Assembly: GCF_007744515.1 (NCBI RefSeq)
Contig: NZ_CP036268.1
Location: forward strand, 3,084,712 to 3,148,711
Length of the DNA stretch: 64,000 nucleotides
Source: Stratiformator vulcanicus
GTDB lineage: Bacteria; Planctomycetota; Planctomycetia; Planctomycetales; Planctomycetaceae
Direction of reading: 5' to 3'
The position numbers and the translations under genes were made by a program. Position 1 is the first letter of the stretch. Every line of letters begins with the position of its first letter. The notes beneath the pieces were generated by a model. It ran no database searches, had not been told where the DNA came from, and was given only the letters and a program-made list of their open reading frames with translations. Of this stretch, positions 1 to 64,000 are shown in pieces.

Positions 1-578
1 ATAATGAGCAGGTCGAGCCAGTGCTTTCTGCAGTAACCGAGACGGCTTTTGGCGACCGACAGCATTACGAGGAATTCAAAAGCGAATGCGAACCAAATCA
101 TCGCGGTCGCCACGGCAAACACATACACCATTGAGGGTGATCGCACCCAGCCGCCGAGCACGTTGGCCGTTGCTGACGGCTTCAATTCGATCGCATATTC
201 CAGCGCGGTGATCGGGAGAATCGAAAGAGCAACGGCGATCATCGGCCACTGAAATGCATGCTCGATCGCACGCCGCAGCTTGTCGTCGATCGCCCGGAAG
301 CCGACGGTCGGAACGTAGATTTCCCCGGATCGCCCGCGCACTCCCGTAGTGAGCAAAAGTGGCGGAAGCAGAAATACGGCGTTTCGCAATCCCCAAGAGC
401 CCGTCGCGATCGACACGTACGTCTCGATCGCCAGCGTCATCGCGGAACAAGCCAGACAGCCGATCAAAGCCCAGAAAAATGCCACGTCCGAGCAATTCCA
501 CAGATGCAACACACCGGCGAGGCAGGCCAGGTGCAAGAACGCGATGGTCCGCGACAACTTTTCTTCGAATGTCGGCAT
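1..578 (-). CDS. Multi-pass membrane protein, partial (runs off left edge)
   Basis: The frame from an ATG at 578 stays open for 192 codons to the window edge, so the C-terminus is missing. The product starts MPTFEEKLSRTIAFLHLACL and shows about four hydrophobic segments (near residues 14-30, 36-60, 110-128 and 150-175), followed by FEFLVMLSVAKSRLGYCRKH and then WLDLLI. A hydrophobic helix followed by a basic stretch and a WLDL helix resembles the start of ion-channel-type membrane domains, but the pore is outside the window, so that is only a suggestion. Hydrophobic periodicity and the lack of stops favour this frame over the other minus-strand frame at 76-603, whose translation is Arg/Asp-rich and lacks membrane segments. 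Confidence 0.72.
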   Translation of the reverse strand, partial: MPTFEEKLSRTIAFLHLACLAGVLHLWNCSDVAFFWALIGCLACSAMTLAIETYVSIATGSWGLRNAVFLLPPLLLTTGVRGRSGEIYVPTVGFRAIDDKLRRAIEHAFQWPMIAVALSILPITALEYAIELKPSATANVLGGWVRSPSMVYVFAVATAMIWFAFAFEFLVMLSVAKSRLGYCRKHWLDLLI

Positions 579-781
579 GATGGTCACGGAAAGCTACTTT
601 CAATATTCCGACGCTTGCGGCTGGCGCCTCCGAAGATCGGTGATCACGCCAGACCGATCAAGGTCATTGCGACGAGCGAATTCTTCAGATCTGAGATTCC
701 GCTCACTGCACTTTGGCGTACGATAGCAGACGGCCTTCGAGCCACGAGTTAGCAGCGATCCGCAAGCCGGAAGAAAATCTG

Positions 782-1066
782 ATGCCTGACTTACCGCCGG
801 TCGACCTCCTCGAAGACACGCACGATTTTCCATGCCCGTACCTCTTCAAGGTAATCGGCGAAGACGATCGGGCATTTGCGGCTCGGGTCGTCTCGCTCGT
901 TCGTGAAACCGTCGGTCTGGATGAAGATCCCGAATTCAAAATCCGCCGGACGACCAGCGGCCGACACCTCAGCGTGACGATCGAGCCGGTCGTCGAACAT
1001 GCGAATCAGGTTCTCGAGATTTACGACGGCCTATCGCGCCTGAAGGGCCTCGTCATGGTGATGTAA
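782..1066 (+). CDS. DUF493 family protein (YbeD-like)
   Basis: A 94-residue protein starting MPDLPPVDLL. It fits the small ferredoxin-like DUF493/YbeD family: a PCPYLFKVIG-type first strand, a central helix (FAARVVSLVRETVG), a strand with SGRHLSVTIE, and the terminal YDGLSRLKGLVMVM. Members of this family are thought to act as small regulatory domains; no specific role can be read here. The ATG at 782 was preferred over an in-frame upstream start at 713 because family members begin near this point and GGAAGA lies about 6 bases upstream. It stands alone ahead of the LOR/SDH gene. Confidence 0.85.
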   Translation: MPDLPPVDLLEDTHDFPCPYLFKVIGEDDRAFAARVVSLVRETVGLDEDPEFKIRRTTSGRHLSVTIEPVVEHANQVLEIYDGLSRLKGLVMVM

Positions 1067-1221
1067 CGATTGACCCGCTGGTCTCTAATTCTCGAATGTC
1101 GCTCCCTGCACCTTGGCTGTCGCATTCGAGTAAACGCTGCTGAATTAAATTCGGTTCATCGCGAAAAACGTTTGAATCGCGAGATCGTTCCAGTGACTTA
1201 GTTGCCGGCAGGGAGTTGCCA

Positions 1222-2466
1222 ATGGCCGAGAAGACCGAATCCGATCCAATGTTTCGACAAGAGGTCGAAGTAGCTGGTCATATCATCGACAGTCTACTGC
1301 TGCCGAAGATCCTCGACCGAATTGCGGCCCTGGGGGGACGTTTCGACATTCTCGACACCCAGATCGGACACGGTCGGACCGACCCCAGTTACGCGCGCTT
1401 GATGGTTGAGGCGGAGACATCGGAACTTCTCGACGACATCCTTGACGACATCGCCCAGCACGGGGCGAACGCAACCGGAGGCGGCGATTGCCAACTCGAA
1501 CACGCCGACATGTCGGGCTGCTTTCCCGAGGGCTTCTATTCGACGACCAATCAGGTCACCGAAATTCGGATAGACGGCAGTTGGATTCCAGTCGGCGACC
1601 AGGAAATGGATTGCGGTATCTTAGTCGATCGGGCATCCGGGACCGCCCGCTGTGTTCCGATGCTCGATGTCAATAAGGGCGACGCAATAGTCATCGGGCG
1701 GGATGGAACGCGCGTGACGCCGGTCGGGAGAGACCGCAATGCTCACGATGCGTTCGGCTTTATGAACAGTGCCGTTTCGAGTGAGAAACCCAAAGGCGCC
1801 GTGATTCGTGAAATCGCCGCTGAGATGAAAAAGGCGAAGGCGGGGCAGGGTAAGGTTTTACTCGTCGGCGGCCCCGCGATCGTTCACACCGGAAGCCGCG
1901 ATCACGTCAGCCGACTGATACGCGAGGGCTATGTCTCCACGCTATTCGCGGGAAACGCGCTCGCCACGCATGACATTGAGCAATCGTTTTTCGATACGAG
2001 CCTCGGCATTTCGATGACACACGGCGGCGGCTCTGAGGAAGGGCACGAACATCACTTGAGATCAATTAATAAAATAAGGCGACTCGGCGGAATCAGACCG
2101 GCGGTCGAGCAGGGTATATTAAAGTCGGGTATTATGTACGAGTGTATCAAGCACGATGTGCCCTATCTACTCGCCGGGAGTATCCGTGACGATGGGCCGC
2201 TTCCCGACGTCGTGACCGACGCCCTCGATGCGCAGCGGCGAATGAGAGAGATGGCGAAGGGAGCAACGCTTGCATTAATGATTGCGACAACGCTGCATTC
2301 CATTGCCGTCGGGAACTTGCTTCCGGCAAGTGTGAAGGTCGTGTGCGTTGATATTAATCCAGCTACGGTCACCAAGTTGTCTGATCGTGGCACGTTTCAA
2401 ACGATCGGCCTTGTGACCGACGTTGAACCGTTTTTAAGAGTCTTGGTCGACGAGATCGGGCGATGA
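1222..2466 (+). CDS. LOR/SDH bifunctional-type conserved domain protein (TIGR00300; ornithine cyclodeaminase-like)
   Basis: A 414-residue protein of the TIGR00300 family. The N-terminal part (EVAGHIIDSLLLPKILDRI, GGRFDILDTQIG) is the LOR/SDH region. The C-terminal part contains the nucleotide-binding LLVGGPAIVHTG stretch and a conserved THGGGSEEGHEHHLRSIN segment. The name comes from similarity to lysine-ketoglutarate reductase/saccharopine dehydrogenase; archaeal and cyanobacterial relatives have been linked to ornithine cyclodeamination, so a role in arginine, ornithine or proline metabolism is plausible but unproven. The ATG at 1222 has AGGGAG six bases upstream, better than the TTG at 1216. 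Its stop overlaps the start of the next gene (ATGA), implying translational coupling. Confidence 0.85.
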   Translation: MAEKTESDPMFRQEVEVAGHIIDSLLLPKILDRIAALGGRFDILDTQIGHGRTDPSYARLMVEAETSELLDDILDDIAQHGANATGGGDCQLEHADMSGCFPEGFYSTTNQVTEIRIDGSWIPVGDQEMDCGILVDRASGTARCVPMLDVNKGDAIVIGRDGTRVTPVGRDRNAHDAFGFMNSAVSSEKPKGAVIREIAAEMKKAKAGQGKVLLVGGPAIVHTGSRDHVSRLIREGYVSTLFAGNALATHDIEQSFFDTSLGISMTHGGGSEEGHEHHLRSINKIRRLGGIRPAVEQGILKSGIMYECIKHDVPYLLAGSIRDDGPLPDVVTDALDAQRRMREMAKGATLALMIATTLHSIAVGNLLPASVKVVCVDINPATVTKLSDRGTFQTIGLVTDVEPFLRVLVDEIGR

Positions 2467-3806
2467 ACAACGCTCAGCAACTTCGAAAAGATGCGATTGC
2501 GATCTGGAAAGCGGGCGTGGCCGCCGTTGATGCCACGAAGCTCGTGCGGGAGCAGATCGAAGTCAGCGGCGACACGGTGCGCGTGGCCGGCAAATCACAC
2601 GCAATCCACAATATCAGACGGATCGTGGTCGTCGGTGCCGGGAAAGCGGGTGCCGGGATGGCCCGCGGAGTCGAAGACGCCCTCGGGCCGGAGCTTTGCG
2701 AAAGTAAGCTGAAGGGCCTCGTCAGTGTTCCCGCCGACTGTGTCGGACCTCTTGAAAAAATTAAACTTCACGCGGGCCGTCCGGCCGGAGTCAATGAACC
2801 AAGAGCCGAAGGCGTGCAGGGCACGCAACGAATCTTAGAAATCGTTGGAGACTTAAACGATCGCGACATCTGCGTCGTTTTAATTTCCGGCGGGGGCAGC
2901 GCTTTAATGCCGCTGCCGATCGACGGCATCACACTCGAAGACAAGATCGCGGTGACGAAATTGCTGGCCAAGTCGGGTGCCCCGATAGAAGAATTGAATA
3001 CGGTTCGCAAACATCTTTCGGGAATTAAGGGCGGAAAGTTGGCCGCAGCCATTGGGACGCCGCATGCGACGGCTTTAATTATCTCCGACATCGTCGGCAA
3101 CCCGCTCGACCTGATCGCCTCAGGACCGACCGTCGCGGATCGATCGACGCGTGCGGAAGCGCTGACGATTTTAAATCGATATGCGGAGCGCAACGCGATC
3201 CCCGACTCCGTTTGGGAAATTCTGGAGGACGACGAAGCGGCCCCGACGCCCCATGCGCATCAAATTATTAACCAAATCATCGGTGAGAACGGGACATCAA
3301 TCGCGGCGGCAAAGGCGGAAGCCGTGCGTCGCGGCTACGAAGTCGATTCACTGGGATCGGATAACGTCGGTTTTGCCCGAGATGAGGGGGTTCGCTTGGC
3401 TCAACACGCGGTTCAGCGCCGAGCGGCCGGACCAAACTCTTATTGCCTGCTCAGTGGCGGTGAACCGGTCGTGAAACTGGCTGACACCGATCAACCCCGC
3501 AAAGGAGGCCGCAATCAGGAGCTGGCTCTCGCAGCCGCAATCGAATTGTGGGATGACGGCGCTGAGAATATCTGCGTACTCTCCGGCGGAACGGATGGCG
3601 AAGACGGCCCGACCGACGCCGCCGGAGCCTTTATTGATGCCGGGGTCATTGCCGAGGCTAAGTCGCAACAACTTGACCCGGCCACGTTTCTTGAAATCAA
3701 TAATTCCTATCCCTTTTTTGAAAATGCGGGCGGCCTTCTTAAGACCGGGCCGACCCACACGAACGTGATGGACCTGCGGGTCGTTTTGGTTGATCCCTCA
3801 TCTTAG
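2463..3806 (+). CDS. Glycerate 2-kinase / MOFRL family protein
   Basis: A 447-residue protein of the glycerate kinase type II (GckA/TtuD) family. The N-terminal kinase domain carries VVVGAGKAGAGMA, LISGGGSALMPLP, VRKHLSGIKGGKLA and SGPTVAD. The C-terminal MOFRL domain carries SGGEPVVKL, GGRNQELALAAA and SGGTDGEDGPTDAAGAF. These enzymes phosphorylate glycerate to 2-phosphoglycerate with ATP; older annotations call some members hydroxypyruvate reductase. Glycerate arises from glyoxylate, serine or C1 metabolism, which suits an organism with C1 genes further along. The ATG overlaps the preceding stop by 4 bases, so the two are almost certainly one operon. Confidence 0.92.
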   Translation: MNNAQQLRKDAIAIWKAGVAAVDATKLVREQIEVSGDTVRVAGKSHAIHNIRRIVVVGAGKAGAGMARGVEDALGPELCESKLKGLVSVPADCVGPLEKIKLHAGRPAGVNEPRAEGVQGTQRILEIVGDLNDRDICVVLISGGGSALMPLPIDGITLEDKIAVTKLLAKSGAPIEELNTVRKHLSGIKGGKLAAAIGTPHATALIISDIVGNPLDLIASGPTVADRSTRAEALTILNRYAERNAIPDSVWEILEDDEAAPTPHAHQIINQIIGENGTSIAAAKAEAVRRGYEVDSLGSDNVGFARDEGVRLAQHAVQRRAAGPNSYCLLSGGEPVVKLADTDQPRKGGRNQELALAAAIELWDDGAENICVLSGGTDGEDGPTDAAGAFIDAGVIAEAKSQQLDPATFLEINNSYPFFENAGGLLKTGPTHTNVMDLRVVLVDPSS

Positions 3807-3833
3807 TTCGGACAACAGAGCCGAGCTGCTGAT

Positions 3834-4631
3834 ATGGCGAAAAAGCCTAACATTGATTCAGCGCGTCCAATTGAGCCCAGCAATTTTCGCAATGCGAAGT
3901 GGGCGATTCGGCTTGGGTTGATCGCACTCCTAATTCCCAGCCTCTGTTTTGCCGTATTTCAATTTTGCTCCTATACGAATTTGATGCTTGCCCGGGTTGA
4001 CTGCGGAAATACCACAAGGGTCCTCGGCCTTGCGCTGCATCATTATTACGACGAGTTCGACTCCTTCCCGCCGGCGGTGACGTTCGGTCCGGATGGGCGT
4101 CCATGGCATAGTTGGAGGGCACTGATCCTCAAGTCTGCTTTGGAACTTGGTTACCTCGAACCACGCTTTGCCAACTACCGGCTGGACGAATCTTGGGACA
4201 GCCCGCACAACCTCATGCTCGGACTAGAGTGCCCGAAGCTGTTTCGCTGCGCAGCCGACCGCGGCCCGGCCGGCTGCGCGAGCCGCTTTGCGATTGTCGG
4301 CCCAAATACGATTTTCCCCCCGGACGGTGCTGTATCGATCGCGGATGTTACGGACGGGTTATCCAATACAATTGTGCTGATTGAGCATTCCGATTCCGGC
4401 ATCGGCTGGACCGAACCGCGCGACGTTGATTACGACGCTGACGCGGTGAGCAAATCAGGTTGGGCCGGTGCTGGACTTCGCAGCCGTCACGAAACGGGCC
4501 GATTGATTGATGGTGACGGTTTCGTCCTGTTGAGCGACGGCTCTCCCCGCTTTGTGAGCGGAGCCGGTGATTCGGAAACGGTGCGTCGCTGGTTGCTCCG
4601 AAACGATGGGGAGCGGGTCGGTGAACTTTGA
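3834..4631 (+). CDS. DUF1559-like membrane-anchored protein without a pilin leader
   Basis: A 265-residue protein with one N-terminal membrane segment (about residues 26-46) and a periplasmic domain resembling the C-terminal half of planctomycete DUF1559 proteins: LGLALHHYYDEFDSFPPA, WHSWRALILK, a cysteine-containing FRCAADRG, TDGLSNTIVLIE and FVLLSDGSPRFVS. Unlike classical members it lacks the GFTLIELL prepilin motif, so it is probably held in the membrane and not assembled as a pilin-like subunit. Function is unknown. It follows the glycerate kinase gene after 27 bases and could be co-transcribed. Confidence 0.75.
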   Translation: MAKKPNIDSARPIEPSNFRNAKWAIRLGLIALLIPSLCFAVFQFCSYTNLMLARVDCGNTTRVLGLALHHYYDEFDSFPPAVTFGPDGRPWHSWRALILKSALELGYLEPRFANYRLDESWDSPHNLMLGLECPKLFRCAADRGPAGCASRFAIVGPNTIFPPDGAVSIADVTDGLSNTIVLIEHSDSGIGWTEPRDVDYDADAVSKSGWAGAGLRSRHETGRLIDGDGFVLLSDGSPRFVSGAGDSETVRRWLLRNDGERVGEL

Positions 4632-4886
4632 CTGGCAGCTGGTCGAGTCGAATCCGCATGGCATTTCTGGTCGATAAGCGGCCAGCCTGGCCCCGGCCAA
4701 TGCACTTTCTCACCGAAGTCGCCTATTAACCTGGAAAACGATTGATCGCTATCCCATTTGAAATTAAACACTTACGCCAATCGCACCCGAACGGCACTCC
4801 GTCTGCATTGTGGTTGTCCCATCAGATTCGACGAAGATTTCGCGAGTCGAATGAAACAACCGATTTACTCACTTCTGGAGACGAAC

Positions 4887-5054
4887 ATGCTTTACTGGGC
4901 ACTCATGTTTTTCATCATTGCAATCGCAGCAGCGGTATTCGGGTTCGGCGGAATCGCCGCCGGCGCGTCGAGCATTGCGCAGATTCTCTTCTTCGTATTC
5001 CTCGTCCTATTCATCGTGAGCTTGATCGGCGGCCTGCGACGCCCCAGTATCTAA
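4887..5054 (+). CDS. DUF1328 small membrane protein
   Basis: A 55-residue peptide beginning [20 protein letters not shown]. It has two hydrophobic helices separated by [13 protein letters not shown], the typical DUF1328 (YtjA-like) pattern, and ends in GLRRPSI. The chosen ATG has CTGGAG about 6 bases upstream and matches the usual family start; the longer in-frame reading from 4758 adds polar residues with no family likeness. Members are inner-membrane proteins often induced under stress; no function can be assigned. It precedes a lipoprotein gene by about 70 bases. Confidence 0.85.
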
Positions 5055-5125
5055 GACGATCAGGTGAAGCAAATTCACCAAGACGAGATCGATCGTTCAC
5101 ACGCGCCAACTGCGGAGTTTCAACC

Positions 5126-5560
5126 ATGAAGACTTGTGCAATGTCAGACCTTGCGGCGTTACCGCATCGGTTGACCTGTTCCACGGCGTTTGCAGTTTTG
5201 CTCACGGCCTCCCTGTTGGTCGGTTGCGGTGAGTCCGAATTAACCGTGGAAGATGCTAAGGAAGACTTGGAAGACGCCAAGGTTGAAGCGGCGGATCAGA
5301 TCGAAGAAGCGGAAGCAGAAGCGGACGAGATTCGCTACGACGCTCGCGAGGACGCGATCGAGGAAGTCACCGAAGCCGACCGCGAGGCATCGCGATTGGA
5401 AGCGACGACGAAACTTGACGCCAAACGCGAAGTCGCCGAAGAGGCCGAGGACTTGGAACGAGCCAAAGCCGCGGCAGCCGCCTCCAGCGATTTAGACCTC
5501 GGTGAGACTGAGAACCCAAGTACGGACGAAGCGACGTCGGGCGATTCAGACGAAGAATAA
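5126..5560 (+). CDS. Predicted coiled-coil lipoprotein
   Basis: A 144-residue protein. The N-terminus holds a hydrophobic signal ending in LLVGC, a fitting lipobox, so the mature protein would start at that cysteine and be lipid-anchored in the periplasm. The rest is almost entirely Glu/Ala/Asp/Lys-rich (VEDAKEDLEDAKVEAADQIE and similar), predicted as a long charged helix, ending in an acidic tail. Function is unknown; such small helical lipoproteins often act as envelope spacers. The ATG at 5126 puts a signal peptide at the very start; the open frame continues upstream to 4742 but without signal character. A strong hairpin terminator follows. Confidence 0.7.
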   Translation: MKTCAMSDLAALPHRLTCSTAFAVLLTASLLVGCGESELTVEDAKEDLEDAKVEAADQIEEAEAEADEIRYDAREDAIEEVTEADREASRLEATTKLDAKREVAEEAEDLERAKAAAAASSDLDLGETENPSTDEATSGDSDEE

Positions 5561-5930
5561 GTCTCCCGATCCTGCCCGATCGGATAGTAGAACAATACGT
5601 AAAGAAGCCGCGATCGATTACTCGGTCGCGGCTTCTTTACGTTGAGACGCTCTGTACGCCGACAACGATCACCGCGCAGGCTAATCTTGCAATTGACGCA
5701 AGCCCGTCTCAGTCAACTCGCGATCGCCGCTGGCGATTAGCTGAGATTGACGATAAAGTCTGGAAAGAGAACAAGTTCAATCTGCGTGGTCGGGTCCGCA
5801 TTGAATTGGTCTCTGTCGTGGCTGCGTCGGTTACCAACCGCGAAGTGGGCACGTAACCCGTCGAATTGAACCTAACCAATTACTACGCGTCGATACTGCT
5901 CGGTCCGGGTAGCCGCTATGAGGTTTCCGG
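5561..5930. other. Intergenic region
   Basis: No credible gene lies between the lipoprotein and the PAS kinase. The first part holds the terminator at 5598-5641. The remainder contains a small ATCGCC/GGCGAT hairpin near 5725-5742 and presumably the kinase promoter, which could not be located with confidence. Confidence 0.5.
5598..5641. terminator. Hairpin terminator, perfect 16-bp stem
   Basis: Positions 5598-5613 and 5626-5641 are perfect inverted repeats (16 bp) around a 12-base loop. The stem carries AAAGAA on one side and TTCTTT on the other, so it can work in both directions. It lies 37 bases after the lipoprotein stop codon. Confidence 0.75.
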
Positions 5931-8219
5931 ATGGCTGAAACGAACAGCAGTGAACATAGAGTCGCCAAGCGCGCCGATTCCGCACATCGATTGCCTGAAA
6001 ATGAGCAGCAGTTCCGTCAAATGGCGGACAGCCTGCCGCTGATCCTGTGGGTTCACGGGCCAGAGGGACAACCTGAGTTCATCAACCGAACGTATCGTCA
6101 GTTCTTCGGCGTTGATCTGGCCGATCTTTCCATCGGCTCGTGGCGGAGAAAAATTCATCCTGATGACGTCGAAGATTACAGCAAAGCGTACGACGAGAGC
6201 TTAAGAGCGAGAGCCGAGTTTCACGCTGAGGCACGATTCCGAACCCACGATGGTCGCTGGCGTTGGCTCGAATCATGGGCTCGGCCACGTTTCCGCGACG
6301 ACGGAACATTTGCCGGGCTTGTCGGCACAAGTGCCGACGTGACCGATCGGAAGCAGGCCGAACAGACGAAGTCCAATGCCGAGCAATTCGCACGGCGAGC
6401 TTTTAATAGCGTCGCGAACTTCGTCGGCGTGCTGACGCCTGACGGAATCCTGATCGACGTCAACGAACCAGCACTGGCCGTCGGAGACTTGTCGCGAGAC
6501 AACGTGCTCGGCCAACCATTCTGGGAAACTTTTTGGTGGAACTATTCGCCCAAGATCCAAGCGCAACTGCGCGAATCGATAGATCGAGCACGAGCTGGCG
6601 AAATCCTTCGCTACGATGTTCCGGTGCAAATTTCTGGCGCAGGCCGAATGTGGATCGACTTTCAACTCGCGCCACTTCGCAACGACGCGGGTGACATCAC
6701 GCACCTGATTCCATCCGGAATGGATATCACGGCCCGCTATCTCGCCGAAGAACGGTTGAAGATCGCCCAGGAAGCCTCGACGGTCGGCATCTTTGATTAC
6801 GACGTCATTGGCGACGAGCTACGATGGGACGAGCACTCGGCCCGCATTTGGGGCGTCGGCCAGAATTCTGTCCTCAACTACGAAGACTTTCGTAGCGGCC
6901 TGCATCCGGACGACCGAACGCCGACCGACGCAGCCGTAAAGCGTTCAATGAGTCCCGATAGTGACGGGCATTATTTCGCCGAGTATCGAGTCATTCATAA
7001 ATCGGACGGAATCATGCGCTGGGTTGCGGCTTACGGGCGGACCTTCTTTGAGGACGGCCGTCCGGTTCGCATTGTGGGCACGACGCAGGACATCACCGCC
7101 CGCAAATTTCAGGAGGTCGCCCTTTCCGAAAGTGAAGAACGCTTCCGGCTCGCGGCCGATGCGGTCGGCGGGATTATTTATGAATATGACCTCGGCGAAG
7201 GTACGGCGCACCGCTCCTCCGGACTCACCGAGGTGCTTGGTTTTTCTCCCGACGAGGTTCCCAATACCATCGACTGGTGGCAGCAGCGGGTCCATCCGCA
7301 GGATGTCCCGACATTTCTTCAGGTGCTGAACAATAACGAGTCGTCCGAACGCAGCGAAACTGAATATCGGATTCAGCATCGTGACGGCAGTTGGGTGCAG
7401 GTGTGGGATCGGTCGCTCGTCGTCTTTAATCAAATGGGAATTCCGACAAAGATCTTCGGTAGCGTCGTGGATATTACGGATCTGCGGCAGGTCGAACAAC
7501 AGCTCAAGGAATTGAATGAACGCCTTGAGGAACTGGTTTCGGTACGGACGGCCGAACTGAAAAACCGCAACGAACAGCTAAAGAAGCTCGCCGCCGAACT
7601 CTGCACTGCGGAGATGCGTGAACGCGATCGGCTTTCCCAGGTGCTGCACGATGGTCTGCAGCAGTTACTCGTCGCCATTAAGATGCATCTGACTATTCTC
7701 GAAAATGCCGCGGGTAGCGACGCCGACCGCGTGCGGTCAGATTTGAAAGCGTTTATCGACGAAGCGATCCAGTCATCGCGATCATTAGCGCACGAATTGA
7801 GCCCGCCGGAGTTAAATGATGATTCACTTCCGGAGGCGATGCAGTGGCTGGCCTCCCGTTTTCAGTCGCACTATCACTTCAACGTCGACGTCACTTGCGA
7901 CGAGGAGCACACGGCTATTCCACCGGAGGAACGACTGCTGTTGCTTTCGACCATTCGAGAACTATTGCTGAACGCCGTCAAACATTCGGGAACGGACCGG
8001 GCCGCCATTCACTTAAGCAATGGCGATGACCATCGTTCTATTACGGTCGAAGATAAGGGCAAAGGCTTTGATCCCCGCATTGTAGAATATGGTGGCGAGG
8101 CCGGCCTCGGCCTGCGAAGCGTTCAGCAGCGAATTGTCGCATTCGGCGGTGCGTTCGAGATCGACTCCGCACCCGGTCGCGGCACGAAATTCCTGATCCG
8201 CACCCCGCTTAAGCTGTGA
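5931..8219 (+). CDS. Multi-PAS sensor histidine kinase (NarL-type, HisKA_3)
   Basis: A 762-residue kinase without clear membrane segments, so probably cytoplasmic. Four tandem PAS/PAC modules are visible at about residues 25-145, 150-270, 275-395 and 400-520, three of them with conserved PAC ends (VGTSADVTDRK, VGTTQDITARK, FGSVVDITDL). A coiled-coil linker leads to a HisKA_3 dimerisation domain with the phospho-acceptor His in LSQVLHDGLQQLL, then a HATPase_c domain with LLLNAVKHSG, VEDKGKGFD and GLGLRSVQQR. Such kinases usually phosphorylate LuxR-type response regulators. None is adjacent, so the partner is unknown and this is an orphan kinase. The signal sensed cannot be read from sequence. 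Confidence 0.92.
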   Translation: MAETNSSEHRVAKRADSAHRLPENEQQFRQMADSLPLILWVHGPEGQPEFINRTYRQFFGVDLADLSIGSWRRKIHPDDVEDYSKAYDESLRARAEFHAEARFRTHDGRWRWLESWARPRFRDDGTFAGLVGTSADVTDRKQAEQTKSNAEQFARRAFNSVANFVGVLTPDGILIDVNEPALAVGDLSRDNVLGQPFWETFWWNYSPKIQAQLRESIDRARAGEILRYDVPVQISGAGRMWIDFQLAPLRNDAGDITHLIPSGMDITARYLAEERLKIAQEASTVGIFDYDVIGDELRWDEHSARIWGVGQNSVLNYEDFRSGLHPDDRTPTDAAVKRSMSPDSDGHYFAEYRVIHKSDGIMRWVAAYGRTFFEDGRPVRIVGTTQDITARKFQEVALSESEERFRLAADAVGGIIYEYDLGEGTAHRSSGLTEVLGFSPDEVPNTIDWWQQRVHPQDVPTFLQVLNNNESSERSETEYRIQHRDGSWVQVWDRSLVVFNQMGIPTKIFGSVVDITDLRQVEQQLKELNERLEELVSVRTAELKNRNEQLKKLAAELCTAEMRERDRLSQVLHDGLQQLLVAIKMHLTILENAAGSDADRVRSDLKAFIDEAIQSSRSLAHELSPPELNDDSLPEAMQWLASRFQSHYHFNVDVTCDEEHTAIPPEERLLLLSTIRELLLNAVKHSGTDRAAIHLSNGDDHRSITVEDKGKGFDPRIVEYGGEAGLGLRSVQQRIVAFGGAFEIDSAPGRGTKFLIRTPLKL

Positions 8220-8250
8220 CACAGAAGTGCGACGGTTGACATGCCACACT

Positions 8251-8439
8251 CCCGGGTGGTCCGACCCGCCGGGCCGGATGCCGCAGGCACAAGAGGCGAT
8301 TCAGTGTCGACGGTGCCATGAAGGCTCAGGCAGGCGCGATCAATCGCGCTTAATTAAGGGGACCGTCACAAGTTCGATCGTCTAAGATTCATCGCCTCTT
8401 GTCGCTTCGCGACCCGGCCCGACGTGGGCCGGGCTACCC
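8251..8439. repeat. Double-hairpin dispersed repeat, family A copy 1
   Basis: A roughly 190-base element with hairpins at both ends (left GGTCCGACCC...GGGCCGGA; right GACCCGGCCC...GGGCCGGGCTACC). Just inside is a 12-base inverted repeat, ACAAGAGGCGAT and its complement. On the minus strand the right end reads GGGTAG followed by a hairpin, which resembles REP sequences. Close copies lie at 10890-11077 and 15493-15682. Confidence 0.85.
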
Positions 8440-8680
8440 ACCGACCGAGATGGAACCACGGGAACGAAATCCGAAGCTACTTGTATTGCCAAGCTTCGCG
8501 CCCTTACGATCGAGAAAACTTGGTCTTATTCGCGCCCATCGTAGTAGCGATGGGTCGGCTCAATGACTTTGCCGCGAACGAATACCCCGGGCGCAGGATT
8601 TTTCGGCCACTCGTTTGTCGCACCGGTTCGGATCGCCGGTCGTGCTGATTTCAAATTCAAAATTACCGGAGCAGGCAGCA
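8440..8680. other. Intergenic region after repeat
   Basis: No credible gene. A small hairpin, CCCATCG/CGATGGG with a 6-base loop, lies at 8535-8554. The promoter of the following secreted-protein gene must be here, but no clear boxes were recognised. Confidence 0.4.
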
Positions 8681-9457
8681 ATGAACTCGGCTTTCCAGCG
8701 TTGTTTTTTCTCGGCCGCCTGTGCGGTCCTCTTGGCGATCGGACAGACCGCCACAGCCGCGGATTGCGGTGACCTCGCACGTCACGCCTACCATCCGGAA
8801 CACGGCTACCCGCTGCATACTTATCACCCCGACCACGGATACATCCCGTATGCCGGAACCTACGGCGTGGGTGGGGTCAGCCCCGGAGTCAGTGCCGGAG
8901 TCGCCGCGGCCGGTCGAGGTCAGGAAGCCGCCGGCATTGGTCAGATGAATGTCGATAATGCCCAAGCTCAAATTCTGCATCAGCAGGCGGCGGCGGAATT
9001 CTATAAGAACCGCGGCCTCAAGCAGGACGCCGCTCTGTCCTACTACAACAAGAAAGAGGCGGCTGAAAAAGCCCGCGATGAGGCGACGGACGCAGAAACT
9101 CGTCGGAAGGTCGCCGAATACAATAAATCGCTCACCGCGATGGAATCAGCCCACCGGCTCAGCGCAGAGAAACAGGATGTCGAAGCCGGCACCTTGCATT
9201 GGCCCTACGTCCTCAGAGACCCCGCGTTCGCTGCCCAACGCGAAATCATCGACAAAGCCTGGGCGGCCCGAACGCCCGACGATAGCGGCGAAAACTCCAC
9301 TATGATCGACACGATCAATAATGCGTGCGAGACAATGCAGTCGACCTTGAAAGAGAAAGTTCGAGACGGGCTTTCGGTCACCGATTTCATCACCGCCAAG
9401 CACTTCATTTCGAGCATCAAGTACGAGGCCAAGTTCCCGGTGAAGCCGAAATCGTGA
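8681..9457 (+). CDS. Secreted hypothetical protein with helical central region
   Basis: A 258-residue protein. It starts MNSAFQRCFFSAACAVLLAI and has a signal peptide probably cleaved after GQTATA. The mature N-terminus has two near-identical short repeats, AYHPEHGYPLH and TYHPDHGYIPY, then a Gly/Val/Ala stretch and a long charged, Ala-rich helical region (about residues 95-175). It ends KAEAKFPVKPKS-like. No catalytic motif was seen. The ATG at 8681 gives a clean signal peptide and has GGAG upstream; the in-frame start at 8615 would add an unnatural leader. I do not recognise a family. The following DUF1254 gene is separated by about 157 bases. Confidence 0.75.
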   Translation: MNSAFQRCFFSAACAVLLAIGQTATAADCGDLARHAYHPEHGYPLHTYHPDHGYIPYAGTYGVGGVSPGVSAGVAAAGRGQEAAGIGQMNVDNAQAQILHQQAAAEFYKNRGLKQDAALSYYNKKEAAEKARDEATDAETRRKVAEYNKSLTAMESAHRLSAEKQDVEAGTLHWPYVLRDPAFAAQREIIDKAWAARTPDDSGENSTMIDTINNACETMQSTLKEKVRDGLSVTDFITAKHFISSIKYEAKFPVKPKS

Positions 9458-9614
9458 GGAATCTCTTCACTGCGATATCGGTTGGATCATGGTGACGCTT
9501 TGCGGCCTCTTCGGAGGCGACTCGTCGTTTTACCACTACTTTTCGAGATGCACTTTCGGTGTCATCCATGTCGGGCTGAAGGCATTTCACAACTCTCTCT
9601 AATAAGGATGAGTC

Positions 9615-10631
9615 ATGCTTGGCTTTCGACTTTGCACAATCACGGCTATCTGTCTTGCGGCGACGGCAGCCGCCTCCGCCGGCGATGTGACCGTCAATCT
9701 CAGCAACTACATTCGTGCTGAGAGTGACATGCAGATGAAGGGCTACGCGGCAAAAGCGAGCGGCGTCGGCAAGCTTTACAACTTTCGCGAAATGGCTCCC
9801 CTTAAGAATCAGACCACCATTCGCCTGAATCGAGATACGCTCTACTCGTTCGGCGTGTATGACCTCGTCGAGCCGATCACAATTCATAAGCCGGCCTCAC
9901 CGGACCGGTTTCAGTCATTACTTGTCGTCGATCAGGACCAGTATAACCCCGTCCTGAAGAACGGTCCGGGCAAGGTCACGCTGACCATGGCCGACGTGGG
10001 CACCCGGTATATCCTGGTCGTCTTCCGGACGTTCGCCGACCCGAATGATCCCGCAGATATGAAGGCCGCCCACGAACTGCAGGACGAGATCAAAATTGAG
10101 CAGGCCTCCGTCGGTGAATTGGACTTGCCCGACTGGGACGAAGCATCGCTGGTGCAGACTCGTAACGATATTAATGTCCTCGGCAAGCGATTGAGTGACG
10201 TTTCGAGTGGCTTTGGAAAACGCGGCGAAGTCAACCCGATCATGCACCTCATCGGCACCTCCATGGGCTGGGGCGGCAATCCCCAACGCGGTGCGATGTA
10301 CGTCAATGTGACGCCTGAGAAGAACGACGGAAAAACAGCCTATGTCCTGAAAATGCCGAAGGATGTTCCGGTCTCGGCGTTCTGGTCGATCACCGTCTAC
10401 AACAAAGACGGCTTCATCTCGCCGAACAAGTTTAATGCCTATTCTGTCAACGACGTCACCGCCAAAAAAGATTCCGATGGCGGCGTCACGATTCACTTCG
10501 GCGGCGACTCGGACAGTGCCAACTACCTTCCCATCACCGACGGGTGGAACTATATCGTGCGGCTATATATGCCGCAGTGGGAAATCATCGAAGGCAACTG
10601 GACCCCACCCGCTGCGCAGATCGTGAAGTAG
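9615..10631 (+). CDS. Secreted DUF1254/DUF1214 domain protein
   Basis: A 338-residue protein with a signal peptide (cleavage likely after AAASA). It has the standard order of the family: an N-terminal DUF1254 region (NREMAP-like [39 protein letters not shown]) and a C-terminal DUF1214 region ([33 protein letters not shown]). The biochemical role of these secreted or periplasmic proteins is unknown. AAGGATGA sits a few bases upstream of the ATG. Two strong hairpins follow the gene. Confidence 0.88.
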
Positions 10632-10663
10632 CCTCGGCATTCTGACGATGTAAACCTCGCAAA

Positions 10664-10691
10664 CGACCCGGCCGTGAGAACGGCCGGGTCG
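10664..10691. terminator. Perfect 12-bp hairpin after DUF1254 gene
   Basis: CGACCCGGCCGT and its exact complement flank a GAGA tetraloop. It is 32 bases past the stop codon. There is no T-run, so it may be a transcript-stabilising or REP-type hairpin and not a classical terminator. Confidence 0.6.
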
Positions 10692-10719
10692 CTGGGGACG
10701 ACCTTTTAGTCGCCCCCAG
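10692..10719. terminator. Second hairpin, directly adjacent
   Basis: CTGGGGACGAC pairs with GTCGCCCCCAG around a CTTTTA loop (10 pairs, one mismatch). It abuts the previous hairpin with no spacer, forming a double stem-loop. Confidence 0.55.
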
Positions 10720-10728
10720 CGAGTGCGG

Positions 10729-10888
10729 GGCGGACGGGTGGCCATGAGGGAAAAGTGGCGATGCAGAATCCGGGCTGGAAGAACGTGGCACCTCAACACC
10801 CATGCCCACGGGACGTAGCCATGAAGGAAATGCGGCGATGCAGAATCCGGGATCGAAGAACTTAGCACCTCAACACCCCTACCCACGC
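10729..10888. repeat. Family B repeat, two tandem partial copies
   Basis: Two successive units, each with GGCCATGAGGGAA-like or AGCCATGAAGGAA-like start, a core GGCGATGCAGAATCCGGG, and an end CTCAACACCC followed by CCCACG. Related complete copies at 15939-16047 and 17531-17640 have hairpins at both ends. The second unit runs straight into the family A copy at 10890. Confidence 0.75.
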
Positions 10889-10889
10889 T

Positions 10890-11077
10890 CCCGGGTGGTC
10901 CGACCCGCCGGGCCGGATGCCGCAGGCACAAGAGGCGATTAAGTGTCGACGGTGCCATGAAGGCTCAGGGAGGCACGAACGATTGCGCTTAATCAAGGGG
11001 ACCATCGCGCGTTCGATCGTCTCAGATTCATCGCCTCTTGTCGCCGCACGACCCGGCCCGACGTGGGCCGGGCTACC
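10890..11077. repeat. Double-hairpin dispersed repeat, family A copy 2
   Basis: Nearly identical to the element at 8251-8439, with the same terminal hairpins and the same ACAAGAGGCGAT inner inverted repeat. It fills the space between the family B units and the end of the DUF1559 gene. Confidence 0.85.
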
Positions 11078-11132
11078 GTGTTACGGTCAAACGTGCCCGC
11101 TTTCATCAGGCACAAATCGGGTTTAACGGCGT

Positions 11133-12083
11133 TTACCAGTCACCGACGGTGGCACCATCGTTGCGAGCCTGCAATTTTTGTAGCACGCCGCCGGACTGGG
11201 CGATCGTGTAGGCGAGGTCATTCTTGCTTTCGATATTCTCGCTCATAAAGCGAGTCGAGCCGTCACATAGTAAGACGTTCACGCCTCCCGTGTGGTAGCT
11301 CTCCAAGTTCTGGCCGCTGCAAGGCGTGTTAATCCTCACGCTGCCCGAAAGAAAATTAAACCCCGTCATATGGGAACAATTGCGAATCAAGCCGGAATCG
11401 CAAGCGGCCCATGCGGGGTCACCCGAAGTTCCCTTACAACCCATCCGTTCGCCGACCGCAAGGGTGTTCGAGGCACCGTCGGTCACGTGTCGAAAGCCGA
11501 TGCTGCTGTTGGCGTACATGATTCCGTCCATCGCGTAAATTGAATCTCCGCCGGAGACCGGGGATGTTACGCCGAAATTTCCGACGTAGTTGGATCGCCC
11601 GATCGGAACGGAATTGAATGACATCAGGCGGGGCCCGTCGGCAATTCCGAGGCTTCGGTCAACCTCGTTCGGACACATCAGGATCGGCAGGATGACCTGA
11701 GCCGCGTCGGGCGTTGCCCGGTCTTCAGGCCGCGCCGTATTGACATCGAGGTTTTGGTAAATGGCCGATTGTTCAAGAAAAGGAAGCAAGAACGCGTTCC
11801 ATGCCCATGCCTGATCGTTGTTGTTATCAGGTACCGGGGACGGGTCGCGTTCGAACACCCAAAGTGGCGGAAATTGCCCATGGTTGTCGTGATAATTATG
11901 AAGTGCGAGCCCAATCTGCTTCAGGTTATTCTTGCATTGAGACCTGCGCGCGGCTTCGCGAGCCTGTTGAACGGCGGGGAGTAACAGTGCGATCAGGATC
12001 GCAATAATTGCGATCACGACCAGCAGCTCAATCAGCGTGAATCCTCGACGACTGACTCTTGAATTGAAAGGGCTCATGAACAT
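11133..12083 (-). CDS. DUF1559 pilin-like protein with type IV prepilin leader
   Basis: A 316-residue protein starting MFMSPFNSRVSRRGFTLIEL. It has the prepilin cleavage/methylation motif and the hydrophobic helix LLVVIAIIAILIALLLPAV, then the canonical AREAARRSQCKNNLKQIGLA and LHNYHDNHGQFPP of DUF1559 (SBP_bac_10-type) proteins. The C-terminal motifs TDGASNTLAVGER, HTGGVNVLLCDGSTRFM and an NDGATVGDW end are present. A prepilin peptidase probably processes it; one is encoded at 19419-20699. A GTG at 12131 overlapping the kinase stop is an alternative start; the ATG at 12083 fits the family better. Confidence 0.9.
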   Translation of the reverse strand: MFMSPFNSRVSRRGFTLIELLVVIAIIAILIALLLPAVQQAREAARRSQCKNNLKQIGLALHNYHDNHGQFPPLWVFERDPSPVPDNNNDQAWAWNAFLLPFLEQSAIYQNLDVNTARPEDRATPDAAQVILPILMCPNEVDRSLGIADGPRLMSFNSVPIGRSNYVGNFGVTSPVSGGDSIYAMDGIMYANSSIGFRHVTDGASNTLAVGERMGCKGTSGDPAWAACDSGLIRNCSHMTGFNFLSGSVRINTPCSGQNLESYHTGGVNVLLCDGSTRFMSENIESKNDLAYTIAQSGGVLQKLQARNDGATVGDW

Positions 12084-12127
12084 CGATCCGAATGGCAATC
12101 GCTTGTGTTTCGTTAACGGAAAAGCTA

Positions 12128-14818
12128 TCACTCGATCCGACAGCCGGGAAGCTGTGCCTTCAGCCGAGACTCGGCACCTCTTGTGAACCGGTCGTTGTTA
12201 TAGACGACCGCGAGGGATTTCAGAGCCTTAAACTTCCCCAGCATGGGAATGTCCTGCTCGCCAAGTTTCGTATCGAACAGGCCGAGCATCTCGAGCGAAT
12301 CGGCGTGCCGAAGCAGTCCGCCGAGCCCGTTCGAATCGACGGGGCAGCCGCGAAGTTGAATTCGCTTCAGCGGCACTTGCGCAAGCACGTCGAACGTTTT
12401 GCCGGTTACGGAAGTTCCCACGAGTTCGATGCTTTCGAGATTCCGATGCCCTGCCAGTGATCGGACCCCCTCGTCTGAGACTCCGCTCAGCGGCAAAGAC
12501 AAGCTGCGAAGCTTCTTCAATTCAGACAGTTTTCTAAGCCCCTCATCACTGATTGACGAACTCGAAACATAGAGCGTTTGTAACTGCGCGAGTGACGAAA
12601 TGATCTCCGCCGCCCGGTCGGTCATACCGGTGCCGTCGACATAGAGTCGCTCCAGCTTCTTCAGTTTTCGGAAATGGATCGCCCCGGCATCGCCCAACTG
12701 CGTTTGATGCAGTTGGAGCGTGGTCAATTCCGGCATATTGTCCAGGATGTGTGCCGATGCGGCGGTCATCCGCGTGTAGCCGAGATTCAAAGTCGCAAGT
12801 TCTTTGAGCTCTGAAAAAGCCGCGATCGTGTCGTCCGAAATCGGAGAACGTTGAAGATCGAGCATTTCCAGATTGCGAGCTGACCCGATCAGCCGAGCAG
12901 TCTGGTCGCCGAGCACGACCGAACCGGCCGAAAGGTACTTGAGGTTCGGGCACGACATGGCGGCCGCGAAGGTGTCGTGGGGCAGGCCGCGGCTTAGCGT
13001 AAGCCCGACGATCTGAATTTTGCCTGAAGGGATTTGATCGGGTGCATTAATCCATTTCGGAATCGATGAACCGGTTGTAACGCCGACAAGGGCACCTTTC
13101 TCCGTCAGGATGCGAGCCAGGTTGGCCTCATCGGACGGCGGAGTCAGCGCTTTTGGTGAATCCGCCCAAATGGGTTCGACATCCGGCAGGGATTGCGGAC
13201 GATCTTTCGAGACCTCAACCGGTGACGTCTCGGGACTCGTTTGAACCGGAAGGTGTGGTTCAATTTTCGGCGGCGTCGGCTGCGGTGCCGAGGGCGCAAC
13301 TTCGGCGTTCTCTTGAGGAACCGCCGCATCGGGCGCGGTCGCCGGCTTAAACTCGATGACGCTTCGCGTTTCACCATCGCTGATCGATACGGCATTGCCG
13401 TCGAATTCGATCTGGGCGTTGTTGCTATCGGTTTGAACGACGTATTCTCCGTCTTCAGTTTTGAAGCGAATCGTGATCGCTGCGAGCAGAAAAAGAAAAG
13501 CCATCCCGCCGGCGGCGACCCACTTCAACCTGTTCCAGTTGAACACCCCGCTACCGGAGGTACTTGTCTCAGGGTCGGATTGTGGATGCTCGCCGCGCTG
13601 AAGTTTGCGTGGCGCTAACGCACGTTCGCGGGGCGGTATCGTTCGTGCCGACGAGGCAAGCGATCGACCGATCCGCAAGAGTTGTGATGACACCTCCACC
13701 ATCTGCGGACGATTACCTGACGACTTTTCCAGCATCGACATACATAGGAAAGCCAAGTCGGGATCGACATCCGGACGAATTTCGCTCAGTGGGCGAGGTT
13801 GGTCGTTTGCAACCTGCTTCAGAACCGCCATGAGCGAACCGGCGAATGGGACGGAGCCGGCCAACATCCGATAGAGAATCACTCCGAGCCCATAAACGTC
13901 CGCCGCCGGTCCGACCCGTAACGGATCGCCGTCAACCTGTTCCGGCGACATGTAGCTCGGCGTACCAAGAATTTGGCCTGAGCGGGTTCGGGCTCCGGCC
14001 TCGCCATGCATCCGCATTGCCAGGCCGAAGTCCATGATGACCGGTCGACCGTTTGGGTCGAGCATGATGTTTGCGGGTTTGAGGTCCCGGTGAACGACCC
14101 CCCCGCTGTGAGCAACGACCAGAGCGTCCGCGATTGCTTTCGTGAGCTTGATCACGAATAACTGTGAAGGCGGAGTCGGCAACTTCTTTAACTTCGCTTC
14201 GAGCGAATCGCCATCGACGAAGGCCATTGCGATGTAGTCATGATTGCCGAATCGACCGATGTCGAACACCGGACAAATTCCGGGGTGTTGCAGACCAGCC
14301 GCGGCTCGAGCTTCGCGCCGGAACCGGTCGATCGAATCGGCCTCGAACTGTTCAGTGTGCGGGACTTTAATCGCAATCGAGCGATCCAGATCCGGATCGT
14401 ATGCCAGAAAGACGGCGCCCATCCCGCCCTCACCGATTTTTCGAACGATCTTATAACGACCGATCGTATGCGGCATCGAGATTTCGCCCGACGTCTTTGG
14501 CTCAGTCGTTTCTCCGGCTTCGCCAAAATTTCGCGTCTCCTCATCGCGGAAGAAGTCGTTGATCACATGAGCATACTCCGGAAACTCACGCAGATATTTC
14601 GCTCGATCGACTACGTTGTTTGTCTCACGCCTCATTGAAAACTCGATCGGTAGCAGCGCCGATAACAGTACCGGCTGCTCCGAGTCCGGCAGGTCGCCCA
14701 AGAACCGGCTCAACGACGGGGGCGCGCCTGATTTCCAAAGCCGCCGGTACTGCTCGCAAACGTCGGAAATACGCCCCATCCGCGTTGCAGAATCTGAGCG
14801 CGACTTCAACTCGGACAT
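12128..14818 (-). CDS. Membrane Ser/Thr protein kinase with C-terminal leucine-rich repeats
   Basis: An 896-residue protein. The start at 14818 has GGAGAT six bases upstream. After a roughly 115-residue N-terminal region comes a Pkn-type kinase domain (about residues 118-385) with IGEGGMGAVFLAYDP, the VAIK-like lysine in SIAIKVP, HRDLKPANIMLD, MDFGLAM and GTPSYMSPEQVDGD. It looks catalytically intact. A Pro-rich linker leads to one membrane helix (WVAAGGMAFLFLLAAITIRF), a linker rich in Pro/Ser, and a C-terminal domain of about ten leucine-rich repeats (LEMLDLQRSPISDDTI, LATLNLGYTRMTAAS and so on), predicted extracytoplasmic. Its stop overlaps a possible GTG start of the downstream pilin-like gene, suggesting coupling. 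The substrate is unknown. Confidence 0.92.
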   Translation of the reverse strand: MSELKSRSDSATRMGRISDVCEQYRRLWKSGAPPSLSRFLGDLPDSEQPVLLSALLPIEFSMRRETNNVVDRAKYLREFPEYAHVINDFFRDEETRNFGEAGETTEPKTSGEISMPHTIGRYKIVRKIGEGGMGAVFLAYDPDLDRSIAIKVPHTEQFEADSIDRFRREARAAAGLQHPGICPVFDIGRFGNHDYIAMAFVDGDSLEAKLKKLPTPPSQLFVIKLTKAIADALVVAHSGGVVHRDLKPANIMLDPNGRPVIMDFGLAMRMHGEAGARTRSGQILGTPSYMSPEQVDGDPLRVGPAADVYGLGVILYRMLAGSVPFAGSLMAVLKQVANDQPRPLSEIRPDVDPDLAFLCMSMLEKSSGNRPQMVEVSSQLLRIGRSLASSARTIPPRERALAPRKLQRGEHPQSDPETSTSGSGVFNWNRLKWVAAGGMAFLFLLAAITIRFKTEDGEYVVQTDSNNAQIEFDGNAVSISDGETRSVIEFKPATAPDAAVPQENAEVAPSAPQPTPPKIEPHLPVQTSPETSPVEVSKDRPQSLPDVEPIWADSPKALTPPSDEANLARILTEKGALVGVTTGSSIPKWINAPDQIPSGKIQIVGLTLSRGLPHDTFAAAMSCPNLKYLSAGSVVLGDQTARLIGSARNLEMLDLQRSPISDDTIAAFSELKELATLNLGYTRMTAASAHILDNMPELTTLQLHQTQLGDAGAIHFRKLKKLERLYVDGTGMTDRAAEIISSLAQLQTLYVSSSSISDEGLRKLSELKKLRSLSLPLSGVSDEGVRSLAGHRNLESIELVGTSVTGKTFDVLAQVPLKRIQLRGCPVDSNGLGGLLRHADSLEMLGLFDTKLGEQDIPMLGKFKALKSLAVVYNNDRFTRGAESRLKAQLPGCRIE

Positions 14819-14968
14819 GCGGATATCTCCGGGACATTGCTCGAACGAAACTTTCGCCAGCCCGCAATGTCGAACTTCCGTTTCGGCAACGCAAGTTCGA
14901 CATCTCACTCACCTGGTCAAAATATAACAGTCATTTGTGGTCAATGGCAAAGCCATTTCGATCGAGGC
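14819..14968. promoter_or_regulatory. Upstream region of the LRR kinase gene
   Basis: This non-coding stretch between the kinase start and a family A repeat must contain the kinase promoter. An AT-rich patch (AAAATATAACA around 14920-14932) is the only plausible minus-10-type sequence; no consensus pair could be assigned. Confidence 0.3.
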
Positions 14969-15120
14969 GGGTGGCCCGGCCGTTTCGACGGCCGGGTCGC
15001 GGAGCGACAAGATGTTGTTCGAGCACCTTGCCCCGCAAGTAGCGTCCAAGAAACACTCGCACGGCGCTCGAACAGCATCTTGTGCCTGCGGCACCCGGCC
15101 GAAGATCGGCCGGGCCACCC
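14969..15120. repeat. Family A repeat, divergent copy
   Basis: Terminal hairpins GTGGCCCGGCC...GGCCGGGTCGC and CACCCGGCC...GGCCGGGCCACC bracket an inner inverted repeat (ACAAGATG...GCTCGAACA region and its complement). The architecture matches the copies at 8251 and 15493 but the core is different. Confidence 0.75.
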
Positions 15121-15130
15121 TTAGACAGTG

Positions 15131-15376
15131 CTATTGCTTTGTAACTTGCTTGCGTAAACGTGTGACAACGGTCCGCTGTTCTTCGCTCAATGCAAGAGGA
15201 TCCCACTGGCCGTCTTGCGAGATCGCATATCGAACGAGGTCTCGTCTGACCGTCTCAAGTCGTTCATCGCAATAGTGCTCAACGACAAAGGTCGGCCAAT
15301 CGGCTTGCCTTATTCGACCTTCGATTAATCGCTCCAAGAATCGAGCAAACCGCTTTTGCTGTTCTTCAATTCCCAT
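15131..15376 (-). CDS. Small hypothetical protein
   Basis: An 81-residue, mostly helical, charged protein starting MGIEEQQKRFARFLERLIEG and ending RLRKQVTKQ. The longer open frame (to 15562) runs through family B and A repeats and is not credible there. No known domain was recognised. It is flanked on both sides by repeats, so its transcription unit is unclear. ATG 15394 is an alternative start six codons upstream. Confidence 0.5.
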   Translation of the reverse strand: MGIEEQQKRFARFLERLIEGRIRQADWPTFVVEHYCDERLETVRRDLVRYAISQDGQWDPLALSEEQRTVVTRLRKQVTKQ

Positions 15377-15405
15377 TCTGAATTTTCGCCTCATGGACGG
15401 GCGGC

Positions 15406-15492
15406 ATGGCCACGCGACGTGGCCATGAGGGAAAAGTGGCGATGCAGAATCCGGGATCGAAGAACGTGGCACCTCAACACCCCTACCCACGC
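15406..15492. repeat. Family B repeat copy
   Basis: Begins with the GGCATGGCCACG / CGTGGCCATGAGGGAA hairpin, carries the GGCGATGCAGAATCCGGG core, and ends CTCAACACCC. It is joined directly to the family A copy that follows, as at 10729-11077. Confidence 0.8.
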
Positions 15493-15682
15493 TCCCGGGT
15501 GGTCCGACCCGCCGGGTCGGATGCCGCAGGCACAAGAGGCGATTCAGTGTCGACGGTGCCATGAAGGCTCAGGGAGGCACGAACGATTGCGCTTAATCAA
15601 GGGGACCATCGCGCATTTGATCGTCTAAGATTCATCGCCTCTTATCGCTTCGCGACCCGGCCCGACATGGGCCGGGCTACCC
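15493..15682. repeat. Double-hairpin dispersed repeat, family A copy 3
   Basis: Its left hairpin is perfect (TCCGACCC/GGGTCGGA). Core and inner inverted repeat match the copies at 8251 and 10890. The right end overlaps the 3' end of the small gene at 15625-15906. Confidence 0.85.
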
Positions 15683-15906
15683 GCTTGCCATAACTCGACG
15701 AACCGGTCGTCAACCGCATAGTCGACCAGCTTCGCAGAAAGCGGAATCGCACGATGAACATCTTCAAGCGACCCATAAGTACGACTGCCCACCTCGCTCA
15801 AGACTGGGCGTATAAATGAGTTGGCGCGGTCCGACTCATAAAGCCCGAGAAGGAACTGTTGGCCTGGTGAGTATCCGGGAGCAGTCCGCATAACTCCGTA
15901 GTACAT
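15625..15906 (-). CDS. Small hypothetical protein whose C-terminus reads into a repeat
   Basis: A 93-residue protein starting MYYGVMRTAPGYSPGQQFLL. Its ATG is preceded by an excellent Shine-Dalgarno, AAAGGAGGT, which fixes the start. No family recognised. The last 20 or so residues (AGSPAHVGPGREAIRGDES) are encoded by the right hairpin of the family A repeat, which also supplies the stop codon, so the original C-terminus may have been replaced by repeat insertion. Family B and A repeats lie on both sides. Confidence 0.6.
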   Translation of the reverse strand: MYYGVMRTAPGYSPGQQFLLGLYESDRANSFIRPVLSEVGSRTYGSLEDVHRAIPLSAKLVDYAVDDRFVELWQAGSPAHVGPGREAIRGDES

Positions 15907-15938
15907 TGAACCTCCTTTACTAAAATCCCATCTGACTG

Positions 15939-16127
15939 GTGGCATGGCCACGAGACGTGGCCATGAGGGAAGAGCGTCCATGCAAAGTTCGGGCCAGAAG
16001 AACCTAGCTCCTCAACACTCATGCCCACGTTCCGTGGGCATGCCACCCCGCCGTCGCGCGTCAAATCGTCTCAGATTCATCGCCTCGTGCCGCCCCGCGA
16101 CCCGGCCCGATTTGGGCCGGGCTACCC
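15939..16127. repeat. Composite of family B (complete) and right half of family A
   Basis: 15939-16047 is a complete family B unit: GGTGGCATGGCCACG hairpin, core, CATGCCCACG/CGTGGGCATG hairpin. 16061-16127 is the right half of a family A unit, from TCAGATTCATCGCCTC to GGGCCGGGCTACCC. It ends a few bases before the stop of the downstream minus-strand gene. Confidence 0.8.
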
Positions 16128-16132
16128 GCTTG

Positions 16133-17299
16133 TCACTCTGGGTTGTGACCAACTTTCGGAATAATCACTGCGGATTCCCCGTTCGAATAGATATCCCAAA
16201 GGAGATTATCGTTTGGAAGCTTATATTCATTCAGATAAGGAGCTTCACGTCCTCCGTTTGCGTCCCAAGCGACCGTTGTTGTTCCATCTCGCTTGATCGC
16301 AGAAATGATGCTGACGTAGTTTCCGTGCGGTTCAAGCTTCCACAGAATGTTATCGTTCGGCAGTTGATTGTTCCCCATGTAAATCGAATGCCCGCCGTTT
16401 GCATCGAACGCTTTCTTCTTCTTCACGATCGGAACGATAGTTACTTTGTCACCATGCTTTGCAACTTCATACAGAAGATTGTCGTTCTGCTTGATATCCT
16501 TATTGAAGTAGAAGTCATGCGTGCTTCCTCCGTTTGCGTCGAGAGCTACTGGGATGTAGTCGTCGAACTCCCTCTCAACTTCGAATGCCTCCTTTTCCAG
16601 CTTGTTATTCTCGTATTTTTGATTCGCCTTCTTGAACTCCTTGAAGTAGTGGTATCCGAAGTTGCTGAAGGATGAGTCGTACTTTACGAACTGAGCCGTG
16701 TGCATCATTTCGTGAGCAAGTAGTGAAATCACTTCCTCTCGCGGCCTCTCACCTTCCTTGAAATCGATGTAAATGTCGTAGCCATATGTTTGGGCAACGG
16801 TGTCAGTCCCTGATAAATCGATCCCGATGTTTGAGGCCACCCACTTATCGAGCGGTGAAACGTCCCAGTGGATTCGCACTCGCTCGACAAGGCCACCGAA
16901 TCGACCGTGGAGAATCGCCTTCGTCCAGAAGTCTAAAGGTTTCCCATGCGGTGACCGGGTCCGCATCGTGGCCGCGGCTGACACGTACGCAATTCGCCCT
17001 GCTTCGCCCCAAAGTTCTTCAGAAACTCCAGACGGCGAGAGGTTATGAATATCCTGTTCTAGCTTCGCGAGTCGCTCGCTCACCTTCTCGCCCTCTTTCA
17101 CCAGCTTGTCGCGGCTGTCGAGGAGCTGTTTTTCGGCCCTTTTCGCCTCAGCTTTCACAGTTCCGGCGGGGTCTTCAAGAAAGCCCGTGATGTTTTTCTC
17201 CAGCTTCTTCCAGAACTGAGCTTCAGCCTGATCAGCTGAGATCACCGTGATCGCGGAAACGAACAGTACGACCTTGAGCAAGACAAGTTCTGCTTTCAT
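16133..17299 (-). CDS. Secreted zinc peptidase-like protein with three C-terminal repeats
   Basis: A 388-residue protein with a signal peptide (cleavage near ADQAEAQ) and a coiled-coil stretch (about residues 45-85). A gluzincin-type HEMMH at residues 196-200 is followed by a downstream Glu-rich helix (LEKEAFEVEREF) that could give the third zinc ligand, as in DUF4157-like peptidases. The last 130 residues are three repeats of about 45 residues, each with DANGG, an aromatic/Asn segment, and NDNLLW or close. Three such units ending in a Trp motif suggest a ricin-type beta-trefoil, an inference. It probably acts on or binds envelope or extracellular material. The ATG at 17299 has AAGGGTG upstream. 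Base composition looks AT-richer than its neighbours, so transfer is possible. Confidence 0.7.
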   Translation of the reverse strand: MKAELVLLKVVLFVSAITVISADQAEAQFWKKLEKNITGFLEDPAGTVKAEAKRAEKQLLDSRDKLVKEGEKVSERLAKLEQDIHNLSPSGVSEELWGEAGRIAYVSAAATMRTRSPHGKPLDFWTKAILHGRFGGLVERVRIHWDVSPLDKWVASNIGIDLSGTDTVAQTYGYDIYIDFKEGERPREEVISLLAHEMMHTAQFVKYDSSFSNFGYHYFKEFKKANQKYENNKLEKEAFEVEREFDDYIPVALDANGGSTHDFYFNKDIKQNDNLLYEVAKHGDKVTIVPIVKKKKAFDANGGHSIYMGNNQLPNDNILWKLEPHGNYVSIISAIKRDGTTTVAWDANGGREAPYLNEYKLPNDNLLWDIYSNGESAVIIPKVGHNPE

Positions 17300-17652
17300 C
17301 ACCACACCCTTCAACAAAAAGACACGAATCGCCGTTTACGCCTCTCTCGTGATGAAACGATCACATCTGTCGTGAACGAATTTTGAAACCCGTGTGAAGA
17401 ATCCGTAGGAAATCGCATCCCTTGATCCTTGGCCGAGAACATTTCTTCTTTCTGTGTTGGCTTCCGCTGAAAGGTATCGGGGACACCACTAGGTCACCGG
17501 TAAAGACACTAGCAACTCGTCCGGTCGACAGGTGGCATGGTCACTGGACGAGGCCAAGAGGGAAAAGCGGCGAGGCAGAATCCGGGCGCGAAGAACTTCG
17601 CGCCTCAACACTCATGCCCACGTTCCGTGGGCATTCCACGCTCACTGGTGAT
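17300..17652. other. Intergenic region with family B repeat
   Basis: Upstream region of the peptidase-like gene, then the family B copy at 17531-17640, reaching to the end of hisA. No gene seen. Confidence 0.5.
17531..17640. repeat. Family B repeat, near-complete copy
   Basis: GGTGGCATGGTCACTGGACG at the left, the GGCGAGGCAGAATCCGGG core, a perfect GGCGCGAAGAACTTCGCGCC internal palindrome, and a CATGCCCACG/CGTGGGCAT right hairpin. It has no family A partner. Confidence 0.8.
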
Positions 17653-18390
17653 TCAACCCGCAGCGATAATCGCATCCCTCACCGTCAGCGTCCCCTCGTA
17701 CAACGCCCGGCCGACGATCGCCCCCACTAGGTTCGGATGCTCCTCCTCCGCCAGTGCGAGGCGGCGGATGTCGGTGGTGTCGGTGACGCCGCCGGAGGCG
17801 ATGGTGGGGAGGCCGAGGTCGGACATCGCGCACAGGTCGCTCACCGTCGCCTCGTCGATGCCCTGCATCATGCCGTCGTTGGCAATGTTGGTGTAGACGA
17901 CGGCGGCGAGCGGACTGCCGACGTATTGCTGGGCGAGTTCTAACGCCGACGTTTGCGACACATCGAGCCAGCCCTCGGTGGCGACCATGCCCCCTTTGGC
18001 GTCGATGCCGAGGACGAGGCGGTCGGGGTAGCGCTCGGCTGCAGCTCGGAACCAGTCGGGGTCCTTCAGCGCGGCGGTGCCGACGATCGCGCGATCGACG
18101 CCCAGGTCGTCGAGCACGATCTTCAGCGATTCGTCATTGCGGATGCCGCCGCCGAGCTGCATCGGGATGTCGATGGCCGCGCGAATGCCGCGGATCGCGT
18201 CGAGATTCGTCGGCGTCCCCGCTTTGGCGGCGTCGAGGTCGACGACGTGCAGGATCTCGGCTCCCTCGTCGGCCCAGCGTTTCGCCATCGCGGCCGGGTC
18301 GTCGCCGAAGACCGTTTCGCGGTCGTAATCGCCCTGCTGGAGTCGAACGCATTTGCCGTCACGGAGATCGATCGCGGGGAGGATTTGCAT
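17653..18390 (-). CDS. hisA: HisA, phosphoribosylformimino-AICAR-phosphate isomerase
   Basis: A 245-residue TIM-barrel protein. It starts [20 protein letters not shown], carrying the catalytic Asp in [12 protein letters not shown], and has QLGGGIRN and IASGGVTD phosphate-binding loops. The second catalytic Asp lies in [12 protein letters not shown]. It catalyses the fourth histidine step, opening ProFAR to PRFAR in the cytoplasm. It lies downstream of hisH in the same orientation but is separated by 384 bases of repeats, so co-transcription would have to read through them. Confidence 0.95.
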
Positions 18391-18774
18391 ATTGAGGAGC
18401 GGGGAGCGAGTAGGGCGGGCTGTGCCCGCCGGAGCGAGTGTTTCTTTCGCAGAGTCTGCCCGGCAATGCCGCGACGTTCAAACGTGCCATTCGAATCTCA
18501 TGTTCGACGGTGGCCCGGTTCCTATAGAACCGGGGCGCGTGAGCCGCAAAAGATATTGGGTCCGAATCGTAGCTCTGGACCGGCGACGCACTGCCAGCAT
18601 CGTTCTGCGACCTCTTGTCGCTGCGCGACCCGGACCTACAGGGTCCGGGCCACCCGCTTCTGACTTCTGACTTCTCAATTCTGACTTCTAACTTCTCGCT
18701 TCTCGCTCCTCACTTCTCACTTCTCACTTCTCGCTTCCCGCTTCCCGCTTCTCGCTCCGCGGGCACAGCCCGCC
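18391..18774. repeat. Nested repeat block: family C ends, family A core, heptanucleotide tract
   Basis: 18408-18436 is GTAGGGCGGGCTGTGCCCGCC plus GGAGCGAG (family C, REP-like). 18509-18655 is a divergent family A double hairpin. 18657-18756 is a pyrimidine tract with 7-base periodicity (CTTCTGA, CTTCTCA, CTTCTCG variants). 18757-18778 is the family C palindrome in inverted orientation. The whole block is therefore bounded by inverted family C hairpins and fills the space between hisH and hisA. Confidence 0.75.
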
Positions 18775-19377
18775 CTACATCACTGCGAAGTTTTTAAGCA
18801 GGTGGAGGCCTTCGGCTTGGCTTTTCTCCGGGTGGAATTGGGTGGCGAAGAGGTTGCCGCGGCGGATGGCGCTGGTGAAAGGGGGGCCGTATTGGGTGCG
18901 GGCGGCGACTACCGAGTCGTCTGCGGGCACCACGTAATAGCTATGCACGAAGTAGAAGTGGGCGGCGTCAGGGATGCCGGCGAACAGGGGATCGTCACCG
19001 GCCGCTTGGAGTGTGTTCCAGCCCATGTGGGGAACCTTGCCGGGGACGTCCTGAAAGCGGACGACCTCGCCGGGGATGACGCCGAGGCCTTCGTATTCAC
19101 CGTCTTCATAGCTGCGGTCGAAGAGCAGTTGCAGACCGAGGCAGATGCCGAGCAGCGGTCGGTCGGCTTCGATTTGATCGAGCACGGGCCGATCGAGCTT
19201 TTGCTCGCGGAGTGCGGCGATTGCATCACGAAACGCACCGACACCGGGCAGGATCATCTTGTCGGCCCCGGCAAGCTCCGCCGGGTCGCTACAGATGCGA
19301 GCCTCGGCTCCCACCTTCTCGCACGCTTTCTGCACGCTGCGAAGATTGCCCATGCCGTAATCGACGATTGAGATCAT
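18775..19377 (-). CDS. hisH: HisH, imidazole glycerol phosphate synthase glutaminase subunit
   Basis: A 200-residue class I glutamine amidotransferase. The catalytic Cys is in [18 protein letters not shown] and the His/Glu pair in [16 protein letters not shown]; the oxyanion region PGVGAFRDA is present. With HisF it makes imidazole glycerol phosphate and AICAR from PRFAR; hisF is not in this window. The start [20 protein letters not shown] is typical. Its last codons lie in the inverted family C hairpin, so the gene's end and the repeat overlap slightly. Confidence 0.95.
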
Positions 19378-19418
19378 GTTGAGTTGAGGGTCTAGAGGCG
19401 AGAGTCTAGGGGCAGGTA

Positions 19419-20699
19419 TTAAGTGTTTTTTCCGCGCCAGCGTCGGTTGTGTCGGGAGAGACTCCAGTTGTCGCCGGGGGGTTCGCAGCGAAGGCCCGGT
19501 TGCTCGCGGCGGGAAGCATCATATTGGAGTTGGTCGGCCGAACTCCACGCTTCGAGTTCGAGCCAGTCTTCATCAATCCCGGCGAGTTGTTTGAGCAACC
19601 GCATTCCGCGGAGCAGCACGGCGAGAATTGCCGTGATTGCCACCGCCATGGGCAGCAGCAGCGGACCGAGCAGAAATATCCGTTCGGCAGCGGGCCAGAT
19701 GAGCGGCCAGGCGACGATCATCGCGATCGCCCCGAGGCTGAGCCACGGCCCAAAAGGAATTTCATGGTCAAAGCGAAATGGGAGCCGGAACAGAACGCAG
19801 ACCGCCGAGAGGACCAGCTTTACGGCCACAAACGCCAGCGCAAAAACCGGGGCGACAAAGAAGACCGCCAACACCGGCTGCCATCCAAGAAAGGCTCCCA
19901 CCATCCCCATCAGCATCACATCGCCGAAGCCCATCGCCTCGCGATTGAGCCCCCAATGGCCGACGATGCGAACGATCCACACGACCCCCGCCCCCGCGAT
20001 GATTCCCGCAATTGAGGCGAGCAGCGCGTGCAAATGCGGCCACGGACACAGCAACGTCGGCACGACGAGGTCGCCGATGGCAAACGGATCGCCCCGACTC
20101 CACCCGAGCGCCGCGGCAATCGACGGATCGTAATAGTAAAGCGGAACCAACAACGTTCCGCCCGACAGCAGCGCGAAGATGACGCCGAATAGCGCGAAGG
20201 GAACGGTGCTACCGTCGGGAATGAGCATGCTGCTCAGATCGATGAACGTCGCGATCACGAGGCCTTGCACGAGGACGACGTGTCCGATGACGAGGCAGGC
20301 GACTCTCCATCCGCCGGGAGAAAGACAGACGCTTGCCCCCGATGTCATCGGCTGCGGTGTCCACTGAGTATCAGCCCAATAGACCGCGACACAGAGGAGG
20401 CCGTCGAGTAATTCGACGACCGTTCGCCGCGCCTCAGATTTCCAATGCTGCACGCGGTAAGGGTTGCCGGGCAGCCAGCGACCGATCACAGGAAGATGAT
20501 GAAACCAACGCTGAGCCGACCAGAGCGTCCGCTCGTACGCTTCGGGAAACAGCGCCGACTGAAGTTGCTCTCGCAAGCCGCGTCCGGTTAGTTCACACCG
20601 CTCGAACCGATCGACGCAACGGTTGCAGAATCGACCGGCGATGGTGCCGAATACGAACAGCGCAGCGACTCCGACCCACCACCAGAAATCGCCGTTCAT
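19419..20699 (-). CDS. Prepilin peptidase (A24 family, leader peptidase-like)
   Basis: A 426-residue inner-membrane protein with about eight hydrophobic segments. It has the two aspartates of GxGD-type prepilin peptidases: one in [13 protein letters not shown] and one in [18 protein letters not shown]. The N-terminal region keeps the [14 protein letters not shown] layout but differs from the usual cysteine-rich methylase domain, so methyltransferase activity is doubtful. It should cleave leaders such as RRGFTLIEL of the DUF1559 protein at 11133-12083 and others elsewhere. Its ATG overlaps the aroK stop by 4 bases, placing it in an operon with aromatic and histidine genes. Confidence 0.85.
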
Positions 20700-21250
20700 G
20701 CGTTGAACCAGACGGCGCGGCGTTTTCGGAGAAACATCTCGATCCGATCGGCGATCTGGTCGGGCGACAGTTCGTCAACATCGACTGTCAGGGAAGCCGC
20801 CTGCCGATAGATCGGCTCCCGCAGCGATAACATACGGACGATCTCAACGCGCCCCCCCGTGCCGGTCAGATTCGGCCGACGGTCGGGGGACGATTCGTCG
20901 CCGGCAATTCGCCCGGCAAGCACGTCGACGGTTGCGGAGAGATAGACGACTTCGCCCGCTGCTTTCATTTCAGCGCGGGTCTCGTCGTTGATCGCGGCTC
21001 CTCCTCCTGCGGCCACGATGATCGCGCTCGACTTCAGCAGATCACGCATGACCTGCCGCTCGAGTTCGCGGAACGTCGACTCCCCTTCAAGTTCGAAGAT
21101 CTGAGAGATGGACCGTTCGGCCCGTCGTTCGATCTCGGCGTCGGCGTCGACCGAGGTCCATCCGAGCCGGGTGGCCAACAGCGGCGCAATGCTCGACTTC
21201 CCGCTTCCGCGGTAGCCGATGAGGGTGATGACGCCGGGGGTTTCGTTCAC
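20696..21250 (-). CDS. aroK: Shikimate kinase
   Basis: A 184-residue P-loop kinase: Walker A GYRGSGKSS, substrate-binding DADAEIERRAERSISQIFE, STFRELE, and GGGAAINDETR. It phosphorylates shikimate in the chorismate pathway, directly after the dehydrogenase encoded upstream. The start is a GTG at 21250. 42 bases separate it from the upstream aroDE gene, and it overlaps the prepilin peptidase gene downstream. Confidence 0.95.
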   Translation of the reverse strand: MNETPGVITLIGYRGSGKSSIAPLLATRLGWTSVDADAEIERRAERSISQIFELEGESTFRELERQVMRDLLKSSAIIVAAGGGAAINDETRAEMKAAGEVVYLSATVDVLAGRIAGDESSPDRRPNLTGTGGRVEIVRMLSLREPIYRQAASLTVDVDELSPDQIADRIEMFLRKRRAVWFNA

Positions 21251-21292
21251 GCGTTCTCTGGTCGAAGTAGCTCAACTCGATTGGCAACAACT

Positions 21293-22783
21293 CTAACTTG
21301 GGAGCCGGGCCGCGGAAATCTCTCGTCGCAAGTCGCGTCGCAACAGCGGCAGGGAGGCCGGCAGGCCGGTGAACAATTCAAACTGGGCGGCCGCCTGGCG
21401 GACAAACATTTCCAAACCCGACACGGTCAGGCATCCGCGACTGCGGGCTTGCTTGAGAAACAGTGTGTTCTCAGGCGTGTAAATGGTGTCGAACGCGACA
21501 CCATGTTCCGAAAAGGCGTTGTCCGGGAATGGTGTCTCATCGACGTTCGGATGCATCCCGACGGGCGTGCAATTGACGACCACTTCGTAAGTTTCCGAGC
21601 TGCGATTTTCCCAACTCACGATGTGGCAGCCGATTTCGGCCGCAAGTTTCTCCGCCTTCGGTCGCGTCCGCCCCGTGATCGTGACCAAAGCGCCCGACCG
21701 AATCAGCCCGACCGCGACGGCACGAGCGACGCCGCCCGATCCGAGGATGATCGCCCGCTTGCCGGATACGGTCGCGTCGGGATCGGTCTCGCGTATGGCG
21801 TCGACGAGGCTCGAGAGGGCCGCGGTGTAGTCGGTATTCGCCGCGACCCACTGGCTTCCATCCCGATAGAGCGTGTTGGAGGCACCGATCTGCATGACAT
21901 CGTCGTCGGCCCGGGCCGCCGCGCGAACGGCTTCCTCCTTGTGAGGAATCGTTACGCTGAACCCATCAAAGCCCAGCGTCGCGTAGTCTGCGAAGGCCGA
22001 GGCGAATGACCCCTTGGGAACCAAGAGCGGGAGATAGACGGCGTCGAGCCGGGAATCGCGGAGCAATTGATTGTGCAGCCTCGGGCTCTTGCTGTGCCCG
22101 ATCGGATCGCCCATCACACCGAACAGTTGGGTCTTTGCCGTGATCCGCTCGTAGAAGTACTCGTGCTGCATCTGATCGAACGAAACCTGGCCCGGAGCCA
22201 TGACCCGGTCCTGGCTGAACGAGGCATAGGTGAACGGGGCCCCGTAGCGGCCGCACAGGACGCGACTAAGTAGCCCGAGTTCGCCCATGCAGAAGCCAAC
22301 CGTGGGAATCGACGCGCGACGCACGAGGTTGAGCATCCGCACGTTGTCGGAGGGGTGAAGCGCGGTCGTCACGATTTTGACGACGTCGGCATCACAGTCG
22401 GCAAGCCGGCGATGAATCTCGTCGATATTGTCCGGCGTTTCGGAGAAGTCGTGATAGCTGACGATCCGCTGCGTGTCGCCGTGACGGGGGATTCGTTTCG
22501 CGGCGTCCTCTTCAAGGTCGACATATTCGGCGCCCTCGATGATCGCCTGGCGGAGCAGGCCGAGGCGTTGCTCCTCCGACCCGGCCCAGCGACCCTGATC
22601 AGCCGGGCGTCGGCAGGTCACGACGGTCGGGACCGGCCGATCCTTGAGCAATCGCGGAAGATCTGGCGACTTCTTGAGCCAGTCGATCCGCAGCTCCAAC
22701 AACTTCGCGCGCCGCTCGAACAGCGCGTGCTGTTCGGCAATCATCATCTCATGCCGGGTCCGGCCGATACTGACACAAATCAT
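21293..22783 (-). CDS. Bifunctional 3-dehydroquinate dehydratase / shikimate dehydrogenase
   Basis: A 496-residue fusion. Residues 1 to about 215 are a type I dehydroquinase with the catalytic His in SYHDFSETP and the Schiff-base Lys in ADVVKIVTTA. Residues 220-490 are a shikimate dehydrogenase with FGVMGDPIGHSKSPRLHNQL, FSVTIPHKE, the nucleotide-binding LGSGGVARAVAVGL, NCTPVGMHP and the terminal GLEMFVRQAAAQFELFTG. It covers two consecutive steps of the shikimate pathway. Such fusions are known in plants and Chlamydia as well as in planctomycetes. It is the first gene of the minus-strand operon; the sigma factor gene is divergent, 174 bases away. Confidence 0.93.
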   Translation of the reverse strand: MICVSIGRTRHEMMIAEQHALFERRAKLLELRIDWLKKSPDLPRLLKDRPVPTVVTCRRPADQGRWAGSEEQRLGLLRQAIIEGAEYVDLEEDAAKRIPRHGDTQRIVSYHDFSETPDNIDEIHRRLADCDADVVKIVTTALHPSDNVRMLNLVRRASIPTVGFCMGELGLLSRVLCGRYGAPFTYASFSQDRVMAPGQVSFDQMQHEYFYERITAKTQLFGVMGDPIGHSKSPRLHNQLLRDSRLDAVYLPLLVPKGSFASAFADYATLGFDGFSVTIPHKEEAVRAAARADDDVMQIGASNTLYRDGSQWVAANTDYTAALSSLVDAIRETDPDATVSGKRAIILGSGGVARAVAVGLIRSGALVTITGRTRPKAEKLAAEIGCHIVSWENRSSETYEVVVNCTPVGMHPNVDETPFPDNAFSEHGVAFDTIYTPENTLFLKQARSRGCLTVSGLEMFVRQAAAQFELFTGLPASLPLLRRDLRREISAARLPS

Positions 22784-22957
22784 CGAAATCGGTTTTCAAG
22801 TGCGGAAGTCGGGCGAGGATGGTCCGCAACGCCCGAGAATTCAAGCGATGCGACGAAGCCCGCCGGCAGTAATGCGCGACCCCTCAAAGCGATCTCGCAG
22901 GAAATACATCGGAATTTTGAACCCCGCCTTCGCTCGTAACGACCTATTGACAGCACG

Positions 22958-23542
22958 ATGAAACGCACCGCCCACACGATCCTCGACGAATATCTCGTCC
23001 TCGCCGCCCAGCAGGGTGATGAGATGGCGATGTCGCGGCTCGTCGGGCGGTTCGACGAACCCTTCCGGCGATACGCGGCTCGCCTGATGGGGAATCCCGA
23101 GGAGGCCGCGGATGCGGTTCAGGAGGCGTGGATGAAAATCGTCAAAGGGATTCGCAGTCTCGACGACCCGGCACGATTCCGCAGTTGGGCGTATCGGATC
23201 GTCAATCGGCGGTGCTGTGATCGCTTGCGGGCGGGTGTCCGACGTTTCGAATCGAGCACGCTGGCCATCGAACCGGAAGACACGCACGCAGGCCGCGGGC
23301 CCGGCGATCCTATCGAGGAGGCCGAGCAACTCGCGGAGTTGCGGGCTGCCCTCCAAAACCTACCGCAAGACCGACGGGAACTGCTCGCCATGTACTACAT
23401 GGACGACCTGACGGTGCGGGAGATTGCCGAAGTCCTCGATGTGAAACCGGGGACCGTGAAATCTCGCTTGCACTACGCCCGCGAGGAGCTCAGGAGGTAT
23501 CTCGAACCGGCGGAGCGAACGGCTCAGTCGGTCCAATCATAA
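22958..23542 (+). CDS. ECF-type RNA polymerase sigma factor
   Basis: A 194-residue sigma-70 family protein. Region 2 (about residues 25-95) includes DAVQEAWMKIVKGIRSLDDP and WAYRIVNRRCCDRLR. Region 4 (about 125-185) includes LPQDRRELLAMYYMDDLTVR and VLDVKPGTVKSRLHYAREEL. It directs transcription of an unknown regulon. The next gene encodes a DUF6768 membrane protein 29 bases downstream, the usual partner of this sigma type, which may act as its regulator (inference). Confidence 0.93.
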   Translation: MKRTAHTILDEYLVLAAQQGDEMAMSRLVGRFDEPFRRYAARLMGNPEEAADAVQEAWMKIVKGIRSLDDPARFRSWAYRIVNRRCCDRLRAGVRRFESSTLAIEPEDTHAGRGPGDPIEEAEQLAELRAALQNLPQDRRELLAMYYMDDLTVREIAEVLDVKPGTVKSRLHYAREELRRYLEPAERTAQSVQS

Positions 23543-23571
23543 AACTCACTTATTTCACGAAAGGAGAGATC

Positions 23572-23976
23572 ATGTCATCACCATCACCCACCTCGGCGTT
23601 GGACGAAAAGATTCGCGCGGCGTTTCACGCCGAAGAGGCCGACCTGTTGGCCTCGGCCGATGAGCAACCGCTCTCGGAACAGGTGCTGGCGACCTTTCGC
23701 GGACGCAGCCGCTGGCTGGTCGGCATCGTTTGGACCGCCGTGACCGTATGGTCGGTCGTGTTGTTCACGTGCGGCTACCAGTTTTATCTGGCCACCGAAC
23801 CGAAAGCGGTCGTCGGCTGGGGCGTCGGCGTTCTATTCGCCGTCGTCGCGATCTCGATGCTGAAGATCTGGTACTGGATGGAACTGAATCGCAACGCGGT
23901 GACGCGGGAGGTCAAACGAGTCGAACTCCTGCTGGCTACGCTCGTCAGCGAACGTGATTCCAATGCGGGAGAGTGA
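23572..23976 (+). CDS. DUF6768 family membrane protein
   Basis: A 134-residue protein. A cytoplasmic-looking N-terminus (LDEKIRAAFHAEEADLL) is followed by two membrane helices (about residues 50-72 and 82-102) and the family hallmark MLKIWYWMELNRNAVTREVK with a short coiled coil. AAAGGAGA precedes the ATG, a strong ribosome site. Members of this family sit next to ECF sigma factors in planctomycetes and Alteromonadales-like bacteria; an anti-sigma role is suspected but not shown. Confidence 0.85.
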   Translation: MSSPSPTSALDEKIRAAFHAEEADLLASADEQPLSEQVLATFRGRSRWLVGIVWTAVTVWSVVLFTCGYQFYLATEPKAVVGWGVGVLFAVVAISMLKIWYWMELNRNAVTREVKRVELLLATLVSERDSNAGE

Positions 23977-23986
23977 AGCGGGTTGA

Positions 23987-24062
23987 AGCTGTCAGCTATC
24001 GGCTTTCAGCTTTCGACTCTCAACTCTCAACTCTCGACTCGGCGGGCACAGCCCGCCTTACG
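23987..24062. repeat. Heptanucleotide tract plus family C hairpin
   Basis: 23987-24040 is a pyrimidine tract with CTCTCAA-type 7-base units. 24041-24062 is the GGCGGGCACAGCCCGCC palindrome of family C. Together they fill the space between the convergent DUF6768 and mutL genes, the same tract-plus-hairpin combination as at 18657-18778. Confidence 0.7.
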
Positions 24063-24065
24063 AAG

Positions 24066-25946
24066 TTAGCCCAATCGGCCGAACTGGCGGTCGAGTTCTT
24101 CCCGGCTTAGAAGCAGGGCCGTCGGTCGTCCGTGCGGGCAGTGGTGGGAGTTTTCGACGAGGTGCCGCTGGGCGAGCAGGGAATGCATCTCGTCGTCACT
24201 AAGCCGTTGCCCCGCTTTGATCGCCGCCTTGCAGGACATCATGTGCAGCAGCGAATCGATGCTGTCGCGTCGGGTCGGATCGCCGTCGGTCTCGCCAATG
24301 CGTTCGAGCAGGTCGCGAAACAGCGTGACGTAGTCGGCTTTGGCCAACAGGGCGGGGTAGCCTGACAGGAGCACCGTGTTCCCGCCGAAGTCCTCAACGC
24401 TGTAACCGAGCTTGCCGAACAGTTCGAGATGCTCGATCGCAATGTGCGCCTCTTTGGGCGACAGCTCCAGCGACTCCGGCACCAACAGCTTCTGCGTCTC
24501 GACGGCTCCCTCAAGCACCCGCCGACGCAGTGACTCGTACATCACCCGCTCATGCAGGGCGTGCTGATCGAACACCGCCAGCCCGCTGTCGGTCTCGGAC
24601 ACGATGTAGGTGTCGAGAATCTGCATGACGCGGGCGTCGGGTTGGTTGGGCGGCGGTGCGTCGGTGGGTGCGGGCGTCGGTGAGTCAGCGTTCGACAAGG
24701 AATCCGTCTCGGGCGCCCCCTCGCCCTCACGCACACTTGCCCTCTCGCCATCCCCCGTCTCGCTCGCCTCTTCCACCACCGGCTTCCAAGACTCCAATGC
24801 CGAAGACGCCCACTCTTTCAGTTCAAGTTGGCGATCGTGCTGCTGCTCTTCGAGCGGCTGCGTACTTTGCTCCTCGCCCCGTTTCCCCGCCGGGGCCCGC
24901 ATCGTGCCGCTGAGGTCGAGGCTGAGGAAGCGGGTGCGTAGCGTCGAGAGCAGTTGCCGGTAGAGGCTCGACGAATCTTCGAAGCGGACTTCGTTCTTGG
25001 TGGGATGGACGTTGACGTCGACCATCTCCGGCGGCATTTCCAGAAACAGATACGCGATCGGATGTCGCCCGACCATCACGAGGCCGCGGTACGCCTCGCC
25101 GAGGGCGTGCTGCAACGAGCGATCCTGAATGTAACGACCGTTCAGGAACAGATACTGCCCCTTCCGCGAGCCCTTGCTCAGCTCCGGATGCCCCACAAAG
25201 CCCCACAGCTTCACCTCACCCACTTCCGACTCGACGGGGATCAATCGCTCCGTGGTGGCCGAACCGTAGAAGAGTTCCAACCGGTCGATCAGGCTGTCGG
25301 TGGCGGGCAGATCGAACACCGTCCGCCCGTCGTGCTTGAGCACCGCGGCTAATCGCGGATGGGCGAGGGCCAGTCGGGTGAACTGCTCGGCGACATGCCC
25401 GAACTCGGTCGAGACGGTCTTCAGGAATTTCCGCCGCACCGGCGTGTTGTGAAACAGATTCGCGACTTCGACCTGCGTCCCGACCGGGCAGCCGACCGGC
25501 TGCGGGTCGCCTAAGCCGTCGCCATGACCGTGGCCGTGTCCGTCGACTTTGAGTTCCGAGCCGACTTCGTGATCGGCGGTCCGGCTGCGGAGGCGGAACC
25601 GGCTGACCGAGGCGATCGAAGCCAGTGCTTCACCGCGGAAGCCCATCGTGCGGACCCGGAACAGGTCATCGGCCTCCTGCAACTTGCTGGTCGCGTGGCT
25701 GGCGATTGCGAGAGGGAGGTCGTCGGGCTCGATCCCCTCGCCGTCATCAGTGACGCGGATCAGGTCGGTCCCGCCGCGCGCGACCTCCAGCTCGACCCGC
25801 GTCGCGAGTGCGTCGAGGCTGTTCTCGAGCAGCTCCTTGACGACGCTCGCCGGGCGTTCGATGACCTCGCCGGCCGCGATTTTGTTGACGACGTCCGCCT
25901 CGAGGCGGCGAATCCGCGGCGTCGTGCCCGCTGTGAGTAGCTCCAT
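24066..25946 (-). CDS. mutL: DNA mismatch repair protein MutL
   Basis: A 626-residue MutL. The N-terminal GHKL ATPase has NSLDALATRVELEVA, DDGEGI and MGFRGEALASIASVS. The middle shows NTPVRRKFL and the NVHPTKNEVRF end. After an acidic, poorly conserved linker (about residues 350-430) comes the dimerisation/endonuclease domain with the complete DQHA(X)2E(X)4E motif (DQHALHERVMYE, near residue 460), MSCKAAIKAG and CPHGRPT. So this is a nicking-type MutL, as in bacteria without MutH. A Gly/His-rich insert (DGHGHGHGDGLGD) interrupts the ATPase domain near residue 140. mutS is not in the window. Confidence 0.96.
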   Translation of the reverse strand: MELLTAGTTPRIRRLEADVVNKIAAGEVIERPASVVKELLENSLDALATRVELEVARGGTDLIRVTDDGEGIEPDDLPLAIASHATSKLQEADDLFRVRTMGFRGEALASIASVSRFRLRSRTADHEVGSELKVDGHGHGHGDGLGDPQPVGCPVGTQVEVANLFHNTPVRRKFLKTVSTEFGHVAEQFTRLALAHPRLAAVLKHDGRTVFDLPATDSLIDRLELFYGSATTERLIPVESEVGEVKLWGFVGHPELSKGSRKGQYLFLNGRYIQDRSLQHALGEAYRGLVMVGRHPIAYLFLEMPPEMVDVNVHPTKNEVRFEDSSSLYRQLLSTLRTRFLSLDLSGTMRAPAGKRGEEQSTQPLEEQQHDRQLELKEWASSALESWKPVVEEASETGDGERASVREGEGAPETDSLSNADSPTPAPTDAPPPNQPDARVMQILDTYIVSETDSGLAVFDQHALHERVMYESLRRRVLEGAVETQKLLVPESLELSPKEAHIAIEHLELFGKLGYSVEDFGGNTVLLSGYPALLAKADYVTLFRDLLERIGETDGDPTRRDSIDSLLHMMSCKAAIKAGQRLSDDEMHSLLAQRHLVENSHHCPHGRPTALLLSREELDRQFGRLG

Positions 25947-26035
25947 GCCCGCTATTATAAGCCGGCTGCGGAGATCGCAAGCGTGAGGGGGAGAGCGGGA
26001 GAGCGGGCGAGGGAGGGGGCTGGTGCGGGTGGCGA

Positions 26036-26190
26036 TGAAGTCAGAAGTCAGAAGTCAGAAGTTAGAAGTTAGAAGTCAGGAGTCAGGAGCACGATGTTCA
26101 CTCGGCTTTACTCTCTCCGCTTCCGGCTTTCCGCTCTCCGCTTTCCGCTTTCGCCCCTCCCTGCTCCTCGCTCCCCGCTCCTTACCCCCT
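26036..26190. repeat. Heptanucleotide repeat tract (GAAGTCA and related units)
   Basis: 26036-26098 is AGAAGTC/AGAAGTT units in tandem; 26107-26190 is a pyrimidine stretch with CGCTTTC-like units. It overlaps the 3' end of the minus-strand membrane protein gene. Confidence 0.75.
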
Positions 26191-26888
26191 TCGCGCACAT
26201 CGAACTCTTCCACCAGTTCCGCCCGGCGTTCGGCAATGCGGCGGTCGAACTCGGCCAGAGCGTCGAGGGCCTTATCCCGACTCGTGACGAGGCCGATGAT
26301 CAGATATTGGGTGATGGCGAAGGTGTAGCAGACCCAGCCGACGATCCAATCGTCGTACATCCGCTCGTACTGTTCGGGATCGTTGACATCTGGATAACCG
26401 CCATAGATGGCCGCGAGCAGGGCGAACACGGGGGAGGACCGCGCCAGGTGCTGGCAGGCAAGCCCTTTGGCTAACTGGCGCCACGATCGTTTCACGCTGC
26501 CGAAGGGGCGTCTCCAATCGAAGCCCCGCCACGACGGCCCCGGGTGGATGATCGTGAACAGCTCCTGATCGGGCATCGACTCGATCACGCCGATCGCCAG
26601 CATCAGCCGCAGACCGACGGTGATCCAGGCGTAGTTCTCCTGCAGGTTCAGCGGGACCCATCCGAAAATGAGGTCCTCCATGTTCGCCGTCGCGCACAGC
26701 AGCACCAGCGAGGCCCGAAACCACTGTTCGAGGTCTTTCTCCAATTCCGCATCAAGCTCCTGCAAACGAACGACGCGTCGGAGGAACAGCCGAAACAGCG
26801 GGATCGCCAACAGCCCCACCACGATCCGTACCAGCGGCCGCAAAATCGGCCGGGCGAAACTCATGATCAACGAGAGCAGGGGGCCCAT
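26076..26888 (-). CDS. Conserved hypothetical membrane protein with repeat-encoded tail
   Basis: A 270-residue protein starting MGPLLSLIMSFARPILRPLV. It has an N-terminal hydrophobic segment (about residues 15-38), an amphipathic helix (ELDAELEKDLEQWFRASLVL), further hydrophobic segments (about 65-105 and 185-205) and a charged C-terminal helix (DKALDALAEFDRRIAERRAE). I do not recognise a named family. The last 35-38 residues (GARSREGRKRKAES and onward) are encoded by the heptanucleotide tract and are Arg/Lys/Ser/Glu-rich, so they are probably not part of the fold. It lies downstream of the retron reverse transcriptase in the same direction, 235 bases away, but its look is that of a housekeeping protein. 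Confidence 0.65.
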   Translation of the reverse strand: MGPLLSLIMSFARPILRPLVRIVVGLLAIPLFRLFLRRVVRLQELDAELEKDLEQWFRASLVLLCATANMEDLIFGWVPLNLQENYAWITVGLRLMLAIGVIESMPDQELFTIIHPGPSWRGFDWRRPFGSVKRSWRQLAKGLACQHLARSSPVFALLAAIYGGYPDVNDPEQYERMYDDWIVGWVCYTFAITQYLIIGLVTSRDKALDALAEFDRRIAERRAELVEEFDVREGGKERGARSREGRKRKAESGKPEAERVKPSEHRAPDS

Positions 26889-26996
26889 GCGTCGGACGAC
26901 CGTTGAGAAACGATTTACGGAGCGAATTCAAACCCGTCGCCGGGAACGGGCCGGAGGTGGAGGATAGTGGATCGCCAATGCCGCGGGGAGGCTGGG

Positions 26997-27091
26997 AGGT
27001 GAGAGGTGAGAGGTGAGAGGTGAGAGGGTATCTGCTCCTAACTCCTAACTTCCGACTTCTGACTTCTGACTTCTGACTTCTATCTTCATGG
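26997..27091. repeat. Heptanucleotide tract between RT and membrane protein genes
   Basis: Four GTGAGAG units, a short spacer, then CTCCTAA/CTTCTGA pyrimidine units. The two halves are partly complementary and have the same 7-base period as the other tracts. Confidence 0.7.
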
Positions 27092-27123
27092 CCTGCCACT
27101 CCCCCGCTCTCCCGCTCGCCCTG

Positions 27124-28404
27124 TCACCACTCGATTCGGTCGAACAATCGCTGCAGTTTCTCCGCTCGCGCGGGATTGAGCTGACGGACGTGCGAGATTT
27201 TTCCCTGCAGGTGGGCTTCGAAGTTCAGGTGCTCGTCGCGATTCTGCGAAGCCGGGCCTTGCCGGACGCAATTGTGCAACGTCGCCTTGAGCCGGTCATA
27301 GGCCGCCCGGCTGACGTTCGGCCTGTCGTTGACGACGACCCCCGTCACAAGTTGTCGCTGTCCATGTTTGACGACTTTCCGCTTCTCGCGATGCACGACG
27401 AACTGCTCGCTGCGCACGATCTGATTCACCAGCGGAATGAATGTCGCCAGCGACCGGCGGAAGCGATCGTCGCCGGAAAAGGTCAGGTCGTCCGCGTAGC
27501 GCGTGTAGTTGGCTTCGAATGAGTTTGCGAGTCCGTTCAGACGCACGTCGAGCGAGAAGGCCGACAGGTTTGCCAGTGCCGGTGACGTCGGGGCGCCCTG
27601 AGGGAGGTGTCGGGCCGCGTAAGCGCGAATCAAATTCGCACCGCGGCCCTCCGGCAGTGGCATCCGCGGGGGAAGGGCCGACGTCGTTAGTCGCGTTAGC
27701 CAGATTGCCGCTTCCCGTGAGTAGCCCAACCCTCGAAAGACCGCGACGACGCGATTGTAGCGGACGGCGGGATAGAAATTCTCGAGGTCATAACTGAGCA
27801 CCACCGCCTTTCCGACGTGGGGCTGCGCGTTAGAGACGATCGATCGGCCGCGTACGAAGCCGTGGGCCGCCGGATGGGCGGGAACTCGGTCGAGCAAACC
27901 GCGGAGCAGCAGTTGCTGGACATGTTTGAGACGCCGCTTGGGAGACTCGATCAGCCGTGACCCGCCGCTCTTTTTGTGCACCCAGCGAAAGTGATAGTGT
28001 GCCGCTTCGAGGGAGGGCGGACGATAGGCGGACTCGGTCCGGTGTGTCAGCCAGGCCAGTTCACCAATCGAGACCTCCATCCAGTCGGCGAGGTCTTCCG
28101 GAGTCGTCAGTGCCGGGAGTTCCCAGCGGGTGAGCCGCTCGAAATTCTGATCCTGCGAGCGATCGATCGTCTCGCCGGACACACCGTTCGGCAGGGCGAA
28201 TCGATACGGCTTCTCAGTCGTCCGGGTCGCTGCGGATGTTGAATGATGACCGCGTCGGCGGCGAAATTCGAACCGCGCGAGACGAGGCCGAACGCGGACC
28301 TTGGGGGCCTCGTCCGTTTCGACGGGCGCGATCTTCTCGGGCTGCGATCGCTGGGTGACCGATTCATCTTCGCCGAATAGCAGTCGGAGCAACCAGCGGA
28401 ACAT
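27124..28404 (-). CDS. Retron-type reverse transcriptase
   Basis: A 426-residue reverse transcriptase starting MFRWLLRLLFGEDESVTQRS. The first 95 or so residues are a basic, low-complexity extension. The RT core runs from about residue 98: KSGGSRLIESPKRRLKHVQQ, the retron hallmark NAQPH (192-196, the NAxxH of region X), motif A SYDLENFYP (Asp206), LPQGAPTSP (267-275), the catalytic YADD (303-306) and the retron hallmark VTG (353-355, region Y). Presence of NAxxH and VTG marks it as a retron RT and not a group II intron or DGR enzyme. It would reverse transcribe the msd part of the RNA predicted directly upstream (28441-28622). The open frame continues to 28968 through a repeat tract, but the ATG at 28404 is the natural start, with a GGAT nearby. 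No standard effector gene is adjacent. Confidence 0.9.
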   Translation of the reverse strand: MFRWLLRLLFGEDESVTQRSQPEKIAPVETDEAPKVRVRPRLARFEFRRRRGHHSTSAATRTTEKPYRFALPNGVSGETIDRSQDQNFERLTRWELPALTTPEDLADWMEVSIGELAWLTHRTESAYRPPSLEAAHYHFRWVHKKSGGSRLIESPKRRLKHVQQLLLRGLLDRVPAHPAAHGFVRGRSIVSNAQPHVGKAVVLSYDLENFYPAVRYNRVVAVFRGLGYSREAAIWLTRLTTSALPPRMPLPEGRGANLIRAYAARHLPQGAPTSPALANLSAFSLDVRLNGLANSFEANYTRYADDLTFSGDDRFRRSLATFIPLVNQIVRSEQFVVHREKRKVVKHGQRQLVTGVVVNDRPNVSRAAYDRLKATLHNCVRQGPASQNRDEHLNFEAHLQGKISHVRQLNPARAEKLQRLFDRIEW

Positions 28405-28440
28405 TACAATCCGTTTGTAGACGCGATGGGCCGACGAAAA

Positions 28441-28622
28441 CTCGATCCGCGGGCCGCTCAACGCTTCCTGTACCGCGCGACTTTGACGAGCCGGACGGCT
28501 CGGTAAAGTCGCGAGCCCGATGTCACGTGAGCAACGTTTCTCCCACGGGGTAACCCCGCAGAGCCGCAATTGAACCCGGCACGAGACCGGCTGCGGCAGG
28601 CTTGGGCGACCCGCGGACCGAG
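28441..28622 (-). ncRNA. Predicted retron msr-msd RNA
   Basis: Read on the minus strand, this 182-base segment begins and ends with arms that pair: 28622-28605 (a1) with 28458-28441 (a2), 17 consecutive pairs including two G-U. Between them are a 6-bp stem (28597-28592 with 28568-28563) enclosing a CCGG/CCGG stem, a CGGGG/CCCCG hairpin (28558-28546), and a long hairpin (28513-28476): 17-base arms with 15 matched positions around a GTCC loop. This order, small msr hairpins then one long msd hairpin close to a2, is that of retron RNAs, and it ends 36 bases before the RT start codon. The first G after a1 (28601, in CAAGC) is a candidate branching guanosine. Boundaries and branch site are inference; the pairings are directly visible. 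Confidence 0.72.
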
Positions 28623-28674
28623 GGCGGCATCCTACTGCCATGATTCGAAATTTCCCAATACACGGAGTTGAAGG

Positions 28675-28919
28675 GAGAAGCGAGAAGCGAGAAGCGAGAA
28701 GCGAGAAACGAAAAGGGAGAAGCGAAAAGCGAGAAGCGAGAAGCGAGAAGCGAGAAACGAGAAACGAGAAACGAGAAACGAGAAGCGAGAAACGAGAAAC
28801 GAGAAACGAGAAACGAGAAACGAGAAACGAGAAACGAGAAACGAGAAACGAGAAACGAGAAACGAGAAACGAGAAACGAGGAGCGAGGAGCGAGAAGCGA
28901 GAAGTGAGGAGTGAGAAGG
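28675..28919. repeat. Long GAGAAAC/GAGAAGC heptanucleotide tandem repeat
   Basis: About 35 tandem copies of a 7-base unit, mostly GAGAAAC and GAGAAGC, run almost without interruption. One strand is entirely purine-rich. It lies immediately upstream of the retron RNA with about 50 bases between. Because 7 is not a multiple of 3, all frames encode heptapeptide repeats (for example FSFLVSR), which explains the long spurious open frames here. Confidence 0.9.
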
Positions 28920-29075
28920 CGGACGCTTGCGGTGGCGACGCGGCTGGTCTCTCGTTCTCGCTTCGCATCGATTTGTCCGAATCGGGATCGCTCGATAGAG
29001 TCTGGCACGAGTCCGTGGTCCCTCCGTCGCGCCATTGATCCGCGTCATTACACCTCCGCCCCGACCGGTCCCGCC

Positions 29076-29771
29076 ATGTTCGGCCCCATCCGCCCCACGC
29101 CGTATGACTTGCGGTTCAGCATTTCGGGCATTCCGGTCAACGTGACCCCGATGTTCTGGGCTATCACCGCGATCATGGGGCTGGGTCGAATTGAACAGAC
29201 CGGCCTGCCGGGCGTCGTGATCTGGGTCGTCGTCGTCTTCTTTTCGATTCTGCTGCACGAGTTGGGTCACGCGATCGCTCAGCGGGCGTATGGGCAGTCA
29301 CCCCAAATCATTCTCTATCACTTCGGCGGGGTCGCGCAGTACATGCCACGCGGCCGGATCGGTTGGACGCAGCAGATCGTGATCAGTCTCGCCGGCCCGG
29401 GCATTCAATTAGCCTTTTACGGCGTGCTCCAGTACGTGGTCTGGCAGTTGCGTCAGTCGGACAATTACCCGGAATTCCTCTCACCTGCGTGGTTATTGAT
29501 CTACGACCTGGAGTACGTGAATCTCTATTGGGCTCTGGTCAACTTGCTGCCGGTTCTTCCGCTCGACGGCGGGCGTGTGGCGGAAACGCTGCTCGTTCGG
29601 TTTCGGCATCGCGACGGAGCCGACCTCGCGATCAAAATCGGCATTGTGGTCGGCGGCGCTGCGGCGTTGTGGTTCTTTATGAACGACTATCGATACGCCG
29701 GCTTCCTCTTCGTATTTCTGGCATTTAATAATTACCAATCGCTGCAGAACACGAACTACCGCGGCTGGTAA
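29076..29771 (+). CDS. Site-2 protease family (M50) membrane metalloprotease
   Basis: A 231-residue membrane protein. It has the zinc motif HELGH at residues 61-65 within a hydrophobic helix, and the second site NLLPVLPLDGGR, which provides the third zinc ligand Asp. About five to six hydrophobic segments are present, with a GGVAQYMPRG loop. No PDZ or CBS domain, so it is a compact type like the rhomboid-independent S2P-like proteases. It probably cleaves membrane-bound substrates; these are unknown. The ATG at 29076 gives the typical family start MFGPIRPTPYDLRFSISGIP; upstream codons fall in the repeat region. Confidence 0.88.
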   Translation: MFGPIRPTPYDLRFSISGIPVNVTPMFWAITAIMGLGRIEQTGLPGVVIWVVVVFFSILLHELGHAIAQRAYGQSPQIILYHFGGVAQYMPRGRIGWTQQIVISLAGPGIQLAFYGVLQYVVWQLRQSDNYPEFLSPAWLLIYDLEYVNLYWALVNLLPVLPLDGGRVAETLLVRFRHRDGADLAIKIGIVVGGAAALWFFMNDYRYAGFLFVFLAFNNYQSLQNTNYRGW

Positions 29772-29868
29772 TCGAGAAGGCAGCCGCGCCCGGCAGGAAG
29801 CGGATCACGCAAGACGCCGCGATGTCTTAGGCCACTTGATTCACTTGAGCGCTCCCTGGCGGTCGCGG

Positions 29869-31230
29869 CTAAACGGGATCATGATTCTCGATCTTCGCAC
29901 CGAAGAGGCCTTCGTTGGTGAGGTCTGCCGTTTGAACGGTTCCATCGCTGAGGCCGAACATTTCGGGATATGACTTCGCCCATTTTTCGTTCGGAGCCGG
30001 GCAATATTGTCGGCCGTTGCCTTCGATCGCGGCTACCGTCGGGATGCGGGCCGCCAAGCTTGCCGAGTGCAGGAATGAATAGCCGGGGCAGGTCAAATCC
30101 TGCACACACAGGAACAACCCGAGCTTCTGTGCCGCGGCTCCCAACAGCAGGGACTCGGTGTGCCCCTTGCACGCTTTTAGGGCGACGCCGCTGTAGCCGA
30201 GATCGACCGCCGTCAGCAGAGACTCATAGTCGGTCAGCGCCTCGTCGATCACCACCGGCTTGAGCTTCGCCGCCGCGTGCATCTGTTGGTCGGGCGATTT
30301 TCGCAGGTGACGGCTCGTCGGTTGCTCCAGATACTGCACGCGTCCGTAGGCTGCGGGCGAACGCTCCTGTAGTTTCGATAGAAATTCAACGACGTACTCG
30401 GCGTTCTCACATTTCTCGTTGAAGTCGAGCGAGTAATACCATTGTTCGCACCCGCGGCGCGATTGGGCGTCTGCCGTCACCGCATCAACCCGCAGGACTC
30501 GATCGACATCCCAGGCGAGATCATCCCCCGCGAGTTTGATCTTCAAATGCGTCAACCCTTCGGCGGCGATCCACTCCGGGAGCGTCTCGGGAAGTCCGTC
30601 GTCAATTCGTTGCTCAATGTCATCGTCGGTGAGCGGATCGAGCGCTCCGACCAGGTGATACAGCGGCATCGTCGGTTTCGGTGTTCGCGACGTGAACTGA
30701 TCGAGCGTGTCGCCGACGAACCGATCATCGAGAAAGCGGGAGAGATCGCCAGACATGTATTCCGGCCCCAACACGTCATAGCTGCTCTTTGCGTGCAGCC
30801 GACCGAACGCATCATGCACCGCGGCATCGAGAGAACTGGCCGCGACCAGTTGAGCCAACTTCGGCAACGATTCGGGAAGAGACGCCCGCTGACGTACATC
30901 GATCGCCACGTCATCGTATCGCCGCATCAAATCGGTCATCAGCACGACCGGATGCTCCGACTTCCCCAATCGCACCGCCTCGGCCGCCGCCTCCCGTGCG
31001 AAGTCAATCATCGCCGGCTCGGCGGTATCAGGCTCGACCTGTGACGAAGGCCAAGCCCAGACGTTTCCAACCGGCATACTGCCGAAGCCGACCGCGGTGC
31101 GGCCGCCTTCACCTTCGAGCCGAACCGTTACGTTAATGAGTTGCGTGCGGTCGACGACGCGGCCCCCGAATTTCAGCGGAGCCCGGAACGGAACCGGTTC
31201 GAGGGCGACGTCAGCGGAGAGAAGGTGCAT
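29869..31230 (-). CDS. Enolase-superfamily protein (mandelate racemase/muconate lactonizing-like)
   Basis: A 453-residue protein. The N-terminal capping domain begins MHLLSADVALEPVPFRAPLK. The barrel shows LTHLKIKLAGDD, metal-ligand candidates Asp in YSLDFNEKC, Glu in YLEQPTS and Asp in VVIDEALTDYESLL, and the late VALKACKGHTESLL with a possible catalytic Lys. These fit the superfamily that abstracts a proton next to a carboxylate. The substrate cannot be inferred. The last 70 residues (CVQDLTCPGYSFLHSASLAA and onward) look specific to a planctomycete subfamily. It is divergent from fae, about 200 bases apart, which may hint at a C1-linked role. Confidence 0.8.
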   Translation of the reverse strand: MHLLSADVALEPVPFRAPLKFGGRVVDRTQLINVTVRLEGEGGRTAVGFGSMPVGNVWAWPSSQVEPDTAEPAMIDFAREAAAEAVRLGKSEHPVVLMTDLMRRYDDVAIDVRQRASLPESLPKLAQLVAASSLDAAVHDAFGRLHAKSSYDVLGPEYMSGDLSRFLDDRFVGDTLDQFTSRTPKPTMPLYHLVGALDPLTDDDIEQRIDDGLPETLPEWIAAEGLTHLKIKLAGDDLAWDVDRVLRVDAVTADAQSRRGCEQWYYSLDFNEKCENAEYVVEFLSKLQERSPAAYGRVQYLEQPTSRHLRKSPDQQMHAAAKLKPVVIDEALTDYESLLTAVDLGYSGVALKACKGHTESLLLGAAAQKLGLFLCVQDLTCPGYSFLHSASLAARIPTVAAIEGNGRQYCPAPNEKWAKSYPEMFGLSDGTVQTADLTNEGLFGAKIENHDPV

Positions 31231-31433
31231 GGCGAAGGAGCGTCGAAAATGTGGAGAGCCGGAAGCCGAAAGGCAGTCTACATCCTGCCTCTTCCCTCTC
31301 ACCACTCACCTCTGACCTCCTGTCAGTCACGTACGCTGGCAATCTGCGCACGCGGCTGGTATCACCCCCTTACCGCCAATTGCGGAAATTTTACCATCAG
31401 CGGAAATAGAGCGACTCTCGAAGGATCACAGCA

Positions 31434-31925
31434 ATGCACGTCGGCGAAGCACTGGTCGGTGACGGATTTGAAGTATCTCACATTGACCTTTTAATCGGCG
31501 AAAAGACCGGTCCGGTCGGTTCGGCGTTTGCCTCGGCTCTGACAACGCAGAGCCAAGGACACAGCAATCTGCTGGCGGTGTTGGAGCCGAACCTCGCGGT
31601 GAAGCCGGCAACCGTGATGATCACCAAGGTCAGCATTAAGGGCGAGAAGCAGGCCGTCCAAATGTTCGGCCCCGCGCAGTACGCGGTCGCCAAGGCCGTT
31701 GCCGACAGCGTCGCCGAGGGAGTGATCCCCGCCGATCAGGCCGAGAATCTTTGCATCGTCTGCGGTGTCTTCATCCACTGGAAGGCCGAAGACGACAAGA
31801 AGATTTTCGAATACAACTACGAGGCCACAAAGCTCTCGATCGCCCGCGCGATGAAGAATGAGCCCTCCGCAGAAGAAATGGTGGCCAAGAAAGATTCGGC
31901 TAAGCACCCATTCTCGGGCGTTTGA
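31434..31925 (+). CDS. fae: Formaldehyde-activating enzyme Fae
   Basis: A 163-residue cytoplasmic enzyme starting MHVGEALVGDGFEVSHIDLL. His16 is the equivalent of the catalytic His17. The strongly conserved LIGEKTGPVGSAFASAL, GHSNLLAVLEPNL, PATVMITKVSIK and MFGPAQYAVAKAVAD follow. It condenses formaldehyde with tetrahydromethanopterin to methylene-H4MPT. AAGGA precedes the ATG by about 8 bases. It is followed by the methylene-H4MPT dehydrogenase gene, so the pair covers the first two steps of H4MPT-dependent formaldehyde oxidation. Confidence 0.96.
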   Translation: MHVGEALVGDGFEVSHIDLLIGEKTGPVGSAFASALTTQSQGHSNLLAVLEPNLAVKPATVMITKVSIKGEKQAVQMFGPAQYAVAKAVADSVAEGVIPADQAENLCIVCGVFIHWKAEDDKKIFEYNYEATKLSIARAMKNEPSAEEMVAKKDSAKHPFSGV

Positions 31926-31938
31926 CGAATGAGGCCGC

Positions 31939-32041
31939 GTAAGGCGGGCTTTGCCCGCCTGATTTTCACTCTGCGGCGCGATAACGCTTCGAATTGGAAC
32001 CCGCTGGCAATGCGGCTCGGCGGACTCAGCCCGCCTGCCAG
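31939..32041. repeat. Family C hairpins between fae and mtd
   Basis: 31939-31961 is GTAAGGCGGGCTTTGCCCGCCT and 32011-32031 is a related GGCGGACTCAGCCCGCC. They form an inverted-type pair around about 50 bases and occupy nearly the whole gap between fae and mtd, within what is probably one transcript. Confidence 0.65.
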
Positions 32042-32050
32042 CAACTGCCG

Positions 32051-32917
32051 ATGAAACGCATTCTGATTCAGTTCGATCCCGATAAGCACCCCAGTTCGTT
32101 CGATCGTGTCGTCGCGATCGATGCGGGGGCGGACGAGGTCTTCAGCTACGGCGGCGTCGAGCCGGAGGATGTCGCTGGGCTGGTTCACGGGGCGATCTTC
32201 ACTCGTGGCCCCGCCGATTTGAAGAACTCTGCCATTTTCGTCGGTGGCAACGACGTCGAAGCCGCTGAAGTCATCGCAGCGAAGATCAAGCAGACGTTCT
32301 TCGGACCGATGCGGGTCTCGGTGATGATCGACCCGAATGGCTCGAATACAACCGCGGCCGCCGCGATCGCGGCGGCGCGAGTTCATCTCGATCTCTCTGA
32401 GATCACGGCCGTTGTGTTCGGCGGAACCGGTCCGGTCGGTGAACGGATCGCCCATCTGCTTCTGAAGTACGGGGCCGGGGTCCGAATCACTTCGCGCACG
32501 ATCGAACGATCGACGGAGGTGTGCGATCGCCTTCGGGAACGATTTCCCGACGGACGACTCACCGCCTGCGAGACGGGAACTGCGGACGGGCGAAAATCGA
32601 TTACGCGGGGGATCAATGCGATTTTCGCGGCCGGGGCGGCGGGCGTGCAGTTTTTGAAGCAGCCGCAATGGCAGGGGATCGAAGGGCTGAAGCTCGTTGT
32701 CGATCTGAATGCCGTACCCCCCGCCGGGCTAGAGGGAATCGAAGTCACAGATAAAGGCGAAACTCGTGACGGGATCACGTGTTACGGCGCAATCGGGGTC
32801 GGCGGGCTGAAAATGAAAATCCACAAAGCCGCCGTGAATCGCCTATTTGATGCAAACGATTTGATCCTCACGACCGATTCCATAGATGAGTTGGCGACCG
32901 AAGTGGTCGGCAGGTAA
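32051..32917 (+). CDS. Methylene-tetrahydromethanopterin dehydrogenase (MtdA/MtdB-like)
   Basis: A 288-residue protein starting MKRILIQFDPDKHPSSFDRV. The N-terminal substrate domain has AGADEVFSYGGVEPEDVAGL, VHGAIFTRGPADLKN and FFGPMRVSVMIDPNGSNTTA. The C-terminal Rossmann domain has VVFGGTGPVGERIAHLLLKY and TSRTIERS. It oxidises methylene-H4MPT to methenyl-H4MPT with NAD(P)+. MtdA, MtdB and the planctomycete MtdC type cannot be told apart by eye. The ATG at 32051 is the family start; the frame upstream lies in the family C repeat. Confidence 0.9.
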   Translation: MKRILIQFDPDKHPSSFDRVVAIDAGADEVFSYGGVEPEDVAGLVHGAIFTRGPADLKNSAIFVGGNDVEAAEVIAAKIKQTFFGPMRVSVMIDPNGSNTTAAAAIAAARVHLDLSEITAVVFGGTGPVGERIAHLLLKYGAGVRITSRTIERSTEVCDRLRERFPDGRLTACETGTADGRKSITRGINAIFAAGAAGVQFLKQPQWQGIEGLKLVVDLNAVPPAGLEGIEVTDKGETRDGITCYGAIGVGGLKMKIHKAAVNRLFDANDLILTTDSIDELATEVVGR

Positions 32918-33196
32918 AGGCCGCATTTCTCCCTTATCGATTCGTGCCCGCTTTGTGCCGCAGGCTTCGCAAAGAGCCGAAATCGCGGTTGCGGTCTGCG
33001 AGCGAATGTTCTATCGATCCGGTTCCCGACCTCCGTTCGCGAGGTCTCACGTCCCCAACTGCCCAATCACTCCGCGACCAACTCAATAAAAATAGTCCGT
33101 CACCGACGATTGCACGATGCATTGTGGTGAATGCACGGACCCGTCAGCCGCCCGATTCCGGGAGCACCGCTCCCAGCCGACAACCAGGATCAGATT

Positions 33197-36100
33197 ATGG
33201 CCGGTGTCACGGATGACACCCCGACCGTCCCGAATCGTTCGCGGACTAATTCGAATGGCGTGCGCCTGCGATGCGCGTCGGCTTCGACCGGGGTTGCGCT
33301 CGCGTGCTTGATCGCCGCGGTGGCGATGCCCGCGTTGGCGGAGGACTACCTTTCGGCGGTGCAGCAACCTTTAGCGCAGGTTCTCATCGACGGCAACGTG
33401 ACCATTCCCGCATCGGAGATTCAAAAGCACGTTTCAAGTCGTCCCGGACGCCCCGTCGACCCCGTTTTGGTCCGGGAAGATGTCCGCAAGTTACATGACA
33501 CGCGGTGGTTCGCGTCAGTCTCGCAGCGGGTCAAGCCGACCGACGAAGGCCCGGTGCTAATCTTCACCGTGGTCGAGAAGCCGATCTTGCGAAAGGTCGG
33601 TTTCAAAGGAAACCGCAAGATCAAGACGCGGTATCTGGCAGCGCTGACCGGCCTACAGCCCGACCACGCCTACGATGTTCTGGTCAATCGCGAAGCGGCC
33701 CGGCGGATCGAAGAATACTATCGCGATGAAGGATTCGCGTTCGCAAAAGTCACGCTCGAAAAGGGCGATTCGGTTCGCGACCGCGAAGTCATCTTCAAAA
33801 TCGAAGAAGGTCCGAAGGTCCGTGTCGTCTCGGTGCAGTTCCGGGGAAACACGATCGCCTCGGACGGCCGGCTGTCGACCTACCTGATGACCGACAAAGC
33901 TGGCTTCGATTTTCTGCCGTTCAGTAATCGCCTGCCGTTCGGCGGATTGTACGACCCGACGACCATTCCGAATGACATCGCCGTCCTGACGAAATATTAC
34001 CACGACCTCGGATTCTTCGACGTTTCGATCTCTGACCAGGTCAATTTCAGCCCGGATCGTGCGAAGGTCACGATCGTCTATTCGATCAACGAAGGACTGC
34101 GTTACCGCGTCCGTCGGATCGAATACGATGGCAATCGTGTTCTGCCGACGAAGGAACTTGTTCGCGATCGGAATTTGAACGAAGGGGAGTATTTCGACCG
34201 CCGCGGCCTCGATCGCGATCTCAATGAAATCCGCGAGAGCTACGGCAATCTCGGTCGGCTCTATGCCAGTGTCGAGGCAATTCCGCGCTTTTCGGAGACC
34301 CCGGGTGTCGCCGATCTGATCGTGCGGATCGATGAAGACAAGCCGTACATTATCCGAAACATTTACGTCGACATTGCCGGGACACACCCCCACACGAAGA
34401 CCAACGTGATCCGCAATCACTTCACGGTGGCGCCGGGGAGCATTGCCAATCCGAGAGAAATTCGACGCTCCAAGAGCCGCATCGAAGGTGTTCCGGCATT
34501 TGCCGCGACCACCGGCGGAGCGGTCAAAGTAGACATTCAGCGGGTCAGCTCAGAAACGCAAGCAGGTTTCCGCGGCCAAAGCCCGGACACCCGCGGCGGA
34601 GTCGACGTTTACATCCACGATGGTGAGGCGAGACGGTACCGCCAGGACAATCCCTATCTGAGTCGCCCGGCCGCCGAACCTCAGTGGTCTGAGCCTTTTG
34701 ATTCGGCCCCTGAAGCTCAAACCAACAGCCGGCGCCCTGCGATTTCCACGGCGAGGAATAACCCATTCGCTTCCAGTGCCACGCGGGAAGAGCGGCCGCG
34801 ACCTTTGGACAGCTTTGCCGCCGCCGATGACTCTACGACGGGCGGACCGAACGATCTTGAGTTGCGGCCTGACAATCCGTTCGTCGGTCCTCCGCATCAG
34901 CCGATGAGCATCCCATACCGCGAAAGTTCCCCCTCGTGGCCGGCAACGACTAGCGGAGCGACCCGTCAGCGTTCCAACTTTGGTGCGACATACGACGAGT
35001 CACATCCGTTTGCGGCCATGGAAACCAAACCGGCCCGCCCTTCTTCGAACGACTTCGCCACCGCAGACTTCGCCCCGTCGATCAATCGCGTCGAGCGGGG
35101 GACCCCCGTCATGCCTGTCGCCACGACGAAGCCGTCGACTTCGAATTTGAACGCCTTCGATGCCCGGAACGACTTTGCCGCGACTGACTTTGAAGCCAAC
35201 ACCGCAGCACCATCGGGCATCCCGACGGCATCGACTCGCAATCCGTTCGCCGATGCCCCTCTGACCGCGTCGACCACATCGGCCGCCCCGGCGGTTGTGA
35301 GCGTTCCGCGACAATCAGCGCCATCACCGACCGAACCTACCGTCAATACCGCCGATGCCACATACACCGTAAGCGAAAATCCTTACTCAACGGTCCAGCA
35401 AACAGGTGTCGGCCCCTTTCAGGAACGCAATCCACTGTTTCCACCGAGCCCAATGGGCGACCCGTTTCGCGGGGCGCTCGAAGAGCCCGGATTGGTCGAC
35501 CTGCGTGTCAGCGCTCGCGAAGCACAAACGGGCCGGCTGATGTTCGGCGCGGCCGTCAACAGCAACGCCGGACTCGTCGGTAACGTCGTACTCGAAGAAC
35601 AGAACTTCGACCTGTTCCGCTTCCCGACCAGCTTCTCCGACATCACCAACGGCACCGCTTTTCGCGGCGGCGGTCAGCGCTTTCGACTCGAAGCGGTCCC
35701 CGGTACGCAGGTCAGCCGGTACACCGTCAGTTGGCAGGATCCGTTCATCTTTGACACGAACTACAGTTTCGGGGCGAGCGGTTTTTACTTCCAGCGGTTC
35801 TATGAAGACTGGAACGAACAGCGGGCCGGTGGTCGGTTCAATATCGGCCGACAGTTCAGCCCGTTTGTTTCAGCGGGACTCATTTCGCGGGTCGAAGAAG
35901 TTGAACTCTCCGATCCCAGCGTGCCGACGCCCGCTTCGCTACAGGAAGCACTCGGCGATAATTTTCTGTTCACGCTCGGTGGGGTCGTGCGAATCGATAC
36001 GCGTGACAACGCGCTAAACCCTACGGAAGGCACGTCGGTCGAACTGAACTACACGCAGGGCATTAGCGAATACACTTACTCGCAGGCCGATATCGAAGCC

Positions 36101-36556
36101 TATCAGTACTACACGCTGTTCAGCCGGCCCGACGGCTCGGGTAAGCAGATCCTGTCGCTGCGTGGTCAACTCGGTTACTCGACCGACGACACGCCGATCT
36201 TCGAACGTTTCTTCGCCGGTGGATTTCAAACCTTCCGCGGCTTCGACTTCCGCGGTGTCGGTCCGCGGGAACAAGGCGTTTCGGTCGGGGGTGACTTCCT
36301 CGCGATCGGTACTGTCCAGTATCAGGTTCCGTTGCTCGCCAACGATGCCCTCGCCGGCGTTGTCTTCTCTGACTTCGGTACCCTTGAGCCGGACGTGCAG
36401 ATCGAAGATTTTCGCGTCAGCGTCGGTGCCGGTCTGCGGATTCAAATCCCGGCCCTCGGCCCCGTGCCCCTCGCGTTCGACTTCGCCTACCCGATCGTCA
36501 AAGCCCCCTTCGACGACCAGGAAATCTTCAGCTTCTACATCGGCGTGCAGCGGTAG
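33197..36556 (+). CDS. bamA: BamA/Omp85 outer membrane assembly factor with a large internal insertion
   Basis: A 1119-residue protein, far longer than the usual 750-850. After a signal region (ending near PALAEDYLSAV) come POTRA domains: LAQVLIDGNVTIPASEIQKH, ILRKVGFKGNRKIKTRYLAA, VRVVSVQFRGNTIASDGRLS, YRVRRIEYDGNRVLPTKELV and IIRNIYVDIAGTHPHTKTNV. The fifth is split by about 315 residues (roughly 449-764) of low-complexity Ser/Thr/Pro/Asn sequence with recurring NPFAS, NPFVG and NPFADA motifs. The domain then resumes at LVDLRVSAREAQTGRLMFGA and leads to a 16-strand-type barrel with the L6 motif TFRGFDFRG and the C-terminal FYIGVQR. It inserts beta-barrel proteins into the outer membrane. 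The ATG at 33197 has AGGA upstream. Confidence 0.92.
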   Translation: MAGVTDDTPTVPNRSRTNSNGVRLRCASASTGVALACLIAAVAMPALAEDYLSAVQQPLAQVLIDGNVTIPASEIQKHVSSRPGRPVDPVLVREDVRKLHDTRWFASVSQRVKPTDEGPVLIFTVVEKPILRKVGFKGNRKIKTRYLAALTGLQPDHAYDVLVNREAARRIEEYYRDEGFAFAKVTLEKGDSVRDREVIFKIEEGPKVRVVSVQFRGNTIASDGRLSTYLMTDKAGFDFLPFSNRLPFGGLYDPTTIPNDIAVLTKYYHDLGFFDVSISDQVNFSPDRAKVTIVYSINEGLRYRVRRIEYDGNRVLPTKELVRDRNLNEGEYFDRRGLDRDLNEIRESYGNLGRLYASVEAIPRFSETPGVADLIVRIDEDKPYIIRNIYVDIAGTHPHTKTNVIRNHFTVAPGSIANPREIRRSKSRIEGVPAFAATTGGAVKVDIQRVSSETQAGFRGQSPDTRGGVDVYIHDGEARRYRQDNPYLSRPAAEPQWSEPFDSAPEAQTNSRRPAISTARNNPFASSATREERPRPLDSFAAADDSTTGGPNDLELRPDNPFVGPPHQPMSIPYRESSPSWPATTSGATRQRSNFGATYDESHPFAAMETKPARPSSNDFATADFAPSINRVERGTPVMPVATTKPSTSNLNAFDARNDFAATDFEANTAAPSGIPTASTRNPFADAPLTASTTSAAPAVVSVPRQSAPSPTEPTVNTADATYTVSENPYSTVQQTGVGPFQERNPLFPPSPMGDPFRGALEEPGLVDLRVSAREAQTGRLMFGAAVNSNAGLVGNVVLEEQNFDLFRFPTSFSDITNGTAFRGGGQRFRLEAVPGTQVSRYTVSWQDPFIFDTNYSFGASGFYFQRFYEDWNEQRAGGRFNIGRQFSPFVSAGLISRVEEVELSDPSVPTPASLQEALGDNFLFTLGGVVRIDTRDNALNPTEGTSVELNYTQGISEYTYSQADIEAYQYYTLFSRPDGSGKQILSLRGQLGYSTDDTPIFERFFAGGFQTFRGFDFRGVGPREQGVSVGGDFLAIGTVQYQVPLLANDALAGVVFSDFGTLEPDVQIEDFRVSVGAGLRIQIPALGPVPLAFDFAYPIVKAPFDDQEIFSFYIGVQR

Positions 36557-36654
36557 GCGACCTACCGGGGATCACGATCGCTTTCGACTCCGTCGCTGCC
36601 CGACTAATCTTTCGTAAGCAAGATTTGAAGGTCGATCGCAGCGCGGACGCACGC

Positions 36655-37236
36655 ATGGTAGTGGAGGGGTTGGTCACGACGACGAATGCCGACGGGACGA
36701 TCAACGTCTCGCCGATGGGACCGCTCACGTCGCCGCAGTTCGACTTCCTGACGCTGCGGCCGTTCGAGGGTTCGCAGACGCTCGCGAATTTGCGAAGGGA
36801 TCGGTCGTGCGTGTTTCACGTCACGGACGACGTGCTGCTGCTAACGCGGGCGATGCTCAACGTGCCGATGCGGCCCGACCTGCGCCGCGCGGAGGTGATC
36901 GATGGATGGGTACTCGCCGATACTTGTCGTTGGTTTGAGTTGAAGGCGGAATCGATTTCCGGGGAATCGCCGCGACTGACAATCGAGACGACCATCGAGC
37001 ACGTCGGTATCGGGAGACCGTTCTTCGGCTGGAACCGCGCGAAACATGCGGTGTTGGAAGCGGCGGTACTCGCGTCGCGGGTCCATCTGCTCGATGGGCC
37101 GACCATGCTCGCCGACTTCGAACCCCTTCGCGTAATCGTGGAGAAGACCGGAAACGATGACGAGCGCGAAGCATTCGCGTTATTGAAGCAGCACGTCGAA
37201 TCAGCGCCGGCCGCGAACACGCAGGCCGAATCATGA
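36655..37236 (+). CDS. DUF447 family protein (H4MPT-associated)
   Basis: A 193-residue protein starting MVVEGLVTTTNADGTINVSP. It has MGPL, FDFLTLRPFEGSQTLANLRR, FHVTDDVLLL and IEHVGIGRPFFGWNRAKHAV, the standard DUF447 pattern with a split-barrel flavin-binding-like fold. Genes of this family travel with tetrahydromethanopterin biosynthesis genes in methylotrophs, archaea and planctomycetes; the exact reaction is not known. The ATG at 36655 matches the family start; a TTG at 36625 is possible. It overlaps the beta-RFAP synthase start by 4 bases (ATGA), so they are translationally coupled. Confidence 0.88.
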   Translation: MVVEGLVTTTNADGTINVSPMGPLTSPQFDFLTLRPFEGSQTLANLRRDRSCVFHVTDDVLLLTRAMLNVPMRPDLRRAEVIDGWVLADTCRWFELKAESISGESPRLTIETTIEHVGIGRPFFGWNRAKHAVLEAAVLASRVHLLDGPTMLADFEPLRVIVEKTGNDDEREAFALLKQHVESAPAANTQAES

Positions 37237-38339
37237 GCGACGGCGTGATCGTTCGCACCGGCGCCCGCCTGCATTTCGGTCTCGCGATTTCAGGGAGCGG
37301 GCCGGCTCGCCGCTACGGCGGGCTCGGGATGATGATCGACCAACCCGGCTTCGAAGTACGTTGCCGCCGGCTCGAGGACGTTGATGCCGAACTCTACGGA
37401 ACCGAGTCTTCACGTGATCGCATCGCGGGGCCGGAGTGGAGCGTACGCCGAACTCAAAAACAGCTCGATGAGCTCCGATCCGCGGGACGATTGCCGAAAA
37501 CGTCTCGGTTCGACTTCGCCGTCGTTGAAGCGATTCCGCAACATTGCGGCTTCGGTTCCGGCACGCAATTGGCGCTCGCCGTCTTCACCGCGGCGACGGA
37601 ACTTTCTTCGAGCAATGACAACGCGAATACAAGCCCGAGGCGCGAGCCGTCGGGTGATCAACCGGCGAAATCCCCGACGGCTTGCGCCTCGGGCTTGTAT
37701 GATGGCGACTTACTGCCATCGTTGAATGACTTTTTCAGATTAAAAGCGGCCACTGGTCGGGGGCGGCGATCAAAAATCGGCCTGTATGGTTTTCTTAACG
37801 GCGGACTGATTCACGAGGTCGATCGCGATCGGTCCGAGTCTGAGCGGTTCAGTCGCGAAGCGATCCCCGAATCCTGGCGATTCGTACTTATCACTCCGGA
37901 ACAAAACGCCGGACCGAGCGGCAATACGGAAGCGGACTTGATGCAGAAGCTGCCGCCGATGTCGCCGAGACTGACAAATCGGCTGCACGAGTTGGCAAGC
38001 CGAATTCTTCAAGCGGCAACGAACGAAGATTTCCCGACGTTCTCTGAGGAACTTTCACAATACGGCCGGCTCGTGGGAGCCCACTTTCAACCCGCACAGG
38101 GCGGGACGTTCTTTGATGAGCGAATCGAACGGATTGATCGCGTCCTCGCCGACCGCGTGAACGGGCCGCGGCCGGTGCAGTCCTCTTGGGGACCGACGGC
38201 GGTGCTGCCGGTGCAAAGCGACGATGCGGCGGCCGAACTGATTCAAAATCTCAACGAACACGGCGTGCTCGACGACTGCGAAGTTCTCACGACGCGACCG
38301 CTCAATCGCGGTGCCTCGATCGAATACGTTGCCGACTAA
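37233..38339 (+). CDS. Beta-ribofuranosylaminobenzene 5'-phosphate synthase, with palindrome insert
   Basis: A 368-residue GHMP-type protein that makes the first committed intermediate of tetrahydromethanopterin from 4-aminobenzoate (or hydroxybenzoate) and PRPP. It shows RTGARLHFGL, RYGGLGMMIDQPG, the GHMP loop PQHCGFGSGTQLALAV, GRGRRSKIGLYGFLNGGLIH and TPEQNAGPSGNTE. Residues about 132-156 (SPRREPSGDQPAKSPTACAS and flanks) are encoded by a 74-base palindromic element and have no counterpart in the family pattern as I know it; the frame stays open. It is coupled to DUF447 upstream and its stop converges with the minus-strand gene at 38336. Confidence 0.9.
   Translation: MSDGVIVRTGARLHFGLAISGSGPARRYGGLGMMIDQPGFEVRCRRLEDVDAELYGTESSRDRIAGPEWSVRRTQKQLDELRSAGRLPKTSRFDFAVVEAIPQHCGFGSGTQLALAVFTAATELSSSNDNANTSPRREPSGDQPAKSPTACASGLYDGDLLPSLNDFFRLKAATGRGRRSKIGLYGFLNGGLIHEVDRDRSESERFSREAIPESWRFVLITPEQNAGPSGNTEADLMQKLPPMSPRLTNRLHELASRILQAATNEDFPTFSEELSQYGRLVGAHFQPAQGGTFFDERIERIDRVLADRVNGPRPVQSSWGPTAVLPVQSDDAAAELIQNLNEHGVLDDCEVLTTRPLNRGASIEYVAD
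37627..37700. repeat. 28-bp palindrome inserted in the beta-RFAP synthase gene
   Basis: Arms 37627-37654 and 37673-37700 are inverted repeats with 27 of 28 positions matching, around an 18-base loop. The arms begin ATACAAGCCCGAGGCGCGAG. In a transcript this would fold into a very stable hairpin in the middle of the coding region. Confidence 0.9.
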
Positions 38340-38821
38340 GCGGCGCGGCGTTGCGTTGAGTTGCCGTCAGTTTCGGACGCGATCAGCCGCTCGACCTGAG
38401 CGTCACTGTAACCGGCGAGCCGAAGTTCGACCGCGTAAGCATTCCCGCGGCGATCACCTTCGGATGTTTCCTCCGGCGGGTGAACGAGTCCCAGTTCGGT
38501 CGATCGATCCAGCAATCGTTCAATACGATCAGCCGCTCGTTCGGCGCGCTCGGTCAGCGATTTTAGAAGGGCCACTCGACTTTCGATTTGCCCGGACACG
38601 TCGCGATCGTAGTCGTGCAGCCGAAGCTCACGATCTGTGATTCGTCGCTCAAGTCGCGCGGCCGAGACCCCCACTTCGGGACTCTCTGACTTCGATCGCC
38701 CCGCCGAGGCTCGTGCCCGACGCAGCATGCGAACGGCGAGAAAGATCATTGCCCCGAACGCCAGAACGAACAGCATCAAAGGGGAACGGGCGAACGACTC
38801 TGCGAATAGGATCACGCTCAT
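38336..38821 (-). CDS. Membrane-anchored coiled-coil hypothetical protein
   Basis: A 161-residue protein. One N-terminal membrane helix (about residues 12-33, LMLFVLAFGAMIFLAVRMLR) is followed by a charged region and a helical stretch (RITDRELRLHDYDRDVSGQI, LLKSLTERAERAADRIERLL), probably a coiled coil, then an Ala/Asp-rich C-terminus with LAGYSDAQVERLIASE. No family recognised. Its ATG overlaps the larC stop by one base (TGATG), so it is the second gene of a larC operon. Its stop overlaps the convergent beta-RFAP synthase stop by 4 bases. Confidence 0.7.
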   Translation of the reverse strand: MSVILFAESFARSPLMLFVLAFGAMIFLAVRMLRRARASAGRSKSESPEVGVSAARLERRITDRELRLHDYDRDVSGQIESRVALLKSLTERAERAADRIERLLDRSTELGLVHPPEETSEGDRRGNAYAVELRLAGYSDAQVERLIASETDGNSTQRRAA

Positions 38822-40143
38822 CAATTGTCCTCCCGCGGCGTTGCCGCCGGCGCGTCGTGATCGTGAGAATGGTCATGATCGTGCGAGTGCGAATGGTCGT
38901 GATCGTGTGAATGATCATGGTCATGACCGTGGGCACTCGGCTCGCCATGCGTTGCTTCCGTCACCGCCTCGAACGACCGCGTGGCGAACGCAACCTCGGA
39001 CGCCCGGTAAACATCTCGCAGCGGGATCCCATGCTCGCCTGCCACCCGGGCGCAGTCTTCGAATTCGGGAACAAAAACGGCCGGCTCTCCATCGCGCCAA
39101 CCGAGTTTGCCGCGGACTTGGCCGAACTCGGTCGTCACGACGTGTTCCTGACGCACCCGCGTGGCGCGATCGAGCGTGTGCCGCCGAACACCGAAGGTGG
39201 CCGTCTCCCCGAACAAGATGTCTTCGAGCTTGTCTGCGATGTCCGGCGGCGCGAGCACGCTGAGCAGCACGCCGGGGCGATCTTTTTTCATTTGAATCGC
39301 CGTCGAGAAAACGTCGAGCGCCCCCGCTTCGAACAGTCGCTGTTTCGTATGGCCGATCACTTCGGGCGAGACGTCATCGAGATTTGTTTCCAGAAGCGTC
39401 ACCCGATCGCGCTGCGGATCGGCCGCGGCGTCGCCGACGATAATCCGGAGCATGTTCGCGCGGTCCGGCAGGTCCATCGTGCCGGCGCCGTATCCGACCG
39501 ACTCGATCGTCATTTGCGGAATCGAACCGAACGAATCGACGATCGTCCGCACGATCGCGGCTCCGGTCGGGGTCGTCAGTTCGCCATCGACGGGAATGCT
39601 CGCCAGCGGGATGCCCTTCAGGATTTCGGCCGTCGCCGGTGCCGGAATCGAACAAACACCGTGGTCAATCTTCACCCGTCCTCGTCCAGTCGGAATCGGC
39701 GACGCGACGACGTGATCGACATCCAACAGGTCAAACCCGACCGCGGCGCCGACAATATCGACGATCGAGTCGATCGCCCCGACTTCGTGAAAATGAATCT
39801 TGTCGACCGTCGTGCCATGGACGCGGGCTTCCGCCCGGGCGATCGCGAGAAATATCTCGTGGGCAATCTCTTTCTGTGTCGCCGTCAGTCCGGTCGCCGC
39901 ATCGAGAATCGATTCAATATCGGACAGGTGCCGGTGGGCGTGCTGCTCAGGATGTTCGACCCGGACGTAAGTGGAGCGAAAGCCGTGTTTGACGATCTCG
40001 TCGACACGCAGGGTCACGCCGGGCAGTCCCAAGGAGTCGATCGCAGCGCGAATCGGTGCGAGTTCGACACCGGCGTCGAGTAGGGCCGCCAACGTCATGT
40101 CGCCGCTGATGCCGGTCGCACAATCGAGGTACGCAATCCGCAA
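38821..40143 (-). CDS. larC: LarC-family nickel-pincer cofactor biosynthesis protein with His-rich tail
   Basis: A 440-residue protein starting MRIAYLDCATGISGDMTLAA. It has HEVGAIDSIVDIVGAA, SPIPTGRGRVKIDHGVCSIP, ELTTPTGAAIVRT, GYGAGTMDLPDRANMLR, ETNLDDVSPEVIGH and MKKDRPGVLLSVLAPP. LarC inserts nickel into the pyridinium-derived cofactor of lactate racemase-type enzymes using CTP. The last 40 residues are an extreme His/Asp repeat (HDHDHSHDHDHSHSHDHD), apt for metal storage; in many homologues the His-rich part is internal instead. The start is TTG at 40143 with GGAGAT upstream. larA, larB and larE are not in the window. Confidence 0.92.
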   Translation of the reverse strand: MRIAYLDCATGISGDMTLAALLDAGVELAPIRAAIDSLGLPGVTLRVDEIVKHGFRSTYVRVEHPEQHAHRHLSDIESILDAATGLTATQKEIAHEIFLAIARAEARVHGTTVDKIHFHEVGAIDSIVDIVGAAVGFDLLDVDHVVASPIPTGRGRVKIDHGVCSIPAPATAEILKGIPLASIPVDGELTTPTGAAIVRTIVDSFGSIPQMTIESVGYGAGTMDLPDRANMLRIIVGDAAADPQRDRVTLLETNLDDVSPEVIGHTKQRLFEAGALDVFSTAIQMKKDRPGVLLSVLAPPDIADKLEDILFGETATFGVRRHTLDRATRVRQEHVVTTEFGQVRGKLGWRDGEPAVFVPEFEDCARVAGEHGIPLRDVYRASEVAFATRSFEAVTEATHGEPSAHGHDHDHSHDHDHSHSHDHDHSHDHDAPAATPREDN

Positions 40144-40347
40144 GGGGAATCTCCGATGACACTCGGTGTCTCTGATCTGTTGGAACCGACACGGCGGTCA
40201 GTTTCAACAGGACTGAGACAACCTCGGTTTTGTCGACTGGACGGGGTCTTTCGAACCGGCGGAAGTCTATCTGCGCGACTGATATTCACCAACCCGATCT
40301 CAGCGGCGCCGCCATCGGCCCACTGAGTGCCAAGCAGATCGAACTCT

Positions 40348-41010
40348 CTACGACTTTGAATCCTGCATCCGTGCCAGTTCGAGCGGTGACAGTTTCTCCG
40401 GCTCAGGCGACTTCTCCGGCTCGGATTGTGCGGGCGTGCCGCCGTCCTGCATTCGAGCAAGTTCCAACGCCGAGGGTTTTTTCGCCGCTCCGGCGGTTGA
40501 AGAGCCGGCCTCGCCCGAATCCTGCATTCGTGCCGCTTCGAGTGGCGAAAGCTTTTCCTGTGGCGAAGCGGGCGGCGTAGGTGTCGGTGGCGCCTGCGGG
40601 GCTTGACCACCGTCCTGCATCCGAGCCATTTCGAGAGGTGAGGGTCGCTGCCCTTTATTTGACGACTCCTGAGCCGGCTGAAATTCCGTCGATGCCGCGG
40701 GCTTGGCCTTCGCCTCGGCAGCAGCGTCCTTCCCGACGAGAGCTTTCGCGAGCTTCTTCGCCTCCTCATCGGTGAGGACCCGAAGATGTCGGCAGGGGAT
40801 GTCGTACCACGAGATATCAGCGGGCCCGTCGAACTCGACGAGGGCGTCACCATTCATATTCACTGTTTTGACCCGCCCGACCCGCTCGCGAAAGCGGTCG
40901 AGCGTGGAAGGGCCCCCTTCGACGGCGACCGATTGGTCGGTCCATTCCCGCTTCAGCCGTTCGGCTTCTAGGATTCGCGAATCGGAAGAGGCGACGGCGT
41001 CGGTGGGCAT
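40348..41010 (-). CDS. Hypothetical protein with four LARMQDG-type C-terminal repeats
   Basis: About 220 residues. The N-terminal part (RILEAERLKREWTDQSVAVE, DRFRERVGRVKTVNMNGDAL, VEFDGPADISWYDIPCRHLR) resembles a small planctomycete beta-rich domain with GxVxTVNMNGxALV and WYDI. The C-terminal half is Pro/Ala-rich and carries four copies of a short helical motif: SPLEMARMQDGG, SPLEAARMQDSG, SALELARMQDGG, SPLELARMQDSK. Function unknown; the evenly spaced short helices could be binding motifs. The start is uncertain: ATG 41100 has GAGG upstream and would add 30 residues. The DUF1570 gene is divergent. Confidence 0.65.
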   Translation of the reverse strand: MPTDAVASSDSRILEAERLKREWTDQSVAVEGGPSTLDRFRERVGRVKTVNMNGDALVEFDGPADISWYDIPCRHLRVLTDEEAKKLAKALVGKDAAAEAKAKPAASTEFQPAQESSNKGQRPSPLEMARMQDGGQAPQAPPTPTPPASPQEKLSPLEAARMQDSGEAGSSTAGAAKKPSALELARMQDGGTPAQSEPEKSPEPEKLSPLELARMQDSKS

Positions 41011-41123
41011 CCGGCTGGCACGATCGGGTTGGTGAAAATTCGATTTGATTCTGCGGCACGTCTCAGGCAGTGTAGTAACGGTCACACATTCTGAAAACAT
41101 CGACGAACCTCGAGAGCGAGCGC

Positions 41124-42638
41124 ATGTCGAATCAAAACTCATCTGCCCGTCACCATTCTCTCAACTTCGCGACTGCGATCGGGCTGTGTTGTTTTTGCCT
41201 GCTGTCGATCCAGCAGCCGCTCGCCGCCGATGAGTGGACGATCCGAACAGCAGACGGGACCGAAACCATCTCGGCCAGCGCTCACGGCTCCGCGGAGGGC
41301 GTGAAAGCCCTGATGTTGCCGGACGGCAGCATCAGGCTTGAGCCGAGTGCGAATATCATTAAGCGCGTCCCGATGGACGGTCTCGCTTTGGCCGCAGCCG
41401 AGGAAATGTCCGAGACCCTCAAAGGGGAACTCGGGGGTGAACTCGTCCTGACGCTTTATGACGAGCCATTCTTGGTCGCACTCGTTTTGAGCGACCCGCT
41501 TGATCGTCGGGACGATCGTCGGGCGGCCGGGTTTTTGAAGAAAGCCGTGCGGTTTCAGCAAAACGTCAATCGCGTTTTCGAACGGTTCGCCGATGAAGTC
41601 GACCTCAAGCTGACCGAACCGGAGTTCCCGCTCGTGATGCTCGTGTTCGAATCGGACGATGACTTCGAAGCCTATGCGACCGAAGCGACCGGCGGGCGGG
41701 GCTTGTCAGCGTCGAGCGTCCTCGGTTTTTACTCGGGCATCACGAATCGACTTGCCCTGCGGCTCACCGAGTGCGACACGTTTGAGGTTCCGCTGCACGA
41801 AGCGATTCATCAATTCGTCTACAACCGCGGGCTCGCGAAACGATTGGCCCCGGTGCCTTCATGGTGGAACGAAGGCATCGCGACGGGTTTCGAAAACAAC
41901 GGCGAGACGATCGGCGTCGGTCCCGGCCGGATCAGCGCCGACTTCGCCGAGCGGGCACAGACGGCGAACTCGTCTGATTGGAACGGCGTCGTCAGCGGAG
42001 ATACGGCATTTCGCCGCGACAGCCTTGCGGGCGATGCTTACACGCACGCGTGGAGCCTGCACTGGTATTTGGTCACGCAGCATCGCAAGCAATACGCCGA
42101 TTTCGTCCGCAGCCTTGGTCAGCTTGAACCACTCACGGACCAGACTCCTGAGTCACGACTCGCCATATTTCAGCGAGCGTTCAAGCAGCCGCCGAACGAA
42201 ATGCAATCGGAATTTCCGCGTGTGCTGTCCGTCGGCCTACGACGGCAGCGCGTTCGCAAGCAGGAGACGTCGCGGCGAGGGTGGATGACCCGCCGGTCCA
42301 ATCTCGCCCGGGTCGAGATCAATGCCGGCAGCGTCAACGGTGGTCCGATTCGTGTCCACGGAGCGATGAAAAACATCTCGCCGATTCGCTCGATGTCGTT
42401 CGTCGTGCGGGTCGAGACCGACGGAGGCTTGTACGCCGACTGGCACGTTCCGAATCTCGCGCCGGGACGGACGATGAAACTGTTGCCGCAGAATGTTCAG
42501 AAGGCCGCTCCCGGAGCGATCGGCGTCGGCGGGACACGCTTCGGCGTTGCCGTCGAGACGGCCGTGCCCGACAGCCCGGAGGCCAAGAATTGGGCCGCGG
42601 GCGATTTGCCGGTGCCGGTCTTCAGCCGCGTGCGATGA
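41124..42638 (+). CDS. Secreted DUF1570 protein with HExxH zinc motif
   Basis: A 504-residue protein with a signal peptide (LLSIQQPLAADEW, cleavage near ALAA). Central features are RFQQNVNRVFERFADEVDLK, PLVMLVFESDDDFEAYATEA, and the zinc-binding HEAIHQFVYN (residues 225-229) followed by WWNEGIATGFENNG, whose Glu would be the third ligand. This is the DUF1570 pattern, related to peptidase MA-like gluzincins. The last 100 residues (ISPIRSMSFVVRVETDGGLY) form an extra beta-rich domain. It probably acts in the periplasm or outside; the substrate is unknown. GAGAG lies upstream of the ATG. Confidence 0.82.
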   Translation: MSNQNSSARHHSLNFATAIGLCCFCLLSIQQPLAADEWTIRTADGTETISASAHGSAEGVKALMLPDGSIRLEPSANIIKRVPMDGLALAAAEEMSETLKGELGGELVLTLYDEPFLVALVLSDPLDRRDDRRAAGFLKKAVRFQQNVNRVFERFADEVDLKLTEPEFPLVMLVFESDDDFEAYATEATGGRGLSASSVLGFYSGITNRLALRLTECDTFEVPLHEAIHQFVYNRGLAKRLAPVPSWWNEGIATGFENNGETIGVGPGRISADFAERAQTANSSDWNGVVSGDTAFRRDSLAGDAYTHAWSLHWYLVTQHRKQYADFVRSLGQLEPLTDQTPESRLAIFQRAFKQPPNEMQSEFPRVLSVGLRRQRVRKQETSRRGWMTRRSNLARVEINAGSVNGGPIRVHGAMKNISPIRSMSFVVRVETDGGLYADWHVPNLAPGRTMKLLPQNVQKAAPGAIGVGGTRFGVAVETAVPDSPEAKNWAAGDLPVPVFSRVR

Positions 42639-42871
42639 ACTCGCTTTAGCGACATGAGCAGACCGGTCAGTGGTCAACGGGTGAGCGACATCGCAATAGA
42701 CCGAATGGCGAAATTCCCGCCAGGGAGTTTGAGTTTCGCTCGATGCCCTCGCAATTTCTGAACGTGTCGGCAAAATCCTTGTTAGGTGGTGCTAGCCGTT
42801 GCGTCCTTTACCCTACGGTCGCAATGCGCCGCGAATATTGAATCCCATTCTGCTTCCGATAGCGAAATTTT

Positions 42872-43942
42872 ATGGCTGACGAACAAGCTGCTCCGGCAAA
42901 GCCGGCCGATGTCTCGGAAGAGTCGATCCGCAAGCTCAACAAGGCCTTCTCCGAGATCAAGGCCCAAATGGCACAGGTGATCGTCGGGCAGGATGAAGTG
43001 ATCGATCAGCTCTTGATCGCACTGTTCAGCCGGGGGCACTGTCTGCTCGAAGGCGTACCCGGGCTGGCGAAGACGTTGATGATCAGCACGCTGTCGCGCT
43101 GCCTGTCGATGACGTTTTCCCGCATTCAGTTTACGCCCGACCTGATGCCGGCGGACATCACGGGCACCGACGTGTTGCAGGTCAACCAGACGACCGGGCA
43201 ACGCGAGTTCCGCTTTATTCAAGGCCCACTTTTTCACAACGTCGTCCTGGCCGACGAAATCAACCGAACTCCACCGAAGACACAGGCGGCCCTGCTCGAA
43301 GCGATGCAGGAACGAACCGTCAGCGTCGGGCAGATTCGCCACGAGTTGAGTACGCCGTTCTTCGTCTTGGCCACGCAGAACCCGATCGAGCAGGAAGGGA
43401 CCTACACGCTGCCCGAAGCGCAGCAGGACCGGTTCATGTTCAAGGTGTTCGTCAATTATCCGTCCTTTGCCGAAGAAAAGACGATCGCTCGACAGACGAC
43501 GTCGATCCAGTCCGACGACATTAAGCCGGTGCTGACGGGCGAAGAGATTGTTGAACTGCAGAACCTTGTTCGGCAGGTCCCGGTGAGCGATCACGTGATT
43601 GACTACGCATTGGCTTTGGTCCGCCAGACGCGGATCACCGAAGAGGGGGCCTCGGAGTACGCCAAGGAGACGCTCAGTTGGGGAGCCGGGCCGCGGGCCG
43701 TGCAGATGCTCCTGCTGGGCGGTAAAGCCCGGGCACTGCTCAACGGGCGCTCGCACGTCTCACCCGATGATGTCGCGGCACTGGCCGCACCGGTGCTGCG
43801 GCATCGTGTCGTGGTCAACTTCGCCGCCCAGAGTGACGGCATCAACAGTGACAAAGTAGTCGAAAAACTTCTCTCCGAAACCCCTTCCCGAGAGGGTGAG
43901 CTGACGCGTGACCCACGATTCCAGAAAATTTTTGCAGCCTGA
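42872..43942 (+). CDS. MoxR-family AAA+ ATPase
   Basis: A 356-residue cytoplasmic ATPase. Walker [14 protein letters not shown], sensor-type [15 protein letters not shown], Walker [49 protein letters not shown] and [20 protein letters not shown] are all present, so it is an intact MoxR. These ATPases act as chaperones for von Willebrand-domain partners. It heads a plus-strand run; its end overlaps the DUF58 gene by 35 bases. Confidence 0.95.
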
Positions 43943-44819
43943 GGCGATCTCGCGGATCTCCCGGCTGGAAATTCGGGCCCGTCACATCGTTGAAGGTATC
44001 TTATCCGGTATGCACCGCAGCCCGTACTTCGGGCAATCGGTCGAGTTCGTACAGCACCGCGAATACGTCGCCGGCGATGAAGTTCGCAACATCGATTGGA
44101 AAGTCTGGTCGAAGACCGACAAGTACTACGTCAAGCTGTACGAAGAAGATACCAACCTTCGGACGACGATCGTGCTCGACGTGAGCGAGTCGATGGAGTT
44201 TGGACGCGGCCCGCTCAACAAGCTCGACTACGCATCCACGGTCGCGGCGGCGTTGTCCCTGTTGCTCCTGAAGCAGCAGGACTCCGTCGGCATGATTACG
44301 TTCGACGAAGCCGTGCGCGGTCGGGCTCCGCAGCGGAGTAAACAGTCTCACCTGCTGCAACTGCTCGACACGCTGGGCAAGCAGTCCGCCTCACAGAAGA
44401 CCGATTTCTACAGCATCCTGACGCAGGTCGCCGAAGAGCAGACACGCAAGGGTATGATCATTTTGATCTCCGACCTGCTGGCTGATCGTGAGGGCTTGCT
44501 GCGCGGCTTGAGCATGTTGAGGGCCCGCGGGCACGACGTGCTCGTGTTTCAGATTCTCGATGACGAAGAGCTCGACTTCGGTTTTACCGGCACGACCAAA
44601 TTTGAAGGTCTGGAGGAAACGGGCGAGCTGATCTGCGACCCGCGGTCATTAAGAGACGGCTACCTCAACGCGATGGAAACCTATCTCGAAGAACTGCGGC
44701 GTTTCTGTGCCCGCAATCTGGTCGACTTTCAAACAATTCGCACCAGCGACCACCTCGACGCCGCATTGCTGCATTATATGAACCGCCGGATCGGCATGAA
44801 GATGCCTGCCCGCGGTTAG
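43908..44819 (+). CDS. DUF58 family protein (VWA-like)
   Basis: A 303-residue protein with the DUF58 signature [20 protein letters not shown] and [20 protein letters not shown], and a MIDAS-type DVSES motif. [20 protein letters not shown] and [20 protein letters not shown] continue the VWA fold. It is the usual direct partner of MoxR. No membrane segments, unlike some family members. It overlaps the moxR gene by 35 bases and is followed after 183 bases by the BatA-like gene. Confidence 0.93.
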
Positions 44820-45002
44820 TCGTCGCTGCTGACGCTTGAGAGCGGCAACAAGTACTTCCGGCGGTAAGTAAGCCCGATAACAAAGAGCATTGAAACTGAA
44901 GAGGAAGGGTGGCGGATCGATAATGGAATCGGCGAATGCCGGTCGGCACTGATGCGTCGACGATAAATCGGCTTTCCGCGTTCCACGTTCCGCTTTAATT
45001 AC

Positions 45003-47330
45003 ATGGCCTGGCTCACAACCTTCTTCGCACCTTTCTTTCTGAACCCCGCGATTGCCGCGACGGGGGCCTTGCTGATCGCCTCGCCGATCATCATCCATCT
45101 GATCAATCGCTTGCGGTTTCGCCGGGTGCGATTCGCGGCAATGGAGTTCCTGCTGCAAAGCCAGCAGCGCAACCGCCGCCGGCTGTTGATCGAACAATTG
45201 CTGCTGCTTCTGCTGCGAATTCTGATCGTCCTGCTGTTCGCCGCCTTGATCGGGCGATTGATCGTCGACCCGCAAACATTGACCGCGCTGCGGCAGGGCG
45301 TGGTGACGCATCACGTCGTCTTGCTCGACGATTCGGCTTCGATGCGAACCCGGTCGGTCGATGGAACGGCCTTCGAAGCCGCCAAAGAGGTGTTGCGGAA
45401 GTTTCTCTCAGAAACATCGAGTCTGGGACGATCCCACAAGGTGACGGTTCTTCAGATGTCCCGCGCGGCTGACGGAGTCGCCGTCGTCGCGGAGCGTTCT
45501 CTGGACGAAGCGCTGCGGAATGAATTGGACACAAAAATTGAAAACCTCGAGGCGACGTACAGCGCGGTCCGATTCGATGAAGCCATCGCCGCCGCGACAC
45601 AGCGATTTGCGGGCGAGAAGACGGCGATTCGTCGGCTTTATCTGCTGACCGACCTCCGCAATCAGGACTGGGTCGAAAACGAAGCGATGTCGTCGGCGCT
45701 GCGGCAGTCTGCCGAAGAGGGCATTCAGGTCAATGTCGTCCCTGTCGTGCAGGAAGCAGGGCCGAATCTCGGGATCGTTGAGATCGACGGCGACCTGCAC
45801 ACGGCCGCGGAAGGTATTCCGCTCCGCATTCGTGTGGGGGTGAAGAACTTCGGACAGACGATCGCCGAGAACGTCGAAGTCGCAGCCATCAGCGATGGTC
45901 GACGCCTGCCGTTCACGATTCGGTTTACTAAGATCGAACCGGGTGAGACTGCGATCCAGGAGACCGATCTGACACCGCCGGCGGTCGGCAATCAGTCGCT
46001 AAGGTTTGAGCTCGAGTCGGATGATTATCCCCCCGACGATGCGCGGCACATCGCGATGAACGTGGCCTCCGACCGGCCGATCCTGTTAGTCGACGGCAAC
46101 CCGCGGTCCGATGCGGCGGGCCTCATCGGCGATGTCCTCGCCCCGATCGAGGGCCTGTCCGGACTGAAGCCTCAGGTGATCGGTCCGAATTCGATCGCCG
46201 AGACCGCGCTGTCCGATTACGCCTGCGTGTTCCTGCTCGATGTTCCGCCGCTGCGAGACGACGCGGTTCGGGTCCTCGATAATTATGTGCGGGGCGGGGG
46301 TGGCATCTGCTGGTTTGTCGGACCTTCATTCAACTCGGATTTTGCCAATCGCTATCGCGTCGGCCTTGAGCCGCCGGAGACGGACGATGACGGATTCCAG
46401 GAATTCGCCTCGCCGCTGTTTCCGGTGCCGCTGACCGGCTCGCGGCGCGACCGCAAAGTCGAGACGTTCGATACCGGAACGGCTCCCGACGTCACGATCC
46501 TCCCCGTCAGTCGGTTCCGCCTGTTTGCTGATGAACTCGCCAAGTTCTTCGGCGATGTCCGCATCGCTTCCTATCTGGCCGTCGACCCCGATTGGGTCAG
46601 AGATGATGAGCAGCGAAACGATGCGGTGGCGACCGTCGCCCGGCTCGATACCGGCGATCCCCTCGTGTTGTCTCATCAAATCGGGAAAGGTCGCGTCCTG
46701 ACGGTTCTCACGACCGCCGACCCCACTTGGAACAATTGGGCGAAGAACTTTATCTACGTGCCATTCATTCACGAAACCGTGAAGTATCTGGCCGAGCGTG
46801 ACGAAGTCGACTCGGCGCTCGTGGGAGAGCCTCGGGTGGAGGAATTCTCCGCTTCAGACTTCGGCCCGGAGCTCGTCGTTGAGCGGCCTGACGGGACGGC
46901 ATTCACGATCCGCGCTATCCCGGCTGAGGGCGACCTCGACGAGGACGTCGAAAACTCGCCTGACCGCGAGATCGACGGTGGCGAACTGAAATTACTGTCG
47001 GTCTTTAACGCGGCCGATGAACCGGGCGTCTACAAGATCAGAAAGCAGACCCCCGACGGTGCTCCGCTGGACGCCGAATGGGTGGCCTACAACGTGGCCC
47101 TCGGAGAAAGCGAAGTCGAACTCGCCCAGCCTGACACGTTGCGAACGATGTACGAGGGCGTGGACGAAATCGTCATTCATTCCCCCGGCGACCTCCGCTG
47201 GCTCGAAGCGGGGCAGACCGGTCGCGAGATCGGCGCCATACTAATCGCGTTATTAATTGCGTTTCTGATTGCCGAACAACTACTGGCGTACCGGCTCAGT
47301 TTCCATCCGTCGAAGGGGGGCCGGTCATGA
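45003..47330 (+). CDS. BatA-like membrane protein with VWA domain
   Basis: A 775-residue protein. The N-terminus is the BatA (aerotolerance regulator N-terminal) region: FLNPAIAATGALLIASPIII, HLINRLRFRRVRFAAMEFLL, QSQQRNRRRLLIEQLLLLLL, with two membrane helices. A VWA domain with intact MIDAS LLDDSASM follows (about residues 100-260), then a CARDB-like region (IRVGVKNFGQTIAENVEVAA), a GATase-like region (ACVFLLDVPPLRDDAVRVLD), and a final membrane helix (IGAILIALLIAFLIAEQLLA). The soluble part faces the periplasm. The stop overlaps the next start by 4 bases. Confidence 0.88.
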   Translation: MAWLTTFFAPFFLNPAIAATGALLIASPIIIHLINRLRFRRVRFAAMEFLLQSQQRNRRRLLIEQLLLLLLRILIVLLFAALIGRLIVDPQTLTALRQGVVTHHVVLLDDSASMRTRSVDGTAFEAAKEVLRKFLSETSSLGRSHKVTVLQMSRAADGVAVVAERSLDEALRNELDTKIENLEATYSAVRFDEAIAAATQRFAGEKTAIRRLYLLTDLRNQDWVENEAMSSALRQSAEEGIQVNVVPVVQEAGPNLGIVEIDGDLHTAAEGIPLRIRVGVKNFGQTIAENVEVAAISDGRRLPFTIRFTKIEPGETAIQETDLTPPAVGNQSLRFELESDDYPPDDARHIAMNVASDRPILLVDGNPRSDAAGLIGDVLAPIEGLSGLKPQVIGPNSIAETALSDYACVFLLDVPPLRDDAVRVLDNYVRGGGGICWFVGPSFNSDFANRYRVGLEPPETDDDGFQEFASPLFPVPLTGSRRDRKVETFDTGTAPDVTILPVSRFRLFADELAKFFGDVRIASYLAVDPDWVRDDEQRNDAVATVARLDTGDPLVLSHQIGKGRVLTVLTTADPTWNNWAKNFIYVPFIHETVKYLAERDEVDSALVGEPRVEEFSASDFGPELVVERPDGTAFTIRAIPAEGDLDEDVENSPDREIDGGELKLLSVFNAADEPGVYKIRKQTPDGAPLDAEWVAYNVALGESEVELAQPDTLRTMYEGVDEIVIHSPGDLRWLEAGQTGREIGAILIALLIAFLIAEQLLAYRLSFHPSKGGRS

Positions 47331-49930
47331 GCACGTTCGCTGTAATGAATTTGGTGCCTCCCTCGGACTGGCTGCTGCTGGCGCAGTCGGAAACGGCCAT
47401 CCGGCTGATCGAATGGAGCCTGCCGGAGACCCCGCTGGGCTGGACGCTGCTCGTCGGCGGCGCGGCTTTGATGATCGCGTTCACCGTCTGGATGTATCTG
47501 CGCGACACCGTCGAGCATCCGCCGTGGGTGACGTTCATTCTGACCACTCTGCGTCTGGCGGTGATCGTCGGACTGCTGTTGGTATTACTCAACCCGCAAG
47601 AGCGGGTGCAACGCGTCGTGACCCGGCCGTCGCGAATGGCGATCTTGGTCGATACCTCGTTGTCAATGGCCGACCCGCAGAATGCCCCGCCGACGACGCC
47701 GGACGAATCGTGGGACCCACAGTCGCGAGCCCAAGCCGCACAAGCGGCGCTGCGTGACAGCGGCGTGTTGGACGAGCTCCGTAAGCTGCACAACATCTCG
47801 CTCTTCACTTTCGACGGGCAACTGGTCGAACAAGCCGTGTTCCCCCAAGACTCGGTACTGACCGGCGACAGCGAAGACTCGGATGAAGGCGACGACGAAA
47901 GCGAGCCCGAGGCTCAACCGTCAGCCGACGAATCGTCATCGCCGAATCAGCTCGATCCTAAGACGTTCAAATGGAATGAGGTTTTGCAGCCGGTCGGCCG
48001 TGAAACTCGCCTTGGCGAAGCGCTGGCCGAATTAATCCGCACGCAGGGAGGCAACACGCTCGCCGGAGTCGCGGTCTTTTCGGATGGTGGCTTGAATGCG
48101 GGGGTCGGTGAAGACGCCGCGATCGCCGCCGCGAGTCGGTCGGAGAAGCCGATTCGTGTCGCGACAGTCGGACTGGGCGACGTGACCGAGCCCGCAAATT
48201 TGATGCTCACGCAGGTCCGGGCGCCGTCCGATGTGCGTTACACCGTCGGTCGCGAGAAGCAGGACCCATTCGATATTACCGCCTACCTCCAGGCCACAGG
48301 CATGGAAGGCAAACAGGCGGTCGTGAAGTTGCTCAGGCACCCGGCGGACACCGAAGAGAGCACCGCAGCCGAGATCGATAGCGTCCCGCTCCGACTTCCC
48401 GAAGATGGCAGCGCCGTCGAAGTTCGGTTCACCGAGGAACCCGACACAGCCGGGCGATTTCGATACGTCGTCCGGGTCGAGCCGCCGGCGGGAATCCGCG
48501 ATTACCGCGACGATGACAACGAGAAAGACCTCGCAATCAATTTCGTGAGTCGGAACACCTCGGTGCTGATCATCGCGGGCGGACCGATGCGCGACTATCG
48601 CTTCAGTCGGAACATGCTGCATCGCACGCCAACGTTCGACGTTGACGTCTGGCTGCAAACGGTCAGCCCGTCCGAGGTATCGATGGTCAGTCAGGATTCG
48701 TCCGATCTGCTGACGGAATTCCCGCGTCAGTTTCCGCTGCGACCGATTTCCGATCGACTGCCGGAGACAACCGATTCTCCGAAGACATACGATGTCGTCA
48801 TTGCGTTCGATCCCGATTGGACGGAACTGGCCCCCGAAGATTTGGAGCATCTCTCCGACTGGGTTCGGCGACAACGCGGAGGCTTGATCCTCGTCGCCGG
48901 CGATATCAACACGCCGACCGTGGCCGATGATGATCCGGCACTGGAGCCGGTTCGCGATCTCTACCCGGTCGTGCTGTCGCGGCGCATCTTGCTCGACCCG
49001 GCATCGCTGGCCGCGGAGCAGCCCTGGCCCATCGGTTTGACCGATGCCGGTCGGCAATCGGGCTACCTGCAGATCGCCGAATCGGCCGATGAAACATCGC
49101 AGTTCTGGAACGCGTTCCCCGGCTTCTACCGGGTCTATCCGACGCGCAAGCCGAAGGACCTCGCGACCGTTCAAGCCGTCTTTACCGACCCGTCGGCACA
49201 GTCGGACGGGATTCCGGTGTTGTTTGCGACACAGCAATTCGGTGGCGGACAGGTCCTCTATATCGGCAGCCCCGAAGTGTGGCGGACGAGGGCGTACGAA
49301 GAGGAATACTTCAACCGGTTCTGGGTCAAAGCCGTCAACGAAGTCGGTCGCGGTCGGTTGCAGCAGGGAGACGGCCGCGCGGTCATATTGATGGATCGCA
49401 CCGACTTCGTGATCGGTGAGACGGTTCGCGTCCGGGTGCAGGCCAACGATGAATCGGGCCGACCGCTCACAACCGGATCACTGCCAATGACGGTTCTCAA
49501 CCCGGCCGGGCGTTCGGTGTTTCCCGAAGGGGCGGAATTGCTGCCTGACCCGGTCAACATCGGCCAATTCTCCGGTACATTCCGGGCCGCCGTGCCCGGA
49601 GGCTATGAAATCAGCGTGGAACTGCCGGGAGCGGAAACATCCGAGTCCCTTTCGACGAACATCGACGTCGCGGTGCCGCAACTGGAGCGGATGAATCCAC
49701 GCCAGAACCGCACTTTGCTTACCCAGATTGCTGAAGAAACATCGGGCGAGTATCTGACCGTCGAGCAGGTTCAGACGCGGCTGCCCGAGATATTCTCAAC
49801 CTCTGCGGCCGAGGCGACCCGCATCGACGAAGACCTTCGCACACTGTGGGACCGTATGTGGCTGCTCTACGCGGTCCTCGGTTGTTTGTCCGCGGAATGG
49901 CTGATGCGGAAACTTTTGAAGCTGGCGTAG
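47327..49930 (+). CDS. Membrane VWA protein with glutamine amidotransferase-like domain
   Basis: An 867-residue protein. Two or three N-terminal membrane helices (around residues 44-60 and 72-90) precede a VWA domain with MIDAS MAILVDTSLSM, an acidic insert (SEDSDEGDDESEPEAQ), and FSDGGLNAGVGEDAAIAAAS. A glutamine amidotransferase-like region follows (VLIIAGGPMRDYRFSRNMLH, LILVAGDINTPTVADDDPAL, QFGGGQVLYIGSPEVWR), without an obvious catalytic Cys, then a beta-rich part and a C-terminal helix (MWLLYAVLGCLSAEWLMRKL). This arrangement is typical of planctomycete Bat-like clusters. It overlaps the previous gene and lies 166 bases before the next. Confidence 0.85.
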   Translation: MSTFAVMNLVPPSDWLLLAQSETAIRLIEWSLPETPLGWTLLVGGAALMIAFTVWMYLRDTVEHPPWVTFILTTLRLAVIVGLLLVLLNPQERVQRVVTRPSRMAILVDTSLSMADPQNAPPTTPDESWDPQSRAQAAQAALRDSGVLDELRKLHNISLFTFDGQLVEQAVFPQDSVLTGDSEDSDEGDDESEPEAQPSADESSSPNQLDPKTFKWNEVLQPVGRETRLGEALAELIRTQGGNTLAGVAVFSDGGLNAGVGEDAAIAAASRSEKPIRVATVGLGDVTEPANLMLTQVRAPSDVRYTVGREKQDPFDITAYLQATGMEGKQAVVKLLRHPADTEESTAAEIDSVPLRLPEDGSAVEVRFTEEPDTAGRFRYVVRVEPPAGIRDYRDDDNEKDLAINFVSRNTSVLIIAGGPMRDYRFSRNMLHRTPTFDVDVWLQTVSPSEVSMVSQDSSDLLTEFPRQFPLRPISDRLPETTDSPKTYDVVIAFDPDWTELAPEDLEHLSDWVRRQRGGLILVAGDINTPTVADDDPALEPVRDLYPVVLSRRILLDPASLAAEQPWPIGLTDAGRQSGYLQIAESADETSQFWNAFPGFYRVYPTRKPKDLATVQAVFTDPSAQSDGIPVLFATQQFGGGQVLYIGSPEVWRTRAYEEEYFNRFWVKAVNEVGRGRLQQGDGRAVILMDRTDFVIGETVRVRVQANDESGRPLTTGSLPMTVLNPAGRSVFPEGAELLPDPVNIGQFSGTFRAAVPGGYEISVELPGAETSESLSTNIDVAVPQLERMNPRQNRTLLTQIAEETSGEYLTVEQVQTRLPEIFSTSAAEATRIDEDLRTLWDRMWLLYAVLGCLSAEWLMRKLLKLA

Positions 49931-50096
49931 CGTCTTAACTGACACGAACGAGCGACAAGAATGGTGATCGACTAAGAATGTCTTCGACAGATATAAGCCC
50001 GGGGCACCGGTCGCCGGGAATTTCATGTCCCGCCCGATCCCGTGCGTCTTGCGTTAGGATTATGACTGACGTTTGGAAAGTAATTTGAGCGAATCG

Positions 50097-52622
50097 ATGG
50101 CTGATCCGGTACGTAGCGACACGTTCGACAAATTGCGGCAGGTCCTCGTCGGCCTGCGGAGGCGCATTCGTCGCTACGTGCTGATTGAAGGCATTTCGCT
50201 CACGGTCTGCGTGCTCGGCACATTGTTCTGGGTCAGCCTGTTGCTGGAATGGGGCTACTTTCGGCTCAGTAACTTCGAGCCCCCGATCGCGTTGCGTGCG
50301 ATTCTCATTATCGGCGGCATCGCCCTGACGGTCGGCACGGCTGGCGTGTGGGTGATCTCGCGACTGCTGCGAAACATGCAACTGCGTTCGCTCGCAATGG
50401 TGCTCGAGCGGCGATTCCCGCAACTGGACGACCGCCTCATCCTTGCCGTCGAAACTTCTGAATCGCCGGACGAAGCGACGACGCGAATGAACCGCATTCT
50501 GACCGACCGCGCGATCGGCGAGGTCGTCGATTTGCTGCCGACGCTTCGCATCGGCGACGTCTTCGACGCCCTGCCTTTACGTCGCGCGGCGCTTGCTGCG
50601 TTAGTCCTCATCGCATCGATCGCCGTCTTCGGAGCCACCAACGCCGATGCGATGTCGACGTGGTGGAGGGCATTCGTCGGATTCGAAGACGCGTACCGGA
50701 TGCGTGCGACCCGGCTGACGACCTCGGCCGTCCTTCCGCCTGACGAACGTGTCGTACGACTGAATCCGGAGTCGCCGCTTAAACATCCCCGCGGCGGCGA
50801 TTTGTCGCTGCTCATCGAAGTTTCAGACACACCGCGTCCCGACGGTGCCGAGTGGGTGATCCCCGAACAGGTGACCGTTTACAGTCGGGACGGACGTGGG
50901 GCTTCGTCGGTGGTTCCGGCGGTGCAAGTGGGTGAAACGCAGTTTCGGGTCGTGATCGAAGAGGTCGTCGATGACCTACGGCTGTGGGTCTCGGGCAACG
51001 ATTACACCGACCGAGTTCCGTACGTCGTCCAAATTGTCGACGCGCCGCGGATGGACTCGGCCGCACTGGCCATTCTCTATCCCGCGTACATGCAGCGCAA
51101 TCGGCAGGACGAGGACGGCGGCCCGATCCCTGACGCGACGCCGCTGACCGGCCCGGCCGTTGAAATTCCCGTCGAGTCGTATTTCGATTTTGAAATCACA
51201 TTTAACAAACCGATGCTCAATGCCCGCGTGCGGTTCGGAGGAGACGAACTGACCATCGGCGACTTCCGCGACTCGACCGGCGACGCAGAGCGCTCTTTTC
51301 GCGCCGCTTACGTCGTCGAAGGCATCGAAGGTGAACCGCCGACGCGCACGTTGCTGGAAGAAAATTGGGCCCGCGGTCTGTGGGACGAAACACGAACGCG
51401 ATTGACATTGCCCCTGCTGGTCACCGATGCCGCTCGGGGCGTGATCTCCGAGCCGCCGGAAGGTCGGCCCGGTCCGGTCGGACAGCCGCTATTCGCCGTC
51501 CCGCCCGACGTGCTGATGCGATTATGGGTGGAAGATTTCGACGAGATTGCCACGGTCGAGCCGGTCCGAATCGAACTTCGTGCGATCCCGGACTTGCCGC
51601 CGGAGATTAATACCCGACCAACCGGAATCGGCGGACTCATCACACGAACGGCGGTGATCCCCGTGGCGGGACAGGTGCGCGACGACTTCGGAATTCGGGA
51701 TGCGCAGTTCGAGTATCAACTTCAAGCCAAGTCGGCGCCCGACGACGCGCCGCAAGCGGGCTGGATTCCGCGGACGCTGCGTCGACCTCCGAGCGGCCTG
51801 CCGACGGTGTTCGAGTTAGGTCGATCGGACGACGAAGAGTACGAGTGGCTCGACACGGCGCCGCTCGACCTGGAGTTAGGTGACGTCCTCTCGGTCGTCG
51901 TCATTGCCGAAGATGCAAACGATCTCATCGGTCCGCAGGTCACCCGCGGTGAAGTCTTTCAATTTCGCGTCGTCACGGCCGAAGAATTGCTCGGCGTCTT
52001 GTTCAATGCCGAACTCAATCAGCGCAAGACGTTCGAACAAGTGATCGAGGAAATTGAAGACGTCCGCACCGATCTGAGCGGCGCGATCGAGAACGCGACG
52101 AAGGTGTCGACGCTGCGTGAAAGCGGCGATCGCGACGAATTGAGAACCGCCGTGCTGGCGGTCCGACGTTCGGCCGACCGGGCATACGCGGAGCTGTCAC
52201 AGAATCGTCAATCGACGGCGACCATTGCCGACGAGTTCCGACAGATATTCCAGCAACTCGTTAACAATCGAATTCATACGGAAGCTCAACTCGAACGAAT
52301 CGACAGCCGAATTCTCGAACCGCTCGACATGCTGGTGGACAACTCGTTCCCGGCTGCGACCGATAGCGTCGCAGAGATCAGACGGGCTGATCGCGAGACC
52401 CGGCCGGTCGAGCCTTATCTCCGCCGATCGATCGATCAGGTGGAGGACATGCTGCGGACGATGCGTGAGGTGTTGGACGAAATGCAAAGCCTCGCCGATA
52501 TGCAGGAAGCGTTGCAGGAGTTGTCGTCGATCTACAAAGACTTGAGCGACGTCAAAGCGAAGACCAAGGAAGAGCAAAAACGTGATATCCTCAACAATCT
52601 CGGCGGCGGCTTGTTCGAATGA
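50097..52622 (+). CDS. Large membrane protein, DUF4175-like, with coiled-coil C-terminus
   Basis: An 841-residue protein. Two membrane helices near the N-terminus (VCVLGTLFWVSLLLEWGYF; ILIIGGIALTVGTAGVWVIS) are followed by a conserved segment, LRSLAMVLERRFPQLDDRLI, and a third helix (LAALVLIASIAVFGATNADA). A long periplasmic part with beta-rich repeats (VQIVDAPRMDSAALAILYPA, PPEINTRPTGIG, VRDDFGIRDAQFEYQLQ) ends in coiled coils (from about residue 650). Its layout recalls DUF4175 proteins of Bat-type clusters. Start uncertain: TTG 50085 sits 4 bases after GGAAAG, while ATG 50097 gives the better N-terminus. Confidence 0.75.
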   Translation: MADPVRSDTFDKLRQVLVGLRRRIRRYVLIEGISLTVCVLGTLFWVSLLLEWGYFRLSNFEPPIALRAILIIGGIALTVGTAGVWVISRLLRNMQLRSLAMVLERRFPQLDDRLILAVETSESPDEATTRMNRILTDRAIGEVVDLLPTLRIGDVFDALPLRRAALAALVLIASIAVFGATNADAMSTWWRAFVGFEDAYRMRATRLTTSAVLPPDERVVRLNPESPLKHPRGGDLSLLIEVSDTPRPDGAEWVIPEQVTVYSRDGRGASSVVPAVQVGETQFRVVIEEVVDDLRLWVSGNDYTDRVPYVVQIVDAPRMDSAALAILYPAYMQRNRQDEDGGPIPDATPLTGPAVEIPVESYFDFEITFNKPMLNARVRFGGDELTIGDFRDSTGDAERSFRAAYVVEGIEGEPPTRTLLEENWARGLWDETRTRLTLPLLVTDAARGVISEPPEGRPGPVGQPLFAVPPDVLMRLWVEDFDEIATVEPVRIELRAIPDLPPEINTRPTGIGGLITRTAVIPVAGQVRDDFGIRDAQFEYQLQAKSAPDDAPQAGWIPRTLRRPPSGLPTVFELGRSDDEEYEWLDTAPLDLELGDVLSVVVIAEDANDLIGPQVTRGEVFQFRVVTAEELLGVLFNAELNQRKTFEQVIEEIEDVRTDLSGAIENATKVSTLRESGDRDELRTAVLAVRRSADRAYAELSQNRQSTATIADEFRQIFQQLVNNRIHTEAQLERIDSRILEPLDMLVDNSFPAATDSVAEIRRADRETRPVEPYLRRSIDQVEDMLRTMREVLDEMQSLADMQEALQELSSIYKDLSDVKAKTKEEQKRDILNNLGGGLFE

Positions 52623-52658
52623 CCGGCGATTGCCACTTTCACTCGGGGAGTTCGAGTA

Positions 52659-54533
52659 ATGCGAATGATCGAATCGACGACAGACCGCAATTTTCTGCGG
52701 ACTCCGCTACGCCTGGCAATTGTCGCGGTCGTCGCTTGCTCGATGATCCCGTCGGTCGCGTCCGCACAGGACCTGACGGAAGCACTCGGCAATCGCAGCC
52801 TGCCCGATCGGGCCGAAGCGCTCCGCGTCCGCTTCAGTCGGCTCGAAGACACGTTCTTCAAACTGGCTCGCTATCTCGAAAAGACCGAGCCGGAAAAGGC
52901 GGAACTGCTGCTGCGTGCGCTTCGGCAGAGCAAGGAAGAACGAATCGAAGATCGCATGAAAGCGATCGTCACAATGCTCGGCGGCGGCGGGGCCGAAGTC
53001 CGGCAATACGGCGATGCCCTCGACGAGCAGGAAGCGGTTCTGGCCCGCCTGCAGGAATTGCTCAAGCTGCTTCGAAGCGAAGACATCCTGGCCGACAACC
53101 GCAAGGAACAAGAGCGCATCCGCGATCTGATCAAGAATACGCGAATCTTGATTGACCGGGAGAAAGTCCATCAAGCCGAAACGCAACGCGGCGGCGATCT
53201 GTCCGATGTGACGGAAGATCAGGAAAAGACGGCCGAGATGACCGGCAAACTCGTCGAGAAGATCGATCGCCAGGACGCCGAGAAATCGGGCGCCGCCGGT
53301 GAGAAAGGTGAGTCGGGGGAAGGGGAGAAAGGCGAGTCCGGGGAGAAAGGCGAGTCAGGCGAAGGCGAGAAGGGCGAGTCAGGAGAGAAAGGGGAGTCAG
53401 GCGAGAAAGGTGAGTCCGGCGAAGGCGAGTCGGGCGAGAAGGGTGAGTCCGGAGAAGGCGAGTCGGGCGAGAAGGGTGAGTCCGGAGAAGGTGAGTCGGG
53501 CGAGAAGGGTGAGTCCGGAGAAGGTGAGAAAGGCGAGTCAGGAGAGAAGAGCGAGTCGGGTGAAGGAGAGCCGGGCGAGAGTGGTGAATCAGGTGATAGC
53601 GGCGAATCAGGCGAGAGTGGTGAGTCCGGAGAGAGCGGGCAGTCCGGCCAGTCGGGTCAGAGCGGACAGTCAGGTCAGAGTGGCCAGTCAGGCGAGAGCG
53701 GTGAACAGAGTGACGAGAAAACACCCGGTCGCGATGAGATCGAAAAAGCCAAGCAGGAGATGGAGCGCGCGATCGAGGAGTTGAAGAAGAAAAACGCCGA
53801 AAACGCGACCGAAGCTCAGACCGAAGCGATCAATGAACTGATCAAGGCCAAGGAAAAGCTGGAAGAGATTCTCCGGCAACTTCGAGAAGAAGAGCGGGAA
53901 CTGCTGCTCCGCGCTTTGGAAGCTCGCTTCCAGAAGATGCTCCGGATGCAGGTCGAAGTCCGCGCCGAAACCGTTCGACTGGGAGCCATCGCGAGTGACG
54001 AATGGGGAGCGCGCGAGTTCGGGCAGTCGCGAGACGCGTCGAACAAAGAGCTCGAAATTGCCCTCGAAATTGACAAGGCGTTGGCATTGCTTCGCGAAGA
54101 CGGCTCGTCGGTGGCGTTCCCGGAAGCCGTGGCCCAATTGAAGGAAGACGTCCTGTTGATCGTGGGCTTCCTCGCGGAAAATAATGCCGGAGAGCTGACG
54201 GTCGCCGTCGAAGATGACGTGATCTTGGCCCTGAAAGAGATTTTGGAGGCTCTGCAGCGCGAGATGGAAAAACTTCGCGAACAACAGCAGCAGCAACAGC
54301 AAGGTCAACAGGGTCAACAACAGGACAAGGCGCTGGTCGACAAACTGGCGGAACTAAAAATGCTCCGTACGTTGCAAAAGCGGGTACAACGGCGGACCCG
54401 GACACTCTCGCGTCTGTTTGAGGGCGAGCAGGCTGCCAAGCCCGACGTCGTTGAACAGCTCCGCCAACTTTCCGGGCGACAACAGCGTATTCAAGAGGCA
54501 ACTTACGATCTCGCGACCGGTCGCACAGAGTGA
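52659..54533 (+). CDS. Secreted coiled-coil protein with GES/GEK low-complexity repeat
   Basis: A 624-residue protein with a signal peptide (cleavage near SVASAQDL). Residues 30-205 are charged helices ([40 protein letters not shown]). Residues about 213-350 are a collagen-like low-complexity tract of [17 protein letters not shown] and [10 protein letters not shown] units. The rest returns to coiled coil ([20 protein letters not shown]), a Gln-rich patch, and a conserved end [20 protein letters not shown]. It is one of a set of helical periplasmic proteins in the MoxR run. GGGAG lies upstream of the ATG; M3 at 52665 is an alternative. Confidence 0.8.
53298..53715. repeat. Low-complexity GES/GEK-coding tract
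   Basis: A stretch of 9-, 18- and 27-base units (GGTGAGTCCGGAGAA and variants) inside the coiled-coil protein gene. Its copy number is likely to vary between strains by slippage or recombination. Confidence 0.8.
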
Positions 54534-54615
54534 GACGCGAGACGATATACACAGGAAACATAGGTAGTCGCTGCGAACGGCCATCTCAGACAATCAAACG
54601 GCGGGAGTAACTCTG

Positions 54616-55707
54616 ATGCACTATTCATGCGAAGCGATTCCGAATCGATTTTTCGGTTTACTGCCCGCCGCCGCGATGGGGTTCGTGTTGGTCGTGACTT
54701 CTCTGAGCGGGCCGGCAACGGCCGCCGAGGAGAAATCCCATGGTGAGCGCGAGGAGATCGTCTCCGCCCCTTCACTTGATGAGGTTCGGTTGCGCGTCTT
54801 CAGTTGGCTCGCCGAGCACAGCAGCGCCGGGGCTCGCGAAAAGCAGGCGGCCGAATGGGCCACCTTTGAGGGGGATATCGAACCTCACGAACTGACCCGA
54901 CGCGTGATCGACACCTTTGCGAGTGCGTCGCCCGAAGTCGCCGAGTTCGTTTCGAAGTGCTCCGTGCTCAACCCACCGCAAATTGCTTTGGAAATCGACG
55001 AGCTTCCTAATTACGACTCCGAACCGTTTTATTCGGCGAACATCGCGGCCTTTTACGCGGGCTTTTTGGTCGATACGCGACGGTTCGACGAAGCCTTGTG
55101 GATTATCGAAGACATTGAGCGTGAGCATGTCGTCGATCCGGCGTCGTTGCTGTTTCACCAAGCCGTCTGTCAGCACCAACTCGTCGAGCGTGAGGCGGCC
55201 ATGCAGACGCTCAAGACATTGCTCGAAAACACCGAGCAGGTCCCGCCCAGCTATACGTCGATCGCCACGCTGATGAAATTCGATTTGGAAGGCTCAAAGC
55301 CCGACAGCCTGGGTGAAGTTTCGGGATTGATGCGTGACGTTGAGCGTCGTCTCGACCTGGGCCGCGGCGGTCAGCGTGTGCAGAAGAAGCACGATGTGAT
55401 CGTCTCAAAGCTCGACCAGATCATCGAGAAACTCGAACAGCAAATGGGTGGTGGTGGCGGAGGCGGCGGTGGCGGCGCCGGCCAGAACAATTCCAATCAG
55501 TCGAGCGGCCCGGCGAAGGACTCCACCGTGAAGGGGGCAGAGGGCGAAGGCAAAGTCGATACGAAAGAATCCAAAAGCGGCGAGTGGGGCAACCTGCCGG
55601 AACGCGACCGCGAACAAGCGAAGCAGGACACGCTCAAGCACCTTCCGGCGAGCTACTGGCGATTGTTTGAAGAGTTTTCCGTCCGAAGAGCTCGGAAGGA
55701 CCGTTAA
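54616..55707 (+). CDS. Secreted TPR-like protein with Gly-rich linker
   Basis: A 363-residue protein. The signal peptide (LLPAAAMGFVLVVTSLSGPA) is followed by a helical region with a TPR-like segment (YSANIAAFYAGFLVDTRRFD, EALWIIEDIEREHVVDPASL, LLFHQAVCQHQLVEREAAMQ). A run of ten or more Gly follows (MGGGGGGGGGGAGQNN), then a Ser/Gly/Lys linker and the conserved end WGNLPERDREQAKQDTLKHL and PASYWRLFEEFSVRRARKDR. The ending is characteristic of this gene position in planctomycete MoxR clusters. GGGAG precedes the ATG. Probable scaffold; no enzymatic motif. Confidence 0.78.
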   Translation: MHYSCEAIPNRFFGLLPAAAMGFVLVVTSLSGPATAAEEKSHGEREEIVSAPSLDEVRLRVFSWLAEHSSAGAREKQAAEWATFEGDIEPHELTRRVIDTFASASPEVAEFVSKCSVLNPPQIALEIDELPNYDSEPFYSANIAAFYAGFLVDTRRFDEALWIIEDIEREHVVDPASLLFHQAVCQHQLVEREAAMQTLKTLLENTEQVPPSYTSIATLMKFDLEGSKPDSLGEVSGLMRDVERRLDLGRGGQRVQKKHDVIVSKLDQIIEKLEQQMGGGGGGGGGGAGQNNSNQSSGPAKDSTVKGAEGEGKVDTKESKSGEWGNLPERDREQAKQDTLKHLPASYWRLFEEFSVRRARKDR

Positions 55708-55772
55708 AGTGTTAAAACGGAGAACTTCGTCGACGACACCGATGCACGATTTTGACGCTCGAGACTGACTCC

Positions 55773-56963
55773 ATGGCACACTCCGCAGCAATCATTGCTC
55801 TCGCCGGTCTACTCGCCGCCGGAGGTCCCGAGGCCGACGTGGCGACGTTGGACGGCCAAACCTACTCCGGAACGGTCGCCGCTCTCAACGGCACGACGCT
55901 CACGCTCGAAACGTCGGACGGTTCCGAGTCGATCGCCACCAAGCAGATCCTGGAACTCACACCGAAGTCGGCTACGGATGGCGAAGCTTCGGCCGATTCC
56001 GTAGCGGTGCGTCTGCGTGACGGATCGCAGTTCGGTTGCAGCCGTGTCGTCGTCGCGAATCGAGAGGCCACACTGACGTGTCCCGATCTCGGTGACATTA
56101 AAGTACCGAGCGGAGCCATCGAGTCCCTGCGATTCGGAAAGCTGGACGCTCAAGTTCGCAGGTCGTGGGAAGAGATTCTCGAAAGGAAACAGAAGTCTGA
56201 TGTCGTCGTCACGCGAAAATCGGACATCCTCGACCGGGTCGAAGGGACGCTTGACACAATTAGTGACGAGGCGATCGGGTTTGTACCGCAGGGAATTGAC
56301 CGCACACTTAAAATTGCACGTTCGAATGCGGTTCTCTTCGCGGTGATCTTCGCCGAGACCAACGAGCGGTCGGCGAAGCCGCTGTGTGATTTGAAGATGA
56401 CAAGTGGCGATCGGGTCCGTCTGAAAAAGCTGGCCACAACCGAAGACGGGAACTTAACCGGCACGCTGGTGGGTGGAGGAAACGTGACGGTTGCGTGGAG
56501 TTCCGTTCGCGCTATCGACTACAGCCTCGGAAAAGTCGTATCGCTGTCCTCACTGAAGCCACGTGATATCGAACACACGCCCTATTTTGACGTCGATTGG
56601 CCGCACCGCGTCGATCGCAACTACGACGGAGAGACGATCAGTATCGACCGCAAGACGTACTCGCGCGGGCTCGTCATTCACTCAAAAACGTCGTTGCAAT
56701 ACCGTATCGATCGCGACTTTCGGAAATTCCGCGCCGTGATGGGCATCGAAGATACGGTTCCCAGCGGGCTCGGAGACGTCGACGTTGTCTTCACCGGCGA
56801 CGGCAAAGAATTAATGAAGCGGAAGGTGACCGGTTCGGACAAGCCGATCGACGTGGAATTAGATCTTAAGGGTGTCCGCGACTTTGAGATTCTGGTCGAT
56901 TTCGGTGGCGATCTCGACATCTCCGACCACCTGGCGCTCGGCGACGCAAGGCTCATCAAATGA
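55773..56963 (+). CDS. NPCBM/NEW2 domain protein
   Basis: A 396-residue protein starting MAHSAAIIALAGLLAAGGPE, with a weak signal peptide. The N-terminal half repeats small beta modules of the type ATLDGQTYSGTVAALNGTTL and LRDGSQFGCSRVVVANREAT, which look like tandem SH3/Sm-like strands. The C-terminal 140 residues form an NPCBM domain: FDVDWPHRVDRNYDGETISI, YSRGLVIHSKTSLQYRIDRD, KFRAVMGIEDTVPSGLGDVD and FEILVDFGGDLDISDHLALG. NPCBM binds carbohydrates, so a role at the cell surface is likely. The stop overlaps the next start by 4 bases. Confidence 0.85.
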   Translation: MAHSAAIIALAGLLAAGGPEADVATLDGQTYSGTVAALNGTTLTLETSDGSESIATKQILELTPKSATDGEASADSVAVRLRDGSQFGCSRVVVANREATLTCPDLGDIKVPSGAIESLRFGKLDAQVRRSWEEILERKQKSDVVVTRKSDILDRVEGTLDTISDEAIGFVPQGIDRTLKIARSNAVLFAVIFAETNERSAKPLCDLKMTSGDRVRLKKLATTEDGNLTGTLVGGGNVTVAWSSVRAIDYSLGKVVSLSSLKPRDIEHTPYFDVDWPHRVDRNYDGETISIDRKTYSRGLVIHSKTSLQYRIDRDFRKFRAVMGIEDTVPSGLGDVDVVFTGDGKELMKRKVTGSDKPIDVELDLKGVRDFEILVDFGGDLDISDHLALGDARLIK

Positions 56964-58768
56964 AAATGACCAGCAGAATAGTCCGCTCCGCACAAACCGC
57001 GTCGGGCACTCCGGCTGTAATGTCGCGAACCGATGATCGGTTAACCGCTTTCAGAAATTTATTTCTGCTGAGCTTGCCCGCCATCTTGGTATTGCTCGGC
57101 GGGAAAACGGCGAGCGCGGACGGCGTTGACGTCGACGAGTCGGTGCTCGCCGCCCAGAACGAGCGAATTGAAGTAATTAATGGTGCGGCCCCGTCGGTCG
57201 TGGCAGTCTTTGGCGCAGCCGGTGGCGGCGGAGGCTCGGGAGTGCTGATTTCGAAGGACGGTTTCGCTCTCACCAACTTTCACGTGACCGAGCCGTGCGG
57301 CGACTTCATGAAGTGTGGTCTTAATGACGGAAAACTCTACGACGCCGTGATCGTCGGCATCGACCCGACAGGCGATGTGGCATTGATCAAGCTGCTCGGT
57401 CGCGATGACTTCCCATTTTCTCCGCTCGGCGATAGCGATGCGTTATCGGTCGGGGATTCCGTCTACGCAATGGGGAACCCGTTCCTGTTGGCAACCGATT
57501 TCAGCCCGACGGTCACATTCGGCATCGTCAGCGGATTGCATCGTTATCAATACCCCGAAGGTTCCGGCAAGAACCTCTTGGAGTACACCGATTGCATTCA
57601 GGTCGATGCTTCGATCAACCCCGGCAACTCCGGGGGGCCGCTATTTAATGCGAAGGGTGAGGTCGTAGGCATTAACGGCCGCATCATGTTCGAAAAGCGT
57701 GTCCGTATTAATTCGGGTGTGGGCTATGCAATCTCAATTAATCAAATCAAGAACTTCATGGGCCACCTGAAATCAGGCCGCGTTGTCGACCACGCGACGC
57801 TCGGCGCGACCGTCGCGACCGACTGGGACGGAACGATTCGTTTCCAGCAGGTGTCGATCGATTCGGAAGCCTACCGGCGAGGGATCCGCGAAGGAGACGA
57901 ACTCGTGTCATTTGCGGGCCGGCCGATTCGCAGTGTGAACCAGTTTAAGAATGTCCTCGGCATCTTCCCCAAAGGATGGAAGTTGCCTTTGACGTTCCGC
58001 TCCGGGGATCAGACCGCATCGGTGCAGGTCCGCTTGCAACCGCTCCATCAGGAATCCGAACTGAAGTTCGACAAGCCGGAGCTTCCCGATGGCCACCCGG
58101 CGAAAGCGAAGCAGCCTAAGCCGCCGGAAGAGTATGCCGACCTATTGGAGAAGAAGGACGGGTTTTCTAACTATTACTTCAACCGCCAAGCTCAGAAGCG
58201 ACTGCTTTCAGGCTTAAAGGAATGGGGGGACTTCGGCGGGGCAGGAGCCTCTTGGGGAATTTCGGGCAGCCTGCAAAACGGTTCGTCCTATCGGATAACG
58301 CTCACGCCCAAAGTTGCCGGTCTTGACGTCGCGGAACGTGCGGCATTTCTGCAACCACTGACAGCCGCAGATCGTTTAATAGACGAGCCGGTCGGTACAG
58401 GCGGATTGCTTGCAGCACTGCACCATTTGAAATTACTGCTGACCGAAGGCTCCGCCGGTTTTGCCGACTTCTACTATCTGGGAACCGAACCGCTCGACGG
58501 GACCGGGCCGATGATCGATATCTTGATGGCTGAGCGAGCCGGCACGCAGACGCGGTTTCTGTTCAGCGTGGAAACGGGGCGATTCGTTGGGATCGATTTT
58601 CGGTTGGACGAGTTTTCCGACGAGTGTGAGATTCGATTCGCAGAACCGAAGCAGCTTTCCAGTCGAAAGTTTCCCCAAAGCTTTAAAGCCCGATCGGGTG
58701 GCGAGACGTTCGCGACGTTCGCCGTCGAAGGCCTGTCCGTCCGGGCGAAATCGGGAGAGAACGAATGA
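56960..58768 (+). CDS. HtrA-like trypsin-family serine protease with PDZ domain
   Basis: A 602-residue periplasmic protease. A signal anchor (FRNLFLLSLPAILVLLGGKT) is followed by a complete S1C catalytic triad: His108 in FALTNFHVTEP, Asp139 in DPTGDVALIKL and Ser224 in NPGNSGGP. A PDZ domain follows (about residues 275-365, GIREGDELVSFAGRPIRSVN). The last 230 residues (YADLLEKKDGFSNYYFNRQA and onward) form a domain I do not recognise. It should degrade or process envelope proteins. It overlaps genes on both sides by 4 bases, so it is the active member of a three-gene protease-fold set. Confidence 0.92.
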   Translation: MKMTSRIVRSAQTASGTPAVMSRTDDRLTAFRNLFLLSLPAILVLLGGKTASADGVDVDESVLAAQNERIEVINGAAPSVVAVFGAAGGGGGSGVLISKDGFALTNFHVTEPCGDFMKCGLNDGKLYDAVIVGIDPTGDVALIKLLGRDDFPFSPLGDSDALSVGDSVYAMGNPFLLATDFSPTVTFGIVSGLHRYQYPEGSGKNLLEYTDCIQVDASINPGNSGGPLFNAKGEVVGINGRIMFEKRVRINSGVGYAISINQIKNFMGHLKSGRVVDHATLGATVATDWDGTIRFQQVSIDSEAYRRGIREGDELVSFAGRPIRSVNQFKNVLGIFPKGWKLPLTFRSGDQTASVQVRLQPLHQESELKFDKPELPDGHPAKAKQPKPPEEYADLLEKKDGFSNYYFNRQAQKRLLSGLKEWGDFGGAGASWGISGSLQNGSSYRITLTPKVAGLDVAERAAFLQPLTAADRLIDEPVGTGGLLAALHHLKLLLTEGSAGFADFYYLGTEPLDGTGPMIDILMAERAGTQTRFLFSVETGRFVGIDFRLDEFSDECEIRFAEPKQLSSRKFPQSFKARSGGETFATFAVEGLSVRAKSGENE

Positions 58769-59811
58769 CGGGTTCGACGCAGTGGATCAAACGAATTAAA
58801 CAACTCGCAGCATTGACTGCGAGTGTGGCGATGATGTTCGCCGTGGCTCCGGCTTCAGCGATCGGAGCAGAAGGTCTGCCGGCGGCATTGAAGAGGACCG
58901 TGAAAGTCTTCGGGGCCGGCGGACTGCGGGGGCTGGAATCCTATTCCACCGGCTTTCTCGTTTCGCCCGAAGGTCATATCGTCACGATTTGGAATCACGT
59001 TCTCGACGTCGAACCGATCACCGTTGTGCTCGACGATGGCCGAAAATATGAGGCCGACATCGTCGGCACCGAGCCCAAGCTCGACCTGGCCGTCATTAAA
59101 TTGCGAGCTGACTCGGAACGATTCGACCACTTCGACCTTGAGAACGTACCTTCGGCGGGCGTGGGTGATCGTATCTTCGCCCTCAGCAATATGTACAAAG
59201 TCGCCGTCGGTGACGAACCAGTCTCTGTCATGTCGGGCGTGGTTTCGGCCGTCACGTCGCTCGAGGGACGTCGCGGCGGTTTTGAAATCCCGTTCGAAGG
59301 CGATGTCTTCCTGTTCGATGCCATTACTAATAATCCCGGCGCCGGTGGCGGAATCGTCATCACCCGCAGCGGCAAGCCGTTGGGCATGATCGGACGGGAG
59401 ATCCGGAATGCCGACAGCAATACCTGGGTGAATTACGCCATCCCGCTGCGCGACCTTAAGACTCCGATCGAACAAATTCTCTCGGGCACTTACGAACGAA
59501 TTGAGACGCGGCCGGACGACGTAGCTGGCGATCAACTGGAGCCGGCCGACTTCGGCTTGGTCATGTTGCCAGACGTCGTCTATCGAACTCCGGCCTATGT
59601 CGGATCGGTCATCCCGGACTCACTCGTCGCAACCGCCGGCATCGAGCGCGGCGACTTGGTCGTCTTTATCGGTGACGAGCTCGTTCAATCGATCCGCGAT
59701 TTAAAGTCAGCCTTGGCTGCCGTTGAAGAAAGCGATGACGTTCGACTGATCGTCCGCCGCGGCGACGAGTTGATTACAGTCGAAGTGACTGCCCCCGAAA
59801 AATCGGAATAG
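58765..59811 (+). CDS. Degenerate HtrA paralogue (trypsin fold + PDZ), nucleophile lost
   Basis: A 348-residue protein of the same fold as its upstream neighbour. His78 (TIWNHVLD) and Asp107 (LDLAVIKL) are kept, but the NPGNSGGP nucleophile loop reads NPGAGGGI, with Gly194 where the catalytic Ser should be. The C-terminal PDZ (about residues 255-345) has SLVATAGIERGDLVVFIGDE. Without the Ser it cannot act as a serine protease, so a binding or regulatory role is inferred. It begins inside the end of the active protease gene (4-base overlap). Confidence 0.85.
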   Translation: MTGSTQWIKRIKQLAALTASVAMMFAVAPASAIGAEGLPAALKRTVKVFGAGGLRGLESYSTGFLVSPEGHIVTIWNHVLDVEPITVVLDDGRKYEADIVGTEPKLDLAVIKLRADSERFDHFDLENVPSAGVGDRIFALSNMYKVAVGDEPVSVMSGVVSAVTSLEGRRGGFEIPFEGDVFLFDAITNNPGAGGGIVITRSGKPLGMIGREIRNADSNTWVNYAIPLRDLKTPIEQILSGTYERIETRPDDVAGDQLEPADFGLVMLPDVVYRTPAYVGSVIPDSLVATAGIERGDLVVFIGDELVQSIRDLKSALAAVEESDDVRLIVRRGDELITVEVTAPEKSE

Positions 59812-59898
59812 GTTTGTCGCGGTCGGTGGCGAACACCCCGGCCGACTCGACGAGCTGCTCTTCCAATTAGATTTACTCGCAACAAGCTGGTTAGCAAT

Positions 59899-61932
59899 AT
59901 GTGGGATTATCGTCGCGTCTTAATTCTCCCCGCCCTTGCGGCTACGCTGATCGCAATTGCGGGAAGCTCAGACGCCGAGGATGTCGTCGAACTGGAAGAG
60001 CAGGCATTTAAGTCGGCTGTGGCAGCCGTCGCCCCCTCGCTGGTTCGAATTCGCACCGTCGGTGGTCGAGACGTCGTGGGCGGACAGGTCGCCGGCAGTG
60101 GCCCCACGACGGGAATTGTCGTTTCTGATGACGGATACATCGTCACCAGCACATTTAATTTTGCCGCCGAACCGACATCCATTCTCGTAGAACTTGTCGA
60201 CGGCCGCCAATTGGCGGCCAAAAAGATCGCCGACGATAAATCACGAATGCTGACGCTGCTAAAGGTCGATGCGGAAAACCTGATTCCCGCCGAGCCGGCA
60301 GAGATATCAGAGGTCAAAGTCGGCCAGTGGGCCATCGGCGTCGGCAGAGCTTACAGAGGCAGTCGTCCTAACTTGGCGATCGGAATCATCAGTGCGAAAG
60401 ATCGCATCTACGGCAAAGCCGTGCAGACCGACGCGAAGGTGTCACCGGTCAACTATGGCGGTCCGCTCATTGATATAAGCGGACGCGTCGTGGGAATTCT
60501 GGTCCCGCTGTCGATGCAGGGGAAGGGGACGACGGCCGGCGTGGAGTATTATGACTCCGGTATCGGGTTCGCCGTGCCGTTCGAAGACTTCCTCAGCACG
60601 ACGGATCGACTCAAAGCGGGGGAAACGCTACGGCCCGGACTGCTCGGTATTTCGTTCAAATCGAAGAATGAGCTGACCGGCGAGCCGCTGATCGGGATGG
60701 TCCGGGTCGATTCCCCGGCCGAACAGATCGGCCTCGCCACCGAAGACACGCTGATTTCAATTAACGGCAAACCGGTTCAGCGAATCGCAGACGTGAAACA
60801 GGCGATTGGTCCACTCTACGCGGGCGATACGATCGAGGTGGGATTCCGCCGCGGCGACGAAACGCTGAGCGGGTCGGCCGAATTGGTCGCCGAATTAAAG
60901 CCCTACGCATCGGGGTTTCTGGGCATTCTCCCCGCCCGCCCCGATGGTTCCGAGAACGCAGCAGCGGTTACGGACGACGAGACGACTGGCATGAGAGTGC
61001 GTTACGTCTTTAAAGGCAGCCCTGCCGAAGAGGCGGGACTAAGTGTCGGCGATGTCATCACGGCCGTAAAATTTAAAAACGCCGAAGCAAGTGGAGAAGA
61101 ATCGAATGACGCGCCGGATTGGTCGCCGGTCACCAGTTCGGAAGAGCTCTTGGGTGTGATCCGAAATCTTCGGCCCGGCCAGGAAATCGAGTTGGAATAC
61201 GAGAAAGGCGATAGCCCTTCAACGGTCACGGTGGCGCTCGACTCAGTCCCCACTGAAATCGTTGGAAGTCTGCCGATCGCCGCGATTGTCCCACCCGGCG
61301 AAGACGTGGAAGTCGATACCGGCAGGCTCAGCGAAACGTGGGAAGACGGCGAACGAAGCTATTGGGCCTACGTCCCAGAATCATACAACCCGCAAGCGGC
61401 GTACGGGCTGATCGTCTGGCTGCACCCCGCCGGCGATACGATGGAAGCCGAAGTGTCTCGCAAGTGGAAGCCCTTCTGCGATTTGCACGGAGTCTGTTTG
61501 CTCGGCCCGAAAGCGGCTGATATCGCCGGCTGGAAGGGCGAAGAAATCGAATACGTGACGGAACTGACCCGCCGCTTCCGCGAACGGTATTCGATTGATC
61601 CTGTTCGCGTCGCCGTCGTCGGACGCGGTCGCGGAGGGGTGATGGCCTTCCAAGCCCTTTCCAAAGAGCGAGATTTGTATACCGGTGCGGCGATCATCGA
61701 TTCACCGATCGCCGGAGACGTAATTCAGAACGATCCGAATTACCGGACGCAATTCTTATTCGCCTTTGACGAATCAATCCGCATCCTCCCTCTCATCAAG
61801 CGTTCTGCACAGTTGTTGAACGGCCTGAAATTTCCCGTCGCTTCCATCCCCTACACGAGCGAGGATGGTCGCCTTCCGCGAACCTCAATCGAGGCATTGT
61901 TCCGCTGGTTTGACGCGCTCGACCGCATTTGA
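59899..61932 (+). CDS. Pseudoprotease with two PDZ domains and a degenerate alpha/beta-hydrolase domain
   Basis: A 677-residue secreted protein. Residues 30-240 have the trypsin/HtrA layout but all three catalytic positions are changed: His to Phe86 (VTSTFNFA), Asp to Met117 (RMLTLLKV) and Ser to Tyr186 (VNYGGPL). Two PDZ domains follow (about 245-340, with EQIGLATEDTLISINGKPVQ, and 350-450, with SPAEEAGLSVGDVITAVKFK). From residue 480 an alpha/beta-hydrolase fold is visible (YWAYVPESYNPQAAYGLIVW, LHPAGDTMEAEVSRKWKPFC), but the nucleophile elbow reads GRGRG (575-579) instead of GxSxG, so its Ser is Gly577. The protein thus joins two dead enzyme folds. Confidence 0.85.
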   Translation: MWDYRRVLILPALAATLIAIAGSSDAEDVVELEEQAFKSAVAAVAPSLVRIRTVGGRDVVGGQVAGSGPTTGIVVSDDGYIVTSTFNFAAEPTSILVELVDGRQLAAKKIADDKSRMLTLLKVDAENLIPAEPAEISEVKVGQWAIGVGRAYRGSRPNLAIGIISAKDRIYGKAVQTDAKVSPVNYGGPLIDISGRVVGILVPLSMQGKGTTAGVEYYDSGIGFAVPFEDFLSTTDRLKAGETLRPGLLGISFKSKNELTGEPLIGMVRVDSPAEQIGLATEDTLISINGKPVQRIADVKQAIGPLYAGDTIEVGFRRGDETLSGSAELVAELKPYASGFLGILPARPDGSENAAAVTDDETTGMRVRYVFKGSPAEEAGLSVGDVITAVKFKNAEASGEESNDAPDWSPVTSSEELLGVIRNLRPGQEIELEYEKGDSPSTVTVALDSVPTEIVGSLPIAAIVPPGEDVEVDTGRLSETWEDGERSYWAYVPESYNPQAAYGLIVWLHPAGDTMEAEVSRKWKPFCDLHGVCLLGPKAADIAGWKGEEIEYVTELTRRFRERYSIDPVRVAVVGRGRGGVMAFQALSKERDLYTGAAIIDSPIAGDVIQNDPNYRTQFLFAFDESIRILPLIKRSAQLLNGLKFPVASIPYTSEDGRLPRTSIEALFRWFDALDRI

Positions 61933-62219
61933 ATTTCCCCCGCGCGATCGATTTGACGTCTGACGGTGTGATTGCATCATACCCGCTTCCGACGAGCCTG
62001 AACCGATCAGCCAAGACGCCCGCCACGCCCGCCAGCCCTGCCTCAATGCTTCTTCTGAGGGTTTGTTGACGTTTGGCAACATTGGAACGGCTCAGATGCC
62101 GACTCGGCCTGCCCGTCACACCTTGTTTCGTGCTACAGTTCAACAAAGGTACGTTCAGGATTTCATTCGCATCAGCCGGCTTCGCTCGGCCGTTTCCCCT
62201 CTAAATTTCGGCCACCGCT

Positions 62220-63014
62220 GTGGGATCGCTGTTGCAGGTCATTGCGCTCGGCATTGTCCAGGGACTCGCCGAGTTCCTGCCGATCAGTTCGTCCGGCCAT
62301 ATCGTGATCGCAAGCGCGCTGCTTGAGCAATTTGGTGATGAGTCACTTCCCAAAATCGGCCTGACGACCAACGTCGCGCTGCATGTGGGTACGCTCGTTT
62401 CGATATTGGTCGTGTTTCGACGAGAACTCATTCAAAGCCTGTCCGACCCCCCATTACTCCGAGCCGTTGTCGTCGCGACGATTCCACTTGCGCTAATTTA
62501 CCCGTTGAAGGACACGTTGGAATCGGCGTTCGAGAGTCCGTTGGTCGCAGGATGCGGTTTGCTTGTGACCGCGGTGCTGCTGTTGGCAGCCGAGCGGATG
62601 GGAACAGGCGAAGGTTCTTCGCGGGTATCGCTCGCTCAGGCAGCCATAATCGGGGTCTTCCAATTAATCGCGCCCTGCCCAGGAATTTCGCGATCGGGCA
62701 GCACGATTGCCGGTGCCCTGTTCGCCGGTGTCGAACGCAGGACAGCCGCAACGTTTTCGTTCATCATTGCCATTCCGGCGATCGCGGGAGGTGCGGCGGC
62801 TTCTTTAGTCGATGTGATTCAAGAACCTGAGCAGCCCGATTGGGGCCTTCTTCTTATCGGCGCAATCGTGTCCTGTCTCGTCGGCATTGCGGCACTACGG
62901 CTGATGCTCAATATCGTTGGCAAACGACGTCTTTGGATTTTCTCAATCTATTGCAGCGTCGTCGGATTAAGCACCATCGTCTGGCAATTGCAGTACGCCT
63001 TGACTTCGAATTGA
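62220..63014 (+). CDS. uppP: Undecaprenyl-diphosphatase (BacA/UppP)
   Basis: A 264-residue inner-membrane protein with eight hydrophobic segments. The N-terminal LLQVIALGIVQGLAEFLPIS plus SSGHIVIAS and the second signature LIAPCPGISRSGSTIAGALF are diagnostic. It dephosphorylates undecaprenyl pyrophosphate to recycle the lipid carrier for peptidoglycan and other envelope glycans, and gives bacitracin tolerance. Start is a GTG at 62220; there is no good Shine-Dalgarno. It follows the MoxR run after 287 bases in which I see nothing. Confidence 0.93.
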   Translation: MGSLLQVIALGIVQGLAEFLPISSSGHIVIASALLEQFGDESLPKIGLTTNVALHVGTLVSILVVFRRELIQSLSDPPLLRAVVVATIPLALIYPLKDTLESAFESPLVAGCGLLVTAVLLLAAERMGTGEGSSRVSLAQAAIIGVFQLIAPCPGISRSGSTIAGALFAGVERRTAATFSFIIAIPAIAGGAAASLVDVIQEPEQPDWGLLLIGAIVSCLVGIAALRLMLNIVGKRRLWIFSIYCSVVGLSTIVWQLQYALTSN

Positions 63015-63089
63015 CCGAACCCGGCTCAATGAAGAACCGGTTCAATGAAGAATCTGACACAATAGCGATAATCGCGTCGCTGGAATCCA

Positions 63090-64000
63090 TTAATTAAGAC
63101 GGCGAGTCCGCAAGAACACCTGGCGCAGCATCCCGATCGCCAAGGGTACGCACAGGATTACGAGAGCGAACACGGCAGCACACACACTTCCAATCAGATT
63201 GGGATGAAAAAACCAAGTGAAAGCAGCCACTACAATCGCCGCGGAATAGGTCCATCGACGACCTTGCATCGGATCAGTGCACGCAATTCTTAAAATCAGA
63301 ACAAACGCGAGCCATGCCGATATTAACCCGAGGCTCACATGGCCGACTCCTCCATCGTCATTGACCGCTCTGGATGTCAGCGTCTGAGCCGAACGATCCT
63401 CCTCCTCGCCTGCACTTAAGTTAGAAACAAGGTTTGGCGACGGAACCGGTGCCAGTCGGACAGAAATAGTTCTTGCACTGCGTTCGTACCATTTTCCCGA
63501 AACGGACTCCGGCAACTGCATCTTTTGAGATTCATCGTTCGAAAGACGATTTGCACGGCCGAACGAGAGAACCTTCGCGCCGTCGACAACGACGGCATTA
63601 CGCCCGACGGACCTATCGTCCATCTGAAGCGGAGTGACCGCAATCGGCCCGCCTTTCGAAATATAATATCTTGCCGTCGCAACTCCCGCGGAATTGGCAG
63701 GAAACCGGACGAGAACCTGCGGCGCGGCGTCGTCAGGGGCGGCAAGTTCGGCTGAGCAATCCTCGCCTTCAACCGTAATCGGCCCCGTCACGTCCGTCAG
63801 CACATTCCAAGTCCATTCCGTCGACACCGTTGGCGAACGCGCAAACTGCATTTGCTGCGTCACCTCAAACAGGCCTGACTCTCTTCGATCAATAATTTGC
63901 GTCGAAAGAACCGGAAGAGCCAGTTCTTCGACTGGCGTTACATTAACTACCGGCCCTGTGATCCGGTCTCTCGATTGAGAAGCGTCAGACAGAAGAAAAG
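63090..64000 (-). CDS. Membrane protein, C-terminal part (runs off right edge)
   Basis: The frame is open from the stop at 63090 to the window edge, giving 303 codons without a start. The visible part begins FLLSDASQSRDRITGPVVNV, then a beta-rich region (WTWNVLTDVTGPITVEGEDC, LVRFPANSAGVATARYYIS) and three C-terminal hydrophobic segments (LGLISAWLAFVLILRIACTD, SAAIVVAAFTWFFHP, LIGSVCAAVFALVILCVPLA). The LLSDAS start resembles the end of a VWA domain and the layout recalls the Bat-type proteins in the 42.9-62 kb run, but this is inference. A GTG at 63863 would be an internal start only. Confidence 0.6.
   Translation of the reverse strand, partial: FLLSDASQSRDRITGPVVNVTPVEELALPVLSTQIIDRRESGLFEVTQQMQFARSPTVSTEWTWNVLTDVTGPITVEGEDCSAELAAPDDAAPQVLVRFPANSAGVATARYYISKGGPIAVTPLQMDDRSVGRNAVVVDGAKVLSFGRANRLSNDESQKMQLPESVSGKWYERSARTISVRLAPVPSPNLVSNLSAGEEEDRSAQTLTSRAVNDDGGVGHVSLGLISAWLAFVLILRIACTDPMQGRRWTYSAAIVVAAFTWFFHPNLIGSVCAAVFALVILCVPLAIGMLRQVFLRTRRLN

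What the first reader, a model, noticed from the sequence alone, without database searches (positions are those of the whole stretch)
59899..61932. Double pseudoenzyme: inactive trypsin fold, two PDZ domains and inactive alpha/beta-hydrolase
All three triad positions in the trypsin-like part are altered (Phe86, Met117, Tyr186) and the hydrolase nucleophile elbow is GRGRG. Two different dead enzyme folds joined by PDZ domains is an unusual architecture, suggesting a periplasmic binding scaffold that evolved from enzymes.
Basis: partly seen in the sequence, partly recalled or inferred. Interest (0 to 1): 0.72.

Follow-up and report, generated by a model that had tools for sequence, protein, structure and literature searches.

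The report
Dead protease partnering an active one
This bacterial protein looks like a protease joined to an esterase, with both active sites destroyed, and it belongs to an ancient set of three protease relatives, one apparently working and two dead, that are kept together in many members of a bacterial phylum and may work as one machine.

Summary
Window 59899-61932 (HTR3 here) codes for a protein with a DegP/HtrA-like trypsin fold (His/Asp/Ser replaced by Phe86/Met117/Tyr186, oxyanion Gly also lost), two PDZ domains and an esterase-like alpha/beta-hydrolase whose nucleophile is Gly577. AlphaFold2 and Foldseek support both folds. The halves differ: Tyr186 is invariant in 66 of 66 aligned homologues, whereas the hydrolase nucleophile drifts (Ser in 7 of 107).

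The larger finding is the set. HTR3 follows two HtrA paralogues: HTR1 (56960-58768; triad intact in 86 of 86) and HTR2 (58765-59811; Ser lost in 92 of 92). In 294 genomes of the phylum, high-scoring HTR1 and HTR3 occur in the same 47 and HTR2 in 46 of those, even where the genes are scattered. Of 17 more distant genomes opened, 13 hold related trios. Natural fusions join HTR1-HTR2, and HTR2-type with HTR3-type. HTR3, unlike HTR2, keeps three residues through which one DegP subunit activates its neighbour (Ser165, Arg169, Gln176; 66 of 66 each).

Most likely the three form a mixed HtrA assembly in which HTR3 is an allosteric subunit. Shared function is strongly supported; the mixed trimer is inferred.

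The parts
59899..61932 (+). HTR3: the protein of the finding, 677 aa
   Evidence: ORF; homologues over its full length
59899..59976 (+). N-terminal hydrophobic segment, likely signal peptide (boundary approximate)
   Evidence: hydrophobicity scan; signal-peptide reading is inference
59986..60618 (+). trypsin-like (HtrA S1C) domain without catalytic residues, about residues 30-240
   Evidence: Trypsin_2 1.5e-18; AF2 and Foldseek
60154..60156 (+). Phe86 at the catalytic His position
   Evidence: joint alignment; F 53, W 7, Y 4, E 1, L 1 of 66; DegP pairwise alignment prefers Asn87
60247..60249 (+). Met117 at the catalytic Asp position
   Evidence: never Asp in 66; joint alignment
60391..60393 (+). 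Ser165, equivalent of DegP Ser183 (activation cluster)
   Evidence: 66 of 66; mapping by alignment to DegP
60403..60405 (+). Arg169, equivalent of DegP Arg187 / DegS Arg178 in loop L3
   Evidence: 66 of 66; mapping; role in PMC11642142 (passages)
60424..60426 (+). Gln176, equivalent of DegP Gln200 (activation cluster)
   Evidence: 66 of 66; mapping
60454..60456 (+). Tyr186 at the catalytic Ser position
   Evidence: 66 of 66; joint alignment
60637..60873 (+). PDZ domain 1 (residues 247-325)
   Evidence: PDZ_2 3.5e-21
60916..61236 (+). PDZ domain 2 (about residues 340-446, boundaries approximate)
   Evidence: further PDZ stretches; AF2 secondary structure
61321..61929 (+). alpha/beta-hydrolase (esterase-like) domain, residues 475-677
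   Evidence: NCBIfam 1.3e-12, below cut-off; AF2 and Foldseek
61627..61629 (+). Gly577 at the hydrolase nucleophile position (GRGRG)
58765..59811 (+). HTR2: HtrA paralogue without catalytic Ser (NPGAGGG); the window copy still has Asp107 and a His78 one residue off the His column
   Evidence: Trypsin_2 4.3e-17
56960..58768 (+). HTR1: HtrA paralogue with intact His108-Asp139-Ser224; overlaps HTR2 by 4 bases
   Evidence: Trypsin_2 6.9e-33; triad intact in 86 of 86 loci
55752..56963 (+). NPCBM-domain protein, conserved upstream neighbour
   Evidence: NPCBM 1.6e-26; same-strand neighbour in 31 of 40 regions
42872..55707 (+). rest of the gene run: MoxR-like ATPase, DUF58-like (both labels recalled), two_anch/BatA-like protein, VWA-like protein (recalled), three proteins without a clear family
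   Evidence: TIGR02226 6.7e-14 for 45003-47330; ORFs; neighbours from 45003 on

Best explanation
HTR3 is a non-catalytic subunit of a three-component HtrA system. HTR1 supplies the only intact protease active site; HTR2 and HTR3 are pseudoproteases that sit with it, most likely as a mixed HtrA trimer (or an assembly of such trimers) in the cell envelope. HTR3 no longer cuts, but it keeps the residues (Ser165, Arg169, Gln176) that in DegP and DegS link one subunit's loop L3 to the neighbour's loop LD and so order the neighbour's active site. It could thus switch HTR1 on in trans, while its PDZ domains and, in this lineage, its hydrolase-derived C-terminal domain act as sensing or targeting modules. 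Shown here by sequence: loss of both catalytic sites, the folds (predicted), the invariant residues, the three-gene co-occurrence, the fused ORFs. Inferred: physical complex, trimer, trans-activation, envelope location, role of the hydrolase domain.
For: Set behaviour: profile searches of the same 294 genomes find HTR3 in 47 (306-441 bits, next best 249), HTR1 in the same 47 (370-511 bits, next 332), HTR2 in 46 of them (249-430 bits, next 168); sets compared. In G143, one contig, the three genes lie at three distant places, yet all are kept. Six same-class genomes without an HTR3-level match also lack HTR1- and HTR2-level matches. Each paralogue is one clade (100/100), and trios from more distant planctomycetes give an HTR1 sister group, an HTR3 sister group and a third degenerate group. 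Fusions: one ORF holds HTR1+HTR2 in L093, L095, L096 and L100, with no second hydrophobic leader seen at the junction; HTR2-type and HTR3-type domains share an ORF in L208 and L209. Residues: S165, R169, Q176 in 66 of 66; in a joint alignment these columns are kept in HTR1 (17-18 of 18), HTR3 (18 of 18) and other active-type HtrAs (11-12 of 12) but not in HTR2 (S 8, R 3, Q 0 of 18), so the fold tolerates their loss. The same S/R/Q pattern is in 10 of 10 distant HTR3-type proteins whose nucleophile position is T, S, V, V, T, V, V, V, V, A. Precedents, seen as passages: inactive HTRA1 subunits activate an assembly-defective one in mixed trimers (PMC11252331); MamO activates MamE non-catalytically (PMC4794232); the degenerate domain of plant Deg7 is involved in trimerisation (PMC3473262).
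Against: HTR3's loop L3 is about six residues shorter than DegP's between the Arg and the Gln (R-x6-Q against R-x12-Q), so the DegP contact may not form as such. Ser165 and Gln176 lie in conserved core motifs and could be kept for folding in this branch. The fourth DegP cluster residue, Thr176, maps to Asn158, which is not a conserved column. HTR2 does not keep the cluster, although it has an Arg a few residues on in 34 of 39, so it may not play the same part. The R274-type interface Arg of human HTRA1 (mapping recalled) is not uniformly kept in any of the three. Co-occurrence can also come from a shared pathway without contact, and part of it from shared descent. One distant HTR3-type protein (L194) keeps Ser and Asp, though not the His, and most of the other distant HTR3-type proteins keep the Asp.
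Confidence: 0.5

Rival explanations
1. HTR3 works in the same pathway but not in the same complex: a stand-alone periplasmic binder or chaperone that captures misfolded or signal proteins through PDZ and hydrolase modules and hands them to HTR1.
For: PDZ and hydrolase domains are kept while catalysis is lost; co-occurrence fits a pathway equally well; the genes are unlinked in some genomes. MamO-MamE contact could not be detected by its authors (PMC4794232, passage).
Against: Natural fusions between members of the trio and invariant inter-subunit activation residues are not predicted.
Confidence: 0.33
2. HTR3 has gained a new activity, for example ligand or metal binding at the Tyr186/Tyr218 pocket, or still hydrolyses something through another site.
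For: Tyr186, Tyr218 and Gly221 are invariant and lie in the old active-site segments of the sequence; MamO shows such repurposing.
Against: No His or Cys column in the protease-PDZ part reaches half of the rows, so neither MamO's di-His site nor a His-dependent catalytic site is apparent. Distant HTR3-type proteins do not share Tyr186.
Confidence: 0.1
3. The hydrolase domain is an active esterase in some lineages, and the window copy is a loss.
For: Five of 107 sequences keep a Ser-Asp-His set by alignment (L102, L106, L114, L136, L138).
Against: 100 of 107 lack the nucleophile Ser; 14 of 57 homologues show no hydrolase domain, some because of contig ends.
Confidence: 0.05
4. Decaying duplicate genes without function.
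For: Loss of catalytic residues.
Against: No inner stop in the listed matches except one TAG in G262, invariant columns, retention in many families of the phylum.
Confidence: 0.01

Closest known systems
MamE/MamO of magnetotactic bacteria (PMC4794232, abstract and passages seen)
   Same: Active HtrA and pseudo-HtrA in one gene cluster; the pseudoprotease has a degenerate triad and a non-glycine residue at position 193; it activates the partner without catalysis.
   Different: MamO has a di-His metal site and a TauE domain, neither seen here; two components, magnetosome-specific; here three components in many families of a phylum, and HTR3 has PDZ and hydrolase domains.
Plant Deg7 (passages of PMC3473262 and PMC4754418)
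   Same: One active and one degenerate HtrA protease domain act together; the degenerate one is involved in trimerisation; the HTR1-HTR2 fusions are built alike.
   Different: Single polypeptide and one degenerate partner; here usually separate genes and two different pseudoproteases.
Deg5/Deg8 of chloroplasts (passages of PMC4754418)
   Same: Two HtrA paralogues form a hetero-oligomer (about 1:1); as recombinant proteins only Deg8 was active.
   Different: Two components, not three; Deg5 is described as a Deg protease (crystals were of its S266A variant, PMC3640471 passage), not as a triad-less subunit.
DegP/DegQ (closest solved structures)
   Same: Trypsin-like domain plus two PDZ domains, Foldseek best E 4.9e-30.
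   Different: Triad and oxyanion Gly lost, L3 shortened, extra hydrolase domain.
Esterase/feruloyl esterase/PHB depolymerase group of alpha/beta-hydrolases
   Same: Fold, profile match 1.3e-12 but below cut-off.
   Different: Nucleophile Ser replaced by Gly in the window copy.

Membership tests
HtrA/Deg (S1C) proteases | trypsin-like domain followed by PDZ | tested here: met
HtrA/Deg (S1C) proteases | His-Asp-Ser triad and GNSGG oxyanion motif | tested here: not met
   F86, M117, Y186, V184; so a pseudoprotease homologue, not a protease
HtrA/Deg (S1C) proteases | activation-cluster residues Ser183, Arg187, Gln200 of DegP | tested here: met
   S165, R169, Q176, 66 of 66
HtrA/Deg (S1C) proteases | activation-cluster residue Thr176 of DegP | tested here: not met
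   maps to Asn158 (alignment), not among conserved columns
HtrA/Deg (S1C) proteases | trimeric assembly | not testable with these tools
   single-chain prediction only, coordinates not provided
MamO-type pseudoprotease | encoded with an active-type HtrA partner | tested here: met
   HTR1, H, D and S columns invariant in 38 rows
MamO-type pseudoprotease | non-glycine at position 193 | tested here: met
   V184; never Gly in 66
MamO-type pseudoprotease | surface di-His metal site | tested here: not met
   no His column in the protease part reaches half of the rows
Deg7-type fused active plus degenerate HtrA | both domains in one polypeptide | tested here: not met
   separate ORFs in the window; one ORF in L093, L095, L096, L100
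alpha/beta-hydrolase esterases | fold | tested here: met
   predicted model, Foldseek
alpha/beta-hydrolase esterases | nucleophile Ser in GxSxG | tested here: not met
   Gly577

The most novel reading that the evidence does not exclude
Planctomycetes have an obligate three-subunit HtrA protease: one catalytic subunit and two different pseudoprotease subunits, found in the window's class and outside it within the phylum, with activity governed by asymmetric contacts (HTR3 gives its L3 Arg but has lost the NPF receiving motif of loop LD; HTR1 keeps both). This would be a heteromeric counterpart of the homotrimeric HtrA, comparable to systems with dedicated catalytic and regulatory subunits.
Probability: 0.42. 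Interest if true: 0.82.

Novelty: new variant of a known kind. Interest (0 to 1): 0.7.

Why it matters
HtrA proteases are mostly described as homotrimers in which each subunit both activates and is activated by a neighbour. A system in which evolution split these roles among three genes, keeping the activating residues in one and discarding its catalytic ones, would let the direction of activation be tested subunit by subunit. It also suggests that many planctomycetes use a compound envelope protease tied to a MoxR/Bat-like gene run of unknown function. Annotating all three genes as serine proteases would be wrong for two of them.

Tried and rejected
Alternative catalytic site in HTR3: looked for conserved His or Cys; only His509 and Cys527, both in the hydrolase, reach half of the rows. 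Human HTRA1 R274-type interface residue as evidence for trimer type: inconclusive, the position varies in all three families and the numbering is recalled. C-terminal LDR[IL] as a PDZ ligand: 4th-last Leu in 102 and 3rd-last Asp in 99 of 107, but another pseudo-hydrolase of this genome has WMDR in mid-protein, so it is probably structural; kept only as an idea. Promoter/terminator scan of 56900-62300: counts not above shuffles.

Papers: library searches for planctomycete pseudo-HtrAs, HtrA trios or mixed HtrAs; none of the listed titles or abstract starts describes the trio. Lists were capped (at most 20 shown), and most subscription papers are not held, so this does not prove absence from print. 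PMC2605481 (passages) reports catalytically inactive serine-protease homologues in general; PMC6411480 (passages) reports many PDZ proteins in planctomycetes.

Those 80 loci were picked with patterns that contain NYGG or YDSGIGFA, so the Tyr count that includes them (117 of 117) is biased; the 66 of 66 come from similarity searches only. One search removed 3 identical loci of 120; some genomes may still be present twice. In one search one of 66 collected references (L088, same length and score as L059, same genome) was left out and the window added. Of the 47 HTR3 genomes, 5 (G057, G103, G156, G171, G200) were not opened for residues. Profile searches scored only the best 7 or 8 first-look candidates per genome. 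For the hydrolase alignment A5, 100 of 107 collected sequences were used.

Mended on checking: the first alignment script read minus-strand loci on the wrong strand and was replaced. Some labels are off by one; searches give the right columns. The His position was first set by hand; one search confirms Phe86 in joint alignments, while pairs the His with Asn87. In HTR2, His78 (12 of 39) lies one residue off the His column.

Full report
What is there. The ORF at 59899-61932 codes for 677 residues. Pfam places a trypsin-like HtrA domain and PDZ domains on it; NCBIfam adds a PHB-depolymerase/esterase-like C-terminal match, E 1.3e-12 but below the curated cut-off. AlphaFold2, run with a 66-row alignment, gives mean pLDDT 91.2 and pTM 0.86, and Foldseek puts DegP and DegQ first (E 4.9e-30). 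The last 207 residues alone give pLDDT 95.7 and match esterases. In a joint alignment with HTR1 and 12 other HtrAs the triad columns hold Phe86, Met117 and Tyr186, and the oxyanion Gly column Val184; a DegP pairwise alignment sets the His against Asn87. The hydrolase nucleophile is Gly577.

How conserved the loss is. In 66 rows collected by similarity alone, residue 186 is Tyr in all, residue 86 is F (53), W (7), Y (4), E or L, residue 87 is N (50) and in two cases His, and residue 117 is never Asp. The hydrolase behaves otherwise: the nucleophile column in 107 sequences holds G 35, A 18, E 17, D 15, S 7, T 6, Q 4, K 3, R 1, F 1, and five of the seven Ser sequences also show Asp and His. Of 57 proteins examined, 43 have a recognisable hydrolase domain and 14 do not, some of these at contig ends. 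The pseudo-trypsin is thus the constrained part; that the hydrolase is a later addition is inference.

The neighbours. Directly upstream lie two more HtrA-type genes: HTR1 (56960-58768) with an intact triad and HTR2 (58765-59811) with NPGAGGG in place of NPGNSGG. HTR1 and HTR2 overlap by four bases. Before them come an NPCBM protein and a run that starts with MoxR-like and DUF58-like genes (labels recalled) and a two_anch/BatA-like gene. In 40 fetched regions the order NPCBM-HTR1-HTR2-HTR3 was read in 27; 13 showed shorter or other strings, partly from contig ends or fused ORFs. In 120 loci, 89 hold all three HtrAs, 6 hold HTR2 and HTR3, 25 hold HTR3 alone, partly because of contig ends.

Triads of the trio. 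After removal of 3 identical loci, HTR1 has H, D and S in 86 of 86, HTR2 has no Ser in 92 of 92, and HTR3 has Tyr in 117 of 117 (the last figure is biased by the pattern scan). In 38 HTR1 rows the triad columns are invariant. HTR2 is more mixed: 12 of 39 have a His one residue off the column and 13 of 39 the Asp, none the Ser.

Co-occurrence. The same 294 genomes of the phylum were searched with a profile of each paralogue (the best 7 or 8 candidates per genome were scored). HTR3: 47 genomes at 306-441 bits, next best 249. HTR1: 47 genomes at 370-511 bits, next best 332. HTR2: 46 genomes at 249-430 bits, next best 168. The HTR1 and HTR3 sets are identical; HTR2 misses only G226, where the HTR3 frame runs into the contig end. 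Of the 47, 17 are of the window's family, 3 of another family of its class, and 27 lie outside the class. HTR1 and HTR3 lie within 6 kb in 43 of the 47. In G143, a single contig, the three lie far apart, so linkage alone does not explain the pattern. Six same-class genomes without an HTR3-level match (G025, G029, G030, G033, G034, G038) have only generic HtrA matches to HTR1 (at most 190 bits against at least 484 in six carriers) and to HTR2 (best E 2.4e-15); to HTR3 three of them have none at 1e-20 and three only generic ones (best 1.4e-27). These six were chosen, not all non-carriers (G036 was not tested). The Fisher value printed ignores shared descent and is not used.

Deeper origin. Of 25 genomes with HTR3-profile scores of 200-249 bits, 17 were opened (count). 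Thirteen show a trio of neighbouring HtrA domains, one with H-D-S (in G047 its Ser lies beyond a contig end) and two degenerate (in G105 the third is weak); G197 and G289 are cut by contig ends; G050 and G145 show only an ordinary HtrA. A tree of 95 sequences makes HTR1, HTR2 and HTR3 one clade each (100/100). The distant trios fall into a group with HTR1 (100/93), a group with HTR3 (99/95), and a third degenerate group whose tie to HTR2 is not resolved. In distant HTR3-type proteins the Ser position is T, S, V, E, A or M, the His is gone, and many keep the Asp, so Tyr is the state of one large clade, not of all.

Fusions. Four of the 40 regions carry HTR1 and HTR2 in a single ORF (L093, L095, L096, L100), with no hydrophobic leader seen at the junction. 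In two distant genomes (L208, L209) HTR2-type and HTR3-type domains share an ORF. L210 has a further candidate with a weak first domain. Fusions of this kind suggest, but do not prove, contact.

Mechanism. In DegS and DegP, Arg178/Arg187 in loop L3 of one subunit, with Ser183 and Gln200 in DegP, takes part in an activation cluster with loop LD of the neighbour (PMC11642142, passages); R302A in human HtrA1 abolishes activity without loss of the trimer (PMC5666011, passages). The DegP alignment puts Ser183, Arg187 and Gln200 on HTR3 Ser165, Arg169 and Gln176, each 66 of 66. In the joint alignment the three columns are kept in HTR1 (17, 18, 18 of 18), HTR3 (18 each of 18) and other HtrAs (11, 12, 12 of 12), but not in HTR2 (8, 3, 0 of 18). 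HTR1 also keeps the receiving NPF motif (38, 38 and 37 of 38), whereas HTR3 has mostly R or K there (60 of 66) followed by T or A (46 of 66). Ten of ten distant HTR3-type proteins keep the S/R/Q pattern with the same short loop. A mixed trimer in which HTR3 helps activate HTR1 fits this, and has an engineered precedent (PMC11252331, passages). Against it: the short L3, the structural role that Ser and Gln may have, the loss of the cluster in HTR2, and the lack of any modelled or measured interface.

Standing relative to known systems. The nearest are MamE/MamO, plant Deg7 with its degenerate domain involved in trimerisation and the Deg5/Deg8 hetero-oligomer. The trio differs in having two distinct pseudoproteases, its spread within a phylum, and the hydrolase extension. 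I rate it a new variant of a known kind. Whether it exists outside the phylum was not tested.

Noticed in passing
G000:C1:3950996-3951616 (locus L205): A second degenerate esterase-like domain in the same genome (819-aa frame, nucleophile Gly in GHGMG), on the minus strand, near a frame that reads like a protein kinase (kinase label recalled).
   Followed up: partly
window 61909-61929: HTR3 proteins with the hydrolase end almost exactly at LDR[IL]: 4th-last Leu 102, 3rd-last Asp 99, 2nd-last Arg 93 of 107; probably structural, possibly a PDZ ligand.
   Followed up: partly
window 33131-36556: Protein of 1141 aa that looks like an Omp85/BamA homologue (recalled, no family search) with a long low-complexity stretch between the N-terminal part and the barrel part.
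   Followed up: no
window 52659-54533: Protein of the conserved run with a long collagen-like GEKGESGE repeat (Pfam Collagen 2.3e-10).
   Followed up: no
L194:6597-7763: A distant HTR3-type protein that keeps Ser (NYGNSGG) and Asp but has Phe at the His position.
   Followed up: no
L102, L106, L114, L136, L138: HTR3 homologues whose hydrolase domain keeps Ser-Asp-His by alignment.
   Followed up: no
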